Source of the DNA: Mycobacterium sp. UM_CSW
GTDB taxonomy: Bacteria > Actinomycetota > Actinomycetes > Mycobacteriales > Mycobacteriaceae
Assembly (NCBI RefSeq): GCF_000455205.1
Contig: NZ_AUWQ01000079.1
Coordinates: 1 to 59,892, forward strand
Length of the DNA: 59,892 nucleotides
Reading direction: 5' to 3'
In this document: positions 1 to 59,892 of the stretch, one piece after another
Position numbering within the stretch: the first letter of the stretch is position 1
How the letters are laid out: the number at the start of each line of letters is the position of its first letter
Notes under the pieces: model-generated
Told to the model about the DNA's origin: nothing
Seen by the model: only the letters and a program-made list of their open reading frames with translations
Databases searched by the model: none
Translations under genes and position numbers: made by a program

Positions 1-243
1 ACCTTCCTGGCCGCCGCGGTGCTCTACGCCCTGGCCATCGGCCAGGTGCGGGGGTTCGCCTTTACGTTGGGCCTCACCACGCTGCTGGACACCGTGGTGG
101 TGTTCCTGGTGACCTGGCCGCTGGTCTACCTGGCGTCCCAGTCCACGACGCTGGCCAAGCCGGCGTACAACGGCCTGGGCGCCGTGCAGCAGGTCGCGCG
201 GGAACGCCGGGCCGCGGCGGACGTGAAGACGGGACGGGGATAG
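1..243 (+). CDS. secD: SecD, C-terminal fragment (cut by window edge)
   Basis: This is the last 80 codons of a reading frame already open at base 1 and ending at TAG 241-243. The translation has two hydrophobic helices followed by a basic tail, as in the C-terminal membrane segment of SecD, the proton-motive-force-coupled subunit that pulls exported proteins through SecYEG. The identification rests mainly on position: secF starts 3 nt after this stop, followed by the same neighbours as in Rv2587c-Rv2583c. No start codon belongs to this fragment; a GTG at 19 is an internal valine. Confidence 0.88.
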
Positions 244-246
244 CGC

Positions 247-1497
247 ATGAGTGCCGCCAAGGATGCGACCGCGCTGACCGACAGCGCCCAGTTGCCGCAC
301 CACAGCTTCATTTCCCGGCTCTACACCGGCACGGGCGCGTTCGAGGTGATCGGGCGGCGCCGGATGTGGTTCGGGATCAGCGGCGCGATCGTCGCGATCG
401 CGCTGATCAGCATCGTGCTGCGCGGCTTCACCTTCGGGATCGACTTCAAGGGCGGCACGACGGTGTCGATGCCGCGGGGGACAGCGCAGACCGCGCAGGT
501 GTCCGAGGTCTTCCGCAAGACCATCGGCAAGGACGCCGAGTCGGTGGTGATCGTCGGCAACGGCGCCTCGGCGACCGTGCAGATCCGGTCGGAGACGCTG
601 ACCAACGACCAGACCACCAAGCTGCGCAACGCGCTGTTCGACGCCTTCCAGCCGAAGGGCAACGACGGCAAGCCGAGCAAGCAGGCCATCAGCGACTCGG
701 CGGTGTCGGAGACCTGGGGTGACCAGATCACCAAGAAGGCGCTGATCGCGCTGGTGGTGTTCCTGGCGCTGGTCAGCCTGTACATCACCATCCGTTACGA
801 GCGCTACATGGCGATCTCCGCGCTGACCACCATGGTGTTCGACCTGACCGTCACCGCCGGCGTGTATTCACTGATCGGCTTCGAGGTCAGCCCGGCCACG
901 GTCATCGGGCTGCTGACCATCCTGGGTTTCTCGCTGTACGACACCGTCATCGTGTTCGACAAGGTCGAGGAGAACACCCGCGACTTCCAGCACACCAACC
1001 GGCGCACCTTCGCCGAGCACGCCAACCTGGCGATCAACCAGACGTTCATGCGCTCGATCAACACCAGCCTGATCAGCGTGCTGCCGGTGCTGGCGCTGAT
1101 GGTCGTGGCGGTGTGGCTGCTGGGCGTCGGCACGCTGAAGGACCTGGCGCTGGTCCAGCTGGTCGGCATCCTGGTGGGCACCTACTCGTCGATCTTCTTC
1201 GCCACCCCGCTGCTGGTCACCCTGCGCGAGCGCACCGAGCTGGTGCGCACTCACACCCGCCGGGTCCTTAAGCGGCGCGCGCGCTCCGACGACTCGGCCG
1301 TCGAGATCTCCGAGTCGGCCGCCGAAGAGCCGACGGAGGCGACCGAGGAAGCCGAAGCCACCGAGGCGGACAAGGCCACCGAGGCCGCCGAGGCCCCCGC
1401 CAAACCCGCGCCGAGCAAGCCGGCCCCCGGCGCGCGCCCGGTGCGCCCCACCGGAACCCGGCGCCCGACCGGCAAGCGAAACGCGGGCCGGCGGTAG
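247..1497 (+). CDS. secF: SecF protein-export membrane protein
   Basis: A 416-residue inner-membrane partner of SecD that assists late steps of Sec-dependent translocation. Seen in the sequence: a first membrane helix at about residues 41-62, the family motif FGIDFKGGT at 63-71, a periplasmic domain to about 160, and then five hydrophobic helices containing the SecF signature around GFSLYDTVIVFD (227-238). From about residue 345 there is a 70-residue low-complexity tail, first acidic (Glu/Ala/Thr) and then Pro/Lys/Arg-rich, which is longer than in most SecF proteins. The ATG lies 3 nt after the secD stop, so the two are probably translated together. Confidence 0.95.
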   Translation: MSAAKDATALTDSAQLPHHSFISRLYTGTGAFEVIGRRRMWFGISGAIVAIALISIVLRGFTFGIDFKGGTTVSMPRGTAQTAQVSEVFRKTIGKDAESVVIVGNGASATVQIRSETLTNDQTTKLRNALFDAFQPKGNDGKPSKQAISDSAVSETWGDQITKKALIALVVFLALVSLYITIRYERYMAISALTTMVFDLTVTAGVYSLIGFEVSPATVIGLLTILGFSLYDTVIVFDKVEENTRDFQHTNRRTFAEHANLAINQTFMRSINTSLISVLPVLALMVVAVWLLGVGTLKDLALVQLVGILVGTYSSIFFATPLLVTLRERTELVRTHTRRVLKRRARSDDSAVEISESAAEEPTEATEEAEATEADKATEAAEAPAKPAPSKPAPGARPVRPTGTRRPTGKRNAGRR

Positions 1498-1502
1498 GCC
1501 AT

Positions 1503-3161
1503 ATGTTGCGGGCCGACCGGGGGAACCTGAGGGGGACCGCGGCGGCTGCGTTGGCCGGCATGCTGCTGGCGGCGTTCGCGTTGGCCGGGTGCTCGGGCAG
1601 CGCCGCCTCGAACGTCGACTACGTGGTCGATGGCCCGCTGGTCAGCTACAACACCAACACCGTCGTCGGCGCCGCGTCGGCGGGGGCGCAGGCGTTCGCC
1701 CGCACGCTGACCGGCTTCGGCTATCACGGCCCCGACGGGCAGGTCGTCGCCGACCGCGACTTCGGCTCCGTCTCGGTCGTGGGCGGTTCGCCGCTGGTCC
1801 TCGACTACCAGATCGCCGACAACGCCGTCTACAGCGACGGCAAGCCGGTGACCTGTGACGACCTGGTGCTGGCGTGGGCGGCCCAGTCCGGCCGGTTCCC
1901 CGGCTTCGACGCCGCCAGCCAGGCCGGCTACGTCGACGTCGCCAACGTCGAGTGCATCCCGGGTCAGAAGAAGGCAAGGTTGTCCTTCGTCCCGGACCGC
2001 GCCGTCGTCGACTACGCCCAGCTGTTCGCCGCGACCACGATCATGCCGTCGCACGTGATCGCCGATCAGCTGAACGTGGACGTGACCGCGGCGCTGCTGA
2101 GCAACAACGGGCCCGTGGTGGCGCAGATCGCCAAGCTGTGGAATACCGGCTGGGACCTCAAGCCAGGTGTCGACCTCAAGCGCTTCCCGTCGTCGGGCCC
2201 GTACAAGATCGAGCGCATCCTGGACGGCGGCGCGGTGGTGCTCGTCGCCAACGACCGGTGGTGGGGGCCCAAGGCGGTGACCAAGCGGATCACCGTCTGG
2301 CCCCAGGGGCCGGACATCCAGGACCGGGTCAACAACCGCAGCGTCGACGTCGTCGACGTCGCCGCCGGCTCCTCCGGCGCGCTGGCCACCCCCGACAACT
2401 ACGAGCGTTCCGATGCGCCGTCGGACGGCATCGAGCAGTTGATCTTCGCGCCGCAGGGACCGCTGGCGCAGCCCAAGGTCCGGCGCGCGTTCGCGTTGTG
2501 CACGCCCCGCGACACGATCGCGCACGACGCCGGGGTGCCGATCGCCAATTCCCGCCTGCAGCCCGCCACCGAGGACGCCATCGCGGCCGGTGAGGGCGCC
2601 GCCGAGGCCGGTCCGTTCGGCAAGGCCGACCCCGCCGCCGCCCGCGAGGCCCTCGGCGGCGCGCCCCAGCCGGTGCGGATCGGCTACCAGGGGCCCAACG
2701 CGCGGCTGGCGGTGACGGTCGGGTCGATCACCAAGTCCTGCGAGGCGGCCGGCATCACCGTCACCAGCGTCCCGCTGGACACCTCCGGGCCCCAGGCGCT
2801 GCGGGACGGCAAGATCGACGTGCTGCTGGCCAGCACCGGCGGGGCCACCGGCAGCGGGTCGACCGGGTCGTCGGCCATGGACGCCTACGCGCTGCACAGC
2901 GGCAACGGCAACAATCTGTCGGGCTACAACAACCCCCAGGTCGACGGCGCGATCAGCGCGCTGGCGGTGTCGGCCGACCCGGCCGAGCGGGTCCGGCTGC
3001 TGGCGCAGGCGGCCCCGCCGCTGTGGGCCGACATGCCGACCCTGCCGCTGTACCGGCAGCAACGCACGCTGCTGACATCGAAGAAGATGTACGCCGTGAG
3101 CAGGAACCCGACCCGGTGGGGAGCCGGCTGGAACATGGATCGATGGGCCTTAATACAGTGA
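1503..3161 (+). CDS. Extracellular solute (peptide)-binding lipoprotein, family 5
   Basis: A 552-residue lipoprotein of the DppA/OppA (SBP_bac_5) family, equivalent to Rv2585c by position. The signal peptide ends in a lipobox LAGC with the lipidated cysteine at residue 30, so the mature protein would be anchored outside the membrane. The body has the usual two-lobed binding-protein features, including a final '[10 protein letters not shown]' stretch before the C terminus. No permease or ATPase genes sit beside it. Instead it is embedded between secF (5-nt gap) and apt (7-nt gap), so its ligand cannot be inferred from context. A possible role is peptide capture or a folding function linked to export. 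Confidence 0.88.
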
Positions 3162-3168
3162 GGCTCGA

Positions 3169-3699
3169 GTGACGGGCGCTCCGGTGGCTGCGGTGATCGC
3201 GTCGCTGACGCGGGACGTCGCCGACTTTCCGCAGCCCGGCGTGCAGTTCAAGGACCTCACCCCGCTGTTCGCCGACCGGGACGGGATGAACGCGGTCGTC
3301 GACGCACTGGCCGAGATCGCGTCCGGCGCCGACCTGGTGGCCGGCATCGACTCCCGCGGGTTCCTGGTGGCCGCGGCGGTCGCAGGCCGGCTGGGCACCG
3401 GTGTGCTGGCCATCCGCAAGGCGGGCAAGCTGCCGCCGCCGGTGCACGCCGAGCGCTACGACCTGGAATACGGCAGCGCCACCCTCGAGATCCCGGCCGA
3501 CGGGATCGACCTGCGCGGCCGCGACGTTGTCGTCATAGACGACGTGCTGGCCACCGGCGGCACCCTGGGCGCGGCCACCCGGCTGCTGGAGCGCGCCGGG
3601 GCGCACGTGACCGCGGCCGCGGTGGTGGTGGAAATCGTCGCGCTGGGCGGTCGCGAGGCCGTCGCGCCGCTGCCCGTGCACAGCCTGAGCAGGGCCTAG
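3169..3699 (+). CDS. apt: Adenine phosphoribosyltransferase
   Basis: A 176-residue type I phosphoribosyltransferase that converts adenine and PRPP to AMP and pyrophosphate in purine salvage. The PRPP-binding motif [12 protein letters not shown] is at residues 121-132, and the family segment GIDSRGFL is at 59-66. The start is GTG at 3169, 7 nt after the lipoprotein stop. It lies directly upstream of relA, which fits the known link between purine nucleotide pools and (p)ppGpp metabolism. The length is normal for the family. Confidence 0.94.
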
Positions 3700-3748
3700 C
3701 ACACTCGACCGGGCCGGGAGAACGGACTTTGGAGATATCCTCGACGTC

Positions 3749-3756
3749 GGAGGTGA
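3749..3756 (+). promoter_or_regulatory. Shine-Dalgarno that fixes the relA start
   Basis: GGAGGTGA lies 5 nt before GTG 3762. The same frame can be opened from a TTG at 3729, but that codon has no comparable ribosome-binding site. The residues after GTG 3762 (ADDQ...QAVAPP) resemble the N terminus recalled for M. tuberculosis RelA. Confidence 0.75.
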
Positions 3757-3761
3757 CAATC

Positions 3762-6122
3762 GTGGCGGACGACCAGAGCACGACCCAGGCCGTCGCGCCG
3801 CCGATCGAAGAGACGCCGGTCGTCGAGCCGTCGGAGGCGCCGACCGAGACGCTGAAGACTTCCAGCAGCGCCTCGCGCCGGGTGCGCGCCCGGCTGGCGC
3901 GGCGGATGACCGCCCAGCGCAGCGCGCTGAACCCCGTGCTCGAGCCGCTGGTGGCGGTGCACCGGGAGATCTATCCCAAGGCCAACTTGCAGCTGCTGCA
4001 GCGGGCGTTCGAGGTCGCCGACGAGCGGCACGCCACGCAGTTGCGCCACTCCGGTGACCCGTACATCACCCACCCGCTGGCCGTCGCCAACATCCTGGCC
4101 GAATTGGGCATGGACACCACCACTTTGGTGGCCGCGCTGCTGCACGACACCGTCGAGGACACCGGCTACACGCTGGAGCAGCTGTCGGAGGAGTTCGGCG
4201 AAGAGGTGGGCCACCTCGTCGACGGCGTGACCAAGCTGGACCGCGTCGTGCTGGGCAGCGCGGCCGAGGGCGAGACCATCCGCAAGATGATCACCGCCAT
4301 GGCGCGCGACCCCCGGGTGCTGGTGATCAAGGTCGCCGACCGGCTGCACAACATGCGCACCATGCGCTTCCTGCCGCCGGAGAAGCAGGCCCGCAAGGCC
4401 CGCGAGACGCTGGAAGTCATTGCGCCCCTTGCCCATCGGCTGGGTATGGCCAGTGTCAAGTGGGAGCTGGAAGACCTGTCGTTCGCTATCCTGCACCCCA
4501 AGAAGTACGAGGAGATCGTGCGGCTGGTCGCCGGGCGCGCGCCGTCGCGCGACACCTACCTGGCCAAGGTCCGCACCGAGATCGTCAACACGCTGGGTGC
4601 GTCGAAGATCAAGGCGACCGTCGAGGGCCGCCCCAAGCACTACTGGTCGATCTACCAGAAGATGATCGTCAAGGGCCGCGACTTCGACGACATCCACGAC
4701 CTGGTCGGCATCCGCATCCTGTGCGACGAGATCCGGGACTGCTACGCCGCCGTCGGCGTGGTCCACTCGCTGTGGCAGCCGATGGCGGGCCGGTTCAAGG
4801 ACTACATCGCTCAGCCGCGTTACGGGGTGTACCAGTCGCTGCACACCACCGTCGTCGGGCCGGAGGGCAAGCCGCTGGAGGTGCAGATCCGCACCCGTGA
4901 CATGCACCGCACCGCCGAGTACGGCATCGCCGCGCACTGGCGCTACAAGGAAGCCAAGGGCCGCAACGGAGTTCCGCATCCGCACGCCGCCGCCGAGATC
5001 GACGACATGGCCTGGATGCGCCAGCTGCTCGACTGGCAACGGGAGGCCGCCGACCCCGGCGAGTTCCTGGAGTCGCTGCGCTATGACCTTGCGGTCCAGG
5101 AGATCTTCGTCTTCACGCCCAAGGGCGACGTCATCACGCTGCCGACCGGGTCGACGCCGGTGGACTTCGCGTACGCCGTGCACACCGAGGTCGGTCACCG
5201 CTGCATCGGCGCCCGGGTGAACGGGCGCCTGGTGGCGCTGGAACGCAAGCTCGAAAACGGCGAAGTCGTCGAGGTTTTCACGTCCAAGGCGCCCAACGCG
5301 GGGCCGTCGCGGGACTGGCAGCAGTTCGTGGTGTCCCCGCGCGCGAAGACCAAGATCCGCCAGTGGTTCGCCAAGGAGCGCCGCGAGGAGGCGCTCGAGG
5401 CCGGCAAGGACGCGATGGCGCGCGAGGTGCGCCGTGGCGGACTTCCGTTGCAGCGCTTGGTGAATGGCGAGTCGATGGCTGCGGTGGCCCGCGAACTGCA
5501 CTACGCCGACGTGTCCGCGCTGTACACCGCGATCGGTGAGGGGCATGTGTCCGCGCGCCACGTCGTGCAGCGGCTGCTGGCCGAGCTCGGCGGAATCGAC
5601 CAGGCCGAGGAGGAACTCGCCGAGCGGTCCACGCCGACCACCATGCTGCGTCGCCCGCGCAGCAGCGACGACGTCGGCGTCTCGGTCCCCGGCGCCCCGG
5701 GCGTGCTGACCAAGCTGGCCAAGTGCTGCACGCCGGTGCCCGGCGACCAGATCATGGGGTTCGTCACCCGCGGCGGCGGGGTCAGCGTGCACCGCACCGA
5801 CTGCACCAACGCCGCGTCGCTGCAGCAGCAGGCCGAGCGCATCATCGAGGTGCTGTGGGCGCCGTCGGCGTCGTCGGTGTTCCTGGTGGCCATCCAGGTC
5901 GAGGCGCTCGACCGGCACCGGTTGCTCTCGGACATCACCCGGGTGCTGGCCGACGAGAAGGTCAACATCCTGTCGGCGTCGGTCACCACCTCGGGCGACC
6001 GGGTTGCGATCAGCCGGTTCACCTTCGAGATGGGCGACCCTAAGCATCTGGGCCACTTGCTCAACGTCGTGCGGAACGTCGAGGGCGTGTACGACGTGTA
6101 CCGCGTGACTTCCGCCGCTTAG
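3762..6122 (+). CDS. relA: Bifunctional (p)ppGpp synthetase/hydrolase Rel
   Basis: A 786-residue Rel protein that both makes (p)ppGpp from GTP/GDP and ATP and degrades it, controlling the stringent response. Domain order: an HD hydrolase domain with the intact HDTVEDT motif near residue 128, the RelA/SpoT synthetase domain (about 240-370), a TGS domain following [10 protein letters not shown], a conserved Cys-containing segment (KCCTPVPGD), and a C-terminal ACT domain. The intact HD motif argues that both activities are kept. I chose GTG 3762 over TTG 3729 because of the strong ribosome-binding site. The gene sits 62 nt after apt in the secDF-apt-rel unit, and its stop overlaps the stop of the opposing gene. 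Confidence 0.96.
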
Positions 6123-6487
6123 CGCCGGCTGGCCGCCCGCTTGCGCTGCACCGGGATCCTGACGACCTCGGTGTGGGACTGTCCCTCGTCCTCCAACACG
6201 ATCACGCCCTCCGCGTCGCTGCCAACCGGTTTGGCCGCCCCCTCGAGCACCTCGCCGACGACGCGGACCGCCTTGGGCAGCGCGGTGTGCGTCAACACCT
6301 TGAAGAGCGGGACCGCCGCGATGAACAGCGCCAGCGGCGGCTCGATCAGGCCCAGCCCGGTCGCCACCACCAGGCCGCCGAAGTAGCCGACAGACCGTGG
6401 CACGTCGACTTCGACGGCGCCCACCTGGACTTCCAACACGTTTTCCGGTGCACCGAACCGGATCTCCACGGCGCTACTGGTGGCCAT
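6119..6487 (-). CDS. Conserved hypothetical protein with hydrophobic centre
   Basis: A 122-residue protein I do not recognise. The N-terminal third is beta-like and acidic, residues 33-62 are strongly hydrophobic and could span or dip into a membrane, and the C-terminal half is charged and ends in Arg/Lys. The gene is convergent with relA: the tetranucleotide TTAG gives relA its TAG and this gene its TAA, leaving no room for an intergenic terminator. The start ATG is at 6487, divergent from the cyclase gene. The clean codon pattern over the whole frame supports a real gene; the function is unknown. Confidence 0.68.
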
Positions 6488-6575
6488 GACCCCCTCCTCA
6501 TACTCGTGCGGAAGCCTTCGGGTACCCCGTGCGGTCGCGCCTAGCCCACTCGCACGGGATTGAGCGTGTTATTCG

Positions 6576-6601
6576 CCGCCAAACGCCCCTATTCTTGGCG
6601 G
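6576..6601. promoter_or_regulatory. Inverted repeat in the cyclase-gene leader
   Basis: CCGCCAA (6576-6582) and TTGGCGG (6595-6601) form a perfect 7-bp inverted repeat with a 12-nt spacer, 33 nt before ATG 6634. It lies between two divergent genes. It could be an operator or a 5' leader hairpin; the sequence alone does not decide. Confidence 0.4.
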
Positions 6602-6633
6602 ATCGGGGTTTGACCGCGATAGGTGGTACTGCC

Positions 6634-9600
6634 ATGACGGCGGCGGGATTGGCTTGCGGTGCGTGCGGTATCGAATTGCCGCCGAATTCGAAATTCTGCA
6701 ATGCGTGCGGGTCTCCGGTCGCGGTGCCCGACACAACGGCGGAATACAAGCAGGTGACGGTGCTGTTCGCCGACATGGTGCGCTCGATGGACATCGCGAC
6801 TGCGCTGGACATGGAGCGGTGGCGCGAGATCATGACCGAAGCCGTCGAGCGGTCTGCCGCGGCCGTGCGCCGCTACGGCGGCACGGTCGAATACTACGGT
6901 GACGGGCTGATGGCCCTGTTCGGGGCGCCAGTTGCGTTGGAGGATCACGCTTTTCGGGCGTGTCTGGCGGCGCTGGCGATCCAGGACGAGGTGAACCGGC
7001 TGGCGGAGGAGGTAGCCCGCCGCGATGGCGTGCCGTTGCGGTTGCGGGTGGGCCTGAATTCGGGACGGGTGATCGCCGGTGAGATCGGCTCGGGGTCGCC
7101 GAGGTACGCCGCGACCGGCCAGCCGGTCGGGTTCGCCGAGCGGATGCAGTCGGTGGCGCCGCCAGGCGGAGTGATGTTGTCGGAGTCGACGGCACGGCTG
7201 GTCGAGCATGCCGCCACGCTGACCGAACCCGAGTGGGTGCACGTCAAGGGCATCGACCAACCGGTGCGCACGCGCCGGCTCATCGGAATCGGTCCACGGC
7301 ATGGGCCGGTCGGACGCGCTGAGGCAAGGCTGGTCGGTCGCAGCCGGGAAATGGCGGCTCTTGGCGCGCTGGTGGACCGCGCGATCAGCGGCCATGGTGG
7401 TGTGGTGGCTGTGGTGGGGCCGCCGGGCATCGGCAAGAGCCGGACGGCCCGCGAGACCGCGGCCGTGGCGGCCGGTCGCGGTGTCGAGGTGTTTTGGACC
7501 TACTGCGAATCCCACGCCGGTGATGTTCCCTTCCGTGTGGTCGCCCAGCTGCTGCGCTCGCGCACCGGCGTGGCCGACCTCGGCGCCGAGGCCGCCCGCG
7601 CCCGAGTGCGGGAGCAGCTGCCGAACGCCGACCCCCAGGATCTGCTGCTGCTTGAGGATCTGCTCGGCATCGCCGATCCCGAGGTGCCGCTGCCCGCCAT
7701 CGACCCGGATGCGCGCCGCCGCCGGTTGACCGCCTTGATCAACGCCGCGTCGCTGGCCAGCACGCGACCGGCGCTGTTGATCATCGAGGATGCCCAGTGG
7801 ATCGACACGGTCAGCGAGTCGATGCTGGCCGACTTCCTCACGGTCATCGCGCAAACCTCGTCGATGGTGTTGCTCACCGCCCGCCCCGAATACCAGGGAG
7901 CCTTGACGCGGGTGCCTGCCGCGCAGACGATAACGCTTGCCCCCCTTGGTGATTCGGACACCGCAGCGCTGATCGGTGAGCTGCTGGGCTCGGATCCGTC
8001 GGTCGGCGAGCTAGCGGATGCGCTCGCGGAACGGGCCGCCGGGAACCCGTTTTTCGCCGAGGAGATGGTGCGCGATCTGGCCCAAAGCGGCGCGTTGGCA
8101 GGCGAGCGTGGTGGCTATGTGCGCCAGGTCGATGTGGCCGAGGTGAGCGTGCCGGCCACGGTGCACACGGCCATCGAGGCGCGCATCGACCGCCTGAGCA
8201 CATCGGCCAAGCGGACGGTGCACGCGGCGTCGGTGATCGGCGCACGGTTCGCGACCGACCTGCTAGACGCGTTGGGCATCGATGCGGTACTCGACGAGCC
8301 GCTGGGCGCGGAGCTCATCGATCAGGTACGGCCCACCCCACCCGCCGAGTACGCCTTCCGCCACCCGCTGATCCGTGCGGTGGCCTACGAGTCACAGCTC
8401 AAATCGGACCGCGCCGAGTTGCACCGGCGCGTCGCGGCCGCCATTGAATCAGGTGACCCGGCCGCCACCGAGGAAAATGCCGCCCTGATCGCCGAACACC
8501 TGGAGGCCGCCGGCGATGCGTATGCCGCCTACGGCTGGCACATGCGCGCCGCAGCCTGGGCGACCAACCGCGACTTCGCGTCGGCGTGGCTGAGTTGGGA
8601 GCGTGCCCAAAGGGTCGCCGATGCACTGCCCGCCGAGGACCCCAACCGGGCGGCCATGCGCATCGCCCCGCGCACCATGCTGTGCGGGATCGCCTTCCGA
8701 GTCCACGAGCGGGTTGCCGGGGACCGGTTTGACGAATTACGGGAGTTGTGCACCGCCGCCGGGGACAAGGCGTCGCTGGCCATCGGGATGGCCGGGCTGG
8801 TGGTCGATTACGGGTTTGAAGACCGGGTGCGCGAGGCGTCGGGGCTGGCATCCGAACAGATGGCCCTCATCGAATCCATCGGCGATCCGACCCTCATGTT
8901 GGGGCTGTCTCCCCTAGCGATCTACGCCAAGGCGGAAACCGCCGAGTTCGGTGAAATCCTGCGCTGGTCGCAGCGGGTCATCGAGCTGGCCGACGGTGAC
9001 CCGTTGAAAGGCAACTTCATTGTCGGGTCCCCGTTGGCGATCGCCTTGATGGCGCGGGGGATTGCCCGGTGTTTGCTGGGTAGTCCCGGGTGGCGCGACG
9101 AAATACGGCACGGGCTCGCTACGGCCCGCAGCGCCGACCCCGGGACCTACGCGTGGGTTGTCTGCTGGGTCTACTTCGGTGGGATACCGTACGGCGTGCT
9201 GCGGCCCGACGATCGCGCGGTGCGCGAGATCGAGGATGCCCTACAGGACGTCGAACGATCAGGTGATGACGTCGCCGTGGCCCAAGCCCGGCAAACGCTG
9301 GGCATGGCGCTGGTGCACCGCCACACGGCCGTCGAGCGTGCTCGGGGACACAAGCTACTGACCGACGTCAGCGAGATGCTCCTGCGCATGGGATGGGGCT
9401 TATCCACGCTGCCGCTCCTCAATGTCTACTCGGCACGGGAGAGGGCTCGAGGTGGAGATCGCGATGAGGCCATCCGGTTGATGCGCGCCGCCGCCGACCA
9501 TGTGTTCCGCGAGGGACAGCTGCTGGTGTATGGCATTCCCGCGACGGGTGTTCTGGTGGAGACACTGCTCGACCGCGGGACCGACGCCGACGTGGCCGAA

Positions 9601-9810
9601 GCCGAGGCCGCGATCAAGCGGTTGGCGGCTGCGCCAGCCGATGACGGACTGGTGATACGCGACGCCTGGCTGCTGCGGCTGCGCGCCCTGCTGGCCCGTG
9701 CCCGCGGCGACGATTCCGCCTACCGCGATTACCGGGATCGCTGTCGCGCCATGGCGGAATCGCTCGGCTACGAAGGACACATCGCCTGGGCTCAGAAGAT
9801 GTGTGGTTAG
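6634..9810 (+). CDS. Zinc-ribbon / class III cyclase / AAA ATPase signalling protein
   Basis: A 1058-residue multidomain protein. A short zinc ribbon (C8, C11, C22, C25) is followed by a class III adenylate/guanylate cyclase domain (about 36-215). A P-loop ATPase module comes next, with Walker A GPPGIGKS at 262-269 and a Walker B-like LLIIEDAQW, then a long helical TPR-like C-terminal half. The cyclase metal ligands appear present (D47 in FADMV, D90 in YYGDG). However, the usual transition-state Asn of the V-N-x-A-x-R motif is Gly (VGFAER, G166), so cyclase activity is doubtful. ATG 6634 is preferred, with AGGTGG at 6621-6626; the frame stays open to 6529 without a good ribosome-binding site. 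The TAG overlaps the stop of the PE_PGRS gene. Confidence 0.85.
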
Positions 9811-11216
9811 GGCAAGCCATTCAGCCCGGGTGCGCCGAGCAGCGTGATGGTGCCGCCGCTGCCGGGGGTGCCCGCGGTCGTGCCAAGCCCGGCGTTGCCG
9901 CCGTTGCCGCCGGCGCCGAGGATCGCTACGGCGTTGCCGCCGTTGCCGCCGTTGCCGCTGGTCGTCGCGCCGTCTCCGCCGGCGCCGCCGGCACCGCCGT
10001 CGCCCAACAGCTTGACGTTGCCGCCGTCGGCCCCGCGGCCGCCGACAAGGCCGGCCCCGCCGTCGCCGCCGTTGCCGCCGTCGCCGATGATCCCGCTGTT
10101 GCCGCTATTGCCGCCGTTCCCGCCGGTGCCGAGGAACGCGGAGCCGCCCTGGCCGCCGTGACCACCGTTGCCGAACACCCCGGCGGTGCCCGCGTCGCCG
10201 CCGCTGCCGCCGTGTCCACCCGCTCCGGTGGCGTCCCCGCCGGTCCCGCCGGTGCCGCCGTTGCCGTGCAGCCACGCGCCCTTGCCGCCGTGGCCACCGA
10301 AACCGCCTATCCCGTTGGCGCCGGTAGCGCTCCCGCCGGCCCCGCCGGTGCCGCCGTTGCCCTGCAACCAACCGCCGTTGCCAGCGTTACCACCCAAACC
10401 GCCGGCGGTATCGCCGGCCCCACCCGCCCCGCCGCTGCCGCCGGAGCCTTGTAGCCACCCGCCGCTGCCGCCGGCGCCGCCGTAACCGCCGAAACCGTTG
10501 GCATCGCTTCCGCCGGCTCCGCCCGCGCCGCCGTGGCCGAGCATCGGGGCGTTGCCGCCCGCCCCACCCATGCCGCCAGTTCCGCCGACGGCCGTGGCGA
10601 TCCCCCCGGCCCCGCCTGCGCCGCCGGACCCGATCAGCCACCCGCCCCGGCCGCCGACGCCGCCCGTCCCGCCCGTCCCGCCCTGCCCGCCTCGGCCGCC
10701 GTTGCCGATGAGGCCGGCGTGCCCGCCCGCGCCGCCGGGCGCGCCGGGATTGGTGCCGTTCCCACCGGCACCGCCGTTGCCAAACAAGATTCCGCCGGCC
10801 CCGCCGGGCTGCCCCACCCCGTTGATGGTTTGCCCAGTGGCGCCGTTGCCGATCAATGGGCGTTTGAACAGCGCTTCGGTGGGTGCGTTGATCACGCCCA
10901 GCACGTCGTGCTGGAGGATCTGCAGCGGTGAGACGTTGGCGGCCTCGGCCGCCCCGTACGCTCCCGCGGCGGAAGTGAGGGCGTTGACGAACTGGTCGTG
11001 AAAGGCCGTCGCCTGGGCGCTGATTGACTGGAATGCCTGGGCGTGCTCGCCGAACACGACCGCGATACCCGCCGACACTTCGTCCGCGCCCGCAGCCAAA
11101 ACCTTGGTGGTGGGCGACGCCGCGGCCGCGTTGGCCGCGCTGATCGCGGACCCGATGCCCGCCAAATCTGTCGCCGCCGTTGTCACCGTCTCCGGCACCG
11201 CGATCACAAAAGACAT
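9807..11216 (-). CDS. PE_PGRS family protein
   Basis: A 469-residue protein with an N-terminal PE domain (starting MSFVIAVPE, about residues 1-95) and a short linker with the GRPLIG-like sequence KRPLIGNG (119-125). A long Gly-Gly-Xaa / Gly-Asn-Gly repeat region follows from about 134 to the end. PE_PGRS proteins are typically exported to the cell surface through ESX-5; neither export nor function is shown here. GGGAGGT lies just upstream of the ATG at 11216. A 925-bp stretch with lower GC lies before it. The family is confined to a subset of slow-growing mycobacteria, so it helps place the organism. Confidence 0.93.
9820..10817 (-). repeat. PGRS Gly-rich codon repeats
   Basis: About 1 kb of imperfect GGC-GGN-rich trinucleotide and hexanucleotide repeats encodes the Gly-Gly-Xaa and Gly-Asn-Gly units of the PE_PGRS protein. 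The repeats are degenerate and unevenly spaced, so they are coding low complexity. Such tracts are prone to in-frame indels and to assembly error. Confidence 0.9.
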
Positions 11217-12141
11217 TCCGTACCTCCCGACAGTTCGGCATTCGCCCGTTTGGTCACCGAGGAAAATCAGAAACGAAAGCAGCGTATCGCTGTCATTACA
11301 GCAAATTCCACTGTTTTATTGAAGATCTTGGTCCGAGCTGGCTTTGCCAAGGTCGCGGGCGCCAGGAGTCTCCGTTGTAGGTACGGCGCTTATATTCGTT
11401 GGGCGGCTATAGCGGGTCGACAATTTGCGCCGGCATGCTGGCGCCGGCTCCAACTCGAACTGGCCGCCTTCGACAACTGTCTTCGCGCAGGTCAAACCAA
11501 ACAGACGACCGCGGGTGGTGACGGCGGCCAATAATTCTCTACCGCGCACCGGTTATTACCGCTAGGGAATCGATGACTTCCTACTGCCGGACGACCTGTC
11601 GCAGCCATGCCGCTTTCCTGCCTGGCGATCCGCAATTTTGAAGTATGTAAATCGCCTGCTCAACGGACCAATTGAATGGTTCCCGGGCTCAGCGGAGACT
11701 TGCGTACGGCAATATTAGTGCGTCACACGCATCGACAGCGCTTCATGTGAAGATTCGCACGACTTCCGGGGCGTGCGAACGGACGAAAGGCGGCCCTTAG
11801 AGGAACTGCCGCCTCCGGAAGTGGTTATGGGGCCGCGATCACTTACGACTCGGAATTGATTTCGATTCGAACGCTCCCATCGATAGGCAGGTTCGCATCG
11901 TACGACCGGTTCGGTAAGCTAATCAAGACATCTTCAGCGATTTAGCCGGCAGTGGGCGGCGCTGCGGCCGCTTTGGCCGGTCGGCAAATAGCGGAGCGCC
12001 AGAGAGTTTTGTCAGCAAACAAGACCGTTTTCACTAGCGGTTTTCGTTGAAACTGCCACGCGTTTTACCGGGTGGCCAACCAGCCGCGGCGGCGGCCGGA
12101 TATGGGTGAGCGCGGCCGCGTTCAGCCCAGCGTGTCTAGTT
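11217..12141. other. Gene-poor intergenic stretch between PE_PGRS and otsA
   Basis: There are 925 bp with visibly lower GC than the flanks. I find no reading frame with convincing mycobacterial codon use; the frames present are short or antisense to known genes. The right part holds a nested inverted repeat: outer arms ACTTCCGG / CCGGAAGT at 11762-11769 and 11815-11822, inner arms AGGCGGC / GCCGCCT at 11788-11794 and 11808-11814. A direct repeat GCGCCGGC lies near 11427-11448. The segment must contain the PE_PGRS promoter. It could also hide a non-coding RNA or the scar of a rearrangement, since PE_PGRS and otsA are not neighbours in the H37Rv order as I recall it. Confidence 0.6.
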
Positions 12142-13602
12142 TCAGGCGTGGGGATGCGACTCGGCGAGCGCATCGAGGAACGAGCGCGCCCAGCGGTCCA
12201 CGTCGTGCGCGAGCACCTGCCGTCGCAGCGCGCGCATGCGGCGCCGTCCCTCCTCGGGGGACTGGTTGAGCGCCGCTTCGATCACGTCCTTGACGCCATC
12301 GGTGTCGTGCGGGTTCACCAGGTACGCCTGCCTGAGTTCGGCTGCGGCACCGGTGAATTCGGAGAGGACCAGCGCGCCGCCGAGATCGCTGCGGCAGGCC
12401 ACGTACTCCTTGGCCACCAGGTTCATCCCGTCGCGCAGCGGGGTCACCAGCATGACGTCGCTTGCCACGAAGAACGCGATGAGCTCGTCACGGGGGACCG
12501 GCCGATGCAGGTAGTGCACCACCGGATGACCCACCTCGGCGTATTCGCCGTTGATGTGGCCGACCTCGCGCTCGATGTCGTTGCGCAGGATCTGGTAGCT
12601 CTCCACGCGTTCGCGGCTGGGTGTCGCGAGCTGAACCAGCACGGTGTCGTCGCGTTTCGCGCGGCCCTCGGCGAGCAGCTCCGAGAAGGCCTTCAGCCGA
12701 ACGTCGATGCCCTTGGTGTAGTCGAGCCGGTCGACGCCGAGCAGGATCTTGCGCGGGTTGCCGAGCTCGGCGCGGATCTCTCGCGCCCGGCGGCGCACGT
12801 CGCGGTCGCGGGCCGCATGGTCGAGCGCGGCGGAGTCGATCGAGATCGGAAAGGCGCCCACCCGCACGGTGCGCGACGGCAGCTCCACCTCGCCGAATCG
12901 CGACCGCACCCCGACGGCTCCGCGGGAGGTGTTGACCCCGATCAGCTGCCGGGACAGGAACAGGAAATTCTGCGCACCCCCGGGCAGGTGGAAGCCGACC
13001 AGGTCGGCCCCGAGTAGGCCCTCGACGATCTCGGTGCGCCACGGCAGCTGCATGAACAGCTCCACCGGCGGGAACGGAATGTGCAGGAAGAAACCGATGG
13101 TCAGGTCGGGCCGCAGTTCGCGAAGCATCTTGGGAACCAGCTGCAGCTGGTAGTCCTGCACCCACACGGTCGCCCCGCGGGCCGCGGCGCGCGACGTGGC
13201 CTCGGCGAAGCGGCGGTTGACGTCGACGTAGCGGTCCCACCATTCGCGGTGGTAGATGGGTTTGACGATGACGTCGTGGTACAGCGGCCACAGCGTGGCG
13301 TTCGAGAATCCCTCGTAGTACTCGGCGACGTCGTCGGAGGTCAGCCGCACGGGGTGCAGATGGAGGTCGTCCTGGACGACGGGCTCGTAATCCAGCTCGT
13401 CGTCGTCATCGGCGACCCCCGGCCACCCGACCCACGCGCCGCGCCGGCGACGCAGCAGCGGCTCGAGGGCCGTGACCAAGCCGCCGGGGCTGCGTTTCCA
13501 GGCGGTGGTGCCGTCGGGAAGGCGCTCGAGGTCGACCGGCAGCCGATTGGCCACCACTACGAAATCGGAATTGCCGAATTGCTGGCCCCCGCTGGGAGTC
13601 AT
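12142..13602 (-). CDS. otsA: Trehalose-6-phosphate synthase (GT20)
   Basis: A 486-residue glycosyltransferase family 20 enzyme that joins UDP- or ADP-glucose to glucose-6-phosphate to give trehalose-6-phosphate in the OtsAB route. Family signatures: VVANRLPVD at the N terminus, [31 protein letters not shown] and the C-terminal [10 protein letters not shown] segment. The length matches the mycobacterial enzyme. The ATG follows immediately after the TAA of the small upstream gene (TAA-ATG), so translation is likely coupled. No otsB lies nearby. Confidence 0.96.
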
Positions 13603-13767
13603 TTAGGTGTCGTGTTTTGCCGGTCCGATACCCAGCATGGACAGGAAGACACGGCACTCGTCGGCGTCGTTCGCGTACGCGGCGACCACCCGCCTGGCCT
13701 GGCTCGCGGTGCTGTCGGCCAGGGGCTCCACATCGCCGAGTTCGCCAGGATCAGATTTCGTAGGCAT
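13603..13767 (-). CDS. Small conserved protein upstream of otsA (Rv3489-like)
   Basis: A 54-residue protein that starts MPTKSDPGELGD and ends MLGIGPAKHDT. It is acidic at the N terminus and probably one or two helices. As I recall, Rv3489, the gene just before otsA in M. tuberculosis, encodes a nearly identical product, which supports a real gene despite its size. Its stop codon abuts the otsA start directly, so the two form a translationally coupled pair. The role is unknown; a regulatory or stabilising partner of OtsA is a possibility, inferred only from linkage. Confidence 0.85.
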   Translation of the reverse strand: MPTKSDPGELGDVEPLADSTASQARRVVAAYANDADECRVFLSMLGIGPAKHDT

Positions 13768-13824
13768 AAGACAACTGTAGGCGACGTCGATATTCGCTCG
13801 CAGCGAACCGCCCCCACCTGCGAT

Positions 13825-15315
13825 TTAGTCCGCGGCGAGCACCTCCTTGGCGGCCCGCTCGCCCGACTGCACCGCGCCGCTGACGCAGTGGTACGGGTAC
13901 GTGCAGGTGTCGACGCCGGCCCAGTGCACGCGGCCGACGGGCTCGCGCACCGCGGGGCCGAACCCGGAACCCGTCCAGACCCCCGGGCCCATGCAGCCCG
14001 CGAAATCCCCGCGGGTCCATTCATCCATCGACCAGTTGAACTCGAAGTAGGAATCGGGCTCGGGGTTCTGCGGCGAAACCGCGGGGAACGTGATCTCTTC
14101 GGACAGCAGGCCGCCGTCCGGGCCGAATCGATGGGACATCTCGCTCAGGATCTGCGCTTTGCGTTCGCCTCGCGTCATGCGGTTGAAGTCGCGGGCTTTA
14201 TCCGCCGCCAAGAAAACGCTCATCAAGCCGGGCTTGTCGCTGTTTTCGTCCAACCCGGATTCGCGCGCATTGACGCTGTAGTCGCCGGGATAGATCGAGA
14301 TGGACTCGCCGACCAGTCCGCGTTTGCGCCAGAACGCCTCGTCGTAACAGAGCCAGATTTTCCAGAATGAACCCGTCGGCACCCGGTGCTGCAACTGCGC
14401 GCGATCGGGCGGCAGGATCGGATCGAAACGGATGAAGTTCGTCATCGAGATATTCGTCGCGACGACGACGCGGCGCGCCCGGACGCTGACTTTGTCCGCG
14501 CCGACGGCGACGCCGTTTGCGTCCTGCGAAATCTGGCGCACCGGCGCATCGACATGCACCGCGGCCGGACCCAGTTCGGCCATGATCCGGTCCGCCATTT
14601 GCTGCATTCCGCCCCGCACCCGATACTGCTGCGCTTGGCCCGGCGCCTGACCGCTCATGTTGAACAGCTTGCTTCGGTAGGTCTTGAGCACGAAAAGCCA
14701 GTGCAGCAGCGAACACGCACCCAGCTCCACTCCGGTGTAGCCGACGATCGCGGCGCCCAGCAGCGCCCTGGCGTCCTTGGTCAGCACGTTCAATTCGAAC
14801 CACGACTGGACCGTCATCTGGTCCGCCTCCCGCGTGGTGCTGGGCCCCAGGCTCACCGTGAACGAGAATTTGTTGTCTTCCCACGGCGCGTCGGGGTTAA
14901 CGGCTTCGGACATCTTCTCCATGCTGAGGATGGCTTTGCCAAGGTCCAATTTGGCCGTTATCGAAATTGGCGGCAGCGCCTTGAGGGGATTGGAATCGTG
15001 GGCGTCGTAGGTGTGGACGTTGTTGGAGGAGTCGACGAATACCGTCTTGCCTTGGTCCCATTGCTGATACGCCTCGATCCCGAATTCATCCATGAGCCGC
15101 CGGACGTCGGGCTGCGCCTGTTCGTCGCCGACCCATTGGCCACCGATCTCGAACAGCGTGCCGTCGGACAGTTGGGCCGACCAGGTCCGCCCGCCGATGC
15201 GCGGTCCGGCCTCGAGCACTGTGACCGAATGCCCGGCTTGATGGAGGCGGTAAGCGGCGGTCAGCCCGGCATATCCCGCACCCACGACGCAGAAATCGGA
15301 TTCCAATTGGGCCAT
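13825..15315 (-). CDS. Flavin-containing amine oxidase family protein
   Basis: A 496-residue protein of the monoamine-oxidase / amino-oxidase fold. The FAD-binding dinucleotide motif VVGAGYAGL is at residues 10-18, followed by the acidic ribose-binding position and GGRTW (VLEAGPRIGGRTW). The C-terminal FAD segment reads RVHWAGVDTCTYPYHCVSGAVQSG. It would oxidise an amine with oxygen to an aldehyde, ammonia and peroxide, but the substrate cannot be read from the sequence. It follows the otsA pair on the same strand with a 57-nt gap and is divergent from the crotonase gene. Rv3170 (aofH) is the nearest family member I recall. Confidence 0.85.
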   Translation of the reverse strand: MAQLESDFCVVGAGYAGLTAAYRLHQAGHSVTVLEAGPRIGGRTWSAQLSDGTLFEIGGQWVGDEQAQPDVRRLMDEFGIEAYQQWDQGKTVFVDSSNNVHTYDAHDSNPLKALPPISITAKLDLGKAILSMEKMSEAVNPDAPWEDNKFSFTVSLGPSTTREADQMTVQSWFELNVLTKDARALLGAAIVGYTGVELGACSLLHWLFVLKTYRSKLFNMSGQAPGQAQQYRVRGGMQQMADRIMAELGPAAVHVDAPVRQISQDANGVAVGADKVSVRARRVVVATNISMTNFIRFDPILPPDRAQLQHRVPTGSFWKIWLCYDEAFWRKRGLVGESISIYPGDYSVNARESGLDENSDKPGLMSVFLAADKARDFNRMTRGERKAQILSEMSHRFGPDGGLLSEEITFPAVSPQNPEPDSYFEFNWSMDEWTRGDFAGCMGPGVWTGSGFGPAVREPVGRVHWAGVDTCTYPYHCVSGAVQSGERAAKEVLAAD

Positions 15316-15560
15316 CGTCGCTCCCGCACAGTTGGGAAGGCGATTACGTTACGCGGGTGGCCGCGCATTCGGGACAGTTCTCGCTAATCAGATAGGATTC
15401 CATCGCGGCTTCATCAGCGCGTCGGCTAGCGCCGGATCCACCCCGCGATCAGCGCCTTCGGCGGTGGCCGTAATGTGCAGAGGGTCGGCCCGGCATTTAC
15501 GGATCGACGCCAACTTGTAACGAGCCCCATGACCCCGATGACCAAAGGTAGGTGGGCGGA

Positions 15561-16478
15561 ATGACACTCTCCGACCAAGCCGGCACACAAGCGACCGACG
15601 CCGAACAGCTGGTGGCCTATGAAACCCTCGACGACGGCCGCATCGCCCGGATCTGGCTCAACCGGCCCGAGGCCCACAACGCGCAGAGCCGCGGCCTGCT
15701 CGTGCAGCTCGACGAGGCGTTCCTGCGCGCCGAGGCCGACGACACCGTGCGGGTGGTGATCCTGGCGGCGCGCGGCAAGAACTTCTCCGCCGGCCACGAC
15801 CTGGGCTCGGAGTTGGCGATCGCCGAGCGCAGCCAGCTGCCCAGCTTCCGCATCAACGGCGGCACCCGCGATCCCATCGCGGAGAAGATCTATCTGCAGG
15901 AGTGGCACTACTTCTTCCAGAACACGTGCCGCTGGCGCGATTTGCGCAAGATCACCATCGCCCAGGTGCAGGGCAACGCGATTTCGGCCGGGCTGATGCT
16001 GATCTGGGCCTGCGACTTGATCGTCGCCGCCGACAACGCGAAGTTCAGCGACGTCGTGGCGGTGCGGTTGGGGATGCCGGGCGTCGAATACTACGCCCAC
16101 CCTTGGGAATTCGGGCCGCGCAAGGCCAAGGAGCTGCTGTTGACCGGCGATGCGCTGGACGCCGACGAGGCCTACCGGTTGGGCATGGTGTCGAAGGTGT
16201 TCCCGGTCGACGAGCTGGCGGAGAAGACGCTGGAGTTCGCCCGGCGCATCGCCGACCGGCCCACGATGGCGGCGCTGCTCGTCAAGGACTCGGTGAACGC
16301 TGCCTCCGACGCGATGGGATTCACCGAGGCGCTGCGGCACGCGTTCCACATTCACGAGCTGGGCCACGCGCACTGGGCCGCCCACAACGAGAACAGGTAT
16401 GCGGTCGGCCTGCCACCCGACGTCGAGGACTGGCGCGACGCGAAGCCCACGCAGATCGCCCGCCGCGATACGCCCTAG
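15561..16478 (+). CDS. Crotonase-fold protein lacking both catalytic glutamates
   Basis: A 305-residue enoyl-CoA hydratase/isomerase-family protein. The CoA-binding and oxyanion-hole segments are recognisable (FSAGHDLGSE and GNAISAGLMLIWACDLIV). The two glutamates that define true hydratases are missing: the GGGxE position reads AGLML, and the PExxLG position reads VAVRLG. It is therefore more likely another crotonase-type enzyme (isomerase, hydrolase, decarboxylase or C-C lyase) than a hydratase. I take ATG 15561 as the start; GTG 15552 is an in-frame alternative. The SDR gene follows about 70 nt downstream behind its own candidate promoter. Confidence 0.8.
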   Translation: MTLSDQAGTQATDAEQLVAYETLDDGRIARIWLNRPEAHNAQSRGLLVQLDEAFLRAEADDTVRVVILAARGKNFSAGHDLGSELAIAERSQLPSFRINGGTRDPIAEKIYLQEWHYFFQNTCRWRDLRKITIAQVQGNAISAGLMLIWACDLIVAADNAKFSDVVAVRLGMPGVEYYAHPWEFGPRKAKELLLTGDALDADEAYRLGMVSKVFPVDELAEKTLEFARRIADRPTMAALLVKDSVNAASDAMGFTEALRHAFHIHELGHAHWAAHNENRYAVGLPPDVEDWRDAKPTQIARRDTP

Positions 16479-16510
16479 CGTGACCCGTGGGGCGGCTGTG
16501 ACCGCTCGCC

Positions 16511-16529
16511 TATGCTAGAACTCGTTTCA
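16511..16529 (+). promoter_or_regulatory. -10 element with KstR-like operator
   Basis: TATGCT (16511-16516) looks like a -10 box. It runs straight into TAGAACTCGTTTCA (16516-16529), which fits every fixed position of the KstR consensus TnnAACnnGTTnnA. The expected transcription start (about 16523) is inside the site, as for a repressed promoter. The next gene starts at GTG 16552. Confidence 0.5.
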
Positions 16530-16551
16530 GTTTCGGCATGAGAGGCGCGGC

Positions 16552-17382
16552 GTGCAGCTTTCTTTCGTAAACCGGACGTACCTGGTGACCGGTGGTGGCA
16601 GCGGGATCGGCAAGGGGGTCGCCGCCGGGCTGGTCGCGGCCGGCGCCTCCGTCATGATCGTCGGGCGTAACGCCGACCGGCTGGCGGCCGCGGTCCAAGA
16701 GATCGAAGTGCTCAAGGCGAGCGGCGCGATCCGCTACGAGCCGGCCGACATCACCAACGAGGAGGAGGCCGCCCGCGCGGTGGACGCCGCAACGGCGTGG
16801 CATGGCCGGCTACACGGGGCGGTGCATTGCGCGGGCGGGTCGGAGACCATCGGGCCGATCACCCAGATCGACTCGGAGGCGTGGCGGCGCACGGTCGATC
16901 TCAACGTGAACGGCACCATGTACGTGCTCAAGCACGCCGCACGCGAATTGGTGCGCGGCGGCGGCGGTTCCTTCGTCGGGATCTCATCGATCGCGGCCAG
17001 CAACACCCATCGGTGGTTCGGCGCCTACGGCGTCACCAAGTCGGCCGTCGACCACATGATGCAGCTGGCCGCCGACGAACTCGGCCCGTCCTGGGTGCGG
17101 GTCAACAGCGTCCGCCCCGGCCTGATCCGCACGGATCTCGTTGTGCCCATTACGGAATCACCGGAACTGAGCGCGGACTACCGGCAGTGCACGCCACTGC
17201 CACGGGTGGGTGAGGTCGAGGACGTCGCCAACCTGGTGATGTTCTTGCTCAGCGATGCCGCCAGCTGGATCACCGGGCAGTGCATCAACGTCGACGGCGG
17301 CCACATCCTCCGGCGCGGCCCCGACTTCTCCGCCATGCTGGAACCCGCCTTCGGCGCCGAGGGGCTACGCGGGGTGGTCTGA
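16552..17382 (+). CDS. Short-chain dehydrogenase/reductase
   Basis: A 276-residue classical SDR. The cofactor motif TGGGSGIGKG is near residues 12-21, the catalytic Ser is in GISSIAAS, and the Tyr-Lys pair is in YGVTKS. The C-terminal DAASWITGQCINVDGG is typical of FabG-like SDRs. It would oxidise or reduce a hydroxyl/keto group with NAD(P). The start is GTG 16552. A KstR-like site at 16516-16529 suggests sterol- or lipid-responsive control. The last 18 nt overlap the 3' end of the convergent dehydrogenase gene. Confidence 0.85.
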   Translation: MQLSFVNRTYLVTGGGSGIGKGVAAGLVAAGASVMIVGRNADRLAAAVQEIEVLKASGAIRYEPADITNEEEAARAVDAATAWHGRLHGAVHCAGGSETIGPITQIDSEAWRRTVDLNVNGTMYVLKHAARELVRGGGGSFVGISSIAASNTHRWFGAYGVTKSAVDHMMQLAADELGPSWVRVNSVRPGLIRTDLVVPITESPELSADYRQCTPLPRVGEVEDVANLVMFLLSDAASWITGQCINVDGGHILRRGPDFSAMLEPAFGAEGLRGVV

Positions 17383-18255
17383 GCTGCCCGCGTCGCGGGC
17401 GGCCAGCGCGGCGAGCGCCGACCAGTCCAGGTGTCCGCCGCCCGTCGCGACCAGGGTGAGGAAGCGGTCTCGCAGCAGGCTGGCCACCGGCAGCGGCACC
17501 TCCAGGTCCTCGCCGGCGGCGAGCACCAGCCGGACATCCTTGAGACCGAGCCGGGCCGCGAACCCGGCCGGCTCGAACTCCTGCCGCGCGATCAGCCCGC
17601 CGTAGGTCTGATACGCCGGCGCGGCGAACAGCGTCGAGGTGAGGATGTCGACGTACTGCTGGCGGTCGACGCCGGCCTTGGCGACCAGCGCCACGGCCTC
17701 GCTGATGCTCTCGATCGCCGACGCGATCAGGAAGTTGCCGCTCAGCTTGACCAGGTTGGCGGTGTGCGGCTGCTCGGACACCACGAACGTCCGCTGCCCG
17801 ATCGCGTCGAACAGCTCCGACAACGGTTGCAACACCTCCGGGGCGCCCGCCGCGATGACGAAAAGCTTTGCCGCGGAAGCGGCTTCGGGCCTGCCGAACA
17901 CCGGCGCGGCGGCATACCGCTGATCGGCCTCGGCGTGCGAGGCCGCCAGTCGCTCCGAGAGGGCGACGCTGATCGTGCTCGACGACACGTGCGTGGCGCC
18001 CGGTGCCAGCGACGCGACGATCCCGTCGGGACCGAGCGTGACGGCCTCGACGGCCCGGTCGTCGGACAGCATGGTGAACACCACGTCGCCGCGGCTGGCT
18101 TCGGCGACGCTGCGCGCCGCGGTCGCGCCCTGCCGGGCGAGGGCTTCCGCCTTCTCGGGGGAGCGGTTGTACACAGTGAGGCGGTGGCCGGCCTTCATCA
18201 AGTTCGCGGCCATGCCCTGACCCATGTTGCCCAGCCCGACGAATCCAATGTCCAT
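17365..18255 (-). CDS. 3-hydroxyisobutyrate dehydrogenase family protein
   Basis: A 296-residue NAD(P)-dependent beta-hydroxyacid dehydrogenase. The Rossmann motif GFVGLGNMGQGM is at the very N terminus, and the catalytic Lys region is VKLSGNFL, in the usual helix-rich C-terminal domain. ATG 18255 is chosen because the dinucleotide motif begins at residue 4, as in family members; a frame open to 18426 would add a basic, non-conserved extension. It is divergent from the next SDR (65-nt gap) and convergent with the previous one. The physiological substrate is not evident. Confidence 0.85.
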   Translation of the reverse strand: MDIGFVGLGNMGQGMAANLMKAGHRLTVYNRSPEKAEALARQGATAARSVAEASRGDVVFTMLSDDRAVEAVTLGPDGIVASLAPGATHVSSSTISVALSERLAASHAEADQRYAAAPVFGRPEAASAAKLFVIAAGAPEVLQPLSELFDAIGQRTFVVSEQPHTANLVKLSGNFLIASAIESISEAVALVAKAGVDRQQYVDILTSTLFAAPAYQTYGGLIARQEFEPAGFAARLGLKDVRLVLAAGEDLEVPLPVASLLRDRFLTLVATGGGHLDWSALAALAARDAGSSDHPA

Positions 18256-18320
18256 GCATCTAGCCTGCCTGTGACGGCCGCTCTTTACCATGATGGCCGG
18301 GCCAACCGACGGGAGAAGCA

Positions 18321-19112
18321 ATGAAGCGACTCGAGGGCAAGAGGATCCTGGTGACCGGCGCAGCGTCCGGGATCGGCCAGGCCAGCGCGCTGCGGTTGCT
18401 CGACGAGGGCGCTGCCGTGGTGGCATCCGACATCGCGGAGGACGGCCTGGCCGCCACCCGGGCCAGCGCGGAGCAGGCCGGAACCGCCGGACGGCTCACC
18501 ACCATGCCGATGGACGTCGGCGACGAGGGCTCGGTGATCGACGGCGTCCGCCTGGCCGTGCAGACGCTCGACGGCCTGGATTCGCTCGTCAACGCGGCCG
18601 GCATCCTGCGCGCCGCGCACACCCACGAGACCAGCCTCGAACTGTGGAACCGGATCGTCGGAATCAACCTCACCGGAACGTTTCTGGTGGTCCGCGAGGC
18701 GCTTCCGACGCTGCTGGGCAATCCGCGCAGCGCCATCGTGAATTTCAGCTCCACGTCGGCGTCGTTCGCCCATCCCTACATGGCGGCCTACGCCGCCAGC
18801 AAGGGCGGCATCCAGGCCTTCACCCATTCGCTGGCGCTCGAATACGCCAAGGACGGCCTGCGCGCGGCGTGCGTGGCGCCCGGAAGCATCAAGTCCGGAA
18901 TCACCGACGCGACAGGGGGATACATCCCCAAAGACGCGGACTGGTCGCTGTTTCCGCGGCTCATGCCGATCCTGCCGACGACCGTCGAATCCAGCGGCGC
19001 GGGCATGGCCGAGCCGAGCGCGATCGCCGGTGTCATCGCCATGCTGGTGTCCGACGACGGCGCCTGGATCACCGGCACCGAGATCCGCATCGACGGCGGA
19101 ACCCACGCGTGA
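18321..19112 (+). CDS. Short-chain dehydrogenase/reductase (Rv3485c-like)
   Basis: A 263-residue classical SDR with TGAASGIGQ near the N terminus, the NAAG motif (VNAAGILR), catalytic Ser in NFSSTSAS, and the Tyr-Lys pair in YAASKGG. A clear GGGAGAAG precedes ATG 18321. Position and orientation, convergent with cpsA, match Rv3485c beside Rv3484 as I recall that locus. The substrate is unknown. Confidence 0.87.
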   Translation: MKRLEGKRILVTGAASGIGQASALRLLDEGAAVVASDIAEDGLAATRASAEQAGTAGRLTTMPMDVGDEGSVIDGVRLAVQTLDGLDSLVNAAGILRAAHTHETSLELWNRIVGINLTGTFLVVREALPTLLGNPRSAIVNFSSTSASFAHPYMAAYAASKGGIQAFTHSLALEYAKDGLRAACVAPGSIKSGITDATGGYIPKDADWSLFPRLMPILPTTVESSGAGMAEPSAIAGVIAMLVSDDGAWITGTEIRIDGGTHA

Positions 19113-19130
19113 TTGGCTGCCTGATCGCGA

Positions 19131-20690
19131 CTAGTTGACGCACGGCACGCCGCCGGCGGCCATCGGCTTTCCTTGATCGGGCGTCGGATACGTGGTCGTC
19201 GTGCCGTTGTAGTAGTACGTGTTCGACTTGCTGGTCGTCGTCGTGGTGGTGGTGTCGTCCATCGCGGTCTCGTCCTGAGCCGGCATCGAGAAGTCGGTAT
19301 CCACGGTCACCCTGACGTGCCCGGGCTGGATCGTAGGGTTCGGCTGCTTGGGCGCGTCGAGCCCGAGCAGGGTCGCCACGTTGTGCGCGTCGGTTTCCGC
19401 GCCGGCGCCGTACTCGATGGTGGTGGCGGTCGGTTCGCCCGAATTGCGGTCGCGCACTTGGCCCGCGGTGTACCCGCGCTTCTTCAGCGCGCGGGACACC
19501 TCGCTGGCCATCCCGCTCATGGCGCCTGCGTTGATTACGTCGACGACGGTGGACGGGCTGGGTTTGGCGGCGGTGGTGGCGGCCGTGGTCGACGGCGGCG
19601 GCGCCCCAATCGCCTCGGCCACCTCGGCCTTGATCGCCGCCGGGTCGATGATGTTGACGTCCTGCCCGTCGATGTTGTCGTAGCGCACCACCGGCAGCGT
19701 CCGGAATTCGAGGTTGCCGCTGGACGCGAGCGAACCCAGCCGCTGGATCAGGTCCTCGTCCCAACCCCCCGACAGCACAACGTCTTTGCGCGCGACCGCC
19801 ATCAGGCTCTTGAGCTTGTCGATGTCGGTGAACGTGCCCGACGCCTGCAGTTCCTGCATGACCGACGACAGAAACGCCTGCTGCCGGTGCGTGCGATCCA
19901 GGTCTCCATTTTCCAGGCCGTGGCGCTGCCGGACGAACGACAGCGCTTGGGACGCGTCCAGTCGCTGCCGGCCCGCCGGGAAGTCCGCACCCGAATACGA
20001 GTCCTCGACAGCGTGATTCAGACACACCTCCACGCCGCCCAGGGTTTGCGCCAAGTCGTAGAAGCCGGCCAAATTGACCTCGGCGAAGTAGTCGATCGGG
20101 ACGCCGGTCAGGCTGCGCACCGCGCGCAGCGTCGCCGCCCGGCCCGCCTCACGGCCCCGAGTCTCGAGTTCCTTCTGGGTGATGCTGCCCTGGCTGGCGA
20201 GCTTGTTGGCGACGTACTGCTTCGTAAGCCCGTATGCCTCTTTGATTTTGATGTGGTTGTATCCGGGCACGCCGTTGAACGGCACCCAGTCGTCGCGCGG
20301 GATGGAAAAGGCGACGGCTTTGTTGTCGGCCCCTACATGGATGAGTATGAGGGTGTTGGTGTTATAGCCGCCGTTGTCGGAATCGCCTGCGTGCAAATGC
20401 TTTAGGATCGACCAGGGCAGGTCGTTGCCGTCCTGGTCTTTGCGCGAGTCCAGCCCGATGAGCAAGATGTTCATGTTGTCGCCGCTGGACCGTGGGTCCT
20501 CCGGCGACAGGGCATCCGAGACGGTGATGCCGCCCAGCGCGCCGTGAGCCACGTAGTATCCCGTGCCCGTCATCAGCACGGCCGCCACCGACACCAGCGT
20601 CATCAAGCTGCGCGCCAGCGCCTTGCGAAGGCGCGACGGTTGCCGAACGGCGCGGTGGCGGCGATGTGCGCCACCAGACTGTGCCATCAA
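19131..20690 (-). CDS. cpsA: LytR-CpsA-Psr (LCP) ligase with LytR_C domain
   Basis: A 519-residue membrane-anchored protein. A basic cytoplasmic N terminus and one helix (about 27-50) are followed by the LCP phosphotransferase domain, with the conserved Arg/Asp positions in SIPRDDW, SFVRQRH and DRTHRQQAF. After that come an Ala/Thr/Pro linker, a LytR_C domain (VVDVINAGAMSGMA...) and a Thr-rich tail. Mycobacterial LCP proteins attach arabinogalactan to peptidoglycan, and CpsA has also been linked to evasion of phagosome killing (established for M. tuberculosis Rv3484). It is convergent with the SDR with an 18-nt gap. It retains the arginines expected to bind the polyprenyl pyrophosphate. Confidence 0.93.
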   Translation of the reverse strand: MMAQSGGAHRRHRAVRQPSRLRKALARSLMTLVSVAAVLMTGTGYYVAHGALGGITVSDALSPEDPRSSGDNMNILLIGLDSRKDQDGNDLPWSILKHLHAGDSDNGGYNTNTLILIHVGADNKAVAFSIPRDDWVPFNGVPGYNHIKIKEAYGLTKQYVANKLASQGSITQKELETRGREAGRAATLRAVRSLTGVPIDYFAEVNLAGFYDLAQTLGGVEVCLNHAVEDSYSGADFPAGRQRLDASQALSFVRQRHGLENGDLDRTHRQQAFLSSVMQELQASGTFTDIDKLKSLMAVARKDVVLSGGWDEDLIQRLGSLASSGNLEFRTLPVVRYDNIDGQDVNIIDPAAIKAEVAEAIGAPPPSTTAATTAAKPSPSTVVDVINAGAMSGMASEVSRALKKRGYTAGQVRDRNSGEPTATTIEYGAGAETDAHNVATLLGLDAPKQPNPTIQPGHVRVTVDTDFSMPAQDETAMDDTTTTTTTSKSNTYYYNGTTTTYPTPDQGKPMAAGGVPCVN

Positions 20691-20975
20691 AAACCTCGCC
20701 CCGTGACCAGCGCACCACCCGCCACCGCAATCGTGGTTTGCGGTGATGTCGCTTGCAGCATGCCGTCAAGTATGCGTTAGCTTGCTGTGATCCCTCCAAT
20801 TAAATGGGCCGGTGTAAGCAGGCTCACGCGCCGGGAATACCCGGATTTCACGCCGTCAATCGGGTCCCTACCAGCGCTTTTCGCCGCCAACGTCGGGATA
20901 GTCCGCCGCGATCGTGCCGAGATCGTGCCCGGCTTGTAATACCCCTGGCATCAAATGTTGGCCGCCGAAGGCCAT

Positions 20976-21359
20976 TCAGCAATACGGGTATTCGATGTGC
21001 CATCTGCCGTTCACGTAATCGGCGCGATATTGGCCGCCGAGTTGCGGATTGACGTCCCGGATGACACCGGAGCCGCCGACGTTCGGCGCGAAGCCGGGCG
21101 GATCCCAGGTGATCGACTGGGGGTTGGGCGGCAGGCTTGGCGTGCAATTGATTTGCTTCTGGATATAGCCGTCTTTGATCTTCTGCTCGGCCGTGGCCTG
21201 GTCACCGGCGTCGGGGGCAGGATCGGCCGGACAGAAAGCGCTTGTGCCGCACACGTTTTGGCGTACGGCGACGTGCGCCACGGCAACGGCCGGCGCGCTC
21301 GACATCAGCAGTGCCGATACGAGCATTCCCGTTGCCGCAATGCCGGCATGTCGCCACAT
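20976..21359 (-). CDS. Small exported protein with Cys pairs
   Basis: A 127-residue protein with an N-terminal signal sequence (MWRHAGIAATGMLVSALLM..., Ala-rich cleavage region near residue 28). The mature part contains CGTSAFC shortly after the signal, further cysteines (INC, C-terminal YPYC) and many Pro, Asn and Gly. I do not recognise the family. It follows the next entry on the same strand with an 8-nt gap, so the two are probably cotranscribed. Both mature N termini carry a CGx(3-4)FC motif. The start is ATG 21359; a long upstream extension of the frame overlaps the neighbour and is rejected. Confidence 0.7.
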   Translation of the reverse strand: MWRHAGIAATGMLVSALLMSSAPAVAVAHVAVRQNVCGTSAFCPADPAPDAGDQATAEQKIKDGYIQKQINCTPSLPPNPQSITWDPPGFAPNVGGSGVIRDVNPQLGGQYRADYVNGRWHIEYPYC

Positions 21360-21367
21360 CTGGTCCC

Positions 21368-21637
21368 CTAGCCCGCCTTGACCAAATCTTCGCCCGAGCT
21401 GTAAAAGAGGCGAATATTTGAGCCCGCGATGATTTCGGCGAGGAATACCCCGACCGGTTCGACCTCGTAGTAGTAGTGAATATTGCCCTGCGGGTCGACC
21501 GCCGTCGCGCAAAACAGGCCCGGTGCACCGCACCTTTGTTTGACCGGTATCGCGAGGATGCCGATCACCAGCGCGACGAGCAGCACGACCGCGACTGGGA
21601 CCTTGTTCGCTGCGTGCCTGGTCGGCACAGAATGCAT
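21368..21637 (-). CDS. Small single-pass membrane or exported protein
   Basis: An 89-residue protein: a basic N terminus, one strong hydrophobic helix (VPVAVVLLVALVIGILAIP, about 14-32), then CGAPGLFC and a short beta-like domain ending in SSGEDLVKAG. It starts at ATG 21637 and ends 8 nt before the downstream exported-protein gene. The shared CGx(3-4)FC motif suggests the pair act together or derive from one another. No family recognised. Confidence 0.65.
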   Translation of the reverse strand: MHSVPTRHAANKVPVAVVLLVALVIGILAIPVKQRCGAPGLFCATAVDPQGNIHYYYEVEPVGVFLAEIIAGSNIRLFYSSGEDLVKAG

Positions 21638-21709
21638 CCAAGGAGTGTAAGCATCTTCCCCGCGGCCTGCCCTCCCGCCGGACGGTCGTGTCGTGCCACG
21701 ATATGCGCC

Positions 21710-22456
21710 ATGACCGTGGTTTTGGTGCATGGCAATCCCGAGACCGCCGCCATCTGGGGCCCGCTCGTCGAGGCCCTCGGGCGCCAGGATGTGGTGCTGC
21801 TGTCGCCACCGGGTTTCGGGGCGCCCTTGCCCGACGATTTCCCGGCCACCTATTTGGCGTACCGCGACTGGCTGGAGGCCGAGCTCGAGCGCATCGAGGG
21901 ACCGATCGACCTCGTCGGGCACGACTGGGGCGGCGGCCACGTGATGAACGCCGTGATGCACCGGCCCGAACTCGTGCGCAGCTGGGTCAGCGACGTCGTC
22001 GGGCTCTTCGACCCCGACTATGTATGGCACGACTTCGCGCAGACGTGGCAGACGCCAGGTGAGGGCGAAGAGCTGGTGGACACGCTGCTCGGCGGCACGG
22101 TCGAGGACCGCGCGCAGCGGATGGCCGCCTTTGGCATCCCCTTGGATATCGCGACCTTGATCGCCCCGGAGCAGGGGCCGGAAATGGGTCGGGCCATCCT
22201 GGCGCTGTACCGCTCGGCGCGCCAGCCCGCGCTGGCCGAAGCCGGTCGGGAGCTGGAGAAGGCGGCGGCCCGCCCCGGGCTTTCGCTGCTGGCCACCGAG
22301 GACCCCTTCATCGGGGCGGCCGACAACCGGCGCCGCGCCGCCGACCGGGCGGGCGCGCGCACCGAGGTGCTCGACGGGCTCGGGCACTGGTGGATGGTGC
22401 AGGATCCGGCGGCGGGCGCGGCGGCACTGACGCGCTTCTGGGAAACGCTCGGCTAG
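21710..22456 (+). CDS. Alpha/beta hydrolase with Asp nucleophile
   Basis: A 248-residue alpha/beta hydrolase. The oxyanion motif VLVHGNPE is at the N terminus, and the nucleophile elbow reads GHDWGGG, which has Asp as in epoxide hydrolases and haloalkane dehalogenases rather than Ser. The catalytic His is in GLGHWWM near the C terminus. The likely reaction is hydrolysis of an epoxide or alkyl halide, but the substrate is unknown. I chose ATG 21710 because the strand-HG motif begins just after it. Downstream are a long imperfect palindrome and a terminator. Confidence 0.82.
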   Translation: MTVVLVHGNPETAAIWGPLVEALGRQDVVLLSPPGFGAPLPDDFPATYLAYRDWLEAELERIEGPIDLVGHDWGGGHVMNAVMHRPELVRSWVSDVVGLFDPDYVWHDFAQTWQTPGEGEELVDTLLGGTVEDRAQRMAAFGIPLDIATLIAPEQGPEMGRAILALYRSARQPALAEAGRELEKAAARPGLSLLATEDPFIGAADNRRRAADRAGARTEVLDGLGHWWMVQDPAAGAAALTRFWETLG

Positions 22457-22472
22457 GCCACTTTCCGGGGCG

Positions 22473-22574
22473 CGTCGAGTGTGAAAGAAGGGCTTTCGGT
22501 GTGAGGTGAGGGCGGGCTTTTCGACGATTCTCAGCCCTCACTACACAGCCAAAGCCCCCAATACACACTCAACG
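22473..22574. repeat. Long imperfect palindrome downstream of the hydrolase gene
   Basis: There are two nested inverted repeats. The inner 24-nt arms at 22490-22513 and 22534-22557 pair at 20 of 24 positions with a 20-nt loop. The outer 11-nt arms at 22473-22483 and 22564-22574 pair at 10 of 11. They are separated by 6-nt mismatched spacers. The whole is about 102 nt, begins 17 nt after the stop codon and is directly followed by a terminator hairpin. It may be an mRNA 3' structure or a copy of an intergenic palindromic repeat. Confidence 0.6.
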
Positions 22575-22607
22575 CGGGAGCCGGATCCTTCGGCTCCCGT
22601 TCGTTTT
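22575..22607 (+). terminator. Rho-independent terminator
   Basis: A 9-bp stem CGGGAGCCG / CGGCTCCCG (22575-22583 / 22591-22599) with a 7-nt loop is followed by TTCGTTTT. It would end transcription of the alpha/beta hydrolase gene, about 120 nt after its stop. Confidence 0.7.
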
Positions 22608-22635
22608 GGTACGCCCGCCCCGCGGGTACGCACCG

Positions 22636-22779
22636 ATGATGAACGACCCCGAACCCGGTACCCCGGACGAGACGCCCGAGCGGCTGACGCCGGTGGAACC
22701 GCCCGAACGCCTCACGCCGGCAGACCCGCCGGAGCGCCTGACGCCGGCGGACCCGCCCGAGCGCCAGGTGCCGGCCTGA
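22636..22779 (+). CDS. Tiny protein with PERLTPADP tandem repeats
   Basis: A 47-residue acidic, Pro-rich reading frame starting ATG-ATG. After a 13-residue lead it consists of a nine-residue unit repeated three times (PERLTPVEP, PERLTPADP, PERLTPADP) and a partial fourth (PERQVPA). It lies just after a terminator and 28 nt before another small frame on the same strand. Third-position GC is high. Without a homologue it could be a low-complexity frame by chance, but the repeat is maintained at the protein level with synonymous codon differences. Confidence 0.5.
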   Translation: MMNDPEPGTPDETPERLTPVEPPERLTPADPPERLTPADPPERQVPA

Positions 22780-22807
22780 CAGGCCCGACCACGGATGGAG
22801 ATGACGC

Positions 22808-22984
22808 ATGCGCGCCGAAGAAGGCGACGAAACGGTCAAGGACTACGCCGCCGAGGGCGAGCAAACCCTCGGGCGGATCAAGGATTCGCAACGCGCGGGC
22901 AGTCGTCTCGGTCGGCTTTTCCTGCGGATAACCAAGTTCGTCGGGGTCAACCGGGCTTCCTCCGGCGGCCGGCGCGCCGGCTGA
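22808..22984 (+). CDS. Small basic protein, unknown
   Basis: A 58-residue frame: an acidic amphipathic first half (MRAEEGDETVKDYAAEGEQ), then a basic, partly hydrophobic segment (SRLGRLFLRITKFVGVN) and a Ser/Gly/Arg tail. GGAG lies about 9 nt before ATG 22808. It follows the repeat-containing small gene by 28 nt, so the two may be one transcript. No family recognised. Confidence 0.5.
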   Translation: MRAEEGDETVKDYAAEGEQTLGRIKDSQRAGSRLGRLFLRITKFVGVNRASSGGRRAG

Positions 22985-23045
22985 CTCAGCAACTCTTGGG
23001 CGACGGAAACGCCCGGAGATCTCGAGAGGGTCTTACTATCTCCTG

Positions 23046-23918
23046 GTGACTACCGCGCCCGAGACGTTCTCGGCCCAGGGTCCGGGCGGCGTCCGCATCG
23101 TCGCCGACCGCCTGGGCGATCCCCAGGCGCGTGCCGTGGTGTTCCTGCACGGCGGTGGCCAGACGCGTCGCTCCTGGGCCAAGGCCGCCGCGGCGGTCGC
23201 CCAGCGCGGATTTCAGGCGGTCACCATCGACCTGCGTGGCCACGGCGAGTCCGATTGGTCGAGCGAGGGCGACTACCGCGTGGTCAGCTTCGCCGCCGAC
23301 GTCCAAGAGGTGTTGCGCACCCTGCCGCCGCAGCCGGTGCTGGTGGGCGCGTCGCTGGGCGGGTTCACCACGATGCTGTTGGAGGGGGAACTCGCGCCGG
23401 GCACCGCCAGCGCCGTCGTCCTCGTCGACATCGTGCCCAACATGGAGCAATCCGGCGCGAACCGCATCCACAACTTCATGGCCGAGCGCGTGGAATCCGG
23501 ATTCGCCTCGCTCGATGAGGTCGCGGACGCGATCGCCGAATACAATCCGCACCGTCCCCGGCCCACCGATCTGGACGGCCTGACCACCAACCTGCGCCGG
23601 CGCGGCGATCGTTGGTATTGGCATTGGGACCCGCAATTCATCAGCGGCACGGCCCCGTATCCTCCGTTCGAAGTCACCGACGCCGACCGCATGCACACGG
23701 CCGTCGAGGCGATCGTGCGCAACGGCGTACCCATGCTGTTGGTGCGGGGTCAGGTCAGCGACCTGGTCAGCCAGGAGCGCGCCGACGAGTTCCTCGCGCG
23801 CTTCCCCCAGGTCGAATTCACCGATGTGCGCGGTGCGGGACACATGGTCGCCGGCGACCGCAACGACATCTTCGCCGAGGCGGTCCTCGATTTCCTCACC
23901 CGCCACGTGGGCGGCTGA
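23046..23918 (+). CDS. Alpha/beta hydrolase (Ser nucleophile)
   Basis: A 290-residue alpha/beta hydrolase. The oxyanion motif is VVFLHGGGQTRRSW, the nucleophile elbow is GASLGG, the acid is in RGQVSDLV, and the His is in GAGHMVAGD, giving a complete Ser-Asp-His triad. It would hydrolyse an ester or C-C bond in a small molecule; the substrate is unknown. The start is GTG 23046. Its last 23 nt overlap the end of the convergent PAP2/kinase gene. Confidence 0.85.
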   Translation: MTTAPETFSAQGPGGVRIVADRLGDPQARAVVFLHGGGQTRRSWAKAAAAVAQRGFQAVTIDLRGHGESDWSSEGDYRVVSFAADVQEVLRTLPPQPVLVGASLGGFTTMLLEGELAPGTASAVVLVDIVPNMEQSGANRIHNFMAERVESGFASLDEVADAIAEYNPHRPRPTDLDGLTTNLRRRGDRWYWHWDPQFISGTAPYPPFEVTDADRMHTAVEAIVRNGVPMLLVRGQVSDLVSQERADEFLARFPQVEFTDVRGAGHMVAGDRNDIFAEAVLDFLTRHVGG

Positions 23919-25422
23919 CACCGCAACCGCGACGCAATGGCGGTGGGCTGAACACCTGAAGAACGCGGTAGCGCGCGCGAAACCTGGCGTCCTCGAAGTA
24001 CCCGGCCAATTCCCCGTCGAGCGCGACCGCGGTCGGCCCGTCGACGGCGGTGAAGCTGAACTCCGGGACGTGCTGCTCGTGATAGAGCCGGCTGCGTTGC
24101 AGCCGCCCGAGCAGGACCGCCGTCATGATTCGCAGCCTGCCGAACCGGCGGCCGGCCTCCAGGATCCGCACGTCGATCAGGCCGGTGTCCATCCGGTTGC
24201 GTTGCGCCGGCGCGAAGCCGGACGGCACGTACGTCGAGTTGCCCAGAAAGAACAGCGAAGCCTGAATGTCCTTGTTGTCGTAGCTGATTCGCACCGGGGC
24301 TTCGTGGCGCAGGCTGTGAAACATCGCGTAGGCGGCCGCGAGGGGCTTGCCGACCTTGCGTTCGTAGCGTTCTCGCGTCCGCACGAATCTCGGGTAGGCG
24401 CCGATGCTCGCGGTGTTGATGACCGGGCGGGAGTCGTTGAAGGACACCAGGTCGACGAGGGTTGTGCTGCCCTGCCGGATCGCCCGAATCGTCTTGGCTT
24501 CATGATCACAACCGATGTCCTTGGCGAAATGGTTGAACGTGCCGGCCGGGAACACCGCGAGTGGACGGCCGAGATCGGCCGCAATTCCCGCGGCGCACCC
24601 CACCGTGCCGTCGCCACCCCCGATTCCAAGCACTTCGGCTCGCTCGGCCGCCCCGCGAAGCAGCTCCACCAAGTCGTCGTCGCGTGTCAATTCGATGATT
24701 TCGGCTTTGGGCAGTTCGCTGCGGACCTCGCCGATGACGCGCCGCCCGGTACCGCTACCCGACGCCGGGTTGACGACCAGCACCATACCGGCGCCGTCGG
24801 GGCGGGGCGACACATCGATGTACAGCGGATCGGCGGGCGGGAGGTTGTGCTCGACGATCGGGGGGACGAGGTGGCCACCGATCACGGCTATCGACGCGCC
24901 GATGCCGAAGCCCGCCAGGACGTCGCTGGGATAGTGCGCGCCGGTCGCGACGCGCGACAAGCCGACGAGCCCGGCAAGTGGCGCCAGGGCCAGCCCGAGC
25001 ATGGGGCTTTGCAGACCGGCTCCGACCGCGAAGGCGGCCGCGCTGGCGGCGTGCCCGGAGGGCATGGAATGCGACTTCGGATACCTGCGCAGGCGGCGCG
25101 CCAGAGGAACCAGCCCGCGATAAGGGCGCTGCCGCCGCCAGATGCGCTTGGCCAGCTGATTGGTGATCAGGCTCGTCACCGCGAGGCTTGCCACGCCGCG
25201 CCCGGCGGCGTGCCGAGCCGACCGATCGCCCGACATCCCCATGGCCGCCGCGATGACCATCCACAGCTTGGAGTGGTCTGCGGCGCGACTCAGCGCCGGC
25301 ATCGCCTTGTCCAGCAGGGGATTTCGCGTGTTTGCGACGGCCGCGAATATCTCACCGTCCAGCGTATCGAGGCCTCGCGTGATCTCGCGGACTCCGCGCG
25401 ATGTCTGCGGCCGCCCGGTCAT
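23896..25422 (-). CDS. PAP2 phosphatase fused to diacylglycerol kinase-like domain
   Basis: A 508-residue two-domain lipid enzyme. The N-terminal half is a PAP2-type phosphatase with the three family motifs KRIWRRQRP, PSGH and SRVATGAHYPSD in a hydrophobic background. The C-terminal half is a DAGK catalytic domain with VVNPASGSG and GGGDGTVG. The protein thus combines a phosphatidate- or prenyl-phosphate phosphatase with a lipid kinase, which could interconvert a lipid and its phosphate or act in consecutive steps. ATG 25422 is the start. The frame runs past the neighbouring stop on the other strand, giving a 23-nt convergent overlap. Confidence 0.87.
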   Translation of the reverse strand: MTGRPQTSRGVREITRGLDTLDGEIFAAVANTRNPLLDKAMPALSRAADHSKLWMVIAAAMGMSGDRSARHAAGRGVASLAVTSLITNQLAKRIWRRQRPYRGLVPLARRLRRYPKSHSMPSGHAASAAAFAVGAGLQSPMLGLALAPLAGLVGLSRVATGAHYPSDVLAGFGIGASIAVIGGHLVPPIVEHNLPPADPLYIDVSPRPDGAGMVLVVNPASGSGTGRRVIGEVRSELPKAEIIELTRDDDLVELLRGAAERAEVLGIGGGDGTVGCAAGIAADLGRPLAVFPAGTFNHFAKDIGCDHEAKTIRAIRQGSTTLVDLVSFNDSRPVINTASIGAYPRFVRTRERYERKVGKPLAAAYAMFHSLRHEAPVRISYDNKDIQASLFFLGNSTYVPSGFAPAQRNRMDTGLIDVRILEAGRRFGRLRIMTAVLLGRLQRSRLYHEQHVPEFSFTAVDGPTAVALDGELAGYFEDARFRARYRVLQVFSPPPLRRGCGVSRPRGG

Positions 25423-25490
25423 AACGCGTCATCGTCTCGGGCTGCACACCCGCTGCGTAGGGTCCAAAGTCATCGATATGGCCGCGGCCG

Positions 25491-26504
25491 CTAGTCGTCG
25501 GCGATCCCGGGTTCGCTCAGCGCCGCGACGGTGTCTTCGCGCTGTCGCAGCGAGCGTGCGGCCACCGCGAACTGGTTGAGCTTGTCGATGACGGTTTGCC
25601 CTTCCGGCTTGTGGCCCCAGATGCTGATCCCTTGGTGGGTGGTGGGCTTCCAGGTCGATTCGTCGACGACGATCGGGTTCCACCCGACCTCCCATTCGAA
25701 TCCCGACGGGGTCATCGCGTAGTAGGACAGCTCCTTGTCGTTGGTGTGCTGTCCGACCGACATGGGAATGGCGAAGCCCAGCTCCTTGACCCGCTGATAG
25801 GAGGCGACCATATCGTCGAGCGTGGCGACCTGGACGTTGACGTGCTGGACCCGGGTGCGAATCGGGTTGACCGGCAACTGCTTAGCCGAGGCGATCGCCA
25901 CGGTGTGGTGGCGTTCGTTGACCCGCAGGAACCGGACCTTCAGCTTGAGGCCGTTGATCGTCTCGTCGATGTAGTCCGACAGGCGCGCGTCGAACACGTG
26001 GTTGTAGTAGCCGCGGACCAGCTGCGGCTTCTTGCTCGTCAGGGCGACGTGGCCCATTCCGCCTGCGCCGGTGAGGAATCCGCTGCCCGGTATGTCCAGG
26101 GGCAGCGGCGCGGTGCGCGCGGTGGTGTAGATCTCCTGGGCCAGCCCGTTCGGGCCACGGAACCGCAGGAAACGCTCGACGCCGCGCAGCTTCGCCTCTT
26201 CGTCGGTACCCTCGATTGCCGGCACGCCGTGGTCGACGACGCGGCGGTTGATCTCCTCGAACGTCGCGTGGTCGTCGAGTTGCCAGCCGAGCGCGACGAC
26301 GTCCTCGGCGGGGCCGCGCCGCACCAGCGCGCGGCATTCGTTGTCGTCGAGGCGGAATCGGACGGTGTCGGGCGCCATGTCGTCGAGGTGCATGCCGATC
26401 GCGTCGCGGCCGAACCGTTTCCAGTCGCCGATCTTGTCGCTTTCGACGACGACGTAACCCAGGTGCACACTGCCGAACACCGAGGGCTTAACTGTGGTTG
26501 TCAT
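25491..26504 (-). CDS. Type I extradiol ring-cleavage dioxygenase (VOC fold)
   Basis: A 337-residue two-domain vicinal-oxygen-chelate dioxygenase of the BphC/HsaC type. The iron ligands can be placed at H152 (MGHVALTS), H221 (QHVNVQVA) and E272 (PSGFEWEVGW), with the conserved second-sphere His in NERHH (199-200). It would cleave a catechol next to the diol using O2 (meta cleavage). It is the last gene of the leftward arm, 27 nt after the hydrolase gene, which is the enzyme expected to act on its product. The substrate is undetermined; position with an MhpA-like hydroxylase suggests a phenyl-alkanoate- or steroid-like catechol. Confidence 0.9.
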   Translation of the reverse strand: MTTTVKPSVFGSVHLGYVVVESDKIGDWKRFGRDAIGMHLDDMAPDTVRFRLDDNECRALVRRGPAEDVVALGWQLDDHATFEEINRRVVDHGVPAIEGTDEEAKLRGVERFLRFRGPNGLAQEIYTTARTAPLPLDIPGSGFLTGAGGMGHVALTSKKPQLVRGYYNHVFDARLSDYIDETINGLKLKVRFLRVNERHHTVAIASAKQLPVNPIRTRVQHVNVQVATLDDMVASYQRVKELGFAIPMSVGQHTNDKELSYYAMTPSGFEWEVGWNPIVVDESTWKPTTHQGISIWGHKPEGQTVIDKLNQFAVAARSLRQREDTVAALSEPGIADD

Positions 26505-26531
26505 GTTGATCCTTGAATTCTCGTGCGGTGA

Positions 26532-27413
26532 TTAGTTTTTCAGGAATTCGGCGGTGGCCGCGTTGAACAGGTCGGCCCGTTCCCACTGGACCCAGTGACC
26601 GGTGTTGGCGGTCATCAGCACGTCGGCGTTGGGCATCCGCTCGGCCAGCATCGCCGCGCCGCTCGGCTTGTTCACCTTGTCGTCTCGTCCCCAGACGACC
26701 AGGGTCGGCGTTGCCAGGCCCTGGAGCCTGCGGTCGCGGGTGAAGTCCATCCGCCACAGCGTGGCCAGATTCGCCGGCCGCTGCAGGGGCGGATTCGCGA
26801 CGACCTCGGGGTCGATCGAAGCCCGGTACCGGGATTCGATGAGCGATTCCGGCACGCTGTCGCCGTCGTACACCAGGTACGAGCGGATGAAGGTGCGCAG
26901 CTTTTCCAGGCTCGGGCCGTCGCCGCCGTAGTAGGAGAGCAGGCTCCGGAGCCCGGGGCTGGGCAGCCCCCGGCTGATTCCCACGCCGCCGGGACCCATC
27001 AGCACCAGCTTGTCGACACGATTGGGGGCGTCCAGGGCGAGCCGTAGCGCGCACGCCCCGCCGTAGGAGTTGCCGACCAGGTGCGCCCGGTCGATGCCGA
27101 GCGCGTCGAGCATGCCCTTGATGTGAACGGCGAGGTACCCGAACGGGTCTCGCCGGTCGACCCCCTTGGCGGACCGGCCGTAGCCGGGCATGTCCGGGAC
27201 GATGACCCGGAAGTGCTCGGCGAGCGGCTCGATGTTGCGGGAGTAGTTCGACACGCCCGAGGCGCCCGGCCCCCCGCCGTGCAGCAGGACCACTGGGGTC
27301 CCGCTGCCGGCTTCGGCCAGGAAGATCTCCTTTCCGTCGACGAGGACGGTGCGTTCGGTGATTGTTGCGGTTGCCATTTCTGTTGCCATTTCGGTTGTCC
27401 TTTCGGTTGCCAT
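26532..27413 (-). CDS. Meta-cleavage product (C-C) hydrolase
   Basis: An alpha/beta hydrolase of the MhpC/BphD/HsaD family, up to 293 residues. The oxyanion motif is VVLLHGGGPGASG, nucleophile S116 is in GNSYGG, the acid is in WGRDDKVN (about 244), and H273 is in NTGHWVQWE. It would split the ring-opened dienoate into 2-hydroxypenta-2,4-dienoate and a carboxylic acid. The N terminus contains a threefold repeat with in-frame ATGs at residues 1, 9 and 13; the conserved fold begins near residue 20, so any may be the real start. It lies 10 nt after the hydroxylase gene and 27 nt before the dioxygenase gene. Confidence 0.92.
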   Translation of the reverse strand: MATERTTEMATEMATATITERTVLVDGKEIFLAEAGSGTPVVLLHGGGPGASGVSNYSRNIEPLAEHFRVIVPDMPGYGRSAKGVDRRDPFGYLAVHIKGMLDALGIDRAHLVGNSYGGACALRLALDAPNRVDKLVLMGPGGVGISRGLPSPGLRSLLSYYGGDGPSLEKLRTFIRSYLVYDGDSVPESLIESRYRASIDPEVVANPPLQRPANLATLWRMDFTRDRRLQGLATPTLVVWGRDDKVNKPSGAAMLAERMPNADVLMTANTGHWVQWERADLFNAATAEFLKN

Positions 27414-27423
27414 AGTCGAGCCC

Positions 27424-28971
27424 TTACGATTTGAAGCCGGCCGGCGGTGGCGGCAGGGGTTGCCCCTCGGCGGCGCCTGCGTAGACGAAGCCGTCGGGCC
27501 GCACGGCCACCACGGAAGTGCCCTTTTTGTGTAGCCAGCTGGTCAGGGTGCCGTCGCTGTCGACGATGGTGTCGGCGCGCGGAACGCTTCCCGGCGGGGT
27601 GACCTGCAAGACCGGCACGCCCGCTGCTCGCCAGTCCGGCCATTCGGCGGCGCGCCCGGTCTGGAGCACGGTCCAGCGGCCGCCGATCACGTCATCGAGG
27701 CGCACGCTGTCACCCTTTTCGTCGCGCACGTGCGGCTGGGGGACCAGCCAGCCGACGGCCCGGTTGCCGTTGCGGGCCAGCAGGCCTTCCCGGTAGTGCG
27801 CGTCGGGAATCCAGCGGTGGTTGCGCAGCCAGGTGAGGAAGCCCGGCACCTTGCTGGCGGTGCGGAAGATGTGATTGCGGGCCGCCGCGCGCAACCGGTT
27901 GCGCTGGATGATCAGCTTGCCGGTCTTGACCGCGCGGTTGGTCACCTCTTTGACGTGCGGCATCCGCTCGGCCTGGTAGGTGTCGAGCACGGATTCCGGC
28001 AGCGACCCGTTCAGCACGGCGCCGAGCTTCCAGCACAGGTTCGCCACGTCGCGCACACCGGCGCACATGCCCTGGCCGATCCATGGGGGCATCGCGTGGG
28101 CGGCGTCGCCGGCCAGGAAGACCCGGCCCACGCGCCAGCGGTCGGCGAAGCGGACGTGGTGGCTGTAGCAGGCGAAGCCGAGGATCTGCACGTTCTCCGG
28201 CGATATCCCCTGGCCCCGCAGCACGTTCCAGATGGCCTCCTCGTGCAGGAGGTCCTTTTCGTCCTCCTCGTCGCGCACCGGGAACTCCCAGCGGTGGTGT
28301 CCCAGCGGGGTGGGGCAGTCGACGGTGGGCCGTTCGGGGTTGCAGTGGAACCGAAGCCGGTCGTGGCCCGGCCATTCCTTGAGCACCTTGGTGTCGATGA
28401 CGATCCAGCGCTCGCCGTAGGTGCGGCCGCCGAAACCGACACCCAGCTGCGCGCGCGTCGCGCTGGATCCGCCGTCGGCGGCGATCACGTAGGAGGCCCG
28501 GATCCGGCGGAACTCGTCGGCGTCGAGGTCGGCGAGCAGCAACTCGACGTGGTCGTCCTTCTGGACCAGCCGCAGGCATTCGTGCTTGAGCAGGATTGAC
28601 ACGTTGGGGAAGCGATCCACGCCGTCGCGGAGCACCTTTTCCAGCGCCGGCTGGTAGATGAACTGCTGCGGCGGGTGGCCGTTGCCGCGCGAGACCGGTA
28701 GCAGCTTGACGAACGGCACGCCATTGGCGTCGACGAAGTTGGCCCCGCGGCCGGGCTGCATGTCCGCGTTGAGGCGATCGGCCAGCCCGACCTGCTGCCA
28801 GATCCGAACGACTTCCTCGTCGGTCGAGATGGCGCGCGCTCGCGCGTAGATGTCGGGGTCGCGTTCCACGACGACGACGTTGAGGCCCAATTGGCCCAAC
28901 AGGTTGGCCGCGGTGCAGCCGACCGGGCCGTAGCCGACGATCGCCACGTCATAGGTTTTTTGGTCTTTCAT
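27424..28971 (-). CDS. FAD-dependent aromatic hydroxylase (MhpA-like)
   Basis: A 515-residue class A flavoprotein monooxygenase. The dinucleotide motif VGYGPVG is at residues 12-18, the DG motif is in AADGGSS (164-170), and the second FAD motif GDAAHAMPPWIGQGM starts at 288. The C-terminal thioredoxin-like extension is typical of PheA/MhpA-type enzymes. It would hydroxylate a phenolic ring with NAD(P)H and O2 to give the catechol for the dioxygenase. ATG 28971 is chosen because the FAD motif follows 12 residues later; a longer frame to 29175 would run through the divergent promoter. It is the first gene of the leftward arm. Confidence 0.9.
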   Translation of the reverse strand: MKDQKTYDVAIVGYGPVGCTAANLLGQLGLNVVVVERDPDIYARARAISTDEEVVRIWQQVGLADRLNADMQPGRGANFVDANGVPFVKLLPVSRGNGHPPQQFIYQPALEKVLRDGVDRFPNVSILLKHECLRLVQKDDHVELLLADLDADEFRRIRASYVIAADGGSSATRAQLGVGFGGRTYGERWIVIDTKVLKEWPGHDRLRFHCNPERPTVDCPTPLGHHRWEFPVRDEEDEKDLLHEEAIWNVLRGQGISPENVQILGFACYSHHVRFADRWRVGRVFLAGDAAHAMPPWIGQGMCAGVRDVANLCWKLGAVLNGSLPESVLDTYQAERMPHVKEVTNRAVKTGKLIIQRNRLRAAARNHIFRTASKVPGFLTWLRNHRWIPDAHYREGLLARNGNRAVGWLVPQPHVRDEKGDSVRLDDVIGGRWTVLQTGRAAEWPDWRAAGVPVLQVTPPGSVPRADTIVDSDGTLTSWLHKKGTSVVAVRPDGFVYAGAAEGQPLPPPPAGFKS

Positions 28972-28998
28972 TTCCGGCCCCTTCGCCAGGCTTGTTAA

Positions 28999-29014
28999 TG
29001 TAGCGATCCATACA
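28999..29014. promoter_or_regulatory. Candidate TetR operator in divergent promoter
   Basis: TGTAGCGATCCATACA is a dyad of the form TGTA-NN-GATC-NN-TACA (12 of 16 positions symmetric). It lies between the hydroxylase (start 28971) and the TetR gene (29060) and overlaps the -10 region of the leftward promoter. This is the expected place for autoregulation and control of both arms. Confidence 0.6.
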
Positions 29015-29040
29015 GTAAGCTTTTGTACCGTGAGCGTCAA
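29012..29040 (-). promoter_or_regulatory. Leftward SigA-type promoter
   Basis: On the minus strand TTGACG (29040-29035) is followed after exactly 17 nt by TACTGT (29017-29012). Transcription would start near 29005 and read into the hydroxylase-hydrolase-dioxygenase genes. The -10 box overlaps the candidate operator. Confidence 0.6.
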
Positions 29041-29059
29041 CACCCAAAAAGGAGGGAAC

Positions 29060-29716
29060 GTGACGGCAGAACCCGAAAAGGCGGGCGCGACCGGACCTCG
29101 CGACCGCAGGCGCACCCGGGCCAACGGGGAACAGTCGCGCGAGCGGATTCTCGATGCGGCGACCGAGGTCGCCACCGAACGCGGCTACGAAGGAACCACC
29201 ATCTCCCTGGTCAGCAAGAAGAGCGGCCTGCCGCCGACGTCCATTTACTGGCACTTCGCCGACAAGGACGACCTGATCGCCGCCGTCATCGAGCGAAGTT
29301 TCGCCCGCTGGCTGGCCGCGCTGGACCTGCCGGGCGGCGAAATGGCCGCGGAGCGGGTGAACGAGCTCGGGATGCAGGTGGCCAAGGCGCTGCTGGATGC
29401 CCCCGACTTCCTCCGGCTGGGCCTGATGCTGGCGCTGGAGCGCCGCCCGGTCGAGCCGCGCGCCAGGGCGATGTTCCTCGAGGTTCGCGACCGCGCGTTT
29501 CACCGGTTCGAGGCGGTCGTGCGCGACCTTGCCCCCGAGCTCGACGACGAAGGCGTGCGCCTGCTCACCACCTATGCGATCGCCGGCGCCGACGGCCTGT
29601 TCATCGCCAAGGAGGTCGGCGGCGACTCGGTCGACTTGCTCAAGCTGTTCGACCTGCATGTGCGCCTGGTCTTCCAGGCGGCAGCGAAGCTTTTGGAGTC
29701 CGGAGAACCGACATGA
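29060..29716 (+). CDS. TetR-family regulator of the meta-cleavage cluster
   Basis: A 218-residue TetR-type repressor. A basic N-terminal tail precedes the DNA-binding domain, with recognition-helix region TTISLVSKKSGLPPTSIYWHFADKDDL split by the usual GLPPTSIYWHF signature; the C-terminal ligand-binding half is helical. GTG 29060 is chosen because GGAGGG lies 3 nt before it; an upstream GTG at 29030 has no such site. The stop overlaps the next start (ATGA), so the regulator is translated with the lower-pathway genes. It probably binds the dyad at 28999-29014 and is released by an aromatic pathway intermediate; both points are inference. Confidence 0.88.
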   Translation: MTAEPEKAGATGPRDRRRTRANGEQSRERILDAATEVATERGYEGTTISLVSKKSGLPPTSIYWHFADKDDLIAAVIERSFARWLAALDLPGGEMAAERVNELGMQVAKALLDAPDFLRLGLMLALERRPVEPRARAMFLEVRDRAFHRFEAVVRDLAPELDDEGVRLLTTYAIAGADGLFIAKEVGGDSVDLLKLFDLHVRLVFQAAAKLLESGEPT

Positions 29717-30510
29717 TCGATGTGACCGCACGGGACCCGCAGCTCGACGACGCCGCGAGGCGGCTGTATGCGGCACAGCTGGGCAGCAGTCCCATCCCGC
29801 CGCTGACCGAGACCTATCCGAATCTCGGCGTGGCGCAAGCCTATTCGGTACAGCGGCGCAACTTGGCCCGTCACCTGGCTGATGGCGCGCTGCTGTGCGG
29901 CCACAAGATCGGGCTGACCTCCGCGCCGATGCAAAGCCTGCTGGGTGTCAGCGAGCCCGACTTCGGCTACGTCCTCGACAGCATGGTGCTGTCCGACGGG
30001 ACTTCGGTGCCGCGTGCTGCGTTCTGTGCGCCGCGGGTGGAACCCGAAGTGGCGTTTCTCCTGCGGGCGCCGCTGCGCGGTCCGGGGATGACCGTCGCCG
30101 AGGTGATGGCGGCCACCGAAGCGGTGGCCGCGGCGCTGGAGATCGTCGACAGCCGCATCGCCGACTGGCGGATCACGCTGGCGGACACCATTGCCGACAA
30201 CGCCAGCTCCGGTGCGGTGGTGCTCGGCGAGTGGGTACCGATCTCCGACGCGCCGCCGCTGTCCGGCACCACCGCGGCGCTCTACCTGAACGACGCGCTG
30301 GTCGAAACGGGGGAGGGCACCGCCGTCATGGGCGATCCGGCCGTCGCCGTCGCGTGGCTGGCGAACGCCTTGGCCGAGTACGGAACCGGGATCGACGCGG
30401 GGCAGTTCGTGATGTCCGGCTCTTACACCGGGGCCGCGTTTGTCGGGGCGGGCGACCGCGCGGCGGCCACGATCACCGCCCTGGGCGCCGTCAGCGTCAC
30501 GTTCGAGTAG
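29713..30510 (+). CDS. 2-hydroxypenta-2,4-dienoate hydratase
   Basis: A 265-residue protein of the FAA-hydrolase fold, subfamily MhpD/HsaE. The metal-binding and family segments [18 protein letters not shown] and [10 protein letters not shown] are present. It would add water to 2-hydroxypenta-2,4-dienoate to give 4-hydroxy-2-oxovalerate. ATG 29713 overlaps the TetR stop by 4 nt. It is the first enzyme of the lower pathway, in the order hydratase, acetaldehyde dehydrogenase, aldolase, as in the hsaEGF cholesterol genes. Confidence 0.92.
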
Positions 30511-30521
30511 AGGAGAAACCC

Positions 30522-31469
30522 ATGGCCAGTCAACAATTCCCGGTGGCGATCATCGGGTCCGGCAACATCGGCACGGACCTGATGCTCAAGATCCTGCGCG
30601 GTGGCGGACCGCTGACGATGGCGGCGTTGATCGGCATCGACCCGGCCTCCGACGGGCTGGCGCGGGCGAAGCGGGCCGGCGTGCCGACATCCGCGCAGGG
30701 CGTCGACGGGCTGCTGGCGATGCCGGGCTTCGACCAGATCCGGTTGGTGTTCGACGCCACGTCCGCCGAGGCTCACGTCAAGCACTGGGAGGCCCTGCGC
30801 CACACCGGTGTACGTGTGCTCGACCTGACTCCCGCCGCCATCGGCCCGTTCTGTGTGCCGGTGGTCAACCTGGAGGACCACATCGACGAGCCCAACCTGA
30901 ACATGGTGACCTGTGGCGGGCAGGCCACCGTCCCGATTGTGGACGCGGTCAACCAGGTGGCGCCGGTGGCCTACGCCGAGATCGTGTCAGCGATCTCGTC
31001 GAAGTCCGCCGGCCCGGGCACCCGGGCCAACATCGACGAGTTCACCGAGACCACGGCGACCGCGCTGAGGGTCGTCGGCGGGGCGCAGCGCGGCAAAGCG
31101 GTGATCGTCCTCAACCCGGCCGATCCGCCGGTCATCATGCGCAACACGGTGTACTGCCTGGTGGAAGGCGACTGCGACCAAACCGCCGTCGAGGCGTCCA
31201 TCGCGGCGATGATCGAGCGGGTCCAGGACTATGTTCCCGGTTATCGGCTCAAGCAGCCGGTGCAGTTCGAGACCTTCGGTCCCGACAAGCCGCTACACAT
31301 TCCCGAGACCGGGAAGTTCATCGGCACCAGGGTCACCACGCTGCTGCAGGTGACGGGCGCCGCGGATTACCTTCCCGCGTACGCCGGCAACCTCGACATC
31401 ATGACCTCCGCGGCGCTGGCGACCGCCAAAAGCATTGCCGCACACGAGATGACGAACGTAGGAGTGTAA
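30522..31469 (+). CDS. Acylating acetaldehyde dehydrogenase
   Basis: A 315-residue enzyme of the MhpF/HsaG/BphJ family that oxidises acetaldehyde to acetyl-CoA with NAD. The N-terminal Rossmann motif GSGNIGTDL is near residue 12, and the catalytic Cys is in [10 protein letters not shown]. It should work in complex with the following aldolase, which channels acetaldehyde to it (known for the family). AGGAGA precedes ATG 30522. It ends 2 nt before the aldolase start. Confidence 0.94.
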
Positions 31470-31471
31470 CC

Positions 31472-32488
31472 ATGGCCGAGCAGCTCTATATCAGCGACGT
31501 CACGCTGCGGGACGGGATGCACGCGGTTCGCCACCAATACACGCTGCGGCAGGTCGCCGACATTGCCGCGGCGTTGGACGCCGCGGGCGTCGATTCGATC
31601 GAGGTCGCTCATGGCGACGGGCTGGGCGGCTCAAGCTGCGTTTACGGCTTCGGCGGCCACACCGACCTGGAGTGGATCGAGGCGGTCGCCGGCGTGGTGC
31701 GCCGGGCGAAGATCGCGACCCTGATCCTGCCGGGAATCGGCACGATCCGGGACCTGGCCGCGGCACATCGGGCCGGGGCCGGCGTGGTGCGGGTCGCCAC
31801 CCACTGCACCGAGGCCGACATCTCCGCACACCACATCGCCGCGGCCCGCGAGATGGGCATGGACACCGTCGGATTCCTGATGATGAGCCACCTGACCACT
31901 CCCCAGGGGCTGGCCGAGCAGGCCAAGTTGATGGAGGGCTTCGGGGCCGGCTGCGTCTACGTCGTCGACTCCGGCGGCGCCATGACCATGCGCGACGTCG
32001 CCGAGCGGGTCGACGCGGTGCGCCAAAACCTTTGTCCGGAAACCGAAATCGGCATCCACGCCCACCACAACCTGTCGTTGGGCGTGGCCAACTCGATGGT
32101 CGCCGTCGAACACGGGTGTCATCGCGTCGACGCGTCCCTGGCCGGCATGGGTGCCGGCGCGGGCAACGCCCCGCTGGAGGTTTTCATCGCGGCCGCCACC
32201 CGCATGGGCTGGGAGCACGGCTGCGATCTCAATGCCCTTGAGGATGCCGCCGATGACCTCGTCCGCCCTCTGCAGGAACGTCCGGTGCGCGTCGATCGCG
32301 AGACGCTGACGCTCGGCTACGCCGGGGTGTACTCCAGCTTCCTGCGCCATGCGGAGGCGGCGGCGGAGCGGTTCGGTGTCGACGCGCGAACGCTGCTGGT
32401 CGAGGCCGGGCGTCGCGGGATGGTCGGCGGCCAGGAAGACATGCTCGTCGACATCGCCCTGGACCTGTCGGGCGCGGCGCCGCGCTGA
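31472..32488 (+). CDS. 4-hydroxy-2-oxovalerate aldolase
   Basis: A 338-residue DRE-TIM aldolase of the MhpE/HsaF/BphI type that splits 4-hydroxy-2-oxovalerate into pyruvate and acetaldehyde. The catalytic DVTLRDGMH motif is near residue 9, and the metal-binding His pair is in GIHAHHN. Start ATG 31472 is 2 nt after the dehydrogenase stop, consistent with a channelling complex made in equal amounts. It completes the pathway to central metabolites and is the last gene of the rightward arm; the next gene is convergent. Confidence 0.94.
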
Positions 32489-32515
32489 CCGTTTCCCGAG
32501 GGTATTCGGCGCAGC

Positions 32516-33703
32516 TCACGCCTCGTCGAGCACCGGGAACAGCAGCTGTTGCATGAGTAGCTGCACGGCCGCCGCGAGCGGGATCGCCACCAACGCCCCG
32601 ACCACGCCCAGCCACGCCGCGCCGAGGAGCACGGCGACCACGGTAACGCCGGCCGGCACTCGCACCGCACGGCCGATGATTTTGGGCGTCAACAGATAAT
32701 CCTCACCCAACCGGAAGCCCATGTAGAAGAGAACGGTCACGATGGCGACGGGGATCGAGACGCTCAGCGCGACCGCGGCGACGATGAATCCGCCCACTGT
32801 CGAACCGTAGGGGAAGAGGTCCAAGACGGCCACCACTACGCCAAGCAGCACCGCGTATGGGACGTCGAGAACGAGACACCACACAAAGGTGGCGGCCCCC
32901 GCAATCACCGAAGTCAGCACGTTCCCAAACAGATACGCACCAAACTTGGCCACCACCTCGTCACCGATCAGAATGGCGCGCGGCCGGCGAGAGTTGGGCA
33001 TGAGACGGTAGAAGCCGGCGCGGATGCGGCGCATGTCGGCGAGGAAGTAAACGGTAAGCATTGCCACGATGCCGACGTGCGACATGACGCCGAACACCTC
33101 CGACCCGGTCCGGACGATCCCCGCGACGGTGAACCGGCCGGACCCGTTGACCAGGTCGGTGATTCGCTGTTGCAGGTGGACGCGTTCGTTGATCCTGCCT
33201 ATCAGGGACGAACGGTCCTGGGCGTGCTGCAGGTAATGCGGCAGTTGGTCGACGAGCTGACGCGCCTCTTGCACCAGCGGGGGAATGGTCGCGGCCAATG
33301 TGCCGGCGATGAGGGCGAACACGGCCGTCAGCACGATCGTGACCGCCGCCCAGCGCGGCACCCTGCGGTTGACGAGCCACGACACGGCGGTCTCGAGTCC
33401 CAGTGCGAAAAACATCGCCACGCCGATCAACACCAGCACCGACGACATTGACCCGAGGACGAGCACCGCGCCATACGTCACGGCCACGCCGGCTGACGCG
33501 GTCAGCCCCACAACGAACGGGGAGCGCCGGTTGAACGGCTGCCCGCGCCGGCCGAGTTGATGTGCGTCGGAACGCAGTTGCGCGGCGCGCTGTTCGGCGT
33601 CGACGATCGGTCCTTCGTCGGCGCCGTGTGGGCGACCCACCAACCGGTGATGGCCCCGATCGGCAAGGTCTTGTTGTGGCTCCGGGTTGTCAACCACGTG
33701 CAT
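32516..33703 (-). CDS. AI-2E (UPF0118) family transporter
   Basis: A 395-residue polytopic membrane protein. After a hydrophilic N terminus of about 60 residues it has paired hydrophobic helices, an amphipathic middle region (VDQLPHYLQHAQ...) and a C-terminal group of helices with the family-type segments LLGVVVAVLDLFPYGSTVGG and ALVAIPLAAAVQLL, each typical of PF01594. Members export varied small molecules or ions, and the name does not imply autoinducer transport here. It is convergent with the aldolase gene, with a 27-nt gap. The start at 33703 could be internal to a shorter true N terminus. Confidence 0.83.
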   Translation of the reverse strand: MHVVDNPEPQQDLADRGHHRLVGRPHGADEGPIVDAEQRAAQLRSDAHQLGRRGQPFNRRSPFVVGLTASAGVAVTYGAVLVLGSMSSVLVLIGVAMFFALGLETAVSWLVNRRVPRWAAVTIVLTAVFALIAGTLAATIPPLVQEARQLVDQLPHYLQHAQDRSSLIGRINERVHLQQRITDLVNGSGRFTVAGIVRTGSEVFGVMSHVGIVAMLTVYFLADMRRIRAGFYRLMPNSRRPRAILIGDEVVAKFGAYLFGNVLTSVIAGAATFVWCLVLDVPYAVLLGVVVAVLDLFPYGSTVGGFIVAAVALSVSIPVAIVTVLFYMGFRLGEDYLLTPKIIGRAVRVPAGVTVVAVLLGAAWLGVVGALVAIPLAAAVQLLMQQLLFPVLDEA

Positions 33704-33974
33704 GCCCCGTTCATCGACCCGAGCCGGGCAGCTCCTGGCCCGACGTCTTTACAGCGTGACGGGCGCAGGGCTCATCCGGTCGCAATGACACGCGCCTACC
33801 GGCAGGCACGGGCGTTCGGAGCGCTCCTGTCGCCGTTCGGCCGAAGCGGTTGCCAGACAGACGCTTCCGACCGCGGCGATTCACCGCGGATCAGGGACTT
33901 TGTGCCCTAGGTGCGCGGCCCGCAAAGCCGCACGATTTTGGATGCGGATACCACAACGCGTTAAGGAGCGTGCC

Positions 33975-34571
33975 ATGACCGCAGTGCAGACACCGGAAAT
34001 ATTTCGTGATTTGTGGAAGACGGTCCTGGCGTCCGGGGTGATGGCCCTGGCGCTGGGCGTGGTGGTGCTGATCTGGCCCGGAAAATCAATCCTCGTAGCG
34101 GCGGTGTTGTTCGGCGCGTATCTGGTGGTCTCGGGCATTGCGCAGGTCGCTTTCGCGCTGACGTTCGATGTGCCGGCCGCCAGCCGGGTGCTGTACTTCA
34201 TCTCCGGAGCGCTCTCGGTCGTCCTGGGCGTGCTGGCTTTCCGGCATTTCGGCGGCGGCTACGCGGTTCTGCTGCTGGCGATCTGGATCGGCGTCGGCTT
34301 CATCTTCCAAGGCGTCACGGAGGCGGTGCTGGCGATAAGCCATCCGGAGCTGCCGGAGCGGCCATGGCACACCTTCCTTGGGATCCTCACAACCATCGCA
34401 GGCATGGTCATAATCACCTGGCCTTTCGACAGCATCGTCATGCTTGCGCTCGTCACCGGGGCGTGGCTGGTGGTCATCGGAATCTGTCAAATCGTCTGGG
34501 CATTGCGGGCCCGCAGGACCGCCGACCACGCGGTGCAAGGAATGGGGCGTCTGGCCGGTGCCGCCAGCTGA
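33975..34571 (+). CDS. DUF308 / HdeD-like membrane protein
   Basis: A 198-residue protein with six hydrophobic helices in tandem pairs, the pattern of the HdeD/DUF308 family. The first helix begins at about residue 18 (ASGVMALALGVVVLIWPG). AAGGAG (33963-33968) is placed correctly before ATG 33975, which decides the start. HdeD in enterobacteria is linked to acid tolerance; the role in mycobacteria is not established. The next small gene starts 7 nt after the stop, so the pair are likely cotranscribed. Confidence 0.8.
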   Translation: MTAVQTPEIFRDLWKTVLASGVMALALGVVVLIWPGKSILVAAVLFGAYLVVSGIAQVAFALTFDVPAASRVLYFISGALSVVLGVLAFRHFGGGYAVLLLAIWIGVGFIFQGVTEAVLAISHPELPERPWHTFLGILTTIAGMVIITWPFDSIVMLALVTGAWLVVIGICQIVWALRARRTADHAVQGMGRLAGAAS

Positions 34572-34578
34572 GGTCGGC

Positions 34579-34830
34579 ATGCCCGATTTGATCGCACCCA
34601 TTCGCGAAATCATCGAAAAGCACCGCGCGGTGCAGGATGTCGACGATTCGGGGGTGTCCTGCAGTTGCGGAGCGCAAGGGTTATCCGATCACTCGGGGCA
34701 TGTTGCCGAGCGGATCCTCGATCGGTTGCGGCTCAAGCCCGAAGCCATCGATGACGCCAAGAAGAAGATCCGCTATGCGACGGCGTGGCTGGATTGGGAG
34801 CTGACCATAGCCGAGGGCGCACAATGCTGA
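34579..34830 (+). CDS. Small soluble hypothetical protein
   Basis: An 83-residue protein with a CSCG motif and a nearby HSGH (residues 28-41), which together could bind a metal, followed by charged helices ending in EGAQC. No family recognised. It begins 7 nt after the HdeD-like gene. Confidence 0.62.
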   Translation: MPDLIAPIREIIEKHRAVQDVDDSGVSCSCGAQGLSDHSGHVAERILDRLRLKPEAIDDAKKKIRYATAWLDWELTIAEGAQC

Positions 34831-34963
34831 TCAGTCTCTGTCGTTGTCCATAACAAATCCATACCCTCCGAGCACCCGCGCTTGAGGGCGTCGCACGCCA
34901 CTTCGTAGCGCGGGCCGGTGGTCGCGCTGTTAACATGCTGCCCTACACGAGAAGAGAGGCGGC

Positions 34964-35611
34964 GTGACCGTGCGGTGGTTGCGGGGGTTGGGGCTGGTCG
35001 GTGCCGTCGTCATTGCCGCGGTGGGCTTGGCGAGTCCGGTGTGGGCAAATCCGGGTGTGGAGCCGGGCATCAAAGTCGAAGACGAAAGCAGCAGGTGCAC
35101 AGCGGGTTTCGCCGCCCAAGGCAACGACGGCAGCTATTACCTGATGACCAGCGGGCACTGCGACGCCCACGACGGCTCGGCGTGGACCTACGGCGATAAT
35201 GTGCCGCTGGGCCGGATCACGGCCAGCGAGCACGAAGCCGACACGAGGGACGCCGCGATCATCCGCCTTGATCCGAGCGTCGGCACGCCGGTCGGCCACG
35301 TCGGTGGCCGGTATGTGGTCCGGGATGTGCTGAGCGCGAACCAGATTCAGGTCGGCATGCCGTTCTGCAAGATCGGCGCTGTCACCGGTGAGACGTGCGG
35401 CGCCGTCAAGGGCATCGAGGGCGACGTCGTCGAAGCTAGCGTGTACAGCCTCAACGGCGACAGCGGCAGCCCGGGCTTCGTGAAGAACCCGGACGGCACC
35501 GTCAGCGCCGTCGGCCTGTTGATGTCGTCGCCCGATGACGACGATTACACGACGTACTTCGCACTCGTGAATCCACTGCTCGGCAGGTGGGGCTTGCACG
35601 TACTGCCTTGA
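34964..35611 (+). CDS. Secreted S1-family (chymotrypsin-like) serine protease
   Basis: A 215-residue protein with a signal peptide (cleavage likely after VWA, residue 28) and a compact chymotrypsin-like domain. The triad can be placed at H65 (TSGHC), D96 (RDAAIIRLD) and S167 (NGDSGSP). Cysteine pairs C45/C66 and C135/C145 match the disulfides of bacterial alpha-lytic-type proteases. There is no long pro-region. The start is GTG 34964 preceded by GAGAGG. It heads a run of three exported-protein genes on the same strand, although the 131-nt gap after it leaves cotranscription open. Confidence 0.85.
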   Translation: MTVRWLRGLGLVGAVVIAAVGLASPVWANPGVEPGIKVEDESSRCTAGFAAQGNDGSYYLMTSGHCDAHDGSAWTYGDNVPLGRITASEHEADTRDAAIIRLDPSVGTPVGHVGGRYVVRDVLSANQIQVGMPFCKIGAVTGETCGAVKGIEGDVVEASVYSLNGDSGSPGFVKNPDGTVSAVGLLMSSPDDDDYTTYFALVNPLLGRWGLHVLP

Positions 35612-35742
35612 GGCCGCGGCCCTGAGAACTGGCGTTTGCAATTTGCGGGATCGGGTATCCGCCGGAGCGGCGTTTGTCAGCGTCCGTCTATTGGAGCCTG
35701 TCAACGAAATGGTACGAACCAGCGACACCAAGGAGATCAGTA

Positions 35743-36210
35743 GTGAAGCGTGGGATCGTGGTCGGGGTAGCGGGAGTGGCCGTTGTGGTCGCGGCGTGCG
35801 CCGGCTGTTCGAGTAACAAGTCCAGCACGGGAACGTCATCGAGTTCCGCGCCGGCGGCGGCCGGACCTCAGGTAGTCGTCGACGGCCAAAACCAGAACGT
35901 CAGCGGCCAAGTCACGTGCAACTCGGCTAACGGCGTCACCACCATCGGCATCGGCGACCCGACGGCCGGAGTCGGGGCGGTGGTCAGCAACGACAATCCG
36001 CCGATCGTCCATTCGGTCGGACTGGGCAGCGTCAACGGGATTGCGCTCGGTTTCTCCGACGCCGCCCCCAACCAAGCGAGCAACGCAGGGGCTGCCGTCA
36101 ATGGCAGGTCCTACGCCATCAAGGGCACCGCGACCGGCACGGATATGAGCAATCCGCAGCAGCCGAAGACGGTGACCAAGCCATTCGAACTGGACGTGAC
36201 CTGCCCGTAG
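35743..36210 (+). CDS. LpqH (19-kDa antigen) family lipoprotein
   Basis: A 155-residue lipoprotein. A short signal peptide ends at the lipidated cysteine C22 (AGC-SSNK), then there is a Ser/Thr/Ala linker and a domain strongly resembling M. tuberculosis LpqH (PQVVVDGQNQNVSGQVTC, VHSVGLGSVNGIALG, YAIKGTATGTDMSNP). LpqH is a TLR2-active surface lipoprotein in M. tuberculosis. The residue three before the lipid cysteine is itself Cys rather than Leu/Val, so the lipobox is unusual. AAGGAG lies 7 nt before GTG 35743. Mycobacteria carry several LpqH paralogues, so orthology is not claimed. Confidence 0.87.
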   Translation: MKRGIVVGVAGVAVVVAACAGCSSNKSSTGTSSSSAPAAAGPQVVVDGQNQNVSGQVTCNSANGVTTIGIGDPTAGVGAVVSNDNPPIVHSVGLGSVNGIALGFSDAAPNQASNAGAAVNGRSYAIKGTATGTDMSNPQQPKTVTKPFELDVTCP

Positions 36211-36248
36211 CGCAGGCGATCTACACCCACCAGAGGGGACGCACTGAA

Positions 36249-37124
36249 ATGTCTATGAAACGTATCGTCAGCGCGGCGGCGGTCGCGGCGGGACTGAGCA
36301 TCTCCGCCCTGAACCCGGGGTTCGCCAGCTCGGCGCCGCTGGACCCGCCACCGCCGTGCCCGAACTGCCACGGCGGCGGCGGCGGTGGTGGCGGCGGCGG
36401 AGCGACGCAGGCCCCGCAGAACCCGCCGCAGACCCATGAGCCAAGCACCCAAAGCCAGCCGCCGGCCACCCAAAGCCAGCCGCCGGCGACGCACTCGACG
36501 CAGCCGCCGGCCACCGAGAGCACGCAGCCGCCGGCGACCCACTCCAGCGAGCCGCCCGCGACCGAAAGCACGCACCCGTCGTGGACCCGAGGCAGCGAGC
36601 CGTCGAGTCCGGCAACCACCCAGCCGGGCGGGCAGACGACGGCGCCGGGCGCACAAACCACCGCGCCCGCGAGCGGGCAAACCACCCCGCCGTCCGGCCG
36701 GGAGGCGCGCCCGGCGCTCAACCCGCCGAGCACGCAGCCGCCCCACCCGGCCTACGTCCCGCGCCGCGATCTGGTCACGGCGAGCGCGGAAATCGGCGGC
36801 CCGGCGGGGGATGTCCAATTCAGCGTCGTAGGCCGCGGCGCGCCGCCTCCGCCGCCGGAGCGCGGGTGGGGCTGGAACGACGGCCCGGCCCCGCACCACG
36901 CCCCGCCCGGCTGGTATGGCCCGCCGCCCCCCGGCGGATGGGACGGCCCGCCGCCTCCCGGCGGGTGGAACCGCCCGTGGGACGGCCCGCCGCGCGACGT
37001 GGTCTACGCCCGGTCCGACTTCGGCCCGTTCGAGTACAACACCTTCACCGTCTTCCCCGTCTTCAACTGGTACTACGGCGGTTGGGGTTACTGGTTCTTC
37101 GGCGTCTGGGTTCCGTTGTACTGA
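36249..37124 (+). CDS. Secreted Pro/Thr-rich repeat protein
   Basis: A 291-residue protein with a signal peptide (cleavage near residue 27). After CPNCH it has a run of ten glycines, a Pro/Thr/Ser repeat region (about 60-165), a short folded-looking stretch (DLVTASAEIGGPAGDVQFSV), a Pro/Gly/Trp region with two copies of PPPPGGW, and an aromatic C terminus rich in Tyr, Trp and Phe. The composition suggests an extended cell-wall or surface protein; no enzymatic domain is visible. It follows the LpqH-like gene by 38 nt and ends at a strong terminator. Confidence 0.75.
   Translation: MSMKRIVSAAAVAAGLSISALNPGFASSAPLDPPPPCPNCHGGGGGGGGGGATQAPQNPPQTHEPSTQSQPPATQSQPPATHSTQPPATESTQPPATHSSEPPATESTHPSWTRGSEPSSPATTQPGGQTTAPGAQTTAPASGQTTPPSGREARPALNPPSTQPPHPAYVPRRDLVTASAEIGGPAGDVQFSVVGRGAPPPPPERGWGWNDGPAPHHAPPGWYGPPPPGGWDGPPPPGGWNRPWDGPPRDVVYARSDFGPFEYNTFTVFPVFNWYYGGWGYWFFGVWVPLY
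36444..36578 (+). repeat. PPAT-centred tandem repeats in the Pro-rich protein
   Basis: Codons 66-110 encode consecutive 7-8 residue units: QSQPPAT twice, then HSTQPPAT, ESTQPPAT, HSSEPPAT and ESTHP. The DNA units are imperfect, so the repeat looks old or under selection at protein level. Confidence 0.8.
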
Positions 37125-37153
37125 CGCCTCGCAGGCCCGCAGAGACAGACGAG

Positions 37154-37187
37154 AAGCCGCCCCGGCCCGCGCCGGGGCGGCTTTTTT
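37154..37187 (+). terminator. Perfect 13-bp rho-independent terminator
   Basis: AAGCCGCCCCGGC (37154-37166) and GCCGGGGCGGCTT (37171-37183) form an unbroken 13-bp stem with a 4-nt loop, followed by a run of T (37182-37187). It lies 30 nt after the Pro-rich protein stop. Such textbook terminators are uncommon in mycobacteria. Confidence 0.88.
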
Positions 37188-37226
37188 GTTGCTGACCTTT
37201 CCCCGCGACTCGTGTACGCGTAGAGC

Positions 37227-38006
37227 ATGCACACGACGGACAGCCAATTCGTCAGGCTCGGTCGCGATGGCGGCTCGGCCACCATCGAGTTGATCAACTC
37301 CGAGCCGCTGAACATCGTCGGCACCGCCGCCATCGAGGCGCTGACCGAGGCGTTCGGCGCCGTCGGCCAGGACGGCGACGCGCGGGTCGTCGTGTTGCGC
37401 GGAGCGGGCGAGAGGGCGTTCATCGGCGGAGCCGACATCAACGAGATGGTCACCCTCGACCGGTCCAGCGCCGAAGTGTTCATCCGCCGGCTCGCGGGGC
37501 TGTGCGAGGCCATCAGCGACTGCCCCGTTCCGGTCATCGCGAGGCTCGCGGGCTGGTGCCTCGGCGGCGGATTGGAGGTCGCGGCATCATGCGATCTGCG
37601 GATCGCGGAGTCGGGTGCCAAATTCGGGATGCCGGAGGTGGCGGTCGGCATCCCGTCGGTCATCCATGCGGCGTTGATCCCACGGCTGATCGGGGCCTCG
37701 CATGCGACCTGGCTGCTGCTCACGGGTGAAACGATCGACGCCGGCACGGCCGCCGCCTGGGGCCTGGTGCACGAGGTCGTCGCGGCCGACGCCCTCGACG
37801 CTCGCATCGCCGAGCTCGGCGCCAAGCTGAGCGGGTTCGGCCCGCAGGCGGTCCGGCAACAAAAGCGCCTCCTCAACAGCTGGTTCGACATGACCGTGCA
37901 GAGGGCCGTCGAGGACAGCGTCGAGCAGTTCGGGCGGGCGTTTCTGACCGGCGAGCCGCAACAGCACATGCGGGCGTTCCTCGCGCGCAAGGACGCTCGG
38001 CGGTAA
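37227..38006 (+). CDS. Enoyl-CoA hydratase/isomerase family protein
   Basis: A 259-residue crotonase-fold enzyme. Unlike the crotonase at 15561, it keeps both glutamates of true hydratases: GGGLEVAASCD and GMPEVAVGIPS. The oxyanion segment FIGGADINEM is also normal. It would hydrate a trans-2-enoyl-CoA in fatty-acid or branched-chain oxidation; chain-length preference is unknown. ATG 37227 lies 40 nt after a strong terminator, so it has its own promoter. Confidence 0.88.
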   Translation: MHTTDSQFVRLGRDGGSATIELINSEPLNIVGTAAIEALTEAFGAVGQDGDARVVVLRGAGERAFIGGADINEMVTLDRSSAEVFIRRLAGLCEAISDCPVPVIARLAGWCLGGGLEVAASCDLRIAESGAKFGMPEVAVGIPSVIHAALIPRLIGASHATWLLLTGETIDAGTAAAWGLVHEVVAADALDARIAELGAKLSGFGPQAVRQQKRLLNSWFDMTVQRAVEDSVEQFGRAFLTGEPQQHMRAFLARKDARR

Positions 38007-38105
38007 GCCTTTCGCGTGCCGGCGATTGGTCGAAATCGGCCACACCTTCGCCCGTCGCGCTCCATGATGGCTAGTACTCAAAACCAAACCGGGGGGTTTA
38101 GGCGA

Positions 38106-39422
38106 ATGTCATCTGTGCTCGTTCTGCCAGAAATATTGGAGACGGTCGCGGCCGATGTGGCGCGCATCGGTTCGGACGTGACCGCCGGCAATCTGGCCGC
38201 GGCCTTTCCGACTACCGAGCTGGCGGCGGCGGGCGGCGACGAGGTGTCGGCGGCCATCGCGGCGGTGTTCGGCGCGCACGCCCAGGACTATCAGGCGGCG
38301 GCGGCGCGGGCGACGACGTACTACGAGCAGTTCGTGCAGACGTTGACCGCGGCGTCGTCGTCGTACACGGCCACCGAGGCGGTCAACGCCGCCAGCCTTT
38401 CCAGCGAGCTGCAGGCGTTCCTCAACGCTCCGCTCAACACGATCACCGGGGCCTGGGCCAACAGCCCGTTCGGAAGCGCGATCGACCAGGCGCTGTTCGG
38501 CACCGGGGGCAACCAGCAGTCGATCGTCATCGACTTCGTGCGGCACGGGCAGTCAGTTGGCAACGCCGCCAACCTGATTGACACGGCCGTGCCCGGATTG
38601 CCCCTCACGCCGCTGGGCATGCAACAGGCGACGGCCATCGGCACCGCGCTCGGGGCGCAAGGTAACTTCGCGGGGGTTTTCGAGTCGCAGCTGACCAGGG
38701 TCCAGCAGACCGCGTTCTTCGCCGGCATGAACAACGTGCCAATATTGGCCGGGCTCAACGAGATCAGTGCGGGCGTGTTCGACGGCGCACCGGACATCAG
38801 CCCCCAGGGCCTGCTGTATTTGGTTGCGCCGCTGGCGTGGACGCTCGGATTCCCCATCGTGCCGATGCTCGGCCCTGGCTCGGCCCACATCAACGGGATC
38901 GTTTTCGACCAGGGGTTCACCCACGCGATGCAGACGATGTATGGCACCGCGATGACGAACCCCGTCGTGAACCCGGGTAACGGCCAAATCACCGACGTCG
39001 CGTTCTCCAGCGAGTTCGCGATCGAGGTCGGCACGCTGATGAACGTCAACAATCCCGATCCCTTGCTGATGCTCACCCACCCACTGCCCAACACCGGCGT
39101 CGTCGTGGTGCAGGGCAGTCCCCAGGGCGGTTGGTCGCTGGTCAGTTGGGACGGCGTGCCGGTGGGGCCGCCGACCTTGCCGACCAAGCTGTTCGTCGAC
39201 GTGCGCGACCTGATCACGGCGCCGCAATTCGCGGCGTGGAACAGCTTGACGGCCCTTGGCACCGGCGATCCGGCGACGATCGTGGGCGCGGTGCAGAACG
39301 GTGTCGACGAGGTCGCCGCGGCCACGGTTCACTTCCCGGTCGCGGTGGGCCGCGACTTGATCCACGCCGTGACCAACACCAGCGTCAGTGGGCTGACGGC
39401 CGAGCTGACCGGATTGCTCTAG
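38106..39422 (+). CDS. PE-domain protein with histidine-phosphatase (phosphoglycerate mutase-like) domain
   Basis: A 438-residue protein. Residues 1 to about 95 are a PE domain (starting MSSVLVLPE), followed by a short linker and, from about 138, a histidine-phosphatase domain. The phospho-acceptor motif is FVRHGQS (H147), the acid region is LNEISAGVFDG (E219), and the second catalytic His is in MLTHPLPN (H325). M. tuberculosis Rv0754 (PE_PGRS11), close to phoP, joins PE, PGRS and this phosphatase domain; here the PGRS part is absent. The PE domain is expected to direct ESX export, so the enzyme would act outside the cell. The TAG overlaps the convergent gene's TAG by 4 nt. Confidence 0.9.
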   Translation: MSSVLVLPEILETVAADVARIGSDVTAGNLAAAFPTTELAAAGGDEVSAAIAAVFGAHAQDYQAAAARATTYYEQFVQTLTAASSSYTATEAVNAASLSSELQAFLNAPLNTITGAWANSPFGSAIDQALFGTGGNQQSIVIDFVRHGQSVGNAANLIDTAVPGLPLTPLGMQQATAIGTALGAQGNFAGVFESQLTRVQQTAFFAGMNNVPILAGLNEISAGVFDGAPDISPQGLLYLVAPLAWTLGFPIVPMLGPGSAHINGIVFDQGFTHAMQTMYGTAMTNPVVNPGNGQITDVAFSSEFAIEVGTLMNVNNPDPLLMLTHPLPNTGVVVVQGSPQGGWSLVSWDGVPVGPPTLPTKLFVDVRDLITAPQFAAWNSLTALGTGDPATIVGAVQNGVDEVAAATVHFPVAVGRDLIHAVTNTSVSGLTAELTGLL

Positions 39423-40195
39423 CGACCGCGGCGGCGTAGCCAGACGGCGATAACGACGGCGGCTGCGAGGACCGCCACAGCGACTGCGGCGCGGCGTGAT
39501 CGCACAGCGTCCGTCTCCACGCCGTGGTAGGCCGAGGGCTCGTCGGAAGCTTCGCTCCTCGACCGCTCGAGAGGTTGGGGAACGCTGACCGGCGGGGCGG
39601 CTGGCTGCGGCATGCTTGCGGGAGTACCCGACTCCTGCACCGGTGCCGGCGCGGGGACCGGCGCCGTGGCCGCCCCGGGCGGCGAGGGCTCCCGCCGATC
39701 CCGCCCCCGGCGCCGTCGCGGCGCCCAGACCTCGTCTCCCAGCTCGTCGGGAATCAGCCACATCAGCAGCGCGAGGTTGACCACCGCCAGAATCCCGTGC
39801 AGCAAGATGTCGGCGGAGTGGAAGCCCATCGGCGTCGGGACCCTGCGCGCCGTGGCGACACTGGTGAAGAACAACAACATCGTGTAGCCCACCGCGCTGA
39901 CCGCGGTGACCGTCACCGCCGCGCGGCGATGCACGACGGCCGCAATGGCCACCACCCCGAACGCCAGCAGCAGGCCGCTGTGCGCCGGGGTCGACGTGAG
40001 GCCGAGAACGGGGGCGCCGGTGGGTCCGGCGTGCGGATGCATTGCCGCGGACACCAACCCGGCGATGCCGAACGCGCTCACCAGCACGCCCTCGATCAGC
40101 AGGAACCAACGCCCGCTGTGGAAGCGCCCCGGGTCCATGGGGACCCTGCGCAAACCCGACGTCATGCCGGGAACGTGACCCGCGGTAACCGGCAT
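39419..40195 (-). CDS. DUF4383-type membrane protein with disordered tail
   Basis: A 258-residue protein with four hydrophobic helices in the first 150 residues (GRWFLLIEGVLVSAFG..., HSGLLLAFGVVAIAAVV, LLHGILAVVNLALLMWLIP), as in DUF4383. A long Pro/Ala/Ser-rich hydrophilic region follows (about 160-230), then a last helix and a basic end (WLRRRGR). The function is unknown. It is convergent with the PE-phosphatase gene through a shared CTAG. An internal Met at residue 20 (MDPGRFHSG) is an alternative start. Confidence 0.75.
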   Translation of the reverse strand: MPVTAGHVPGMTSGLRRVPMDPGRFHSGRWFLLIEGVLVSAFGIAGLVSAAMHPHAGPTGAPVLGLTSTPAHSGLLLAFGVVAIAAVVHRRAAVTVTAVSAVGYTMLLFFTSVATARRVPTPMGFHSADILLHGILAVVNLALLMWLIPDELGDEVWAPRRRRGRDRREPSPPGAATAPVPAPAPVQESGTPASMPQPAAPPVSVPQPLERSRSEASDEPSAYHGVETDAVRSRRAAVAVAVLAAAVVIAVWLRRRGR

Positions 40196-40356
40196 CGCGT
40201 GACCTCCAGACTGAAAAAACGCTCGAGCACCGGCTACCCGCTACCGGCCGGACTACTCCAGCGGTCCCTGCTCCTGGCATGGTTGCCCGCCCGGTTGGGT
40301 ATCTATCCGGTCAGATCGGCGCACGTCCGGACTGTGTCGTTCATCGAGGAGGCATC

Positions 40357-40587
40357 ATGTTGCACAGCGTTGTCCTTGCCGCGGCACAACAACCCGAAGC
40401 TGCGGGCATCATCCTCAAGGGGATCAAAGGCATCTTCGTCGCGATCGGAAGCATCATCGCCGCCATCGTGTGCGCTCTGATCGCCGGCATGAAGGGTCGC
40501 AGCGCCCTCGGTTGGGGCCTGCTCGGGCTGTTCTTCTCGATCCTGACGCTGATCGTCGTCATCGTCATCCCGTCGAAGAAGTCGTGA
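40357..40587 (+). CDS. Small two-helix membrane protein
   Basis: A 76-residue protein with two hydrophobic helices (IFVAIGSIIAAIVCALIAG and LGLLFFSI-like WGLLGLFFSILTLIVVIV) joined by a basic loop MKGRSA. GAGGAGG precedes ATG 40357 at good spacing. It ends head-on against the next gene with no gap. No family recognised. Confidence 0.72.
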   Translation: MLHSVVLAAAQQPEAAGIILKGIKGIFVAIGSIIAAIVCALIAGMKGRSALGWGLLGLFFSILTLIVVIVIPSKKS

Positions 40588-40785
40588 TTACCAACCCCAC
40601 TCGTCGTCGTCCAGTACATCCACCGTGAGGTCGTTGTCGGCGGCCCCTTGCGTCCCGTAGAGAAAGGTGATCAGGGTTCGGTCGTCGTCGAGGGGCTCGG
40701 TCGCGACGATGGTGGCGTGCCCGATCCTCATGCGGATCCTGTCTCCGGGCTTCAACTCGTCAACACGCCTAAGGGCCACGCTCAA
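40588..40785 (-). CDS. Small conserved-looking soluble protein
   Basis: A 65-residue protein, MSVALRRVDELKPGDRIRMRIGHATIVA at the start broken by a KPGDRI turn, beta-rich, with an acidic end (VLDDDEWGW). The pattern 'L-x-P-G-D-R-I' suggests a small beta-barrel fold. Its stop abuts the opposing stop (TGA-TTA). No family recognised. Confidence 0.65.
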   Translation of the reverse strand: MSVALRRVDELKPGDRIRMRIGHATIVATEPLDDDRTLITFLYGTQGAADNDLTVDVLDDDEWGW

Positions 40786-41008
40786 CCAGTGACGCCGAGA
40801 AGATTGCTCATGTTAGGTGTCGATGATTCGCCGAGCCGCCACCTCGGCGCAACTCCGACACGACCACGGGCCGGCCGAGGTCATACATAGCGGCGGAGCC
40901 GGCCCGTTGGGCGCGGTAATTTGCTGACAGGGGGGGTATTTCCCCGCTCGGTGTGGCAGCATTAACGCATCCACGGGTCGGGGGTTGTCGCGACACTGTG
41001 GGGTGCAA

Positions 41009-41791
41009 ATGATAGTCAGGAAACCAATACAAGCTGGGTGGGCGCGTCGCCTGCTGATCGTCGTCAGCGCCCGCCAGATCGTTCGTTTCGTTGGGGCTGG
41101 CGCTGTCGCGACCTGCGCGGCGCTGCTGGGGACACCCGTCCCGTCCGCGTCCGCCCAACCATGCCCCGACATTGAGGTCGTGTTCGCCCGCGGTACCTAC
41201 GAGCCACCGGGCGTTGGCGCGGTGGGACAGGCATTTGTCGACTCCCTGCGCGCGCAAGCCGGCAATCGGTCGATCGGGGTATACGGGGTTGACTACCCCG
41301 CGAGCGGCGATTTTCCTCCCGCCGGCGATTTGCAAGCCGCCTTGCCCTTCCTCAGCACCGTCATGAACGGGATCTACAACGCGAGGGACCACGTTGAGTC
41401 CACGGCGGCGAACTGCCCGAACACCAGGATGGTGATCGGCGGCTACTCCCAAGGCGCAGTCATCGCGGGTTTCCTCACCTCGGCTTCCGTACCGAAGGAA
41501 GTACCTGCTGAGTACATGCCGTACGTACCCAAGCCGATGCCGCCGCAGATCGCTAACCACGTCGCCGCAGTCGCACTGTTCGGAAAGCCCTCGGACCAGT
41601 TCCTGGGCAGCTACGGCGCGCCGCCCATCAGGATCGGCCCGCTCTACGCGCCCAAGACCATCGAGTTGTGCGTTCCCGGTGACGACATCTGCTCCGGCGT
41701 CCCCAACCCGCAGCCGGGACTCGCACACCTCATGTACAGCACGAACGGGATGACGAACGACGCCGCAGCATTCGCTGTGAGTCATCTCTAA
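41009..41791 (+). CDS. Cutinase-family secreted esterase/lipase
   Basis: A 260-residue cutinase-like protein. A signal sequence precedes an AQPCPDIEVVFARGT start of the mature domain. The triad is S147 (GGYSQG), D225 (CVPGDDIC) and H240 (LAHLMY), and cysteines C52/C136 and C221/C228 form the family's two disulfides. Mycobacterial members act as esterases, lipases or phospholipases; the substrate here is unknown. ATG 41009 is the preferred start because it leaves a normal signal peptide; in-frame codons upstream exist. Confidence 0.92.
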   Translation: MIVRKPIQAGWARRLLIVVSARQIVRFVGAGAVATCAALLGTPVPSASAQPCPDIEVVFARGTYEPPGVGAVGQAFVDSLRAQAGNRSIGVYGVDYPASGDFPPAGDLQAALPFLSTVMNGIYNARDHVESTAANCPNTRMVIGGYSQGAVIAGFLTSASVPKEVPAEYMPYVPKPMPPQIANHVAAVALFGKPSDQFLGSYGAPPIRIGPLYAPKTIELCVPGDDICSGVPNPQPGLAHLMYSTNGMTNDAAAFAVSHL

Positions 41792-41829
41792 CAGCGCTGC
41801 CTGGGAATGGGACTGCTCGTATCCCGCCG

Positions 41830-42171
41830 TTAGCCGGCTGGATAGCTTTTGCAGGTGTTGGCCATCGTCACGAGAAGTCCGGCGTACTTGTTGACCTCGG
41901 CCGCCTGCTGCTGGATCAACTGCCGGCGCTGCTCAGCCCCCGAGTCGAGAAATGCATGTAGCCAGGTCTGCCTCTCCGGGGAAGTCGCATACTCCGCGCC
42001 ACCGTCGGGCGAAGCCGCGTTCAGCGCCGCCGCCGCTTGCGGATAACTGCAGTTCGTGTTTATGAGGGGAGTCAGATCTGGGTCTGCGGACGCGACCCCG
42101 GCCCCGGTGGTCCATGCCAACGCCGAAGCGCAAACCACGACAACCAGTCTTGCCGGCGAGTGTTTGGCCAT
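41830..42171 (-). CDS. Hemophore-like secreted haem-binding protein
   Basis: A 113-residue secreted protein: a signal peptide (cleavage after VASA, about residue 30), then a helical domain beginning DPDLTPLINTNCSYPQAAAALN and ending NTCKSYPAG. The two cysteines and the NCSYPQ signature match the mycobacterial hemophore-related family (Rv0203 type). Members bind haem outside the cell and pass it to MmpL transporters. No mmpL genes are visible in the window. GGAAGG precedes ATG 42171. Confidence 0.82.
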   Translation of the reverse strand: MAKHSPARLVVVVCASALAWTTGAGVASADPDLTPLINTNCSYPQAAAALNAASPDGGAEYATSPERQTWLHAFLDSGAEQRRQLIQQQAAEVNKYAGLLVTMANTCKSYPAG

Positions 42172-42401
42172 TTCGTGCGCCTTCCTACCGATGCACCATT
42201 AACCCGCTGCCCGACCACGAGCCGTCTTTCTTCGCGACGCTAGCAGCCTCGTCATTGCGCTAAAAGCTTCTGAAATCTGATCTCGAGGAATGAGGCCCTT
42301 GTCAGGATTGAGCAGACGACCGCTCGCTTACCAAGGCGGCCCAGCACGCATTATCTGTGGGCGTCTCACCGTAAGTGTCGTCAAATGAACTAGCGGAACG
42401 G

Positions 42402-42644
42402 TCAGTGTTGTTCAGCCGGTGCGGGCGGCGGTGGGCATGGCTTGCCGCCGCGTACTCCAATGACCGTTAATCCCGTGCTCGTGGTCACCGGTCCGACCGT
42501 CACGCCGCACGGCCAGTTGGATTGGAGGCCGGGATCATTCGGGTCCGGATCCACATAGTCAGCTTGGGCTACCCCGACGCTGAATGCCAGGGCGACTAGC
42601 GCCAGCCCAGCGGCGATGATTGGTGGTTTACGCATTTTCTTCAC
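42402..42644 (-). CDS. Small secreted hypothetical protein
   Basis: An 80-residue protein with a clear signal peptide (KKMRKPPIIAAGLALVALA..., cleavage after AQA, about residue 28). The 50-residue mature part starts DYVDPDPNDPG, contains two cysteines and ends Pro-rich. No family recognised. The 230 bp on its left and 228 bp on its right hold no other gene apart from the tRNA. Confidence 0.68.
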   Translation of the reverse strand: MKKMRKPPIIAAGLALVALAFSVGVAQADYVDPDPNDPGLQSNWPCGVTVGPVTTSTGLTVIGVRGGKPCPPPPAPAEQH

Positions 42645-42872
42645 CTCTACCGGTGGAAAGGATGCCCTCGGAAGCCGCCATCATGACCGCCGCGGGCTGA
42701 GTAAGAGCGCGACGGGGCGGGCTTGGCGCGCGCCCCAAAACTCTTTACCCGCGTCCCCCCGCCAGTGAAACGGAACCAGACCCGGCTGATCGATGAGGCT
42801 GGGCGCCTCGGCTCGCAAGTCCGACGGCATCACCGCGTCGTAGAATCTTCATGGCTCATCGAGCCGACCCCG

Positions 42873-42948
42873 GCCGCGTTAGCTCAGTTGGTAGAGCGTC
42901 GCTCTTGTAAAGCGGATGTCGAGAGTTCGAGTCTCTCACGCGGCTCCA
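42873..42948 (+). tRNA. tRNA-Thr (anticodon TGT)
   Basis: A complete cloverleaf of 76 nt including an encoded CCA. The acceptor stem pairs GCCGCGT with ACGCGGC, the D arm is GCTC/GAGC, the anticodon loop CTTGTAA has TGT at 42906-42908, and the T arm is GAGAG/CTCTC with TTCGAGT. The discriminator base is T. It reads ACA (and other ACN by wobble) codons. It lies close to phoPR, a conserved mycobacterial neighbourhood. Confidence 0.97.
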
Positions 42949-43067
42949 AGCAAGGAATCGCGGCAACGGTCGCTACTACCGGCGACTGCGGTACGCCGAC
43001 GGCCGGTCTTATTGATGCTGTCCCTCAGCCAAGGAGGCTGGGTAAACCAGGGTGCCGGCCTAACGGG

Positions 43068-43787
43068 TCACTCGTCGCTCTCGATGATGCGCGTTGAGCG
43101 CACCGACCGAGACGACGACGGACGCCGCCGGCCCGGCAGCGGAATGCGGTCGGCGATGTTGCTCAACGGGTTGACCACCATGGTCAGGCCGACGACGGCG
43201 TCCTGCAGGGTCGCGATGGCCGGCTCCAGTGCCTCCATCCCCGGGGTCAGCCGCGCCAGGGTGTCGGCGACGTCGGCGAGCTGTTCCAGCGGACCGTTCC
43301 TGGCGGTGAGCTTGTCGACGAGGCCGCCCTCGGCGAGCAGCCGGTCCGCCAGCCCGTCCTCGGACAGCACCCGCTCGACCAGCCCGTTTTCGTCGAGCAA
43401 CTGATCGGCGAGCCCGCCGGGCTGCAGCGCGCGCTGCAGCGCGCCGCCCTCCGCGGTCAGCCGGTCGAGCACGCCGCCCTCCGAGGTCAGCATGTCGACC
43501 ACGCCGCCAGGTCGCAGCAACCGGTCCAACGGGCCGTCGGGCGCCACGGCGCGTCCCAGCGGCGCGTCGTCGTCCAGCAGCCGGGCCAGCCGGTTGGCGC
43601 GCACGATCGCCTCGTCGATCCCGAACATCGAAGCCATCGCGTAGGTCCCGGAGTCCCCGGCGTCGCCCAGCGCACGCTTCGCCACCCCCACCGCCGCGGT
43701 AGCGACGTTCAAGCCCGCGTCGGCCGCGGCCAGCCCGACCCGCGCGGGGGCCGTCGCGAGCGACACGATTCCCTTGGCGAAGTTCAT
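43068..43787 (-). CDS. Decapeptide-repeat protein beside phoP (Rv0756c position)
   Basis: A 239-residue protein with an Ala-rich N terminus, a helical segment (to about 75) and eight uninterrupted ten-residue repeats at residues 86-165. Each repeat has the form hydrophobic-x-D/E-x-L-x-x-(E/P)-(G/D/N)-G, for example VLDRLTAEGG and LADRLLAEGG. A helical end and a basic/Ser-rich tail follow. The regular helix-turn period suggests a solenoid or coiled binding surface. No catalytic motif is visible. ATG 43787 is preferred; a GTG at 43811 is an alternative. It is divergent from phoP and occupies the place of Rv0756c, as I recall. Confidence 0.78.
   Translation of the reverse strand: MNFAKGIVSLATAPARVGLAAADAGLNVATAAVGVAKRALGDAGDSGTYAMASMFGIDEAIVRANRLARLLDDDAPLGRAVAPDGPLDRLLRPGGVVDMLTSEGGVLDRLTAEGGALQRALQPGGLADQLLDENGLVERVLSEDGLADRLLAEGGLVDKLTARNGPLEQLADVADTLARLTPGMEALEPAIATLQDAVVGLTMVVNPLSNIADRIPLPGRRRPSSSRSVRSTRIIESDE
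43293..43532 (-). repeat. Eight tandem 30-bp coding units
   Basis: This 240-bp stretch encodes the eight ten-residue units in perfect register. Units differ at many bases, so it is an old repeat kept in length rather than a recent expansion. Confidence 0.8.
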
Positions 43788-43957
43788 GCCTTCAGAGTCT
43801 ATTCGCGACACCCCTGCGGGAACCCAGTCGTTCCAAGCTCATACCATGATTCTTTGCAGGCTGTTAGCAGACGACTGGCATCGAGCTTTCAGGAATCACA
43901 CAATAATTGGAAAGGCTTCTCCAAATAAAGGTTCAAGCAAAGGACAGAAGTGACCTC

Positions 43958-44677
43958 ATGACAGCGCCCAGCCAAAGCGGATCCAAACCGGAAGCTCGCG
44001 TCCTCGTGATCGACGACGAGGCCAACATCGTCGAACTGCTCTCCGTCAGCCTGAAGTTCCAGGGGTTCGAGGTGTACACCGCAACCAATGGCGCCCAGGC
44101 ACTGGATCGCGCTCGTGACGCCCGCCCCGACGCGGTGATCCTCGACGTGATGATGCCGGGCATGGACGGCTTCGGGGTGCTGCGGCGGCTGCGCGCGGAC
44201 GGCATCGACGCCCCGGCGCTGTTCTTGACCGCCCGCGACTCCCTGCAGGACAAGATCGCGGGCCTGACGCTCGGCGGCGACGACTACGTGACGAAGCCGT
44301 TCAGCCTCGAGGAGGTCGTCGCCCGGCTGCGGGTCATTCTGCGGCGCGCCGGCAAGGGCGGGGCCGAACCGCGCAACGCCCGCCTGAGTTTCGCCGACAT
44401 CGAACTCGACGAGGAGACCCACGAGGTGTGGAAGGCTGGAGAACCGGTGTCGCTGTCGCCCACCGAGTTCACCCTGCTGCGCTACTTCGTGATCAACGCG
44501 GGCACGGTGCTGAGCAAGCCGAAGATCCTCGACCATGTGTGGCGCTACGACTTCGGCGGCGACGTGAACGTTGTCGAGTCCTACGTGTCGTATCTGCGTC
44601 GCAAGATCGACACGGGGGAGAAGCGGCTGCTGCACACCCTGCGGGGCGTGGGCTACGTGCTGCGGGAGCCGCGCTGA
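43958..44677 (+). CDS. phoP: Response regulator PhoP
   Basis: A 239-residue OmpR-type response regulator. The receiver domain has the acidic pair (VLVIDDEAN), phospho-acceptor D63 (ILDVMMPG) and the Lys of YVTKPFS. The C-terminal winged helix includes SPTEFTLLRYF and VVESYVSYLRRKID. It is almost identical to M. tuberculosis PhoP, which controls sulfolipid and acyltrehalose synthesis, ESX-1 secretion and the acid response. The start is ATG 43958, giving a slightly shorter N terminus than I recall for H37Rv. phoR follows after 22 nt. Confidence 0.97.
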   Translation: MTAPSQSGSKPEARVLVIDDEANIVELLSVSLKFQGFEVYTATNGAQALDRARDARPDAVILDVMMPGMDGFGVLRRLRADGIDAPALFLTARDSLQDKIAGLTLGGDDYVTKPFSLEEVVARLRVILRRAGKGGAEPRNARLSFADIELDEETHEVWKAGEPVSLSPTEFTLLRYFVINAGTVLSKPKILDHVWRYDFGGDVNVVESYVSYLRRKIDTGEKRLLHTLRGVGYVLREPR

Positions 44678-44699
44678 GCGGCGAGCGGTAGCGAGGAAG

Positions 44700-46148
44700 A
44701 TGGGAATGCCGAACAAGGTTCGACGCGGATTGCCGCTCAGGGTGGGCCTCGTGGCCGCCACGCTGCTCCTGGTGGCCTGCGGTCTGGCGGTCTCCGGCCT
44801 GGCCGTCACCTCGATCCTGCGGCACAGCCTGATCAGCCGGATCGACCAGACGCTGCTCGACGCGTCGCGCAGCTGGGCGCAGGCCCCGCGGCGCCAGTCG
44901 CCGCCGCCCTACGAGGGCCCCGATCCCGGCCGCCCGCCCTCCAAGTTCTACGTGCGCGGCATCGGCACCGACGGCACCCCGTTCACCGCCATCAACGACC
45001 GCAACGCCGAACCGGCGCTGCCGCCCAACAACGACGTCGGACCCAATCCGACGACGCTGCCCTCGGTCAACGGCTCGGACATCCAGTGGCGTGCGGTGTC
45101 GGTGCGCGGGCCGCACGGCCTGACGACGGTCGCGGTCGACCTGTCCGACGTGCAGCACACGCTCAGTTCGTTGGTCTGGCTGCAGATCGGCATCGGCGTG
45201 GCGGTGCTCGCCGTCGTCGGGATCGCCAGCTTCGCGGTGGTGCACCGCAGCCTGCGGCCACTGACCGAGGTCGAACACACCGCCGCCGACATCGCCGCCG
45301 GCCAGCTGGATCGCCGCGTGCCCGAACGCGATCCCCGAACCGAGGTGGGGCGACTTTCGTTGGCGCTCAACGGAATGCTCACCCAGATCCAGCAAGCCGT
45401 GGCCTCTTCGGAGTCGTCTGCCGAGAAGGCGCGCGGTTCCGAGGAACGGATGCGGCGGTTCATCACAGACGCCAGCCACGAGCTGCGCACCCCGCTGACC
45501 ACCATCCGCGGCTTCGCGGAACTGTATCGCCAGGGCGCCGCGCGCGACGTGTCGATGCTGTTGTCGCGCATCGAAAGCGAGGCCAGCCGGATGGGCCTGC
45601 TGGTGGACGACCTGCTGCTGCTGGCCCGGCTGGACGTGCAGCGGCCGCTGGAACACAACCGCGTCGACCTGCTCGCGCTGGCCAGCGACGCCGTGCACGA
45701 CGCACAGGCGATCGACCCCAAGCGCGCCATCACCATGGAGGTCCTGGACGGGCCCGGCACCCCGGAGGTGCTCGGCGACGAGCCCCGGATTCGCCAGGTG
45801 CTCAGCAACCTCGTCGTTAACGCCCTGCAGCACACCCCGCCCAGCGCCGACGTCACCATCCGGGTCGGCACCGCGGGCAACGACGCGGTGCTCGAAGTGG
45901 CCGACAAGGGACCGGGAATGAGTCAGCAAGACGCGTCGCGAGTGTTCGAGCGGTTCTACCGCACCGACTCGTCGCGAGCGCGGGCCAGCGGCGGCACGGG
46001 CCTCGGGCTGTCCATCGTCGACTCGTTGGTGCGCGCGCACGGCGGTGACGTCACGGTGACGACCTCACCCGGCGAGGGGTGCTGCTTCCGCGTCACGCTG
46101 CCCCGGGTCAGCGACATCCCCGCGCCGGAGCCGGTTCACGCCAGCTGA
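44700..46148 (+). CDS. phoR: Sensor histidine kinase PhoR
   Basis: A 482-residue membrane kinase that phosphorylates PhoP. It has a membrane helix at about 17-40, an extracytoplasmic sensor (about 41-158) and a second helix at about 159-182. A HAMP linker, the H-box [12 protein letters not shown] with H260, and N, G1 and G2 ATP-binding boxes ([27 protein letters not shown]) follow. The sensor domain differs most from the M. tuberculosis protein, as expected for a variable loop. The ATG at 44700 follows GAGGA; a second ATG at 44706 is possible. The end overlaps the HIT gene by 13 nt. Confidence 0.96.
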
Positions 46149-46540
46149 GCCAGCGCCGCCTTGATCTTGGCCTGGGCCGCATCGAGGGATTCCGCTGAGG
46201 GGTTGCGGTCCACATTGGCGAAACCGAAGTCCTTCAGGCTGCGGGTCGGGAAGACGTGGACGTGCAGATGGGGCACCTCCAGCCCGGCGATGATCAGGCC
46301 GGCACGCTCCACCCGGAACGCCTTGCACACGGCCTTGCCGATCAGCTGGCTCACCGCCATGACGCGGGCGAACACCGCGCCGTCGACGTCCTGCCATTGA
46401 TCGATTTCGGCGCGGGGCACCACCAGCGTGTGGCCCTGCGTCATCGGCTCGATCGTCAGGAACGCGACGATGTCGTCGTCCTCGTAGACGAAGCGGCCGG
46501 GAAGTTCACGGTTGATGATCTTGGTGAAGATCGACGCCAT
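46136..46540 (-). CDS. HIT-family nucleotide hydrolase (Rv0759c-like)
   Basis: A 134-residue histidine-triad protein with the catalytic HLHVHVFP (H91, H93, H95). The N-terminal segment [21 protein letters not shown], split by the conserved I-I-x-x-E/G motif, is typical of the branch that hydrolyses nucleoside phosphoramidates or dinucleotides. ATG 46540 is chosen; longer frames add non-conserved residues. It is convergent with phoR, as in H37Rv. Confidence 0.92.
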
Positions 46541-46632
46541 GGCCCCCAGCATAGGTTCGGCGTTCGACCGATGAGTTTGGCGGGTGTGGACGGTCAATCC
46601 TGCGACGACAATCGACGCAGAGGAGTCTCGCC

Positions 46633-47280
46633 ATGTCACAGGTGCGCGTGCACAATTTTTCGGTTTCCCTGGACGGTTTCGGCACGGGCATGGGACAAAG
46701 CGAGGACGCGCCGTTCGGGCACGCCGGCGGCCGGTTGCACGAGTGGTTCTTCGGGACGCGCACCTTCCGCGCGATGCACGGCGAGTCCGGTGGGACGACG
46801 GGCATCGACGACGCCCTGGCCCGCACTTGGGAGCCTGGCATCGGCGCCGAAATCATGGGACGCAACAAGTTCGGCCCACAGCGTGGCCCGTGGATCAGCG
46901 GCGACGAATGGAAAGGCTGGTGGGGAGCCGACCCGCCGTTTCACACCCCGGTCTTCGTGCTTACCCACCACCCCCGGCCATCGATCGAGATGGACGGCGG
47001 CACCACCTTCCACTTCATCGACGCCACCCCGGCGGAAGCCCTCGAGATCGCCCGAAAAGCGGCCGGAGGCGGCGACATTCGCCTCGGTGGGGGACCGTCG
47101 AGCATCCGGCAATTCCTCGCCGAGGACCTGGTCGACCGCATGCACGTCGCCGTGGTGCCCATCATCTTGGGGCGCGGGGAATCGCTGTGGCAGGGACTGG
47201 AAGGCCTCGAGCAGCGGTTTGCGGTGGAGTCGGTGACCAGCCCGAGCGGCGTCACGCATCTGAGCTTCACGCGCCGCTAG
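46633..47280 (+). CDS. RibD C-terminal / dihydrofolate-reductase-like protein
   Basis: A 215-residue protein of the stand-alone RibD_C reductase family. NAD(P)-binding signatures [11 protein letters not shown] and EIMGRNKFG are present, and the N terminus is [16 protein letters not shown]. Members reduce small pterin- or flavin-precursor-like substrates, and most are uncharacterised. AGAGG lies shortly before ATG 46633. It is divergent from the HIT gene with 92 nt between them. Confidence 0.82.
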
Positions 47281-47315
47281 GCGTCGCGGGCGAGCCGGGC
47301 AACCGGCCAGACGGC

Positions 47316-47437
47316 GCGGGTGGAGTCACACCCGCCACAGGAGTCTCCGCTGGAGCGGGCACCTTTTGTGCCCGCCTCACAGCGACAACTGCAGGCGCAC
47401 ACTCGATCACGCCGGATTGTCGCTCCGAGGCGGGCAC
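47316..47437. repeat. Cluster of three overlapping hairpins in a convergent intergenic region
   Basis: Hairpin 1: GCGGGTG / CACCCGC (47316-47335). Hairpin 2: GCGGGCAC / GTGCCCGC with a CTTTT loop (47355-47375). Hairpin 3: GTGCCCGCCTC at 47368-47378 pairs with GAGGCGGGCAC at 47427-47437, and AGCGACAA at 47381-47388 pairs with TTGTCGCT at 47417-47424, giving 19 matched pairs around one 2x2 internal loop. Hairpins 2 and 3 share an arm, so they exclude each other. The 291 bp between the stops hold no convincing gene. Confidence 0.7.
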
Positions 47438-47571
47438 GAAGGAGCATCCCTCCCGTCAGAGGCCAACGTGACGGATGTGACAGGACGCCTTCGCCGATCG
47501 CTCGCGGCCTCAGCGGAAGATGTTGACACTAGGGCAACCTCACCGGGCTCGGCCGCATCGGCTAAGCGGCC

Positions 47572-47994
47572 TCACTCCTCCGTGCCGAACTTCATCATGT
47601 CGAGGTTCCAGTAGCCGCGCATGTTGGTGATCAGGCCCGCATCGTTGACCTTGTAGGTGAACACCCCGCGCACCGTGCTGGTGAACCCGCCCTCGAACTT
47701 GCTGTGCAGCACCAGGATATGGGCGATCTCGTCGGGCGAACTCGACGGGAACGTTTCCTCGCAGGTGATGGTCAGCTGGTTGGCCGCGATGTTGTTGTCG
47801 TAGAAGGCCGCGACGCCCTCCTTGCCCTTCACACCGTCGCCGTCGGGGTTGGTGACGGACTTGCCGATCGGGTCCTCGACGACGACGTCGTCGGCCATCA
47901 GCGCGAGCCAGCCCTCCCGGTCGTGGGCTTGCACGCAGCGCCACGAGGATTGCGACGCGGCCAGAGCCGGTGAGGCCTGAGCGGTTTCGGTCAT
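47572..47994 (-). CDS. SnoaL/NTF2-like protein (Rv0760c-like)
   Basis: A 140-residue single-domain protein of the cone-shaped NTF2/steroid-isomerase fold. The segments SWRCVQAHDREGWLALMADDVVVEDPIG and GKEGVAAFYDNNI, and a C-terminal beta sheet ending YWNLDMMKFG, are characteristic. Rv0760c, which I recall as the M. tuberculosis counterpart, binds steroids but has weak isomerase activity. It lies 15 nt downstream of the flavin reductase gene on the same strand and next to the adhB-cyp51 genes. Confidence 0.85.
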   Translation of the reverse strand: MTETAQASPALAASQSSWRCVQAHDREGWLALMADDVVVEDPIGKSVTNPDGDGVKGKEGVAAFYDNNIAANQLTITCEETFPSSSPDEIAHILVLHSKFEGGFTSTVRGVFTYKVNDAGLITNMRGYWNLDMMKFGTEE

Positions 47995-48009
47995 GCTGTT
48001 CTCCTGTCT

Positions 48010-50022
48010 CTAGATTGCGCACGCGGCGCGTGCGCCTTCCTCGGTGGCTTTGCGGATGAGGCCGAGGCCGGTGCAGTCGCCGGCGGCGTGCACCATGGCG
48101 CCCGGCATGGCGGCGACCAGGGTGTCGAACAGGCCGGTGTCGGGCTGGACCGTTCCGGCGATGACGACGCTGTCGGCGGTCAGGTGCCGGGTGGCACCGC
48201 CGGCCGGCGTGAACACCACGGCCTGGGGCGTGATCCTTTCGACGGCCGCGCGGACGTGCACGGTGACGCCGAGCCGGTCGAGGCGATCCATGTGCTCGGT
48301 CTTGCGTTTGTTGCCCACCTCGGGCGCGATGTCCTTGCCCGCCTCGAGAATTGACACGAACCGGCCACGGGCGGCGAGGAACTCGGCGAGTTCGAGGGCG
48401 ACCAGGTCGCCGCCGATGATGGCGACCCGCCGGCCCACCGGCATCCACGCGCGACTCGCCAGCCGGAATGCCGCGGGGTGCACCAGCCGCTGTCGCCGGC
48501 CGGCGAACAGTCGGCCATCGAGCAATTCGCGCAGCCCGGGCCCGGTGTGCACGTGCGGGAGCTCGGCGCCGGGAATGGCCGGCACGGCGACGCGGCCGCC
48601 GGTGGCCACCACGACCGCGTCGGGGGCCTGTGCGGCCACCTCGTCGGCCGAAACACCGCGACCCAGACGAACTTTCACCGTGCTGGCCTTGATTTCCCCG
48701 CGCAGGTATTGCAGGAAGGGCTGGTTCTCCGGGTGCAGGACCGACGCCCACCGCAAGGCCCCGCCGAGTTGGCCGCCGCGCTCGAACAGCGTCACGCGGT
48801 GGCCGCGCTCGGCCGCCACGCGGGCGGCCTCCAGCCCGGCCGGACCGCCGCCGATCACCACCACCCGCTTGGTTCGGTCGGCGCGCGTCGCGGCCAGTTC
48901 CCGCTCCTTGCCGGTGCGTGGATTGACGGCGCAGTCGACCGAAAAGCGTTGTTCCATTGCGTCGATGCAGTTTTCACACGAGATGCACTTGCGGACCCGA
49001 TGCGCACGGCCGGACCGCAGCTTGCCCGGCAGGTCCGGGTCGGCCAGCAGCGGACGCCCCATCGCGACGAAATCGGCGCGCCCGTCGGCCAGGATCCGTT
49101 CGGCCCGCACCGGGTCGTGGATGCGGCCCACTGCGATCACCGGCACGTCGACCACCTGCTTGACCGCGGCCGCGGCGCCGACGTTGAGTTCGTCGCCGTC
49201 GTCCGCGCCGTTGACCATCCCGGTGACCAGCCGGTCGATCACGCCGCCGCTGACGTGGAATGCGCTCACGCCGGCGGCGACGAGTTCGGTGGCCAGCCGC
49301 GCGGTTTCGTAGATCGGCCGGCCGCCCGCGACCCGCTCGTAGCCGGAGATGCGCAACGTGATCGGCAAGGCGTCGCCGATCTCGGAGCGGATCGCGGCGA
49401 GCGCCTCCAGCACCACCCGCACCCGGCCGCGTGCCGAGTCGCCCCGGTAGTCGTCGGTGCGCCGATTGCGTTGCGGCGCAAGGAAAGAACCCAGCAACAT
49501 GTAGCCGTGCGCGGCGTGTAGCTCGATACCGTCGTAGCCAGCCTCGACGGCACGGCGCGCCGCGGCCTTGAACAGATCGAACACCTCGCAGAGCTGGCGC
49601 TTGCTGATCTCGACCGACGGCCGCCCGGTCAGGTAGGACGGGATCACTGAGGGGCCCAGCGAGGTGACGCCGAACATCTCCGGGCCGAGCCCGTCGGGTC
49701 CGGCGTGCACGATCTGGGGCTGGATCTTGGCGCCGTGTTCGTGCACCACTTCGACCAGCGCCCGGTGCGCCTCGACCGCGTCGTCGGTGGCCAGGTGCAG
49801 GCCGCCCGGCGTCTCGGGGTGACGATGGTCGACGCCGGTGGCGCCCAACGTGATCAGGCCGACCCCGCCCTTAGCGCGCGCGGCGAAGTAGTCGCGAGTG
49901 CGCTGTGACGGCAGCCCGTCCGGGGCTCCGTACATCGTCTCCATCGGAGACATGACGACCCGGTTGCGTACCGTCATGGCGCCGATTCGTCCCGGCGCCA
50001 AGAGGTGGGGAAAGCTGGTCAC
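48010..50022 (-). CDS. FMN/FAD/4Fe-4S oxidoreductase (2,4-dienoyl-CoA reductase type)
   Basis: A 670-residue enzyme of the FadH/trimethylamine-dehydrogenase family. An N-terminal old-yellow-enzyme TIM barrel (about 1-340) with the His region GIELHAAHGYML binds FMN. A 4Fe-4S cluster region (CISCENCIDAMEQRFSVDC) follows, then a C-terminal FAD/NAD domain with VVVIGGGPAGLEAA and a second VAIIGGDLVALELAEF. It would use NAD(P)H to reduce a conjugated double bond. As I recall, H37Rv has no such gene between Rv0760c and adhB, so this is probably an insertion into, or loss from, the conserved block. It is 15 nt from each neighbour. Confidence 0.88.
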   Translation of the reverse strand: MTSFPHLLAPGRIGAMTVRNRVVMSPMETMYGAPDGLPSQRTRDYFAARAKGGVGLITLGATGVDHRHPETPGGLHLATDDAVEAHRALVEVVHEHGAKIQPQIVHAGPDGLGPEMFGVTSLGPSVIPSYLTGRPSVEISKRQLCEVFDLFKAAARRAVEAGYDGIELHAAHGYMLLGSFLAPQRNRRTDDYRGDSARGRVRVVLEALAAIRSEIGDALPITLRISGYERVAGGRPIYETARLATELVAAGVSAFHVSGGVIDRLVTGMVNGADDGDELNVGAAAAVKQVVDVPVIAVGRIHDPVRAERILADGRADFVAMGRPLLADPDLPGKLRSGRAHRVRKCISCENCIDAMEQRFSVDCAVNPRTGKERELAATRADRTKRVVVIGGGPAGLEAARVAAERGHRVTLFERGGQLGGALRWASVLHPENQPFLQYLRGEIKASTVKVRLGRGVSADEVAAQAPDAVVVATGGRVAVPAIPGAELPHVHTGPGLRELLDGRLFAGRRQRLVHPAAFRLASRAWMPVGRRVAIIGGDLVALELAEFLAARGRFVSILEAGKDIAPEVGNKRKTEHMDRLDRLGVTVHVRAAVERITPQAVVFTPAGGATRHLTADSVVIAGTVQPDTGLFDTLVAAMPGAMVHAAGDCTGLGLIRKATEEGARAACAI

Positions 50023-50037
50023 CGAGGACCGGTCGGA

Positions 50038-51165
50038 TTACCGGTCGGCGTCGGTGTACCGGATGACGCCGCGAATGTTCTTGCCGTCCAGCATGTCCTG
50101 GTAGCCGTCGTTGATCTGCTCAAGCTTGTACTGGCGGGTGATCATGTCGTCCAGGTTGAGCTTGCCGGCCTTGTACATCGACAGCAGCTGCGGGATGTCG
50201 TACTGCGGGTTGCCGCCGCCGAAGATGGTGCCCTGCAGGTTCTTCTGCATCAGGGTGAGCATCGCCAAGTTCAGGGTCACGTTGGTGTCGAGCAGGCTGC
50301 CGATCGCGGTCAGCACGCAGGTGCCGCCCTTTTGGGTGATGTTCAGGTAGGCGTCGACGTCGGCGCCGTGCAGCTCGCCGACCGTCACGACCACCTTGTG
50401 GGCCATCAGGCCATAGGTCACCTCGGCCATGCCCGCCAGCGCGGCGTTGATGTCGGGGTAGACGTGCGTGGCGCCGAACTTCAGGGCCTGATCGCGCTTC
50501 CACTCCACCGGGTCGATCGCGAAGATGTAGCGCGCGCCCGCGTTGACGGCGCCCTGCAGCGCCGCCATGCCCACGCCGCCGACGCCGACGATGGCGACGT
50601 CCTGGCCCGGCCGGATGTCGGCGGTACGGACCGCCGAACCGTAGCCCGTGGTGACGCCGCAGCCGACTAGGGCGGCTACCTCAAACGGGACCGACGGGTC
50701 GATCTTCACCACCGAGCTGCGGTGCACGACCATGTACGGCGAGAAGGTGCCCAGCAGCGTCATGGGAAAGACGTTCTGGCCGCGGGCCTGGATGCGGAAG
50801 GTGCCGTCGGATACCGCGGCGCCGCCGAGCAGCCCCGCCCCGAGGTCACACAGGTTGCGCATGCCGGCCTGACACGTCGGGCAGGACCCGCAGGACGGGA
50901 TGAACGACAGCACCACGTGGTCGCCCGGGGCGATGTCCTCCACGCCGGGCCCCACCTCGGTGACGATGCCCGCGCCCTCGTGTCCGCCCAGCACCGGGAA
51001 GCCCGCCATCGGAATGCCGCCGGTAACTAGATGGTGATCCGAATGGCACATCCCGGCCGCTTCCATCTGGATCTTGACCTCATGCGCCTGCGGGTCACCG
51101 ATCTCGATTTCCTCGATGGACCACGGCTGGTTGAATTCCCAGATCAGCGCGCCTTTTGTTTTCAT
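50038..51165 (-). CDS. adhB: Zinc-dependent alcohol dehydrogenase AdhB
   Basis: A 375-residue medium-chain dehydrogenase. Catalytic zinc ligands: C40 and the HE pair 62-63. Structural zinc: C92, C95, C98 and C106. The Rossmann motif is GVGGVG near residue 200. It is very close to M. tuberculosis AdhB (Rv0761c), of the nicotinoprotein-like class III branch. It may oxidise an alcohol in the same pathway as the neighbouring P450s and aldehyde dehydrogenase. A KstR-like palindrome with a -10 box lies in the 153-nt gap before the start. Confidence 0.95.
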   Translation of the reverse strand: MKTKGALIWEFNQPWSIEEIEIGDPQAHEVKIQMEAAGMCHSDHHLVTGGIPMAGFPVLGGHEGAGIVTEVGPGVEDIAPGDHVVLSFIPSCGSCPTCQAGMRNLCDLGAGLLGGAAVSDGTFRIQARGQNVFPMTLLGTFSPYMVVHRSSVVKIDPSVPFEVAALVGCGVTTGYGSAVRTADIRPGQDVAIVGVGGVGMAALQGAVNAGARYIFAIDPVEWKRDQALKFGATHVYPDINAALAGMAEVTYGLMAHKVVVTVGELHGADVDAYLNITQKGGTCVLTAIGSLLDTNVTLNLAMLTLMQKNLQGTIFGGGNPQYDIPQLLSMYKAGKLNLDDMITRQYKLEQINDGYQDMLDGKNIRGVIRYTDADR

Positions 51166-51232
51166 GAAGGACCTCCATCAGCATGCCCTGACCCGAGTGT
51201 CGGCGAAAGGGGCCGGCCGGTGCCGGACGGCA

Positions 51233-51250
51233 ATTTAGAACGTGTTCTCA
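51233..51250 (-). promoter_or_regulatory. KstR-like palindrome and -10 upstream of adhB
   Basis: AGAACGTGTTCT (51238-51249) is an AGAAC-NN-GTTCT palindrome; the 14-mer from 51237 matches TnnAACnnGTTnnA except the last base. On the minus strand it runs into TAAATT (51238-51233), a possible -10. Transcription would begin near 51226 and read into adhB, giving adhB its own promoter inside the larger gene row. Confidence 0.5.
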
Positions 51251-51318
51251 TTCGCAGACCATTATGACCTGCATCACCGGGCTGTCGACAAGGGGGGGAC
51301 CACCAACCGGTGGGGAGA

Positions 51319-51873
51319 TCACCAGATGGGTACCGGAGCCTGTCCGAGCGGGTAGTAGCCGGGAAGTTTCTCGCCGGCCAGGCTGCGCTCGATGCGCTTC
51401 TGCATGCCCGCGGACAGGTCGCCGGACTCGATCAGGGTCGCGAACATCTTCGCGACGTGACCGAAGTCGAAGAAATCGCGCTGCCACTCGATGAGCTGGT
51501 CGCCGTTCAGGCGGAACCAACTGCCGCCGATGCCGTAGATCTCATCCTGGGTGCCGTCGGCCTTGTTGACGATCTGCTTCCAGAAGCCGACGATCTCGCC
51601 CTGCTTCTCGTCGATGAGTACCTTCTGGTACTCGTAGACCCAGTTCTCCAGGCCCTCCATCTCCAGGCCGAGCGCGATGTCGCGGATCTCGTCGACGCCC
51701 ACGCACATCACGTCCTCCTTGGGACCGATGTTCCAGCCGTAGGTGGCGTCCTTGGCGTAGAAGTCCGCCAGCGGCTTCCAGTCACCGGCCTTTTCGCAGT
51801 CCCGGTTGGCCTGCAGCCAGCGGTCGACCCATGCCTCGAGTTCCGCGCGTGAGTGTGACGGCTCCGACGTCAT
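51319..51873 (-). CDS. SnoaL/NTF2-like protein (Rv0762c-like)
   Basis: A 184-residue protein with an SnoaL/NTF2-type pattern: an N-terminal helix (SRAELEAWVDRWLQANRDCEKAGDWKPL, interrupted by the usual D-W), FYAKDATYGWNIGPKE, and beta strands ending in WFRLNGDQLIEWQRDFFDFG. It ends PLGQAPVPIW. No catalytic residues can be assigned. It ends 154 nt before the adhB start and begins 2 nt after the ferredoxin stop, so it belongs to the cyp51 transcription unit. ATG 51873 is preferred over an upstream frame. Confidence 0.8.
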   Translation of the reverse strand: MTSEPSHSRAELEAWVDRWLQANRDCEKAGDWKPLADFYAKDATYGWNIGPKEDVMCVGVDEIRDIALGLEMEGLENWVYEYQKVLIDEKQGEIVGFWKQIVNKADGTQDEIYGIGGSWFRLNGDQLIEWQRDFFDFGHVAKMFATLIESGDLSAGMQKRIERSLAGEKLPGYYPLGQAPVPIW

Positions 51874-51875
51874 TG

Positions 51876-52097
<222 letters not shown>

Positions 52098-53453
52098 TTA
52101 CGCGCTGCGCTTGCGGTAGCGGGCCTTGGCCGGCCGGGCGAGCTGGACGACCATCTTGGAGTGGTCGTTGTGGTAGCTGTCGGCGGGCTGCGCCATTTCG
52201 AACTCGTACTCGCGCAACAGGACCGAGAAGATCGCCTTGATCTGCATCTGGGCGAACGCGGCGCCGACGCAGCGGTGTCGGCCCGCGCCGAACGGAATCC
52301 AGGTCCAGCGGTTGACGATGTCGGCCTGCTCGGGCTTGTTATAGCGGTCGGGGTTGAAGGCGTCTGGCTCGGGAAAGTCCTCGGGAATCCGATTCGAGAT
52401 CGCCGGGGAGGCCGCGACGTAGTCACCGTCGTGAATCGGGAAGCCTTCGACCTCGAACTCGCCCTTGGCGACCCGCATCAGGATGATCAGCGGCGGGTGC
52501 AATCGCAGGGTTTCCTTCACCACGTTGTCCAGCTTCGGAATCGAGCGCAGCGCATGGAAACTCACCTCCTGACCGTCGGCGTACAGCTCGTCGAGCTCGG
52601 CCAGCACCTCGGCGTACACCTCGGGATGGCGGATCAGCTCGATCAGGGTCCATGCGGAGGTTCCCGAGCTGGTGTGGTGCCCGGCGAACATCAGCGAGAT
52701 GAACATCCCGGTGACCTCGTCGGCCGAGAAGCGCAGGTTGCCCTCCTCGTCCTTGATCGAGACCAGCACGTCGAGCATGTCGCGGTCGGCCTTGTCCTTG
52801 GGCGGGTTCGCGATTCGCTGATCCATGATTTCCTGCACCAGCGCAACGAGTTTCACGCGTGCCTCGTCGCGGAGCTTGAAACTCTCGATCGGCAGGTAGG
52901 GGTCGACGTAGCACAGCGGGTCGGTGCCGCGCTCCAGCATGTGGTAGTACTCCGCGAACCGGTGGTCGAGCTGCTCGCGGAACTTCAGCCCGATCAGGCA
53001 GGCCGTCGAGGTGTAGATGGTCAGCTCGGCGAAGAAGTCGAGCAGCTCGATCTCGCCCTCGTCGCCCCAGTTCGCGATCATCTTCTTGACTTCGCCCTCG
53101 ATGGTGGCGGCGTGGCCCTTCATCTGCTCACCGCGCAGCGCCGAGTTGTGCAGCATCTCCTTGCGCCGCTCGGGGCTGGCGTCGAACACCACGCCCTTGC
53201 CGAAGATCGGCGTCATGAACGGATAGGCCTCGGCCTGGTCCAGGTCCTCATCGGCGGAGCGGAAGAAGAACTCGTTGGCATTAGCACCGGACAGCAAGAT
53301 GACGTGCTTGCCGGCCAACTGGAACCAGCCGACGTCGCCGCACTCGTCGCGCACGCGTTGCATCAAACCGATTGGGTCGGTGCGGAATTCCTCCAGATGA
53401 CCGTGCTCTTCTTCGCCGCCGGAAACCCGGGGCACGATGGCGGTGGTCGTCAT
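52098..53453 (-). CDS. cyp51: Cytochrome P450 CYP51 (sterol 14alpha-demethylase)
   Basis: A 451-residue P450, the same length as M. tuberculosis CYP51. The I-helix reads FAGHHTSSGTSAW, the ExxR motif is in ETLRLHPP, and the haem loop is FGAGRHRCVGAAFAQMQ with the cysteine near residue 394. It can demethylate lanosterol-type sterols; the natural role in mycobacteria, which lack de novo sterol synthesis, is unclear. ATG 53453 overlaps the SDR stop (ATGA). It lies within the TetR-cyp123-SDR-cyp51-ferredoxin row. Confidence 0.96.
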   Translation of the reverse strand: MTTTAIVPRVSGGEEEHGHLEEFRTDPIGLMQRVRDECGDVGWFQLAGKHVILLSGANANEFFFRSADEDLDQAEAYPFMTPIFGKGVVFDASPERRKEMLHNSALRGEQMKGHAATIEGEVKKMIANWGDEGEIELLDFFAELTIYTSTACLIGLKFREQLDHRFAEYYHMLERGTDPLCYVDPYLPIESFKLRDEARVKLVALVQEIMDQRIANPPKDKADRDMLDVLVSIKDEEGNLRFSADEVTGMFISLMFAGHHTSSGTSAWTLIELIRHPEVYAEVLAELDELYADGQEVSFHALRSIPKLDNVVKETLRLHPPLIILMRVAKGEFEVEGFPIHDGDYVAASPAISNRIPEDFPEPDAFNPDRYNKPEQADIVNRWTWIPFGAGRHRCVGAAFAQMQIKAIFSVLLREYEFEMAQPADSYHNDHSKMVVQLARPAKARYRKRSA

Positions 53454-54274
53454 GACGGCATCCCCTCTTCGCCGAGAGCCAATTTCTGGCGATGTTTGTT
53501 GTCGGCCAACGGCGCTTCGGGCTGGAGCTCCATGTTTGCGATGAAGCCACCGCGCGGCGTCTCGGCGACGAACGTGATGGCCCGCGCCAGGTCCGCCGCG
53601 CGCAGGAAGTAGTCGTGGCGGGCCTGGCCCCACTTGGCCCAATCCTCCAGGGCGGGGCCGATCTTCTCGGCCGGCAGGCTCCATCCCATTGATGTCTTTG
53701 TCGGGCCGGGGTGCACGATCGAGGCCCGCACGCCGGTGCCCTCGAGCTCCATCTGGAAGTTGGTGACCATCGCGAGGAGCGCGGCCTTGGCCGCGCCGTA
53801 GGCGCCCATGTGCGGCCGCTGGCGCAGGGCCACGTCGGAGCCGACGAAGATGAGGTCGCCGCGCTGACGTTCGAGCATGCCCGGCAGGACCGCGGCGGCC
53901 AACCGGTGGGCGCCGACGAGGTGGATCTGCAGCTGTGATTCGAACTCGTCGGTGGTGATCTCGGCGAGCTTTCCGAAGTAGGTGTCACCCGCGCCGGTCA
54001 CCAGCACCTCGATGTCGCCGAGCGCGTCGACCGACTGCGCGACAAAGGATTTCACCGAGTTTGGGTCGGTGACGTCGAGGTGGAATCCGACCGCCTCGCC
54101 GCCCTCGGCGTTGATCTTGCCGACGATGTCGTTGAGCTTTTCCACCCGGCGCGCCCCCAGGGCGACGGGGAAGCCGTGCGCCGCGAGTTCGATGGCGGTG
54201 GCCTCCCCGATCCCCGAGGATGCGCCGGCTACGATCGTGGGCCGGCGTTCGGGCAACGGGTCAAAGCGGGGCAT
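53450..54274 (-). CDS. Short-chain dehydrogenase/reductase (Rv0765c-like)
   Basis: A 274-residue SDR with cofactor motif VAGASSGIGEA at the N terminus, the Tyr-Lys pair in YGAAKAA and a C-terminal extension ending HRQKLALGEEGMPS. Its stop overlaps the cyp51 start by 4 nt, and its ATG directly follows the cyp123 stop (TGA-ATG). It is thus locked between the two P450 genes by translation and probably oxidises or reduces a P450 product. Confidence 0.92.
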   Translation of the reverse strand: MPRFDPLPERRPTIVAGASSGIGEATAIELAAHGFPVALGARRVEKLNDIVGKINAEGGEAVGFHLDVTDPNSVKSFVAQSVDALGDIEVLVTGAGDTYFGKLAEITTDEFESQLQIHLVGAHRLAAAVLPGMLERQRGDLIFVGSDVALRQRPHMGAYGAAKAALLAMVTNFQMELEGTGVRASIVHPGPTKTSMGWSLPAEKIGPALEDWAKWGQARHDYFLRAADLARAITFVAETPRGGFIANMELQPEAPLADNKHRQKLALGEEGMPS

Positions 54275-55486
54275 TCAGCGGACCTCCACGGTGATCGGTA
54301 GGTGAGCGAATCCGCGGACGTTGCTGGAGTGGACGCGGACGGCGTTGGCCTCGTCTACCTCATATCCGCGGATCCGCTTGAACAACTCGGTCAGCGCCAC
54401 CCTGGCCTCCATCCGGGCGAGGTGGGCGCCCAGGCAGAAGTGCGCGCCGCTACCGAAACTCAGTAGCTTGGGCCCGATTTCGCGACCGATCAGGAAGTCG
54501 TCGGGCTTGTCGAAGACCCGCTCGTCACGATGCCCGGAACCGGGCAGCAGCAGCAGGACGTCGCCCTCCGGGATCGTGGTGTCGTAGAGGGTGAGCTCTC
54601 CCGACACGGTGCGGGCCAGGATCTGGCTGGAGGTGTCATAACGCAGCGTCTCCTCGACCCACAGCGGAACCCGGGACAGATCGGCGTAGACCGGCCCTAG
54701 CTGGGCGGGGTTCTTGTGGCCCCAAAAGGCGGCGTTGGCAAGGAGTTTGGTGGTCGTCTCGTTGCCGGCGATCACCATGAGGAACATGAAGCCGAGGATC
54801 TCGTCGTCGGTGAGGCGGTCGCCGTCGATCTCGGCCTCCAGCAGCGCCGACGTCAGATCATCGGTCAGCTTCTTGCGCCGCTCTGCCACCATTCCCTGGT
54901 AGTAGACGATGAGGTTGATGGAGGCCTCGACGGCCTCCGGCGGGACGTCCGTAACGCCCTCGTCGCGGTGCATCACGCCGTCGGCCCACGCCCGCACTTG
55001 TGCTCGATCCGGCTCGGGAACGCCCATCAGCTCGGAGATGACGTCCATGGGCAGCTTCCCGGCGAACTCGTCGATGTAATCAACGGCGCCGCCCCTGGAC
55101 TTTTCCAGCATGGTGTCCAGGTGCCGCGTCGCAATCTCGGTGACGCGGGGCTCGAGTTCGCGAATCCGGCGCGGGGTGAAGCCTTTTGAGACCAGTGTCC
55201 GAAGACGCAGGTGAGCTGGATCGTCCATCGCCAGAAACGACATGGTCTTGCTGGCGTGCGGGCCGCGCGACGCCGGATCCAGCGAGACACCGTATTTGTT
55301 GGAAAGCGTTGTGCTGTTGCGGAATCCCTGCAGAACGTCTTGATGCCGCGACAACGCCCAGAACTTCAGCTCCGCGTTGCGATACAGCGGGGCCTCATCG
55401 CGAAGTCGCTTGTAATACGGGTACGGATCTTCGTGGAAGTCGTAGTCGTAGGGATCCAAGACCGGCTTTTCGGTCTGTACGGTCAT
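54275..55486 (-). CDS. cyp123: Cytochrome P450 CYP123
   Basis: A 403-residue P450. The I-helix reads IAGNETTTKLL, ExxR is in EETLRYD, and the haem loop is FGSGAHFCLGAHLARME. By position and sequence it corresponds to Rv0766c (CYP123); its substrate is not firmly known. ATG 55486 overlaps the TetR stop by 4 nt (ATGA), so regulator and P450 are coupled. Confidence 0.94.
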   Translation of the reverse strand: MTVQTEKPVLDPYDYDFHEDPYPYYKRLRDEAPLYRNAELKFWALSRHQDVLQGFRNSTTLSNKYGVSLDPASRGPHASKTMSFLAMDDPAHLRLRTLVSKGFTPRRIRELEPRVTEIATRHLDTMLEKSRGGAVDYIDEFAGKLPMDVISELMGVPEPDRAQVRAWADGVMHRDEGVTDVPPEAVEASINLIVYYQGMVAERRKKLTDDLTSALLEAEIDGDRLTDDEILGFMFLMVIAGNETTTKLLANAAFWGHKNPAQLGPVYADLSRVPLWVEETLRYDTSSQILARTVSGELTLYDTTIPEGDVLLLLPGSGHRDERVFDKPDDFLIGREIGPKLLSFGSGAHFCLGAHLARMEARVALTELFKRIRGYEVDEANAVRVHSSNVRGFAHLPITVEVR

Positions 55487-56103
55487 TGCTCTTCTCCGGG
55501 GCGGGGCAGGATGAGGCCGACGACATAGCCGAGACGGTCGGCGATTTGGTGGTAGGTGTAGGCACCGCTGGCGGCGTTGACCAGCGCGCCGAAAAACGTC
55601 ATCTCGAGCGCGGATACCGTCAGCGGGTCGGCGTCGGGGCCGATCGCCGAGGTGATGCGCCGGTGGATTTCGGCGCCGATGCGATCGCGCACCGTTCGCA
55701 CCGCCGGATCGGCGCCGCCCGACAGCAGTGCCGTCGTGCACGCCGCGGCGACCTCCGGTTCGTCGGCCACCACGAGGGCGAGTTGGCGCAACGCCTTGTC
55801 CACGCGGGTCTGCATGGTTTCGTTCACGTCGGTGAAGTACGGGACCCGCCGCACCAGGTCGAGGTAGACCTCGGCGATCAGGTGGTTCTTCGACGAGAAG
55901 TAGGTGTAGGCGGTGGCCGGGGCGACCTTGGCCCGGGCGGCCACCGCGCGGACGGTCAGGTCGGCGTAGGACTTCTCGCGCAGGGTTTCGATGCCGGCGG
56001 CGAGCACCTTGCGGAACGTCTCTTCCTGGCGGCGGTTGCGCACCGGCTCTTCGGTCTGCTGGTCGGCCTGGGATGCGACGGTAACCAGGGCATCGCTGGA
56101 CAC
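55483..56103 (-). CDS. TetR-family regulator (Rv0767c-like)
   Basis: A 206-residue TetR protein. The DNA-binding region contains LTVRAVAARAKVAPATAYTYFSSKNHL-type sequence, with recognition signature APATAYTYFSSKN; the ligand-binding half is helical. The start is GTG 56103. A -10-like TAACGT ends seven bases upstream, so the mRNA may be leaderless. A 14-bp perfect palindrome covers the start. It is the first gene of the cyp123-SDR-cyp51-ferredoxin row and divergent from aldA, so it probably controls both sides. Confidence 0.9.
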   Translation of the reverse strand: MSSDALVTVASQADQQTEEPVRNRRQEETFRKVLAAGIETLREKSYADLTVRAVAARAKVAPATAYTYFSSKNHLIAEVYLDLVRRVPYFTDVNETMQTRVDKALRQLALVVADEPEVAAACTTALLSGGADPAVRTVRDRIGAEIHRRITSAIGPDADPLTVSALEMTFFGALVNAASGAYTYHQIADRLGYVVGLILPRPGEEQ

Positions 56104-56115
56104 GTGTCCACGTTA
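56097..56115 (-). promoter_or_regulatory. Leaderless promoter and operator of the tetR-cyp51 row
   Basis: On the minus strand TAACGT (56115-56110) is a -10 box placed for transcription to start at the GTG itself (56103). TGGACACGTGTCCA (56097-56110), a perfect palindrome, covers the start. Its core GGACA-NN-TGTCC recurs at the aldA promoter. Confidence 0.6.
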
Positions 56116-56233
56116 TCGGAAGTCGGCGACAGGAAGCAAGCGCGAGTTGTGAACACCCAGCTTAACGCGGTATATCGCGCTGCTCGGCAGTCGCCGAAGA
56201 CATCGGCCCTTGCACCCCGGACCGCCCGGCGGC

Positions 56234-56257
56234 TAGGGTTCGATCGGACAACTGTCC
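56234..56257 (+). promoter_or_regulatory. aldA promoter with matching operator
   Basis: TAGGGT (56234-56239) is a -10-like box. GGACAACTGTCC (56246-56257) follows and would cover the expected start near 56246, the same layout as at the tetR promoter. aldA begins at 56288 behind GGGAG. Confidence 0.55.
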
Positions 56258-56287
56258 ACCTGCCATGACTATTCGGGAGCGGGAGAT

Positions 56288-57757
56288 ATGGCGTTACTGG
56301 CCGACGGCGCGAGCGCATTGTTCATCGACGGCAAACTGGCACCGGGCAACGCGGGCACCTTCCCGACGATCAACCCGGCAACCGAGGAAGTGCTGGGGGT
56401 CGCCGCCGACGCCGACGCCGACGACATGGGGCGCGCCATCGATGCGGCGCGGCGGGCCTTCGACGACACGGACTGGTCGCGCAACACCGAGCTGCGGGTG
56501 CGGTGCGTGCGCCAGCTGCGCGACGCCATGCAAGCCCACCTCGAGGAGCTGCGCGACATCACCATCGCCGAGGTCGGCGCGCCGCGGATGCTCACCGCCA
56601 TCGCCCAGCTCGAGGTCCCGGTCAACGACCTGGCGTTCGCGGCCGACACGGCCGAGTCCTACGTGTGGAATCAGGATCTCGGTGAGGCGTCGCCGATGGG
56701 AATCCCCACCCGGCGCACGATCGCGCGCGAGGCCGTCGGGGTCGTCGGCGCCATCACGCCGTGGAACTTCCCCCACCAGATCAACCTCGCGAAGCTGGGC
56801 CCCGCGCTGGCCGCGGGCAACACCGTCGTCCTGAAGCCCGCTCCCGACACGCCCTGGTGCGCAGCGGTATTGGGCGAGCTCATCGCCGAACACACCGACT
56901 TCCCGCCCGGCGTGGTCAACATCGTGACCTCCAGCGATCACGCCGTCGGAGCGCTGCTCGCCAAAGATCCACGGGTGGACATGGTTTCGTTCACCGGGTC
57001 GACGGCCACCGGGCGCAGTGTGATGGCCGACGGCGCTGCCACCATCAAGAAGGTGTTCCTGGAGCTGGGCGGCAAATCGGCGTTCATCGTGCTCGACGAC
57101 GCCGACCTCGGCGGTGCGGTCGGGGTCGCGGGGTTCTCCGTGTGCATGCATGCCGGGCAGGGGTGCGCGATCACCACCCGGCTGCTGGTGCCGCGGACCC
57201 GCTACGACGAGGCCGTGTCCATCGCGGCCGCCACGGTGGGCGGGATCAAGGCCGGAGACCCCAACGACGCGGGAACCATTTGCGGGCCGTTGATTTCGGC
57301 GCGGCAGCGTGATCGGGTGCAGGGCTACCTGGACTCGGCCGTCGCCGAGGGTGGGACGTTCGCGTGCGGCGGCGGCCGCCCGGCGGACCGCGAGGTCGGC
57401 TTCTTCATCGAACCCACCGTGATCGCCGGCCTCGGCAACGACGCCCGCGTCGCCCGGGAGGAGATCTTCGGGCCGGTGCTCACCGTCATCCCCTACGACG
57501 GCGACGACGACGCCGTGCGCATCGCCAACGACTCGCCATACGGCTTGTCGGGCACCGTCTTTGGCGCCGACCCCGAGCGGGCCGCGGGGGTTGCCGCGCG
57601 GATCCGGGCCGGCACCATCAACGTCAACGGCGGCGTCTGGTACTCGGCCGACGCGCCGTTCGGCGGGTACAAGCAGTCCGGCAACGGCCGCGAGATGGGC
57701 CTGGCCGGGTTCGAGGAATACCTGGAAATCAAAACCATTGCGACAGCGGTTAGCTAG
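56288..57757 (+). CDS. aldA: Aldehyde dehydrogenase AldA
   Basis: A 489-residue NAD(P)-dependent aldehyde dehydrogenase. ITPWNFP, SFTGSTATG and LELGGKSAF (general-base Glu) are in order, the catalytic Cys is in GQGCAITT, and the C-terminal EIFGPVL is normal. It corresponds to Rv0768. It could oxidise an aldehyde formed by AdhB or by the P450s to an acid. It leads the rightward row and is followed after 9 nt by an SDR gene. Confidence 0.94.
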   Translation: MALLADGASALFIDGKLAPGNAGTFPTINPATEEVLGVAADADADDMGRAIDAARRAFDDTDWSRNTELRVRCVRQLRDAMQAHLEELRDITIAEVGAPRMLTAIAQLEVPVNDLAFAADTAESYVWNQDLGEASPMGIPTRRTIAREAVGVVGAITPWNFPHQINLAKLGPALAAGNTVVLKPAPDTPWCAAVLGELIAEHTDFPPGVVNIVTSSDHAVGALLAKDPRVDMVSFTGSTATGRSVMADGAATIKKVFLELGGKSAFIVLDDADLGGAVGVAGFSVCMHAGQGCAITTRLLVPRTRYDEAVSIAAATVGGIKAGDPNDAGTICGPLISARQRDRVQGYLDSAVAEGGTFACGGGRPADREVGFFIEPTVIAGLGNDARVAREEIFGPVLTVIPYDGDDDAVRIANDSPYGLSGTVFGADPERAAGVAARIRAGTINVNGGVWYSADAPFGGYKQSGNGREMGLAGFEEYLEIKTIATAVS

Positions 57758-57766
57758 AGGAGCGGC

Positions 57767-58516
57767 ATGCGGTTCGAAAACAGGGTTGCCATCGTCACCG
57801 GATCGGGCGGTGGCATCGGCCAGGCCTACGCCGAGGCGCTGGCCCGCGAGGGCGCGGCCGTCGTCGTCGCCGACATCAACGTGCAGGGCGCTGAGAAGGT
57901 GGCCGACGGGATCAAGGGCGAGGGCGGTACGGCGCTGGCCCTACCCGTCGACGTGTCGGATCCGTTGTCGGCCAAGGAGATGGCCGACCGCACGCTAGCA
58001 GAGTTCGGCGGCATCGACTACCTGGTGAACAACGCCGCGATATTTGGCGGCATGAAGCTGGACTTCCTGCTGACCGTCGACCCCGAGTACTACAAGAAGT
58101 TCATGAGCGTGAATCTCGACGGCGCCCTGTGGTGCACCCGCGCCGTGTACAAGAAGATGGCCAAACGTGGCGGCGGGGCGATTGTCAACCAGTCCTCCAC
58201 TGCGGCATGGCTTTACGCCAACTTTTACGCATTGGCCAAGGTCGGCATCAACGGCCTGACCCAACAGCTCTCGCGCGAACTCGGCGGGCAGAACATCCGC
58301 ATCAACGCGATCGCGCCGGGCCCCATCGACACCGAGGCCAACCGGACCACCACGCCGCAAGAGATGGTCGCCGACATCGTCAAGGGGCTGCCGCTGTCGC
58401 GGATGGGAACTCCCGACGACGTCGTCGGGATGTGCCTGTTCCTGCTGTCCGACGAGGCGTCGTGGATCACCGGGCAGGTTTTCAATGTCGACGGCGGGCA
58501 GATAATTCGGTCATGA
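57767..58516 (+). CDS. Short-chain dehydrogenase/reductase (Rv0769-like)
   Basis: A 249-residue FabG-like SDR with TGSGGGIGQAYA at the N terminus, NNAAIFGG, the Tyr-Lys pair in YALAKVG and the terminal ITGQVFNVDGGQIIRS. AGAGGAG precedes ATG 57767. It is cotranscribed with aldA. The substrate is unknown. Confidence 0.92.
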   Translation: MRFENRVAIVTGSGGGIGQAYAEALAREGAAVVVADINVQGAEKVADGIKGEGGTALALPVDVSDPLSAKEMADRTLAEFGGIDYLVNNAAIFGGMKLDFLLTVDPEYYKKFMSVNLDGALWCTRAVYKKMAKRGGGAIVNQSSTAAWLYANFYALAKVGINGLTQQLSRELGGQNIRINAIAPGPIDTEANRTTTPQEMVADIVKGLPLSRMGTPDDVVGMCLFLLSDEASWITGQVFNVDGGQIIRS

Positions 58517-58564
58517 CCGCGCCGGCGACGATGCAGAGCGCAGCGATTAGGAGGAGCGGCGCAA

Positions 58565-59419
58565 ATGACTGAGCACTTGCGCCTGGGCTACATCGGCCTT
58601 GGCAACATGGGCGCGCCCATGGCCACCAAGATGACGGAATGGCCCGGCGGGGTGACGGTCTACGACATTCGGACCGAGGCCATGACGCCGCTGGCCGAGA
58701 AGGGCGCCACCCTTGCCGACAGCGTCGCCGACGTGGCTGCGGCCGACATCATCCATGTCACCGTCCTGGACGATGCGCAGGTGCGCGAGGTCGTCGGTGA
58801 GCTCGCGGCACACGCCAAGCCCGGCACGGTCATCGCGATCCACTCGACCATCAACGACACCACCGCCGTCGAATTGGCCCGCGAACTGAAACCGCGCGAC
58901 ATTCACGTCGTCGATGCGCCCGTCAGCGGTGGCGCGGCCGCCGCCGCGAAGGGCGAGCTCGCCACCATGGTGGGGGCCGATCGTGAGGTGTACGAACGGA
59001 TCAAGCCGGCGTTCAAGCACTGGGCCGCGATGGTCGTCCATGCCGGCGAGCCGGGCGCAGGTACACGAATGAAGCTGGCCCGCAATATGTTGACATTCAC
59101 CGGCTTCGCGGCGGCCTGCGAGGCCATGAAACTGGCCGAGGCGGCGGGGCTGGATCTGCAGGCGCTGGGCCGGGTGGTCCGCCACACCGATGCGCTCACC
59201 AGTGGGCCGGGGGCGATCATGGTGCGCGAGAACATGAAAGACCTCGAGCCGGAGAACTTCCTGTACCAGCCGTTCATGCACACCCGTGGGCTCGGGGAGA
59301 AGGACCTCAGCCTGGCGCTAGGTTTGGGTGAGGCGTTGTCGGTCGACCTGCCGCTGGCTCAGCTGGCATTTGAAAACCTGGCGGCCGGCCTGGGGCTGCC
59401 GCACACCGCGTCGGACTGA
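58565..59419 (+). CDS. Beta-hydroxyacid dehydrogenase, HIBADH family (Rv0770-like)
   Basis: A 284-residue NAD(P)-dependent dehydrogenase. GYIGLGNMGAPMATKM is at the N terminus, the substrate motif is VDAPVSGGAAAA, and the catalytic Lys is in RMKLARNML. It is a second member of this family in the window, besides 17365-18255. GGAGCGGC lies before ATG 58565, 48 nt after the SDR stop. It corresponds to Rv0770 by order. Confidence 0.9.
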   Translation: MTEHLRLGYIGLGNMGAPMATKMTEWPGGVTVYDIRTEAMTPLAEKGATLADSVADVAAADIIHVTVLDDAQVREVVGELAAHAKPGTVIAIHSTINDTTAVELARELKPRDIHVVDAPVSGGAAAAAKGELATMVGADREVYERIKPAFKHWAAMVVHAGEPGAGTRMKLARNMLTFTGFAAACEAMKLAEAAGLDLQALGRVVRHTDALTSGPGAIMVRENMKDLEPENFLYQPFMHTRGLGEKDLSLALGLGEALSVDLPLAQLAFENLAAGLGLPHTASD

Positions 59420-59430
59420 TTGGAGGGCTC

Positions 59431-59868
59431 ATGGACGAGCTGCGCCGCAAGGGCCTCGAGAAGATGAACGAGGTCTACGGCTGGGAGATGCCCAACATCG
59501 AGGGCGACCCCTACTTCGACCTGACCGTCGACCACCTGTTCGGCAGCATCTGGACCCGCCCCGGGCTGTCGATGCGCGACAAGCGCATCATGACCCTGAC
59601 CGCGGTGACCGCGGTCGGAAATCGCGACCTCGCCGAGATCCAGATCAACGCCGCGCTGCTCAACGGGGAACTCAGCGAGACCGAACTGAAAGAGATGGCC
59701 GTCTTCCTGACCCATTACCTCGGGTTCCCGCTCGGCTCGGCGCTCAACGGCGCGGTCGATGCCGTCGTGGCCAAGCGCAAGAAGGCCGCCGCGAAGGGTG
59801 CCGGCGAGGACAAGAAGGCCAATGTCGACGCCGCGCTGAAGATGCACTCGGGCAACGCTTCCGACTAG
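59431..59868 (+). CDS. Carboxymuconolactone decarboxylase family protein (Rv0771-like)
   Basis: A 145-residue protein of the gamma-carboxymuconolactone decarboxylase fold. The segments GSIWTRPGLSMRDKRIMTL and a conserved helical middle with ETELKEMAVFLTHYLGFP are typical. It lacks the CxxC pair of the AhpD branch, so it is not a peroxidase of that type. The last helix is followed by a Lys/Ala-rich tail. It starts 11 nt after the dehydrogenase stop and is probably the end of the aldA row, though the window stops 24 bp later. A decarboxylase or lactonase role on an aromatic or lipid intermediate is inferred only from the family. Confidence 0.9.
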   Translation: MDELRRKGLEKMNEVYGWEMPNIEGDPYFDLTVDHLFGSIWTRPGLSMRDKRIMTLTAVTAVGNRDLAEIQINAALLNGELSETELKEMAVFLTHYLGFPLGSALNGAVDAVVAKRKKAAAKGAGEDKKANVDAALKMHSGNASD

Positions 59869-59892
59869 CTTCGCCGAGCAGACGCAAAATCG

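Follow-up and report, generated by a model that had tools for sequence, protein, structure and literature searches.

A predicted TetR-controlled meta-cleavage cluster of actinobacteria, separate from the hsa set, with a conserved putative operator

The window analysed here (the whole stretch of 59,892 nucleotides from Mycobacterium sp. UM_CSW) contains, between positions 25491 and 32488, the genes for six catabolic enzymes and one TetR regulator, arranged as two divergent operons. Sequence comparisons place this cluster in an actinobacterial family separate from hsa, and we consider it probable that it forms a self-contained catabolic module under TetR control, in which ring hydroxylation would convert a phenol or a hydroxyphenyl acid to a 3-substituted catechol.

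Gene content and proposed pathway

The features of the cluster are the following:

25491..26504, minus strand: type I (VOC) extradiol dioxygenase, 337 aa; presumed Fe ligands H152, H221, E272
26532..27413, minus strand: meta-cleavage-product (C-C) hydrolase, 293 aa; triad S116, D245, H273
27424..28971, minus strand: MhpA-type FAD hydroxylase, 515 aa; ATG at 28971
28995..29018, no strand: predicted operator, a palindrome in the gap that separates the two operons; core 28999-29015
29060..29716, plus strand: TetR-family regulator by family searches, 218 aa; GTG at 29060
29713..30510, plus strand: 2-hydroxypenta-2,4-dienoate hydratase with an FAA-hydrolase fold; the gene overlaps the stop codon of tetR
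30522..31469, plus strand: acetaldehyde dehydrogenase (acylating), 315 aa; TIGR03215 449.1 bits, cut-off 282.25
31472..32488, plus strand: 4-hydroxy-2-oxovalerate aldolase, 338 aa; TIGR03217 550.6 bits, cut-off 286; DmpG_comm domain

An earlier note on this DNA had located seven open reading frames in this span; their coordinates are correct, the catalytic residues are conserved, and the hsaE-G-F order given for the lower genes is right. Its statement that seven genes cover every step holds insofar as family searches recover the pathway set, with the amendment that one of the seven is the regulator. The GC content of the cluster (68.1%) is close to that of the window (67.7%), so that a foreign origin was rejected on composition; third-position GC is slightly higher in the cluster genes (0.87-0.91) than in the two flanking genes (0.83-0.84).

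In the proposed pathway the FAD hydroxylase would, by analogy with its family, add a second hydroxyl to the ring, and the dioxygenase would cleave the ring beside the diol, yielding a 2-hydroxy-6-oxo-2,4-dienoate, a yellow compound. Meta-cleavage-product hydrolases act on ketone ring-cleavage products, which derive from 3-substituted catechols; the presence of the hydrolase thus points to a ketone product and hence to a 3-substituted catechol. This enzyme would split the cleavage product into a side-chain acid and 2-hydroxypenta-2,4-dienoate, which the hydratase, the aldolase and the acylating dehydrogenase would carry to pyruvate and acetyl-CoA.

Domain searches detect VOC-type domains in the dioxygenase, and both the 2-His-1-Glu iron site and the second-sphere His/His/Tyr of type I extradiol enzymes are present. 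Residues H152, H221 and E272, which we take from BphC to be the iron ligands, as well as H200, H253 and Y262, are the same in all 107 family sequences and in the 11 other enzymes of the alignment. Two arginines, R194 and R216, are also invariant in the family; of the 11 other enzymes, the relatives from Burkholderia and Cupriavidus are the only ones to have both. To judge from this conservation, these arginines might contact a carboxylate. A 20-row alignment gave an AlphaFold model of this enzyme (mean pLDDT 35.6) that was too poor for fold search or pocket analysis. All but one of the 137 aligned family sequences of the hydrolase keep its triad, and the exception has a gap.

Separation from the hsa set and distribution of the family

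The likeness of the dioxygenase to HsaC, to which the earlier note had drawn attention, is confined to the superfamily level: it scores 159.8 bits where the HsaC equivalog model demands 450, and it is 27% identical to the HsaC of the same genome. The latter, which reaches 557.9 bits, is part of a true HsaC set carried by contig C55, so the window cluster is not the cholesterol (hsa) set; a further HsaA/HsaC-like pair, with a BphC/HsaC-like dioxygenase gene, is found on contig C41. Given these two, the cluster constitutes a third ring-cleavage route. It had been proposed as a second one; it is indeed separate from the cholesterol cluster, which lies elsewhere in the genome, but the count must be raised to at least three. 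In the dioxygenase tree the window protein falls in a well-supported clade of its own (61-97% identity within the genus), and both the C55 and the C41 copies are outside it. There is also no two-component HsaAB in the cluster, the oxygenase being a single-component-type FAD hydroxylase.

The other enzymes show a mixed pattern of relationships. The best NCBIfam model for the hydrolase is HsaD (240.7 bits, cut-off 400), which is also its best match in the PDB; identity to E. coli MhpC is 34%. The hydratase, 35% identical to its E. coli counterpart, is below every curated cut-off (best model TIGR03220, 245.7 bits, cut-off 408.8). By identity, the last two genes are nearer to those of E. coli than to the C55 copies of their own genome (dehydrogenase, 65% to MhpF vs 52%; aldolase, 75% to MhpE vs 50%).

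The cluster recurs in genomes of the genus, distinct from the hsa set. Orthologs of the dioxygenase are carried by more than a third of the sampled genomes (109/297), and the clade extends to Rhodococcus, Gordonia, Williamsia, Tsukamurella and Streptomyces. All seven proteins have matches together in 34 of the 98 neighbourhoods examined in the genus, and the hydroxylase-hydrolase-dioxygenase core in 94, which argues against a chance assembly. The lower pathway is replaceable, as hydratase, dehydrogenase and aldolase are without a match in 53, 36 and 34 of these loci, respectively. In a search for the empty site, a neighbouring PAP2/diacylglycerol-kinase gene was recovered in six of seven relatives (62-66%); the surroundings of three of the six were read (in one of them about 1 kb separates the gene from the contig end), and since none of the 11 other window neighbours had a match there, no simple insertion site was found.

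The predicted operator and the accessory genes of relatives

A palindrome between the divergent operons, described here for the first time, is predicted to be a conserved operator. TetR would repress both operons: bound to positions 28995-29018, it would keep them off until an aromatic inducer binds. The palindrome has a single perfect copy in the window genome and is almost confined to the cluster in relatives. Its exact pattern occurs in 75 of 294 genomes of the genus (reversed control, 0 matches), 74 of which have the dioxygenase; by coordinate comparison, in 72 of the 75 all sites are about 2.4-3.6 kb from the dioxygenase gene. In two of the remaining three a contig break interrupts the cluster; in the last one (G045), tetR, the operator and an amidohydrolase gene lie together 1.3 Mb from the main cluster, which has no tetR match and carries tandem operator-like sites (1-2 mismatches) ahead of the hydroxylase. 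When up to 2 mismatches to the 17-base pattern were allowed in the window genome, 7 matches were obtained vs 4 for the reversed control, only the window site being perfect, and no transporter or side-chain genes emerged above this background. A scan of positions 28900-29200 for promoters and terminators, with a consensus not made for this group, returned nothing.

The absence of transporter and side-chain genes, noted previously, is true of the window cluster; relatives have in addition a decarboxylase-like amidohydrolase and an EmrB-like efflux protein, the latter mostly in other genera. The association of the amidohydrolase with the cluster in many relatives, and its move with tetR and operator in one species, are likewise new. 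It is not obligatory, being missing in 47 of 109 genomes with the dioxygenase, while the dioxygenase is missing in 20 of 82 genomes with the amidohydrolase. Among the relatives of this protein are the decarboxylases of gamma-resorcylate, 2,3-dihydroxybenzoate, 5-carboxyvanillate and salicylate, and its metal-site residues are kept in 70 of 70 distinct sequences. In many relatives it is probably an accessory under the same TetR, perhaps stripping a ring carboxylate before hydroxylation. The window genome has an intact copy on contig C28, next to the remains of a second cluster that was deleted, also a new observation; this copy has no operator within 2 mismatches. Near the cluster, amidohydrolase and hydratase genes co-occur less often than expected (odds ratio 0.34, p 0.014, uncorrected for relatedness); the idea that the amidohydrolase takes the place of the hydratase was set aside, as both occur in 13 of 98 loci, and stays a weak lead.

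The MFS protein adjoining the cluster of R. fascians is nearest to the EmrB/DHA2 efflux pumps (220 bits, cut-off 230). Relatives at 65-78% identity are found in clusters of Williamsia, a Gordonia, several Streptomyces and one genome of the genus (G173); those in the window genome reach 41% at most.

Candidate substrates and known systems

In one open-access library, sampled through its listings and a few passages, we found no substrate assigned to the dioxygenase family and no account of the actinobacterial cluster. The leading candidate, which we hold only tentatively, is 3-(3-hydroxyphenyl)propionate or 3-hydroxycinnamate, degraded in Mhp-like fashion to succinate or fumarate, pyruvate and acetyl-CoA, with the VOC dioxygenase replacing MhpB. 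The hydroxylase scores 439.9 bits with NF004829, the subfamily model for 3-(3-hydroxyphenyl)propionate/3-hydroxycinnamate hydroxylase (cut-off 390), the aldolase and dehydrogenase are Mhp-like, and the two invariant arginines could meet the carboxylate; yet the hydroxylase is under the cut-off of all four equivalog models in the group of NF004829, its identity to MhpA (34%) is as low as that of the hydrolase to MhpC, and the amidohydrolase and efflux-type protein of relatives are left unexplained.

These two proteins are accommodated by a somewhat less probable reading, in which the substrate is a possibly toxic compound of the 3-alkylphenol or 6-alkylsalicylate type: the amidohydrolase, where present, would decarboxylate the salicylate to the alkylphenol, and the pump would handle toxicity in relatives. 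The kinship with salicylate-type decarboxylases, the intact metal site, the linkage to tetR and operator, and the MFS genes beside clusters of R. fascians and other relatives are all consistent with it. Against this, the decarboxylase activity is itself a prediction, the best PDB match of the amidohydrolase is an uncharacterised hydrolase (2f6k) in a superfamily that also includes hydratases and hydrolases, 47 of the 109 dioxygenase genomes manage without it, and the window genome has just distant relatives of the pump. A bolder and rather improbable extension would see in the family a module, widespread in actinobacteria, that serves both defence and feeding and is directed at a phenolic acid, natural and toxic, of the 6-alkylsalicylate (anacardic) type. 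The amidohydrolase would decarboxylate this acid, some lineages would also rely on efflux, and the meta pathway would then complete the mineralisation, everything under one dedicated TetR sensor; the operator-less C28 amidohydrolase would then have outlived its own deleted cluster and now serve the divergent copy in the window. That the cluster is a divergent second steroid-ring set is most unlikely: the HsaD matches of the hydrolase and the gene order speak for it, but neither the HsaD nor the HsaC cut-off is reached, an HsaA/HsaB-type oxygenase is lacking, and the C55 and C41 copies lie outside the dioxygenase clade.

The operator and the linked amidohydrolase open the question of the substrate to testing, and such genes should not be annotated as hsa/cholesterol or MhpA by name alone.

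Among known systems, hsaABCD/hsaEGF shares with the window cluster the VOC dioxygenase fold, the hydrolase type and the order of the last three genes, and differs in its HsaAB-type oxygenase and in a dioxygenase and hydrolase whose models the window proteins match far below cut-off. The mhpABCDFE genes of E. coli encode the same chemistry in the same order of steps, but MhpB has no BLASTP match to the VOC dioxygenase, and MhpR- or MhpT-type genes are absent from the window cluster. The pairing of FAD hydroxylase and VOC dioxygenase, considered unusual in the earlier note, is present and has precedents in hcdAB and probably in HbpA/HbpC. HbpA belongs to the flavoproteins and HbpC to the VOC enzymes; no amidohydrolase is known to accompany hbpCAD. 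By enzyme kind, FAD hydroxylase, type I dioxygenase and C-C hydrolase are common to the window cluster and both Pseudomonas systems. The hcdABC genes of Pseudomonas mandelii 7HK4 act on 3-(2,4-dihydroxyphenyl)propionate, a substrate of ipso-hydroxylation, in another phylum; the paper on them, which also mentions hppCBKAR and ohp of Rhodococcus, describes their enzymes as having no substantial homology to earlier ones (PMC6222606). The hbpCAD genes of Pseudomonas azelaica HBP1, likewise from another phylum, lead from 2-hydroxybiphenyl to an acid and 2-hydroxypenta-2,4-dienoate through the same three kinds of enzyme; growth of this strain on its toxic phenol needs an efflux system (PMC3715732), and the regulator HbpR is a sigma54-dependent activator of the XylR/DmpR type (PMC3040749), whereas the window cluster has a TetR.

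Gene layout and separation from the cholesterol set

Seven open reading frames occupy exactly the span that the earlier note had claimed (25491-32488), in two divergent operons separated by 88 bases; all seven proteins are matched by Pfam and NCBIfam models, and the iron ligands, the hydrolase triad and the FAD motifs are all kept across the family.

Genes of the cluster
25491-26504, minus strand: dioxygenase; below the NCBIfam cut-offs
26532-27413, minus strand: hydrolase; below the NCBIfam cut-offs
27424-28971, minus strand: FAD hydroxylase; passes the NCBIfam subfamily cut-off
29060-29716, plus strand: TetR gene, with a GTG start and a ribosome-site-like stretch upstream; below the NCBIfam cut-offs
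29713-30510, plus strand: hydratase, overlapping the tetR stop; below the NCBIfam cut-offs
30522-31469, plus strand: acylating acetaldehyde dehydrogenase; passes the equivalog cut-off
31472-32488, plus strand: aldolase; passes the equivalog cut-off

A convergent gene for an AI-2E family permease (32516-33703), whose 3' end lies 27 bases past the aldolase, adjoins the aldolase also in six other loci (L054, L055, L057-L059, L061) and may be a passenger. Farther on, the window encodes a histidine-phosphatase domain fused to a PE-family N-terminal domain (38016-39422).

The HsaC model (cut-off 450) scores 557.9 bits on contig C55 of the same genome, 365.8 on contig C41 and 159.7 in the window. The true HsaC thus sits on C55, where a second aldolase adjoins a hydratase and a dehydrogenase in the hsa order, and the claim of a route distinct from the cholesterol cluster is borne out. 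C41 (locus L134, C41:50000-69500) holds at 5351-13854 a further catabolic set, with a gene for an HsaA-like oxygenase, a FAD-binding protein that distantly resembles ketosteroid dehydrogenases, and a BphC/HsaC-like dioxygenase that is over the BphC model cut-off and under that of HsaC; a distant Baeyer-Villiger-type monooxygenase, an IclR-type regulator and a LipP1-family lipase are also found there. Since C55 has the true HsaC set and C41 an HsaA/HsaC-like pair, the window set is a separate route as proposed, but the third rather than the second.

The window dioxygenase shares 27% identity with its counterpart on C55 and 31% with that of C41. In a FastTree phylogeny it falls inside a 107-tip clade (support 0.971, or 0.987 once relatives from Burkholderia and Cupriavidus join), which leaves out the two HsaC-type enzymes of this genome, plasmid BphC, NahC and others. 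The 107 tips are the window sequence, three plasmid sequences and 103 representatives with less than 90% mutual identity, drawn from 141 distinct sequences among 176 collected.

The operator palindrome

Hydroxylase-tetR gaps were compared in 86 loci, as 12 of 98 gave no such pair. The window's clade has a single palindrome (28995-29018 in the window); most other loci have two in tandem, spaced about 20 bases. Of the gaps, 74 fit a degenerate consensus without mismatch, 11 differ from it at one position and 1 at three, counts that are circular by construction, the consensus being derived from the same 86 sequences. An independent, genome-wide test is given by the exact pattern, which occurs in 75 of 294 Mycobacterium genomes (reversed control, 0); 74 of the 75 also carry the dioxygenase, and by coordinate comparison every site adjoins the cluster in 72. 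Two of the three exceptions (genomes G173 and G148) are contig breaks within the cluster. In the third, G045 (L162, 7045-8796, and L115), the operator lies between a divergent tetR and the amidohydrolase discussed below, 1.3 Mb from the dioxygenase, while its main cluster has no tetR match and tandem operator-like sites (1-2 mismatches) precede the hydroxylase; this cluster is apparently regulated in trans by the distant tetR. Similar sites (1-2 mismatches) precede the hydroxylase in L079, L094, L108 and L114, with no tetR match in the 19 kb read, and the regulator may lie elsewhere in those genomes. No operator-like sites were found in the seven remaining pairless loci, five of which either show no match to the hydroxylase or are cut there.

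The window genome has one copy of the 24-base operator within 3 mismatches. By eye, related double sites can be recognized in two Rhodococcus species, R. fascians and R. pyridinivorans; Gordonia and R. aetherivorans have related sites, and Streptomyces a diverged form.

Distribution and the C28 locus

Dioxygenase matches of at least 61% identity occur at 111 places in 109 of the 297 Mycobacterium genomes searched (counts taken by reading the match list; one place, in G134, is a partial match only); below this group identity falls to 34% or less among the matches listed. We read 98 of these places (97 loci and the window), the other 13 being outside the sample. At a 120-bit limit the dioxygenase is found in 98/98 loci, the hydrolase in 96, the hydroxylase in 94, tetR in 83 (3 more fall under the R. 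fascians TetR), the aldolase in 64, the dehydrogenase in 62 and the hydratase in 45; all seven are matched together in 34, and as contig ends cut some loci the real absences may number fewer. Phylum-wide, the dioxygenase is rare and its occurrence patchy: 7 of 396 genomes have it at E <= 1e-80, and Mycobacterium accounts for six. A broader scan gave 179 encoding stretches, of which the best 80 were kept; besides Mycobacterium and the genera split from it, they come from Rhodococcus, Gordonia, Williamsia, Antrihabitans, Streptomyces and others. The dioxygenase is also plasmid-borne, at 64-68% identity, in two Rhodococcus and one Tsukamurella; the plasmid of R. pyridinivorans is typed as conjugative, with transposition genes close by, and in the Tsukamurella cluster the hydroxylase is a different one (about 36%). 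The overall GC of the window cluster gave no sign of recent import.

An amidohydrolase-2 protein is encoded near the cluster in 42 of the 98 loci, on the same strand as the dioxygenase gene and as a rule immediately following it (median offset 1.1 kb). It occurs in 82 of 297 genomes at E <= 1e-100, 62 of which have the dioxygenase (Fisher p 1.6e-17, relatedness ignored); it is not an obligate partner, because 47 genomes have the dioxygenase without it and 20 the reverse. In the PDB it is related to 2f6k, which is uncharacterised, and less strongly to decarboxylases of 5-carboxyvanillate, gamma-resorcylate, 2,3-dihydroxybenzoate and salicylate, to ACMSD and to a hydratase. Non-mycobacterial versions of the cluster (L010, L011, L190, L191, L210, L229 and several Streptomyces loci) repeatedly contain another, different amidohydrolase, 368 aa long in R. 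fascians; in some of them an IclR regulator and an efflux-type MFS gene are present as well.

The window genome has its intact amidohydrolase on contig C28 (locus L250, C28:14500-33500), adjoined by the decayed 3' part of a dioxygenase gene, which is shortened and contains a stop. The DNA past this remnant is found in Mycobacterium interjectum (L244) outside the cluster, past the aldolase at its far end; the two loci are colinear in their main flanking blocks, at 81-93% identity, and C28 is short of about 6.0 kb. No operator was found on C28 within 2 mismatches. The site (about 8980-11200 of L250) appears to be a scar left when a cluster of roughly 6 kb was deleted. Because of the remnant, the colinear flanks and the gap, it appears that the common version of the cluster was lost from this genome and that the window's copy is a divergent one.

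Candidate substrates and known systems

We infer all the pathway reactions from the protein families: the hydroxylase, dioxygenase and hydrolase would act on a ring substrate that reaches a 3-substituted catechol, since the hydrolase requires a ketone ring-cleavage product, and the end products would be a side-chain acid, pyruvate and acetyl-CoA. Acids like 3-hydroxyphenylpropionate are possible substrates, a choice we make tentatively. Only slightly less probable, in our estimate, are 3-alkylphenols and alkylsalicylates, which are favoured by the decarboxylase-like amidohydrolase partner and the efflux-type MFS protein in relatives' clusters. The latter, in R. fascians, scores 220 bits to the EmrB model, under the cut-off of 230; relatives of 65-78% identity belong to clusters found in Williamsia, one Gordonia, several Streptomyces and a single Mycobacterium genome. 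The window genome has relatives at 41% or weaker only.

No published account of the actinobacterial clade, its operator or the amidohydrolase link was found in searches of one open-access library. Another plasmid cluster, in R. erythropolis BG43 (L260, 4777-8542), combines an MhpA-type hydroxylase with a VOC dioxygenase outside the 107-tip clade. HbpC is a VOC enzyme. The pairing of a FAD hydroxylase with a VOC dioxygenase, described earlier as unusual, has precedents in HcdA/HcdB, where HcdB is described as type I (PMC6222606), and probably in HbpA/HbpC/HbpD (PMC3715732). The Rhodococcus aph pathway for 4-alkylphenols differs in arrangement from the window cluster: its hydroxylase is of the two-component kind and its regulator of the AraC type (PMC6710988).
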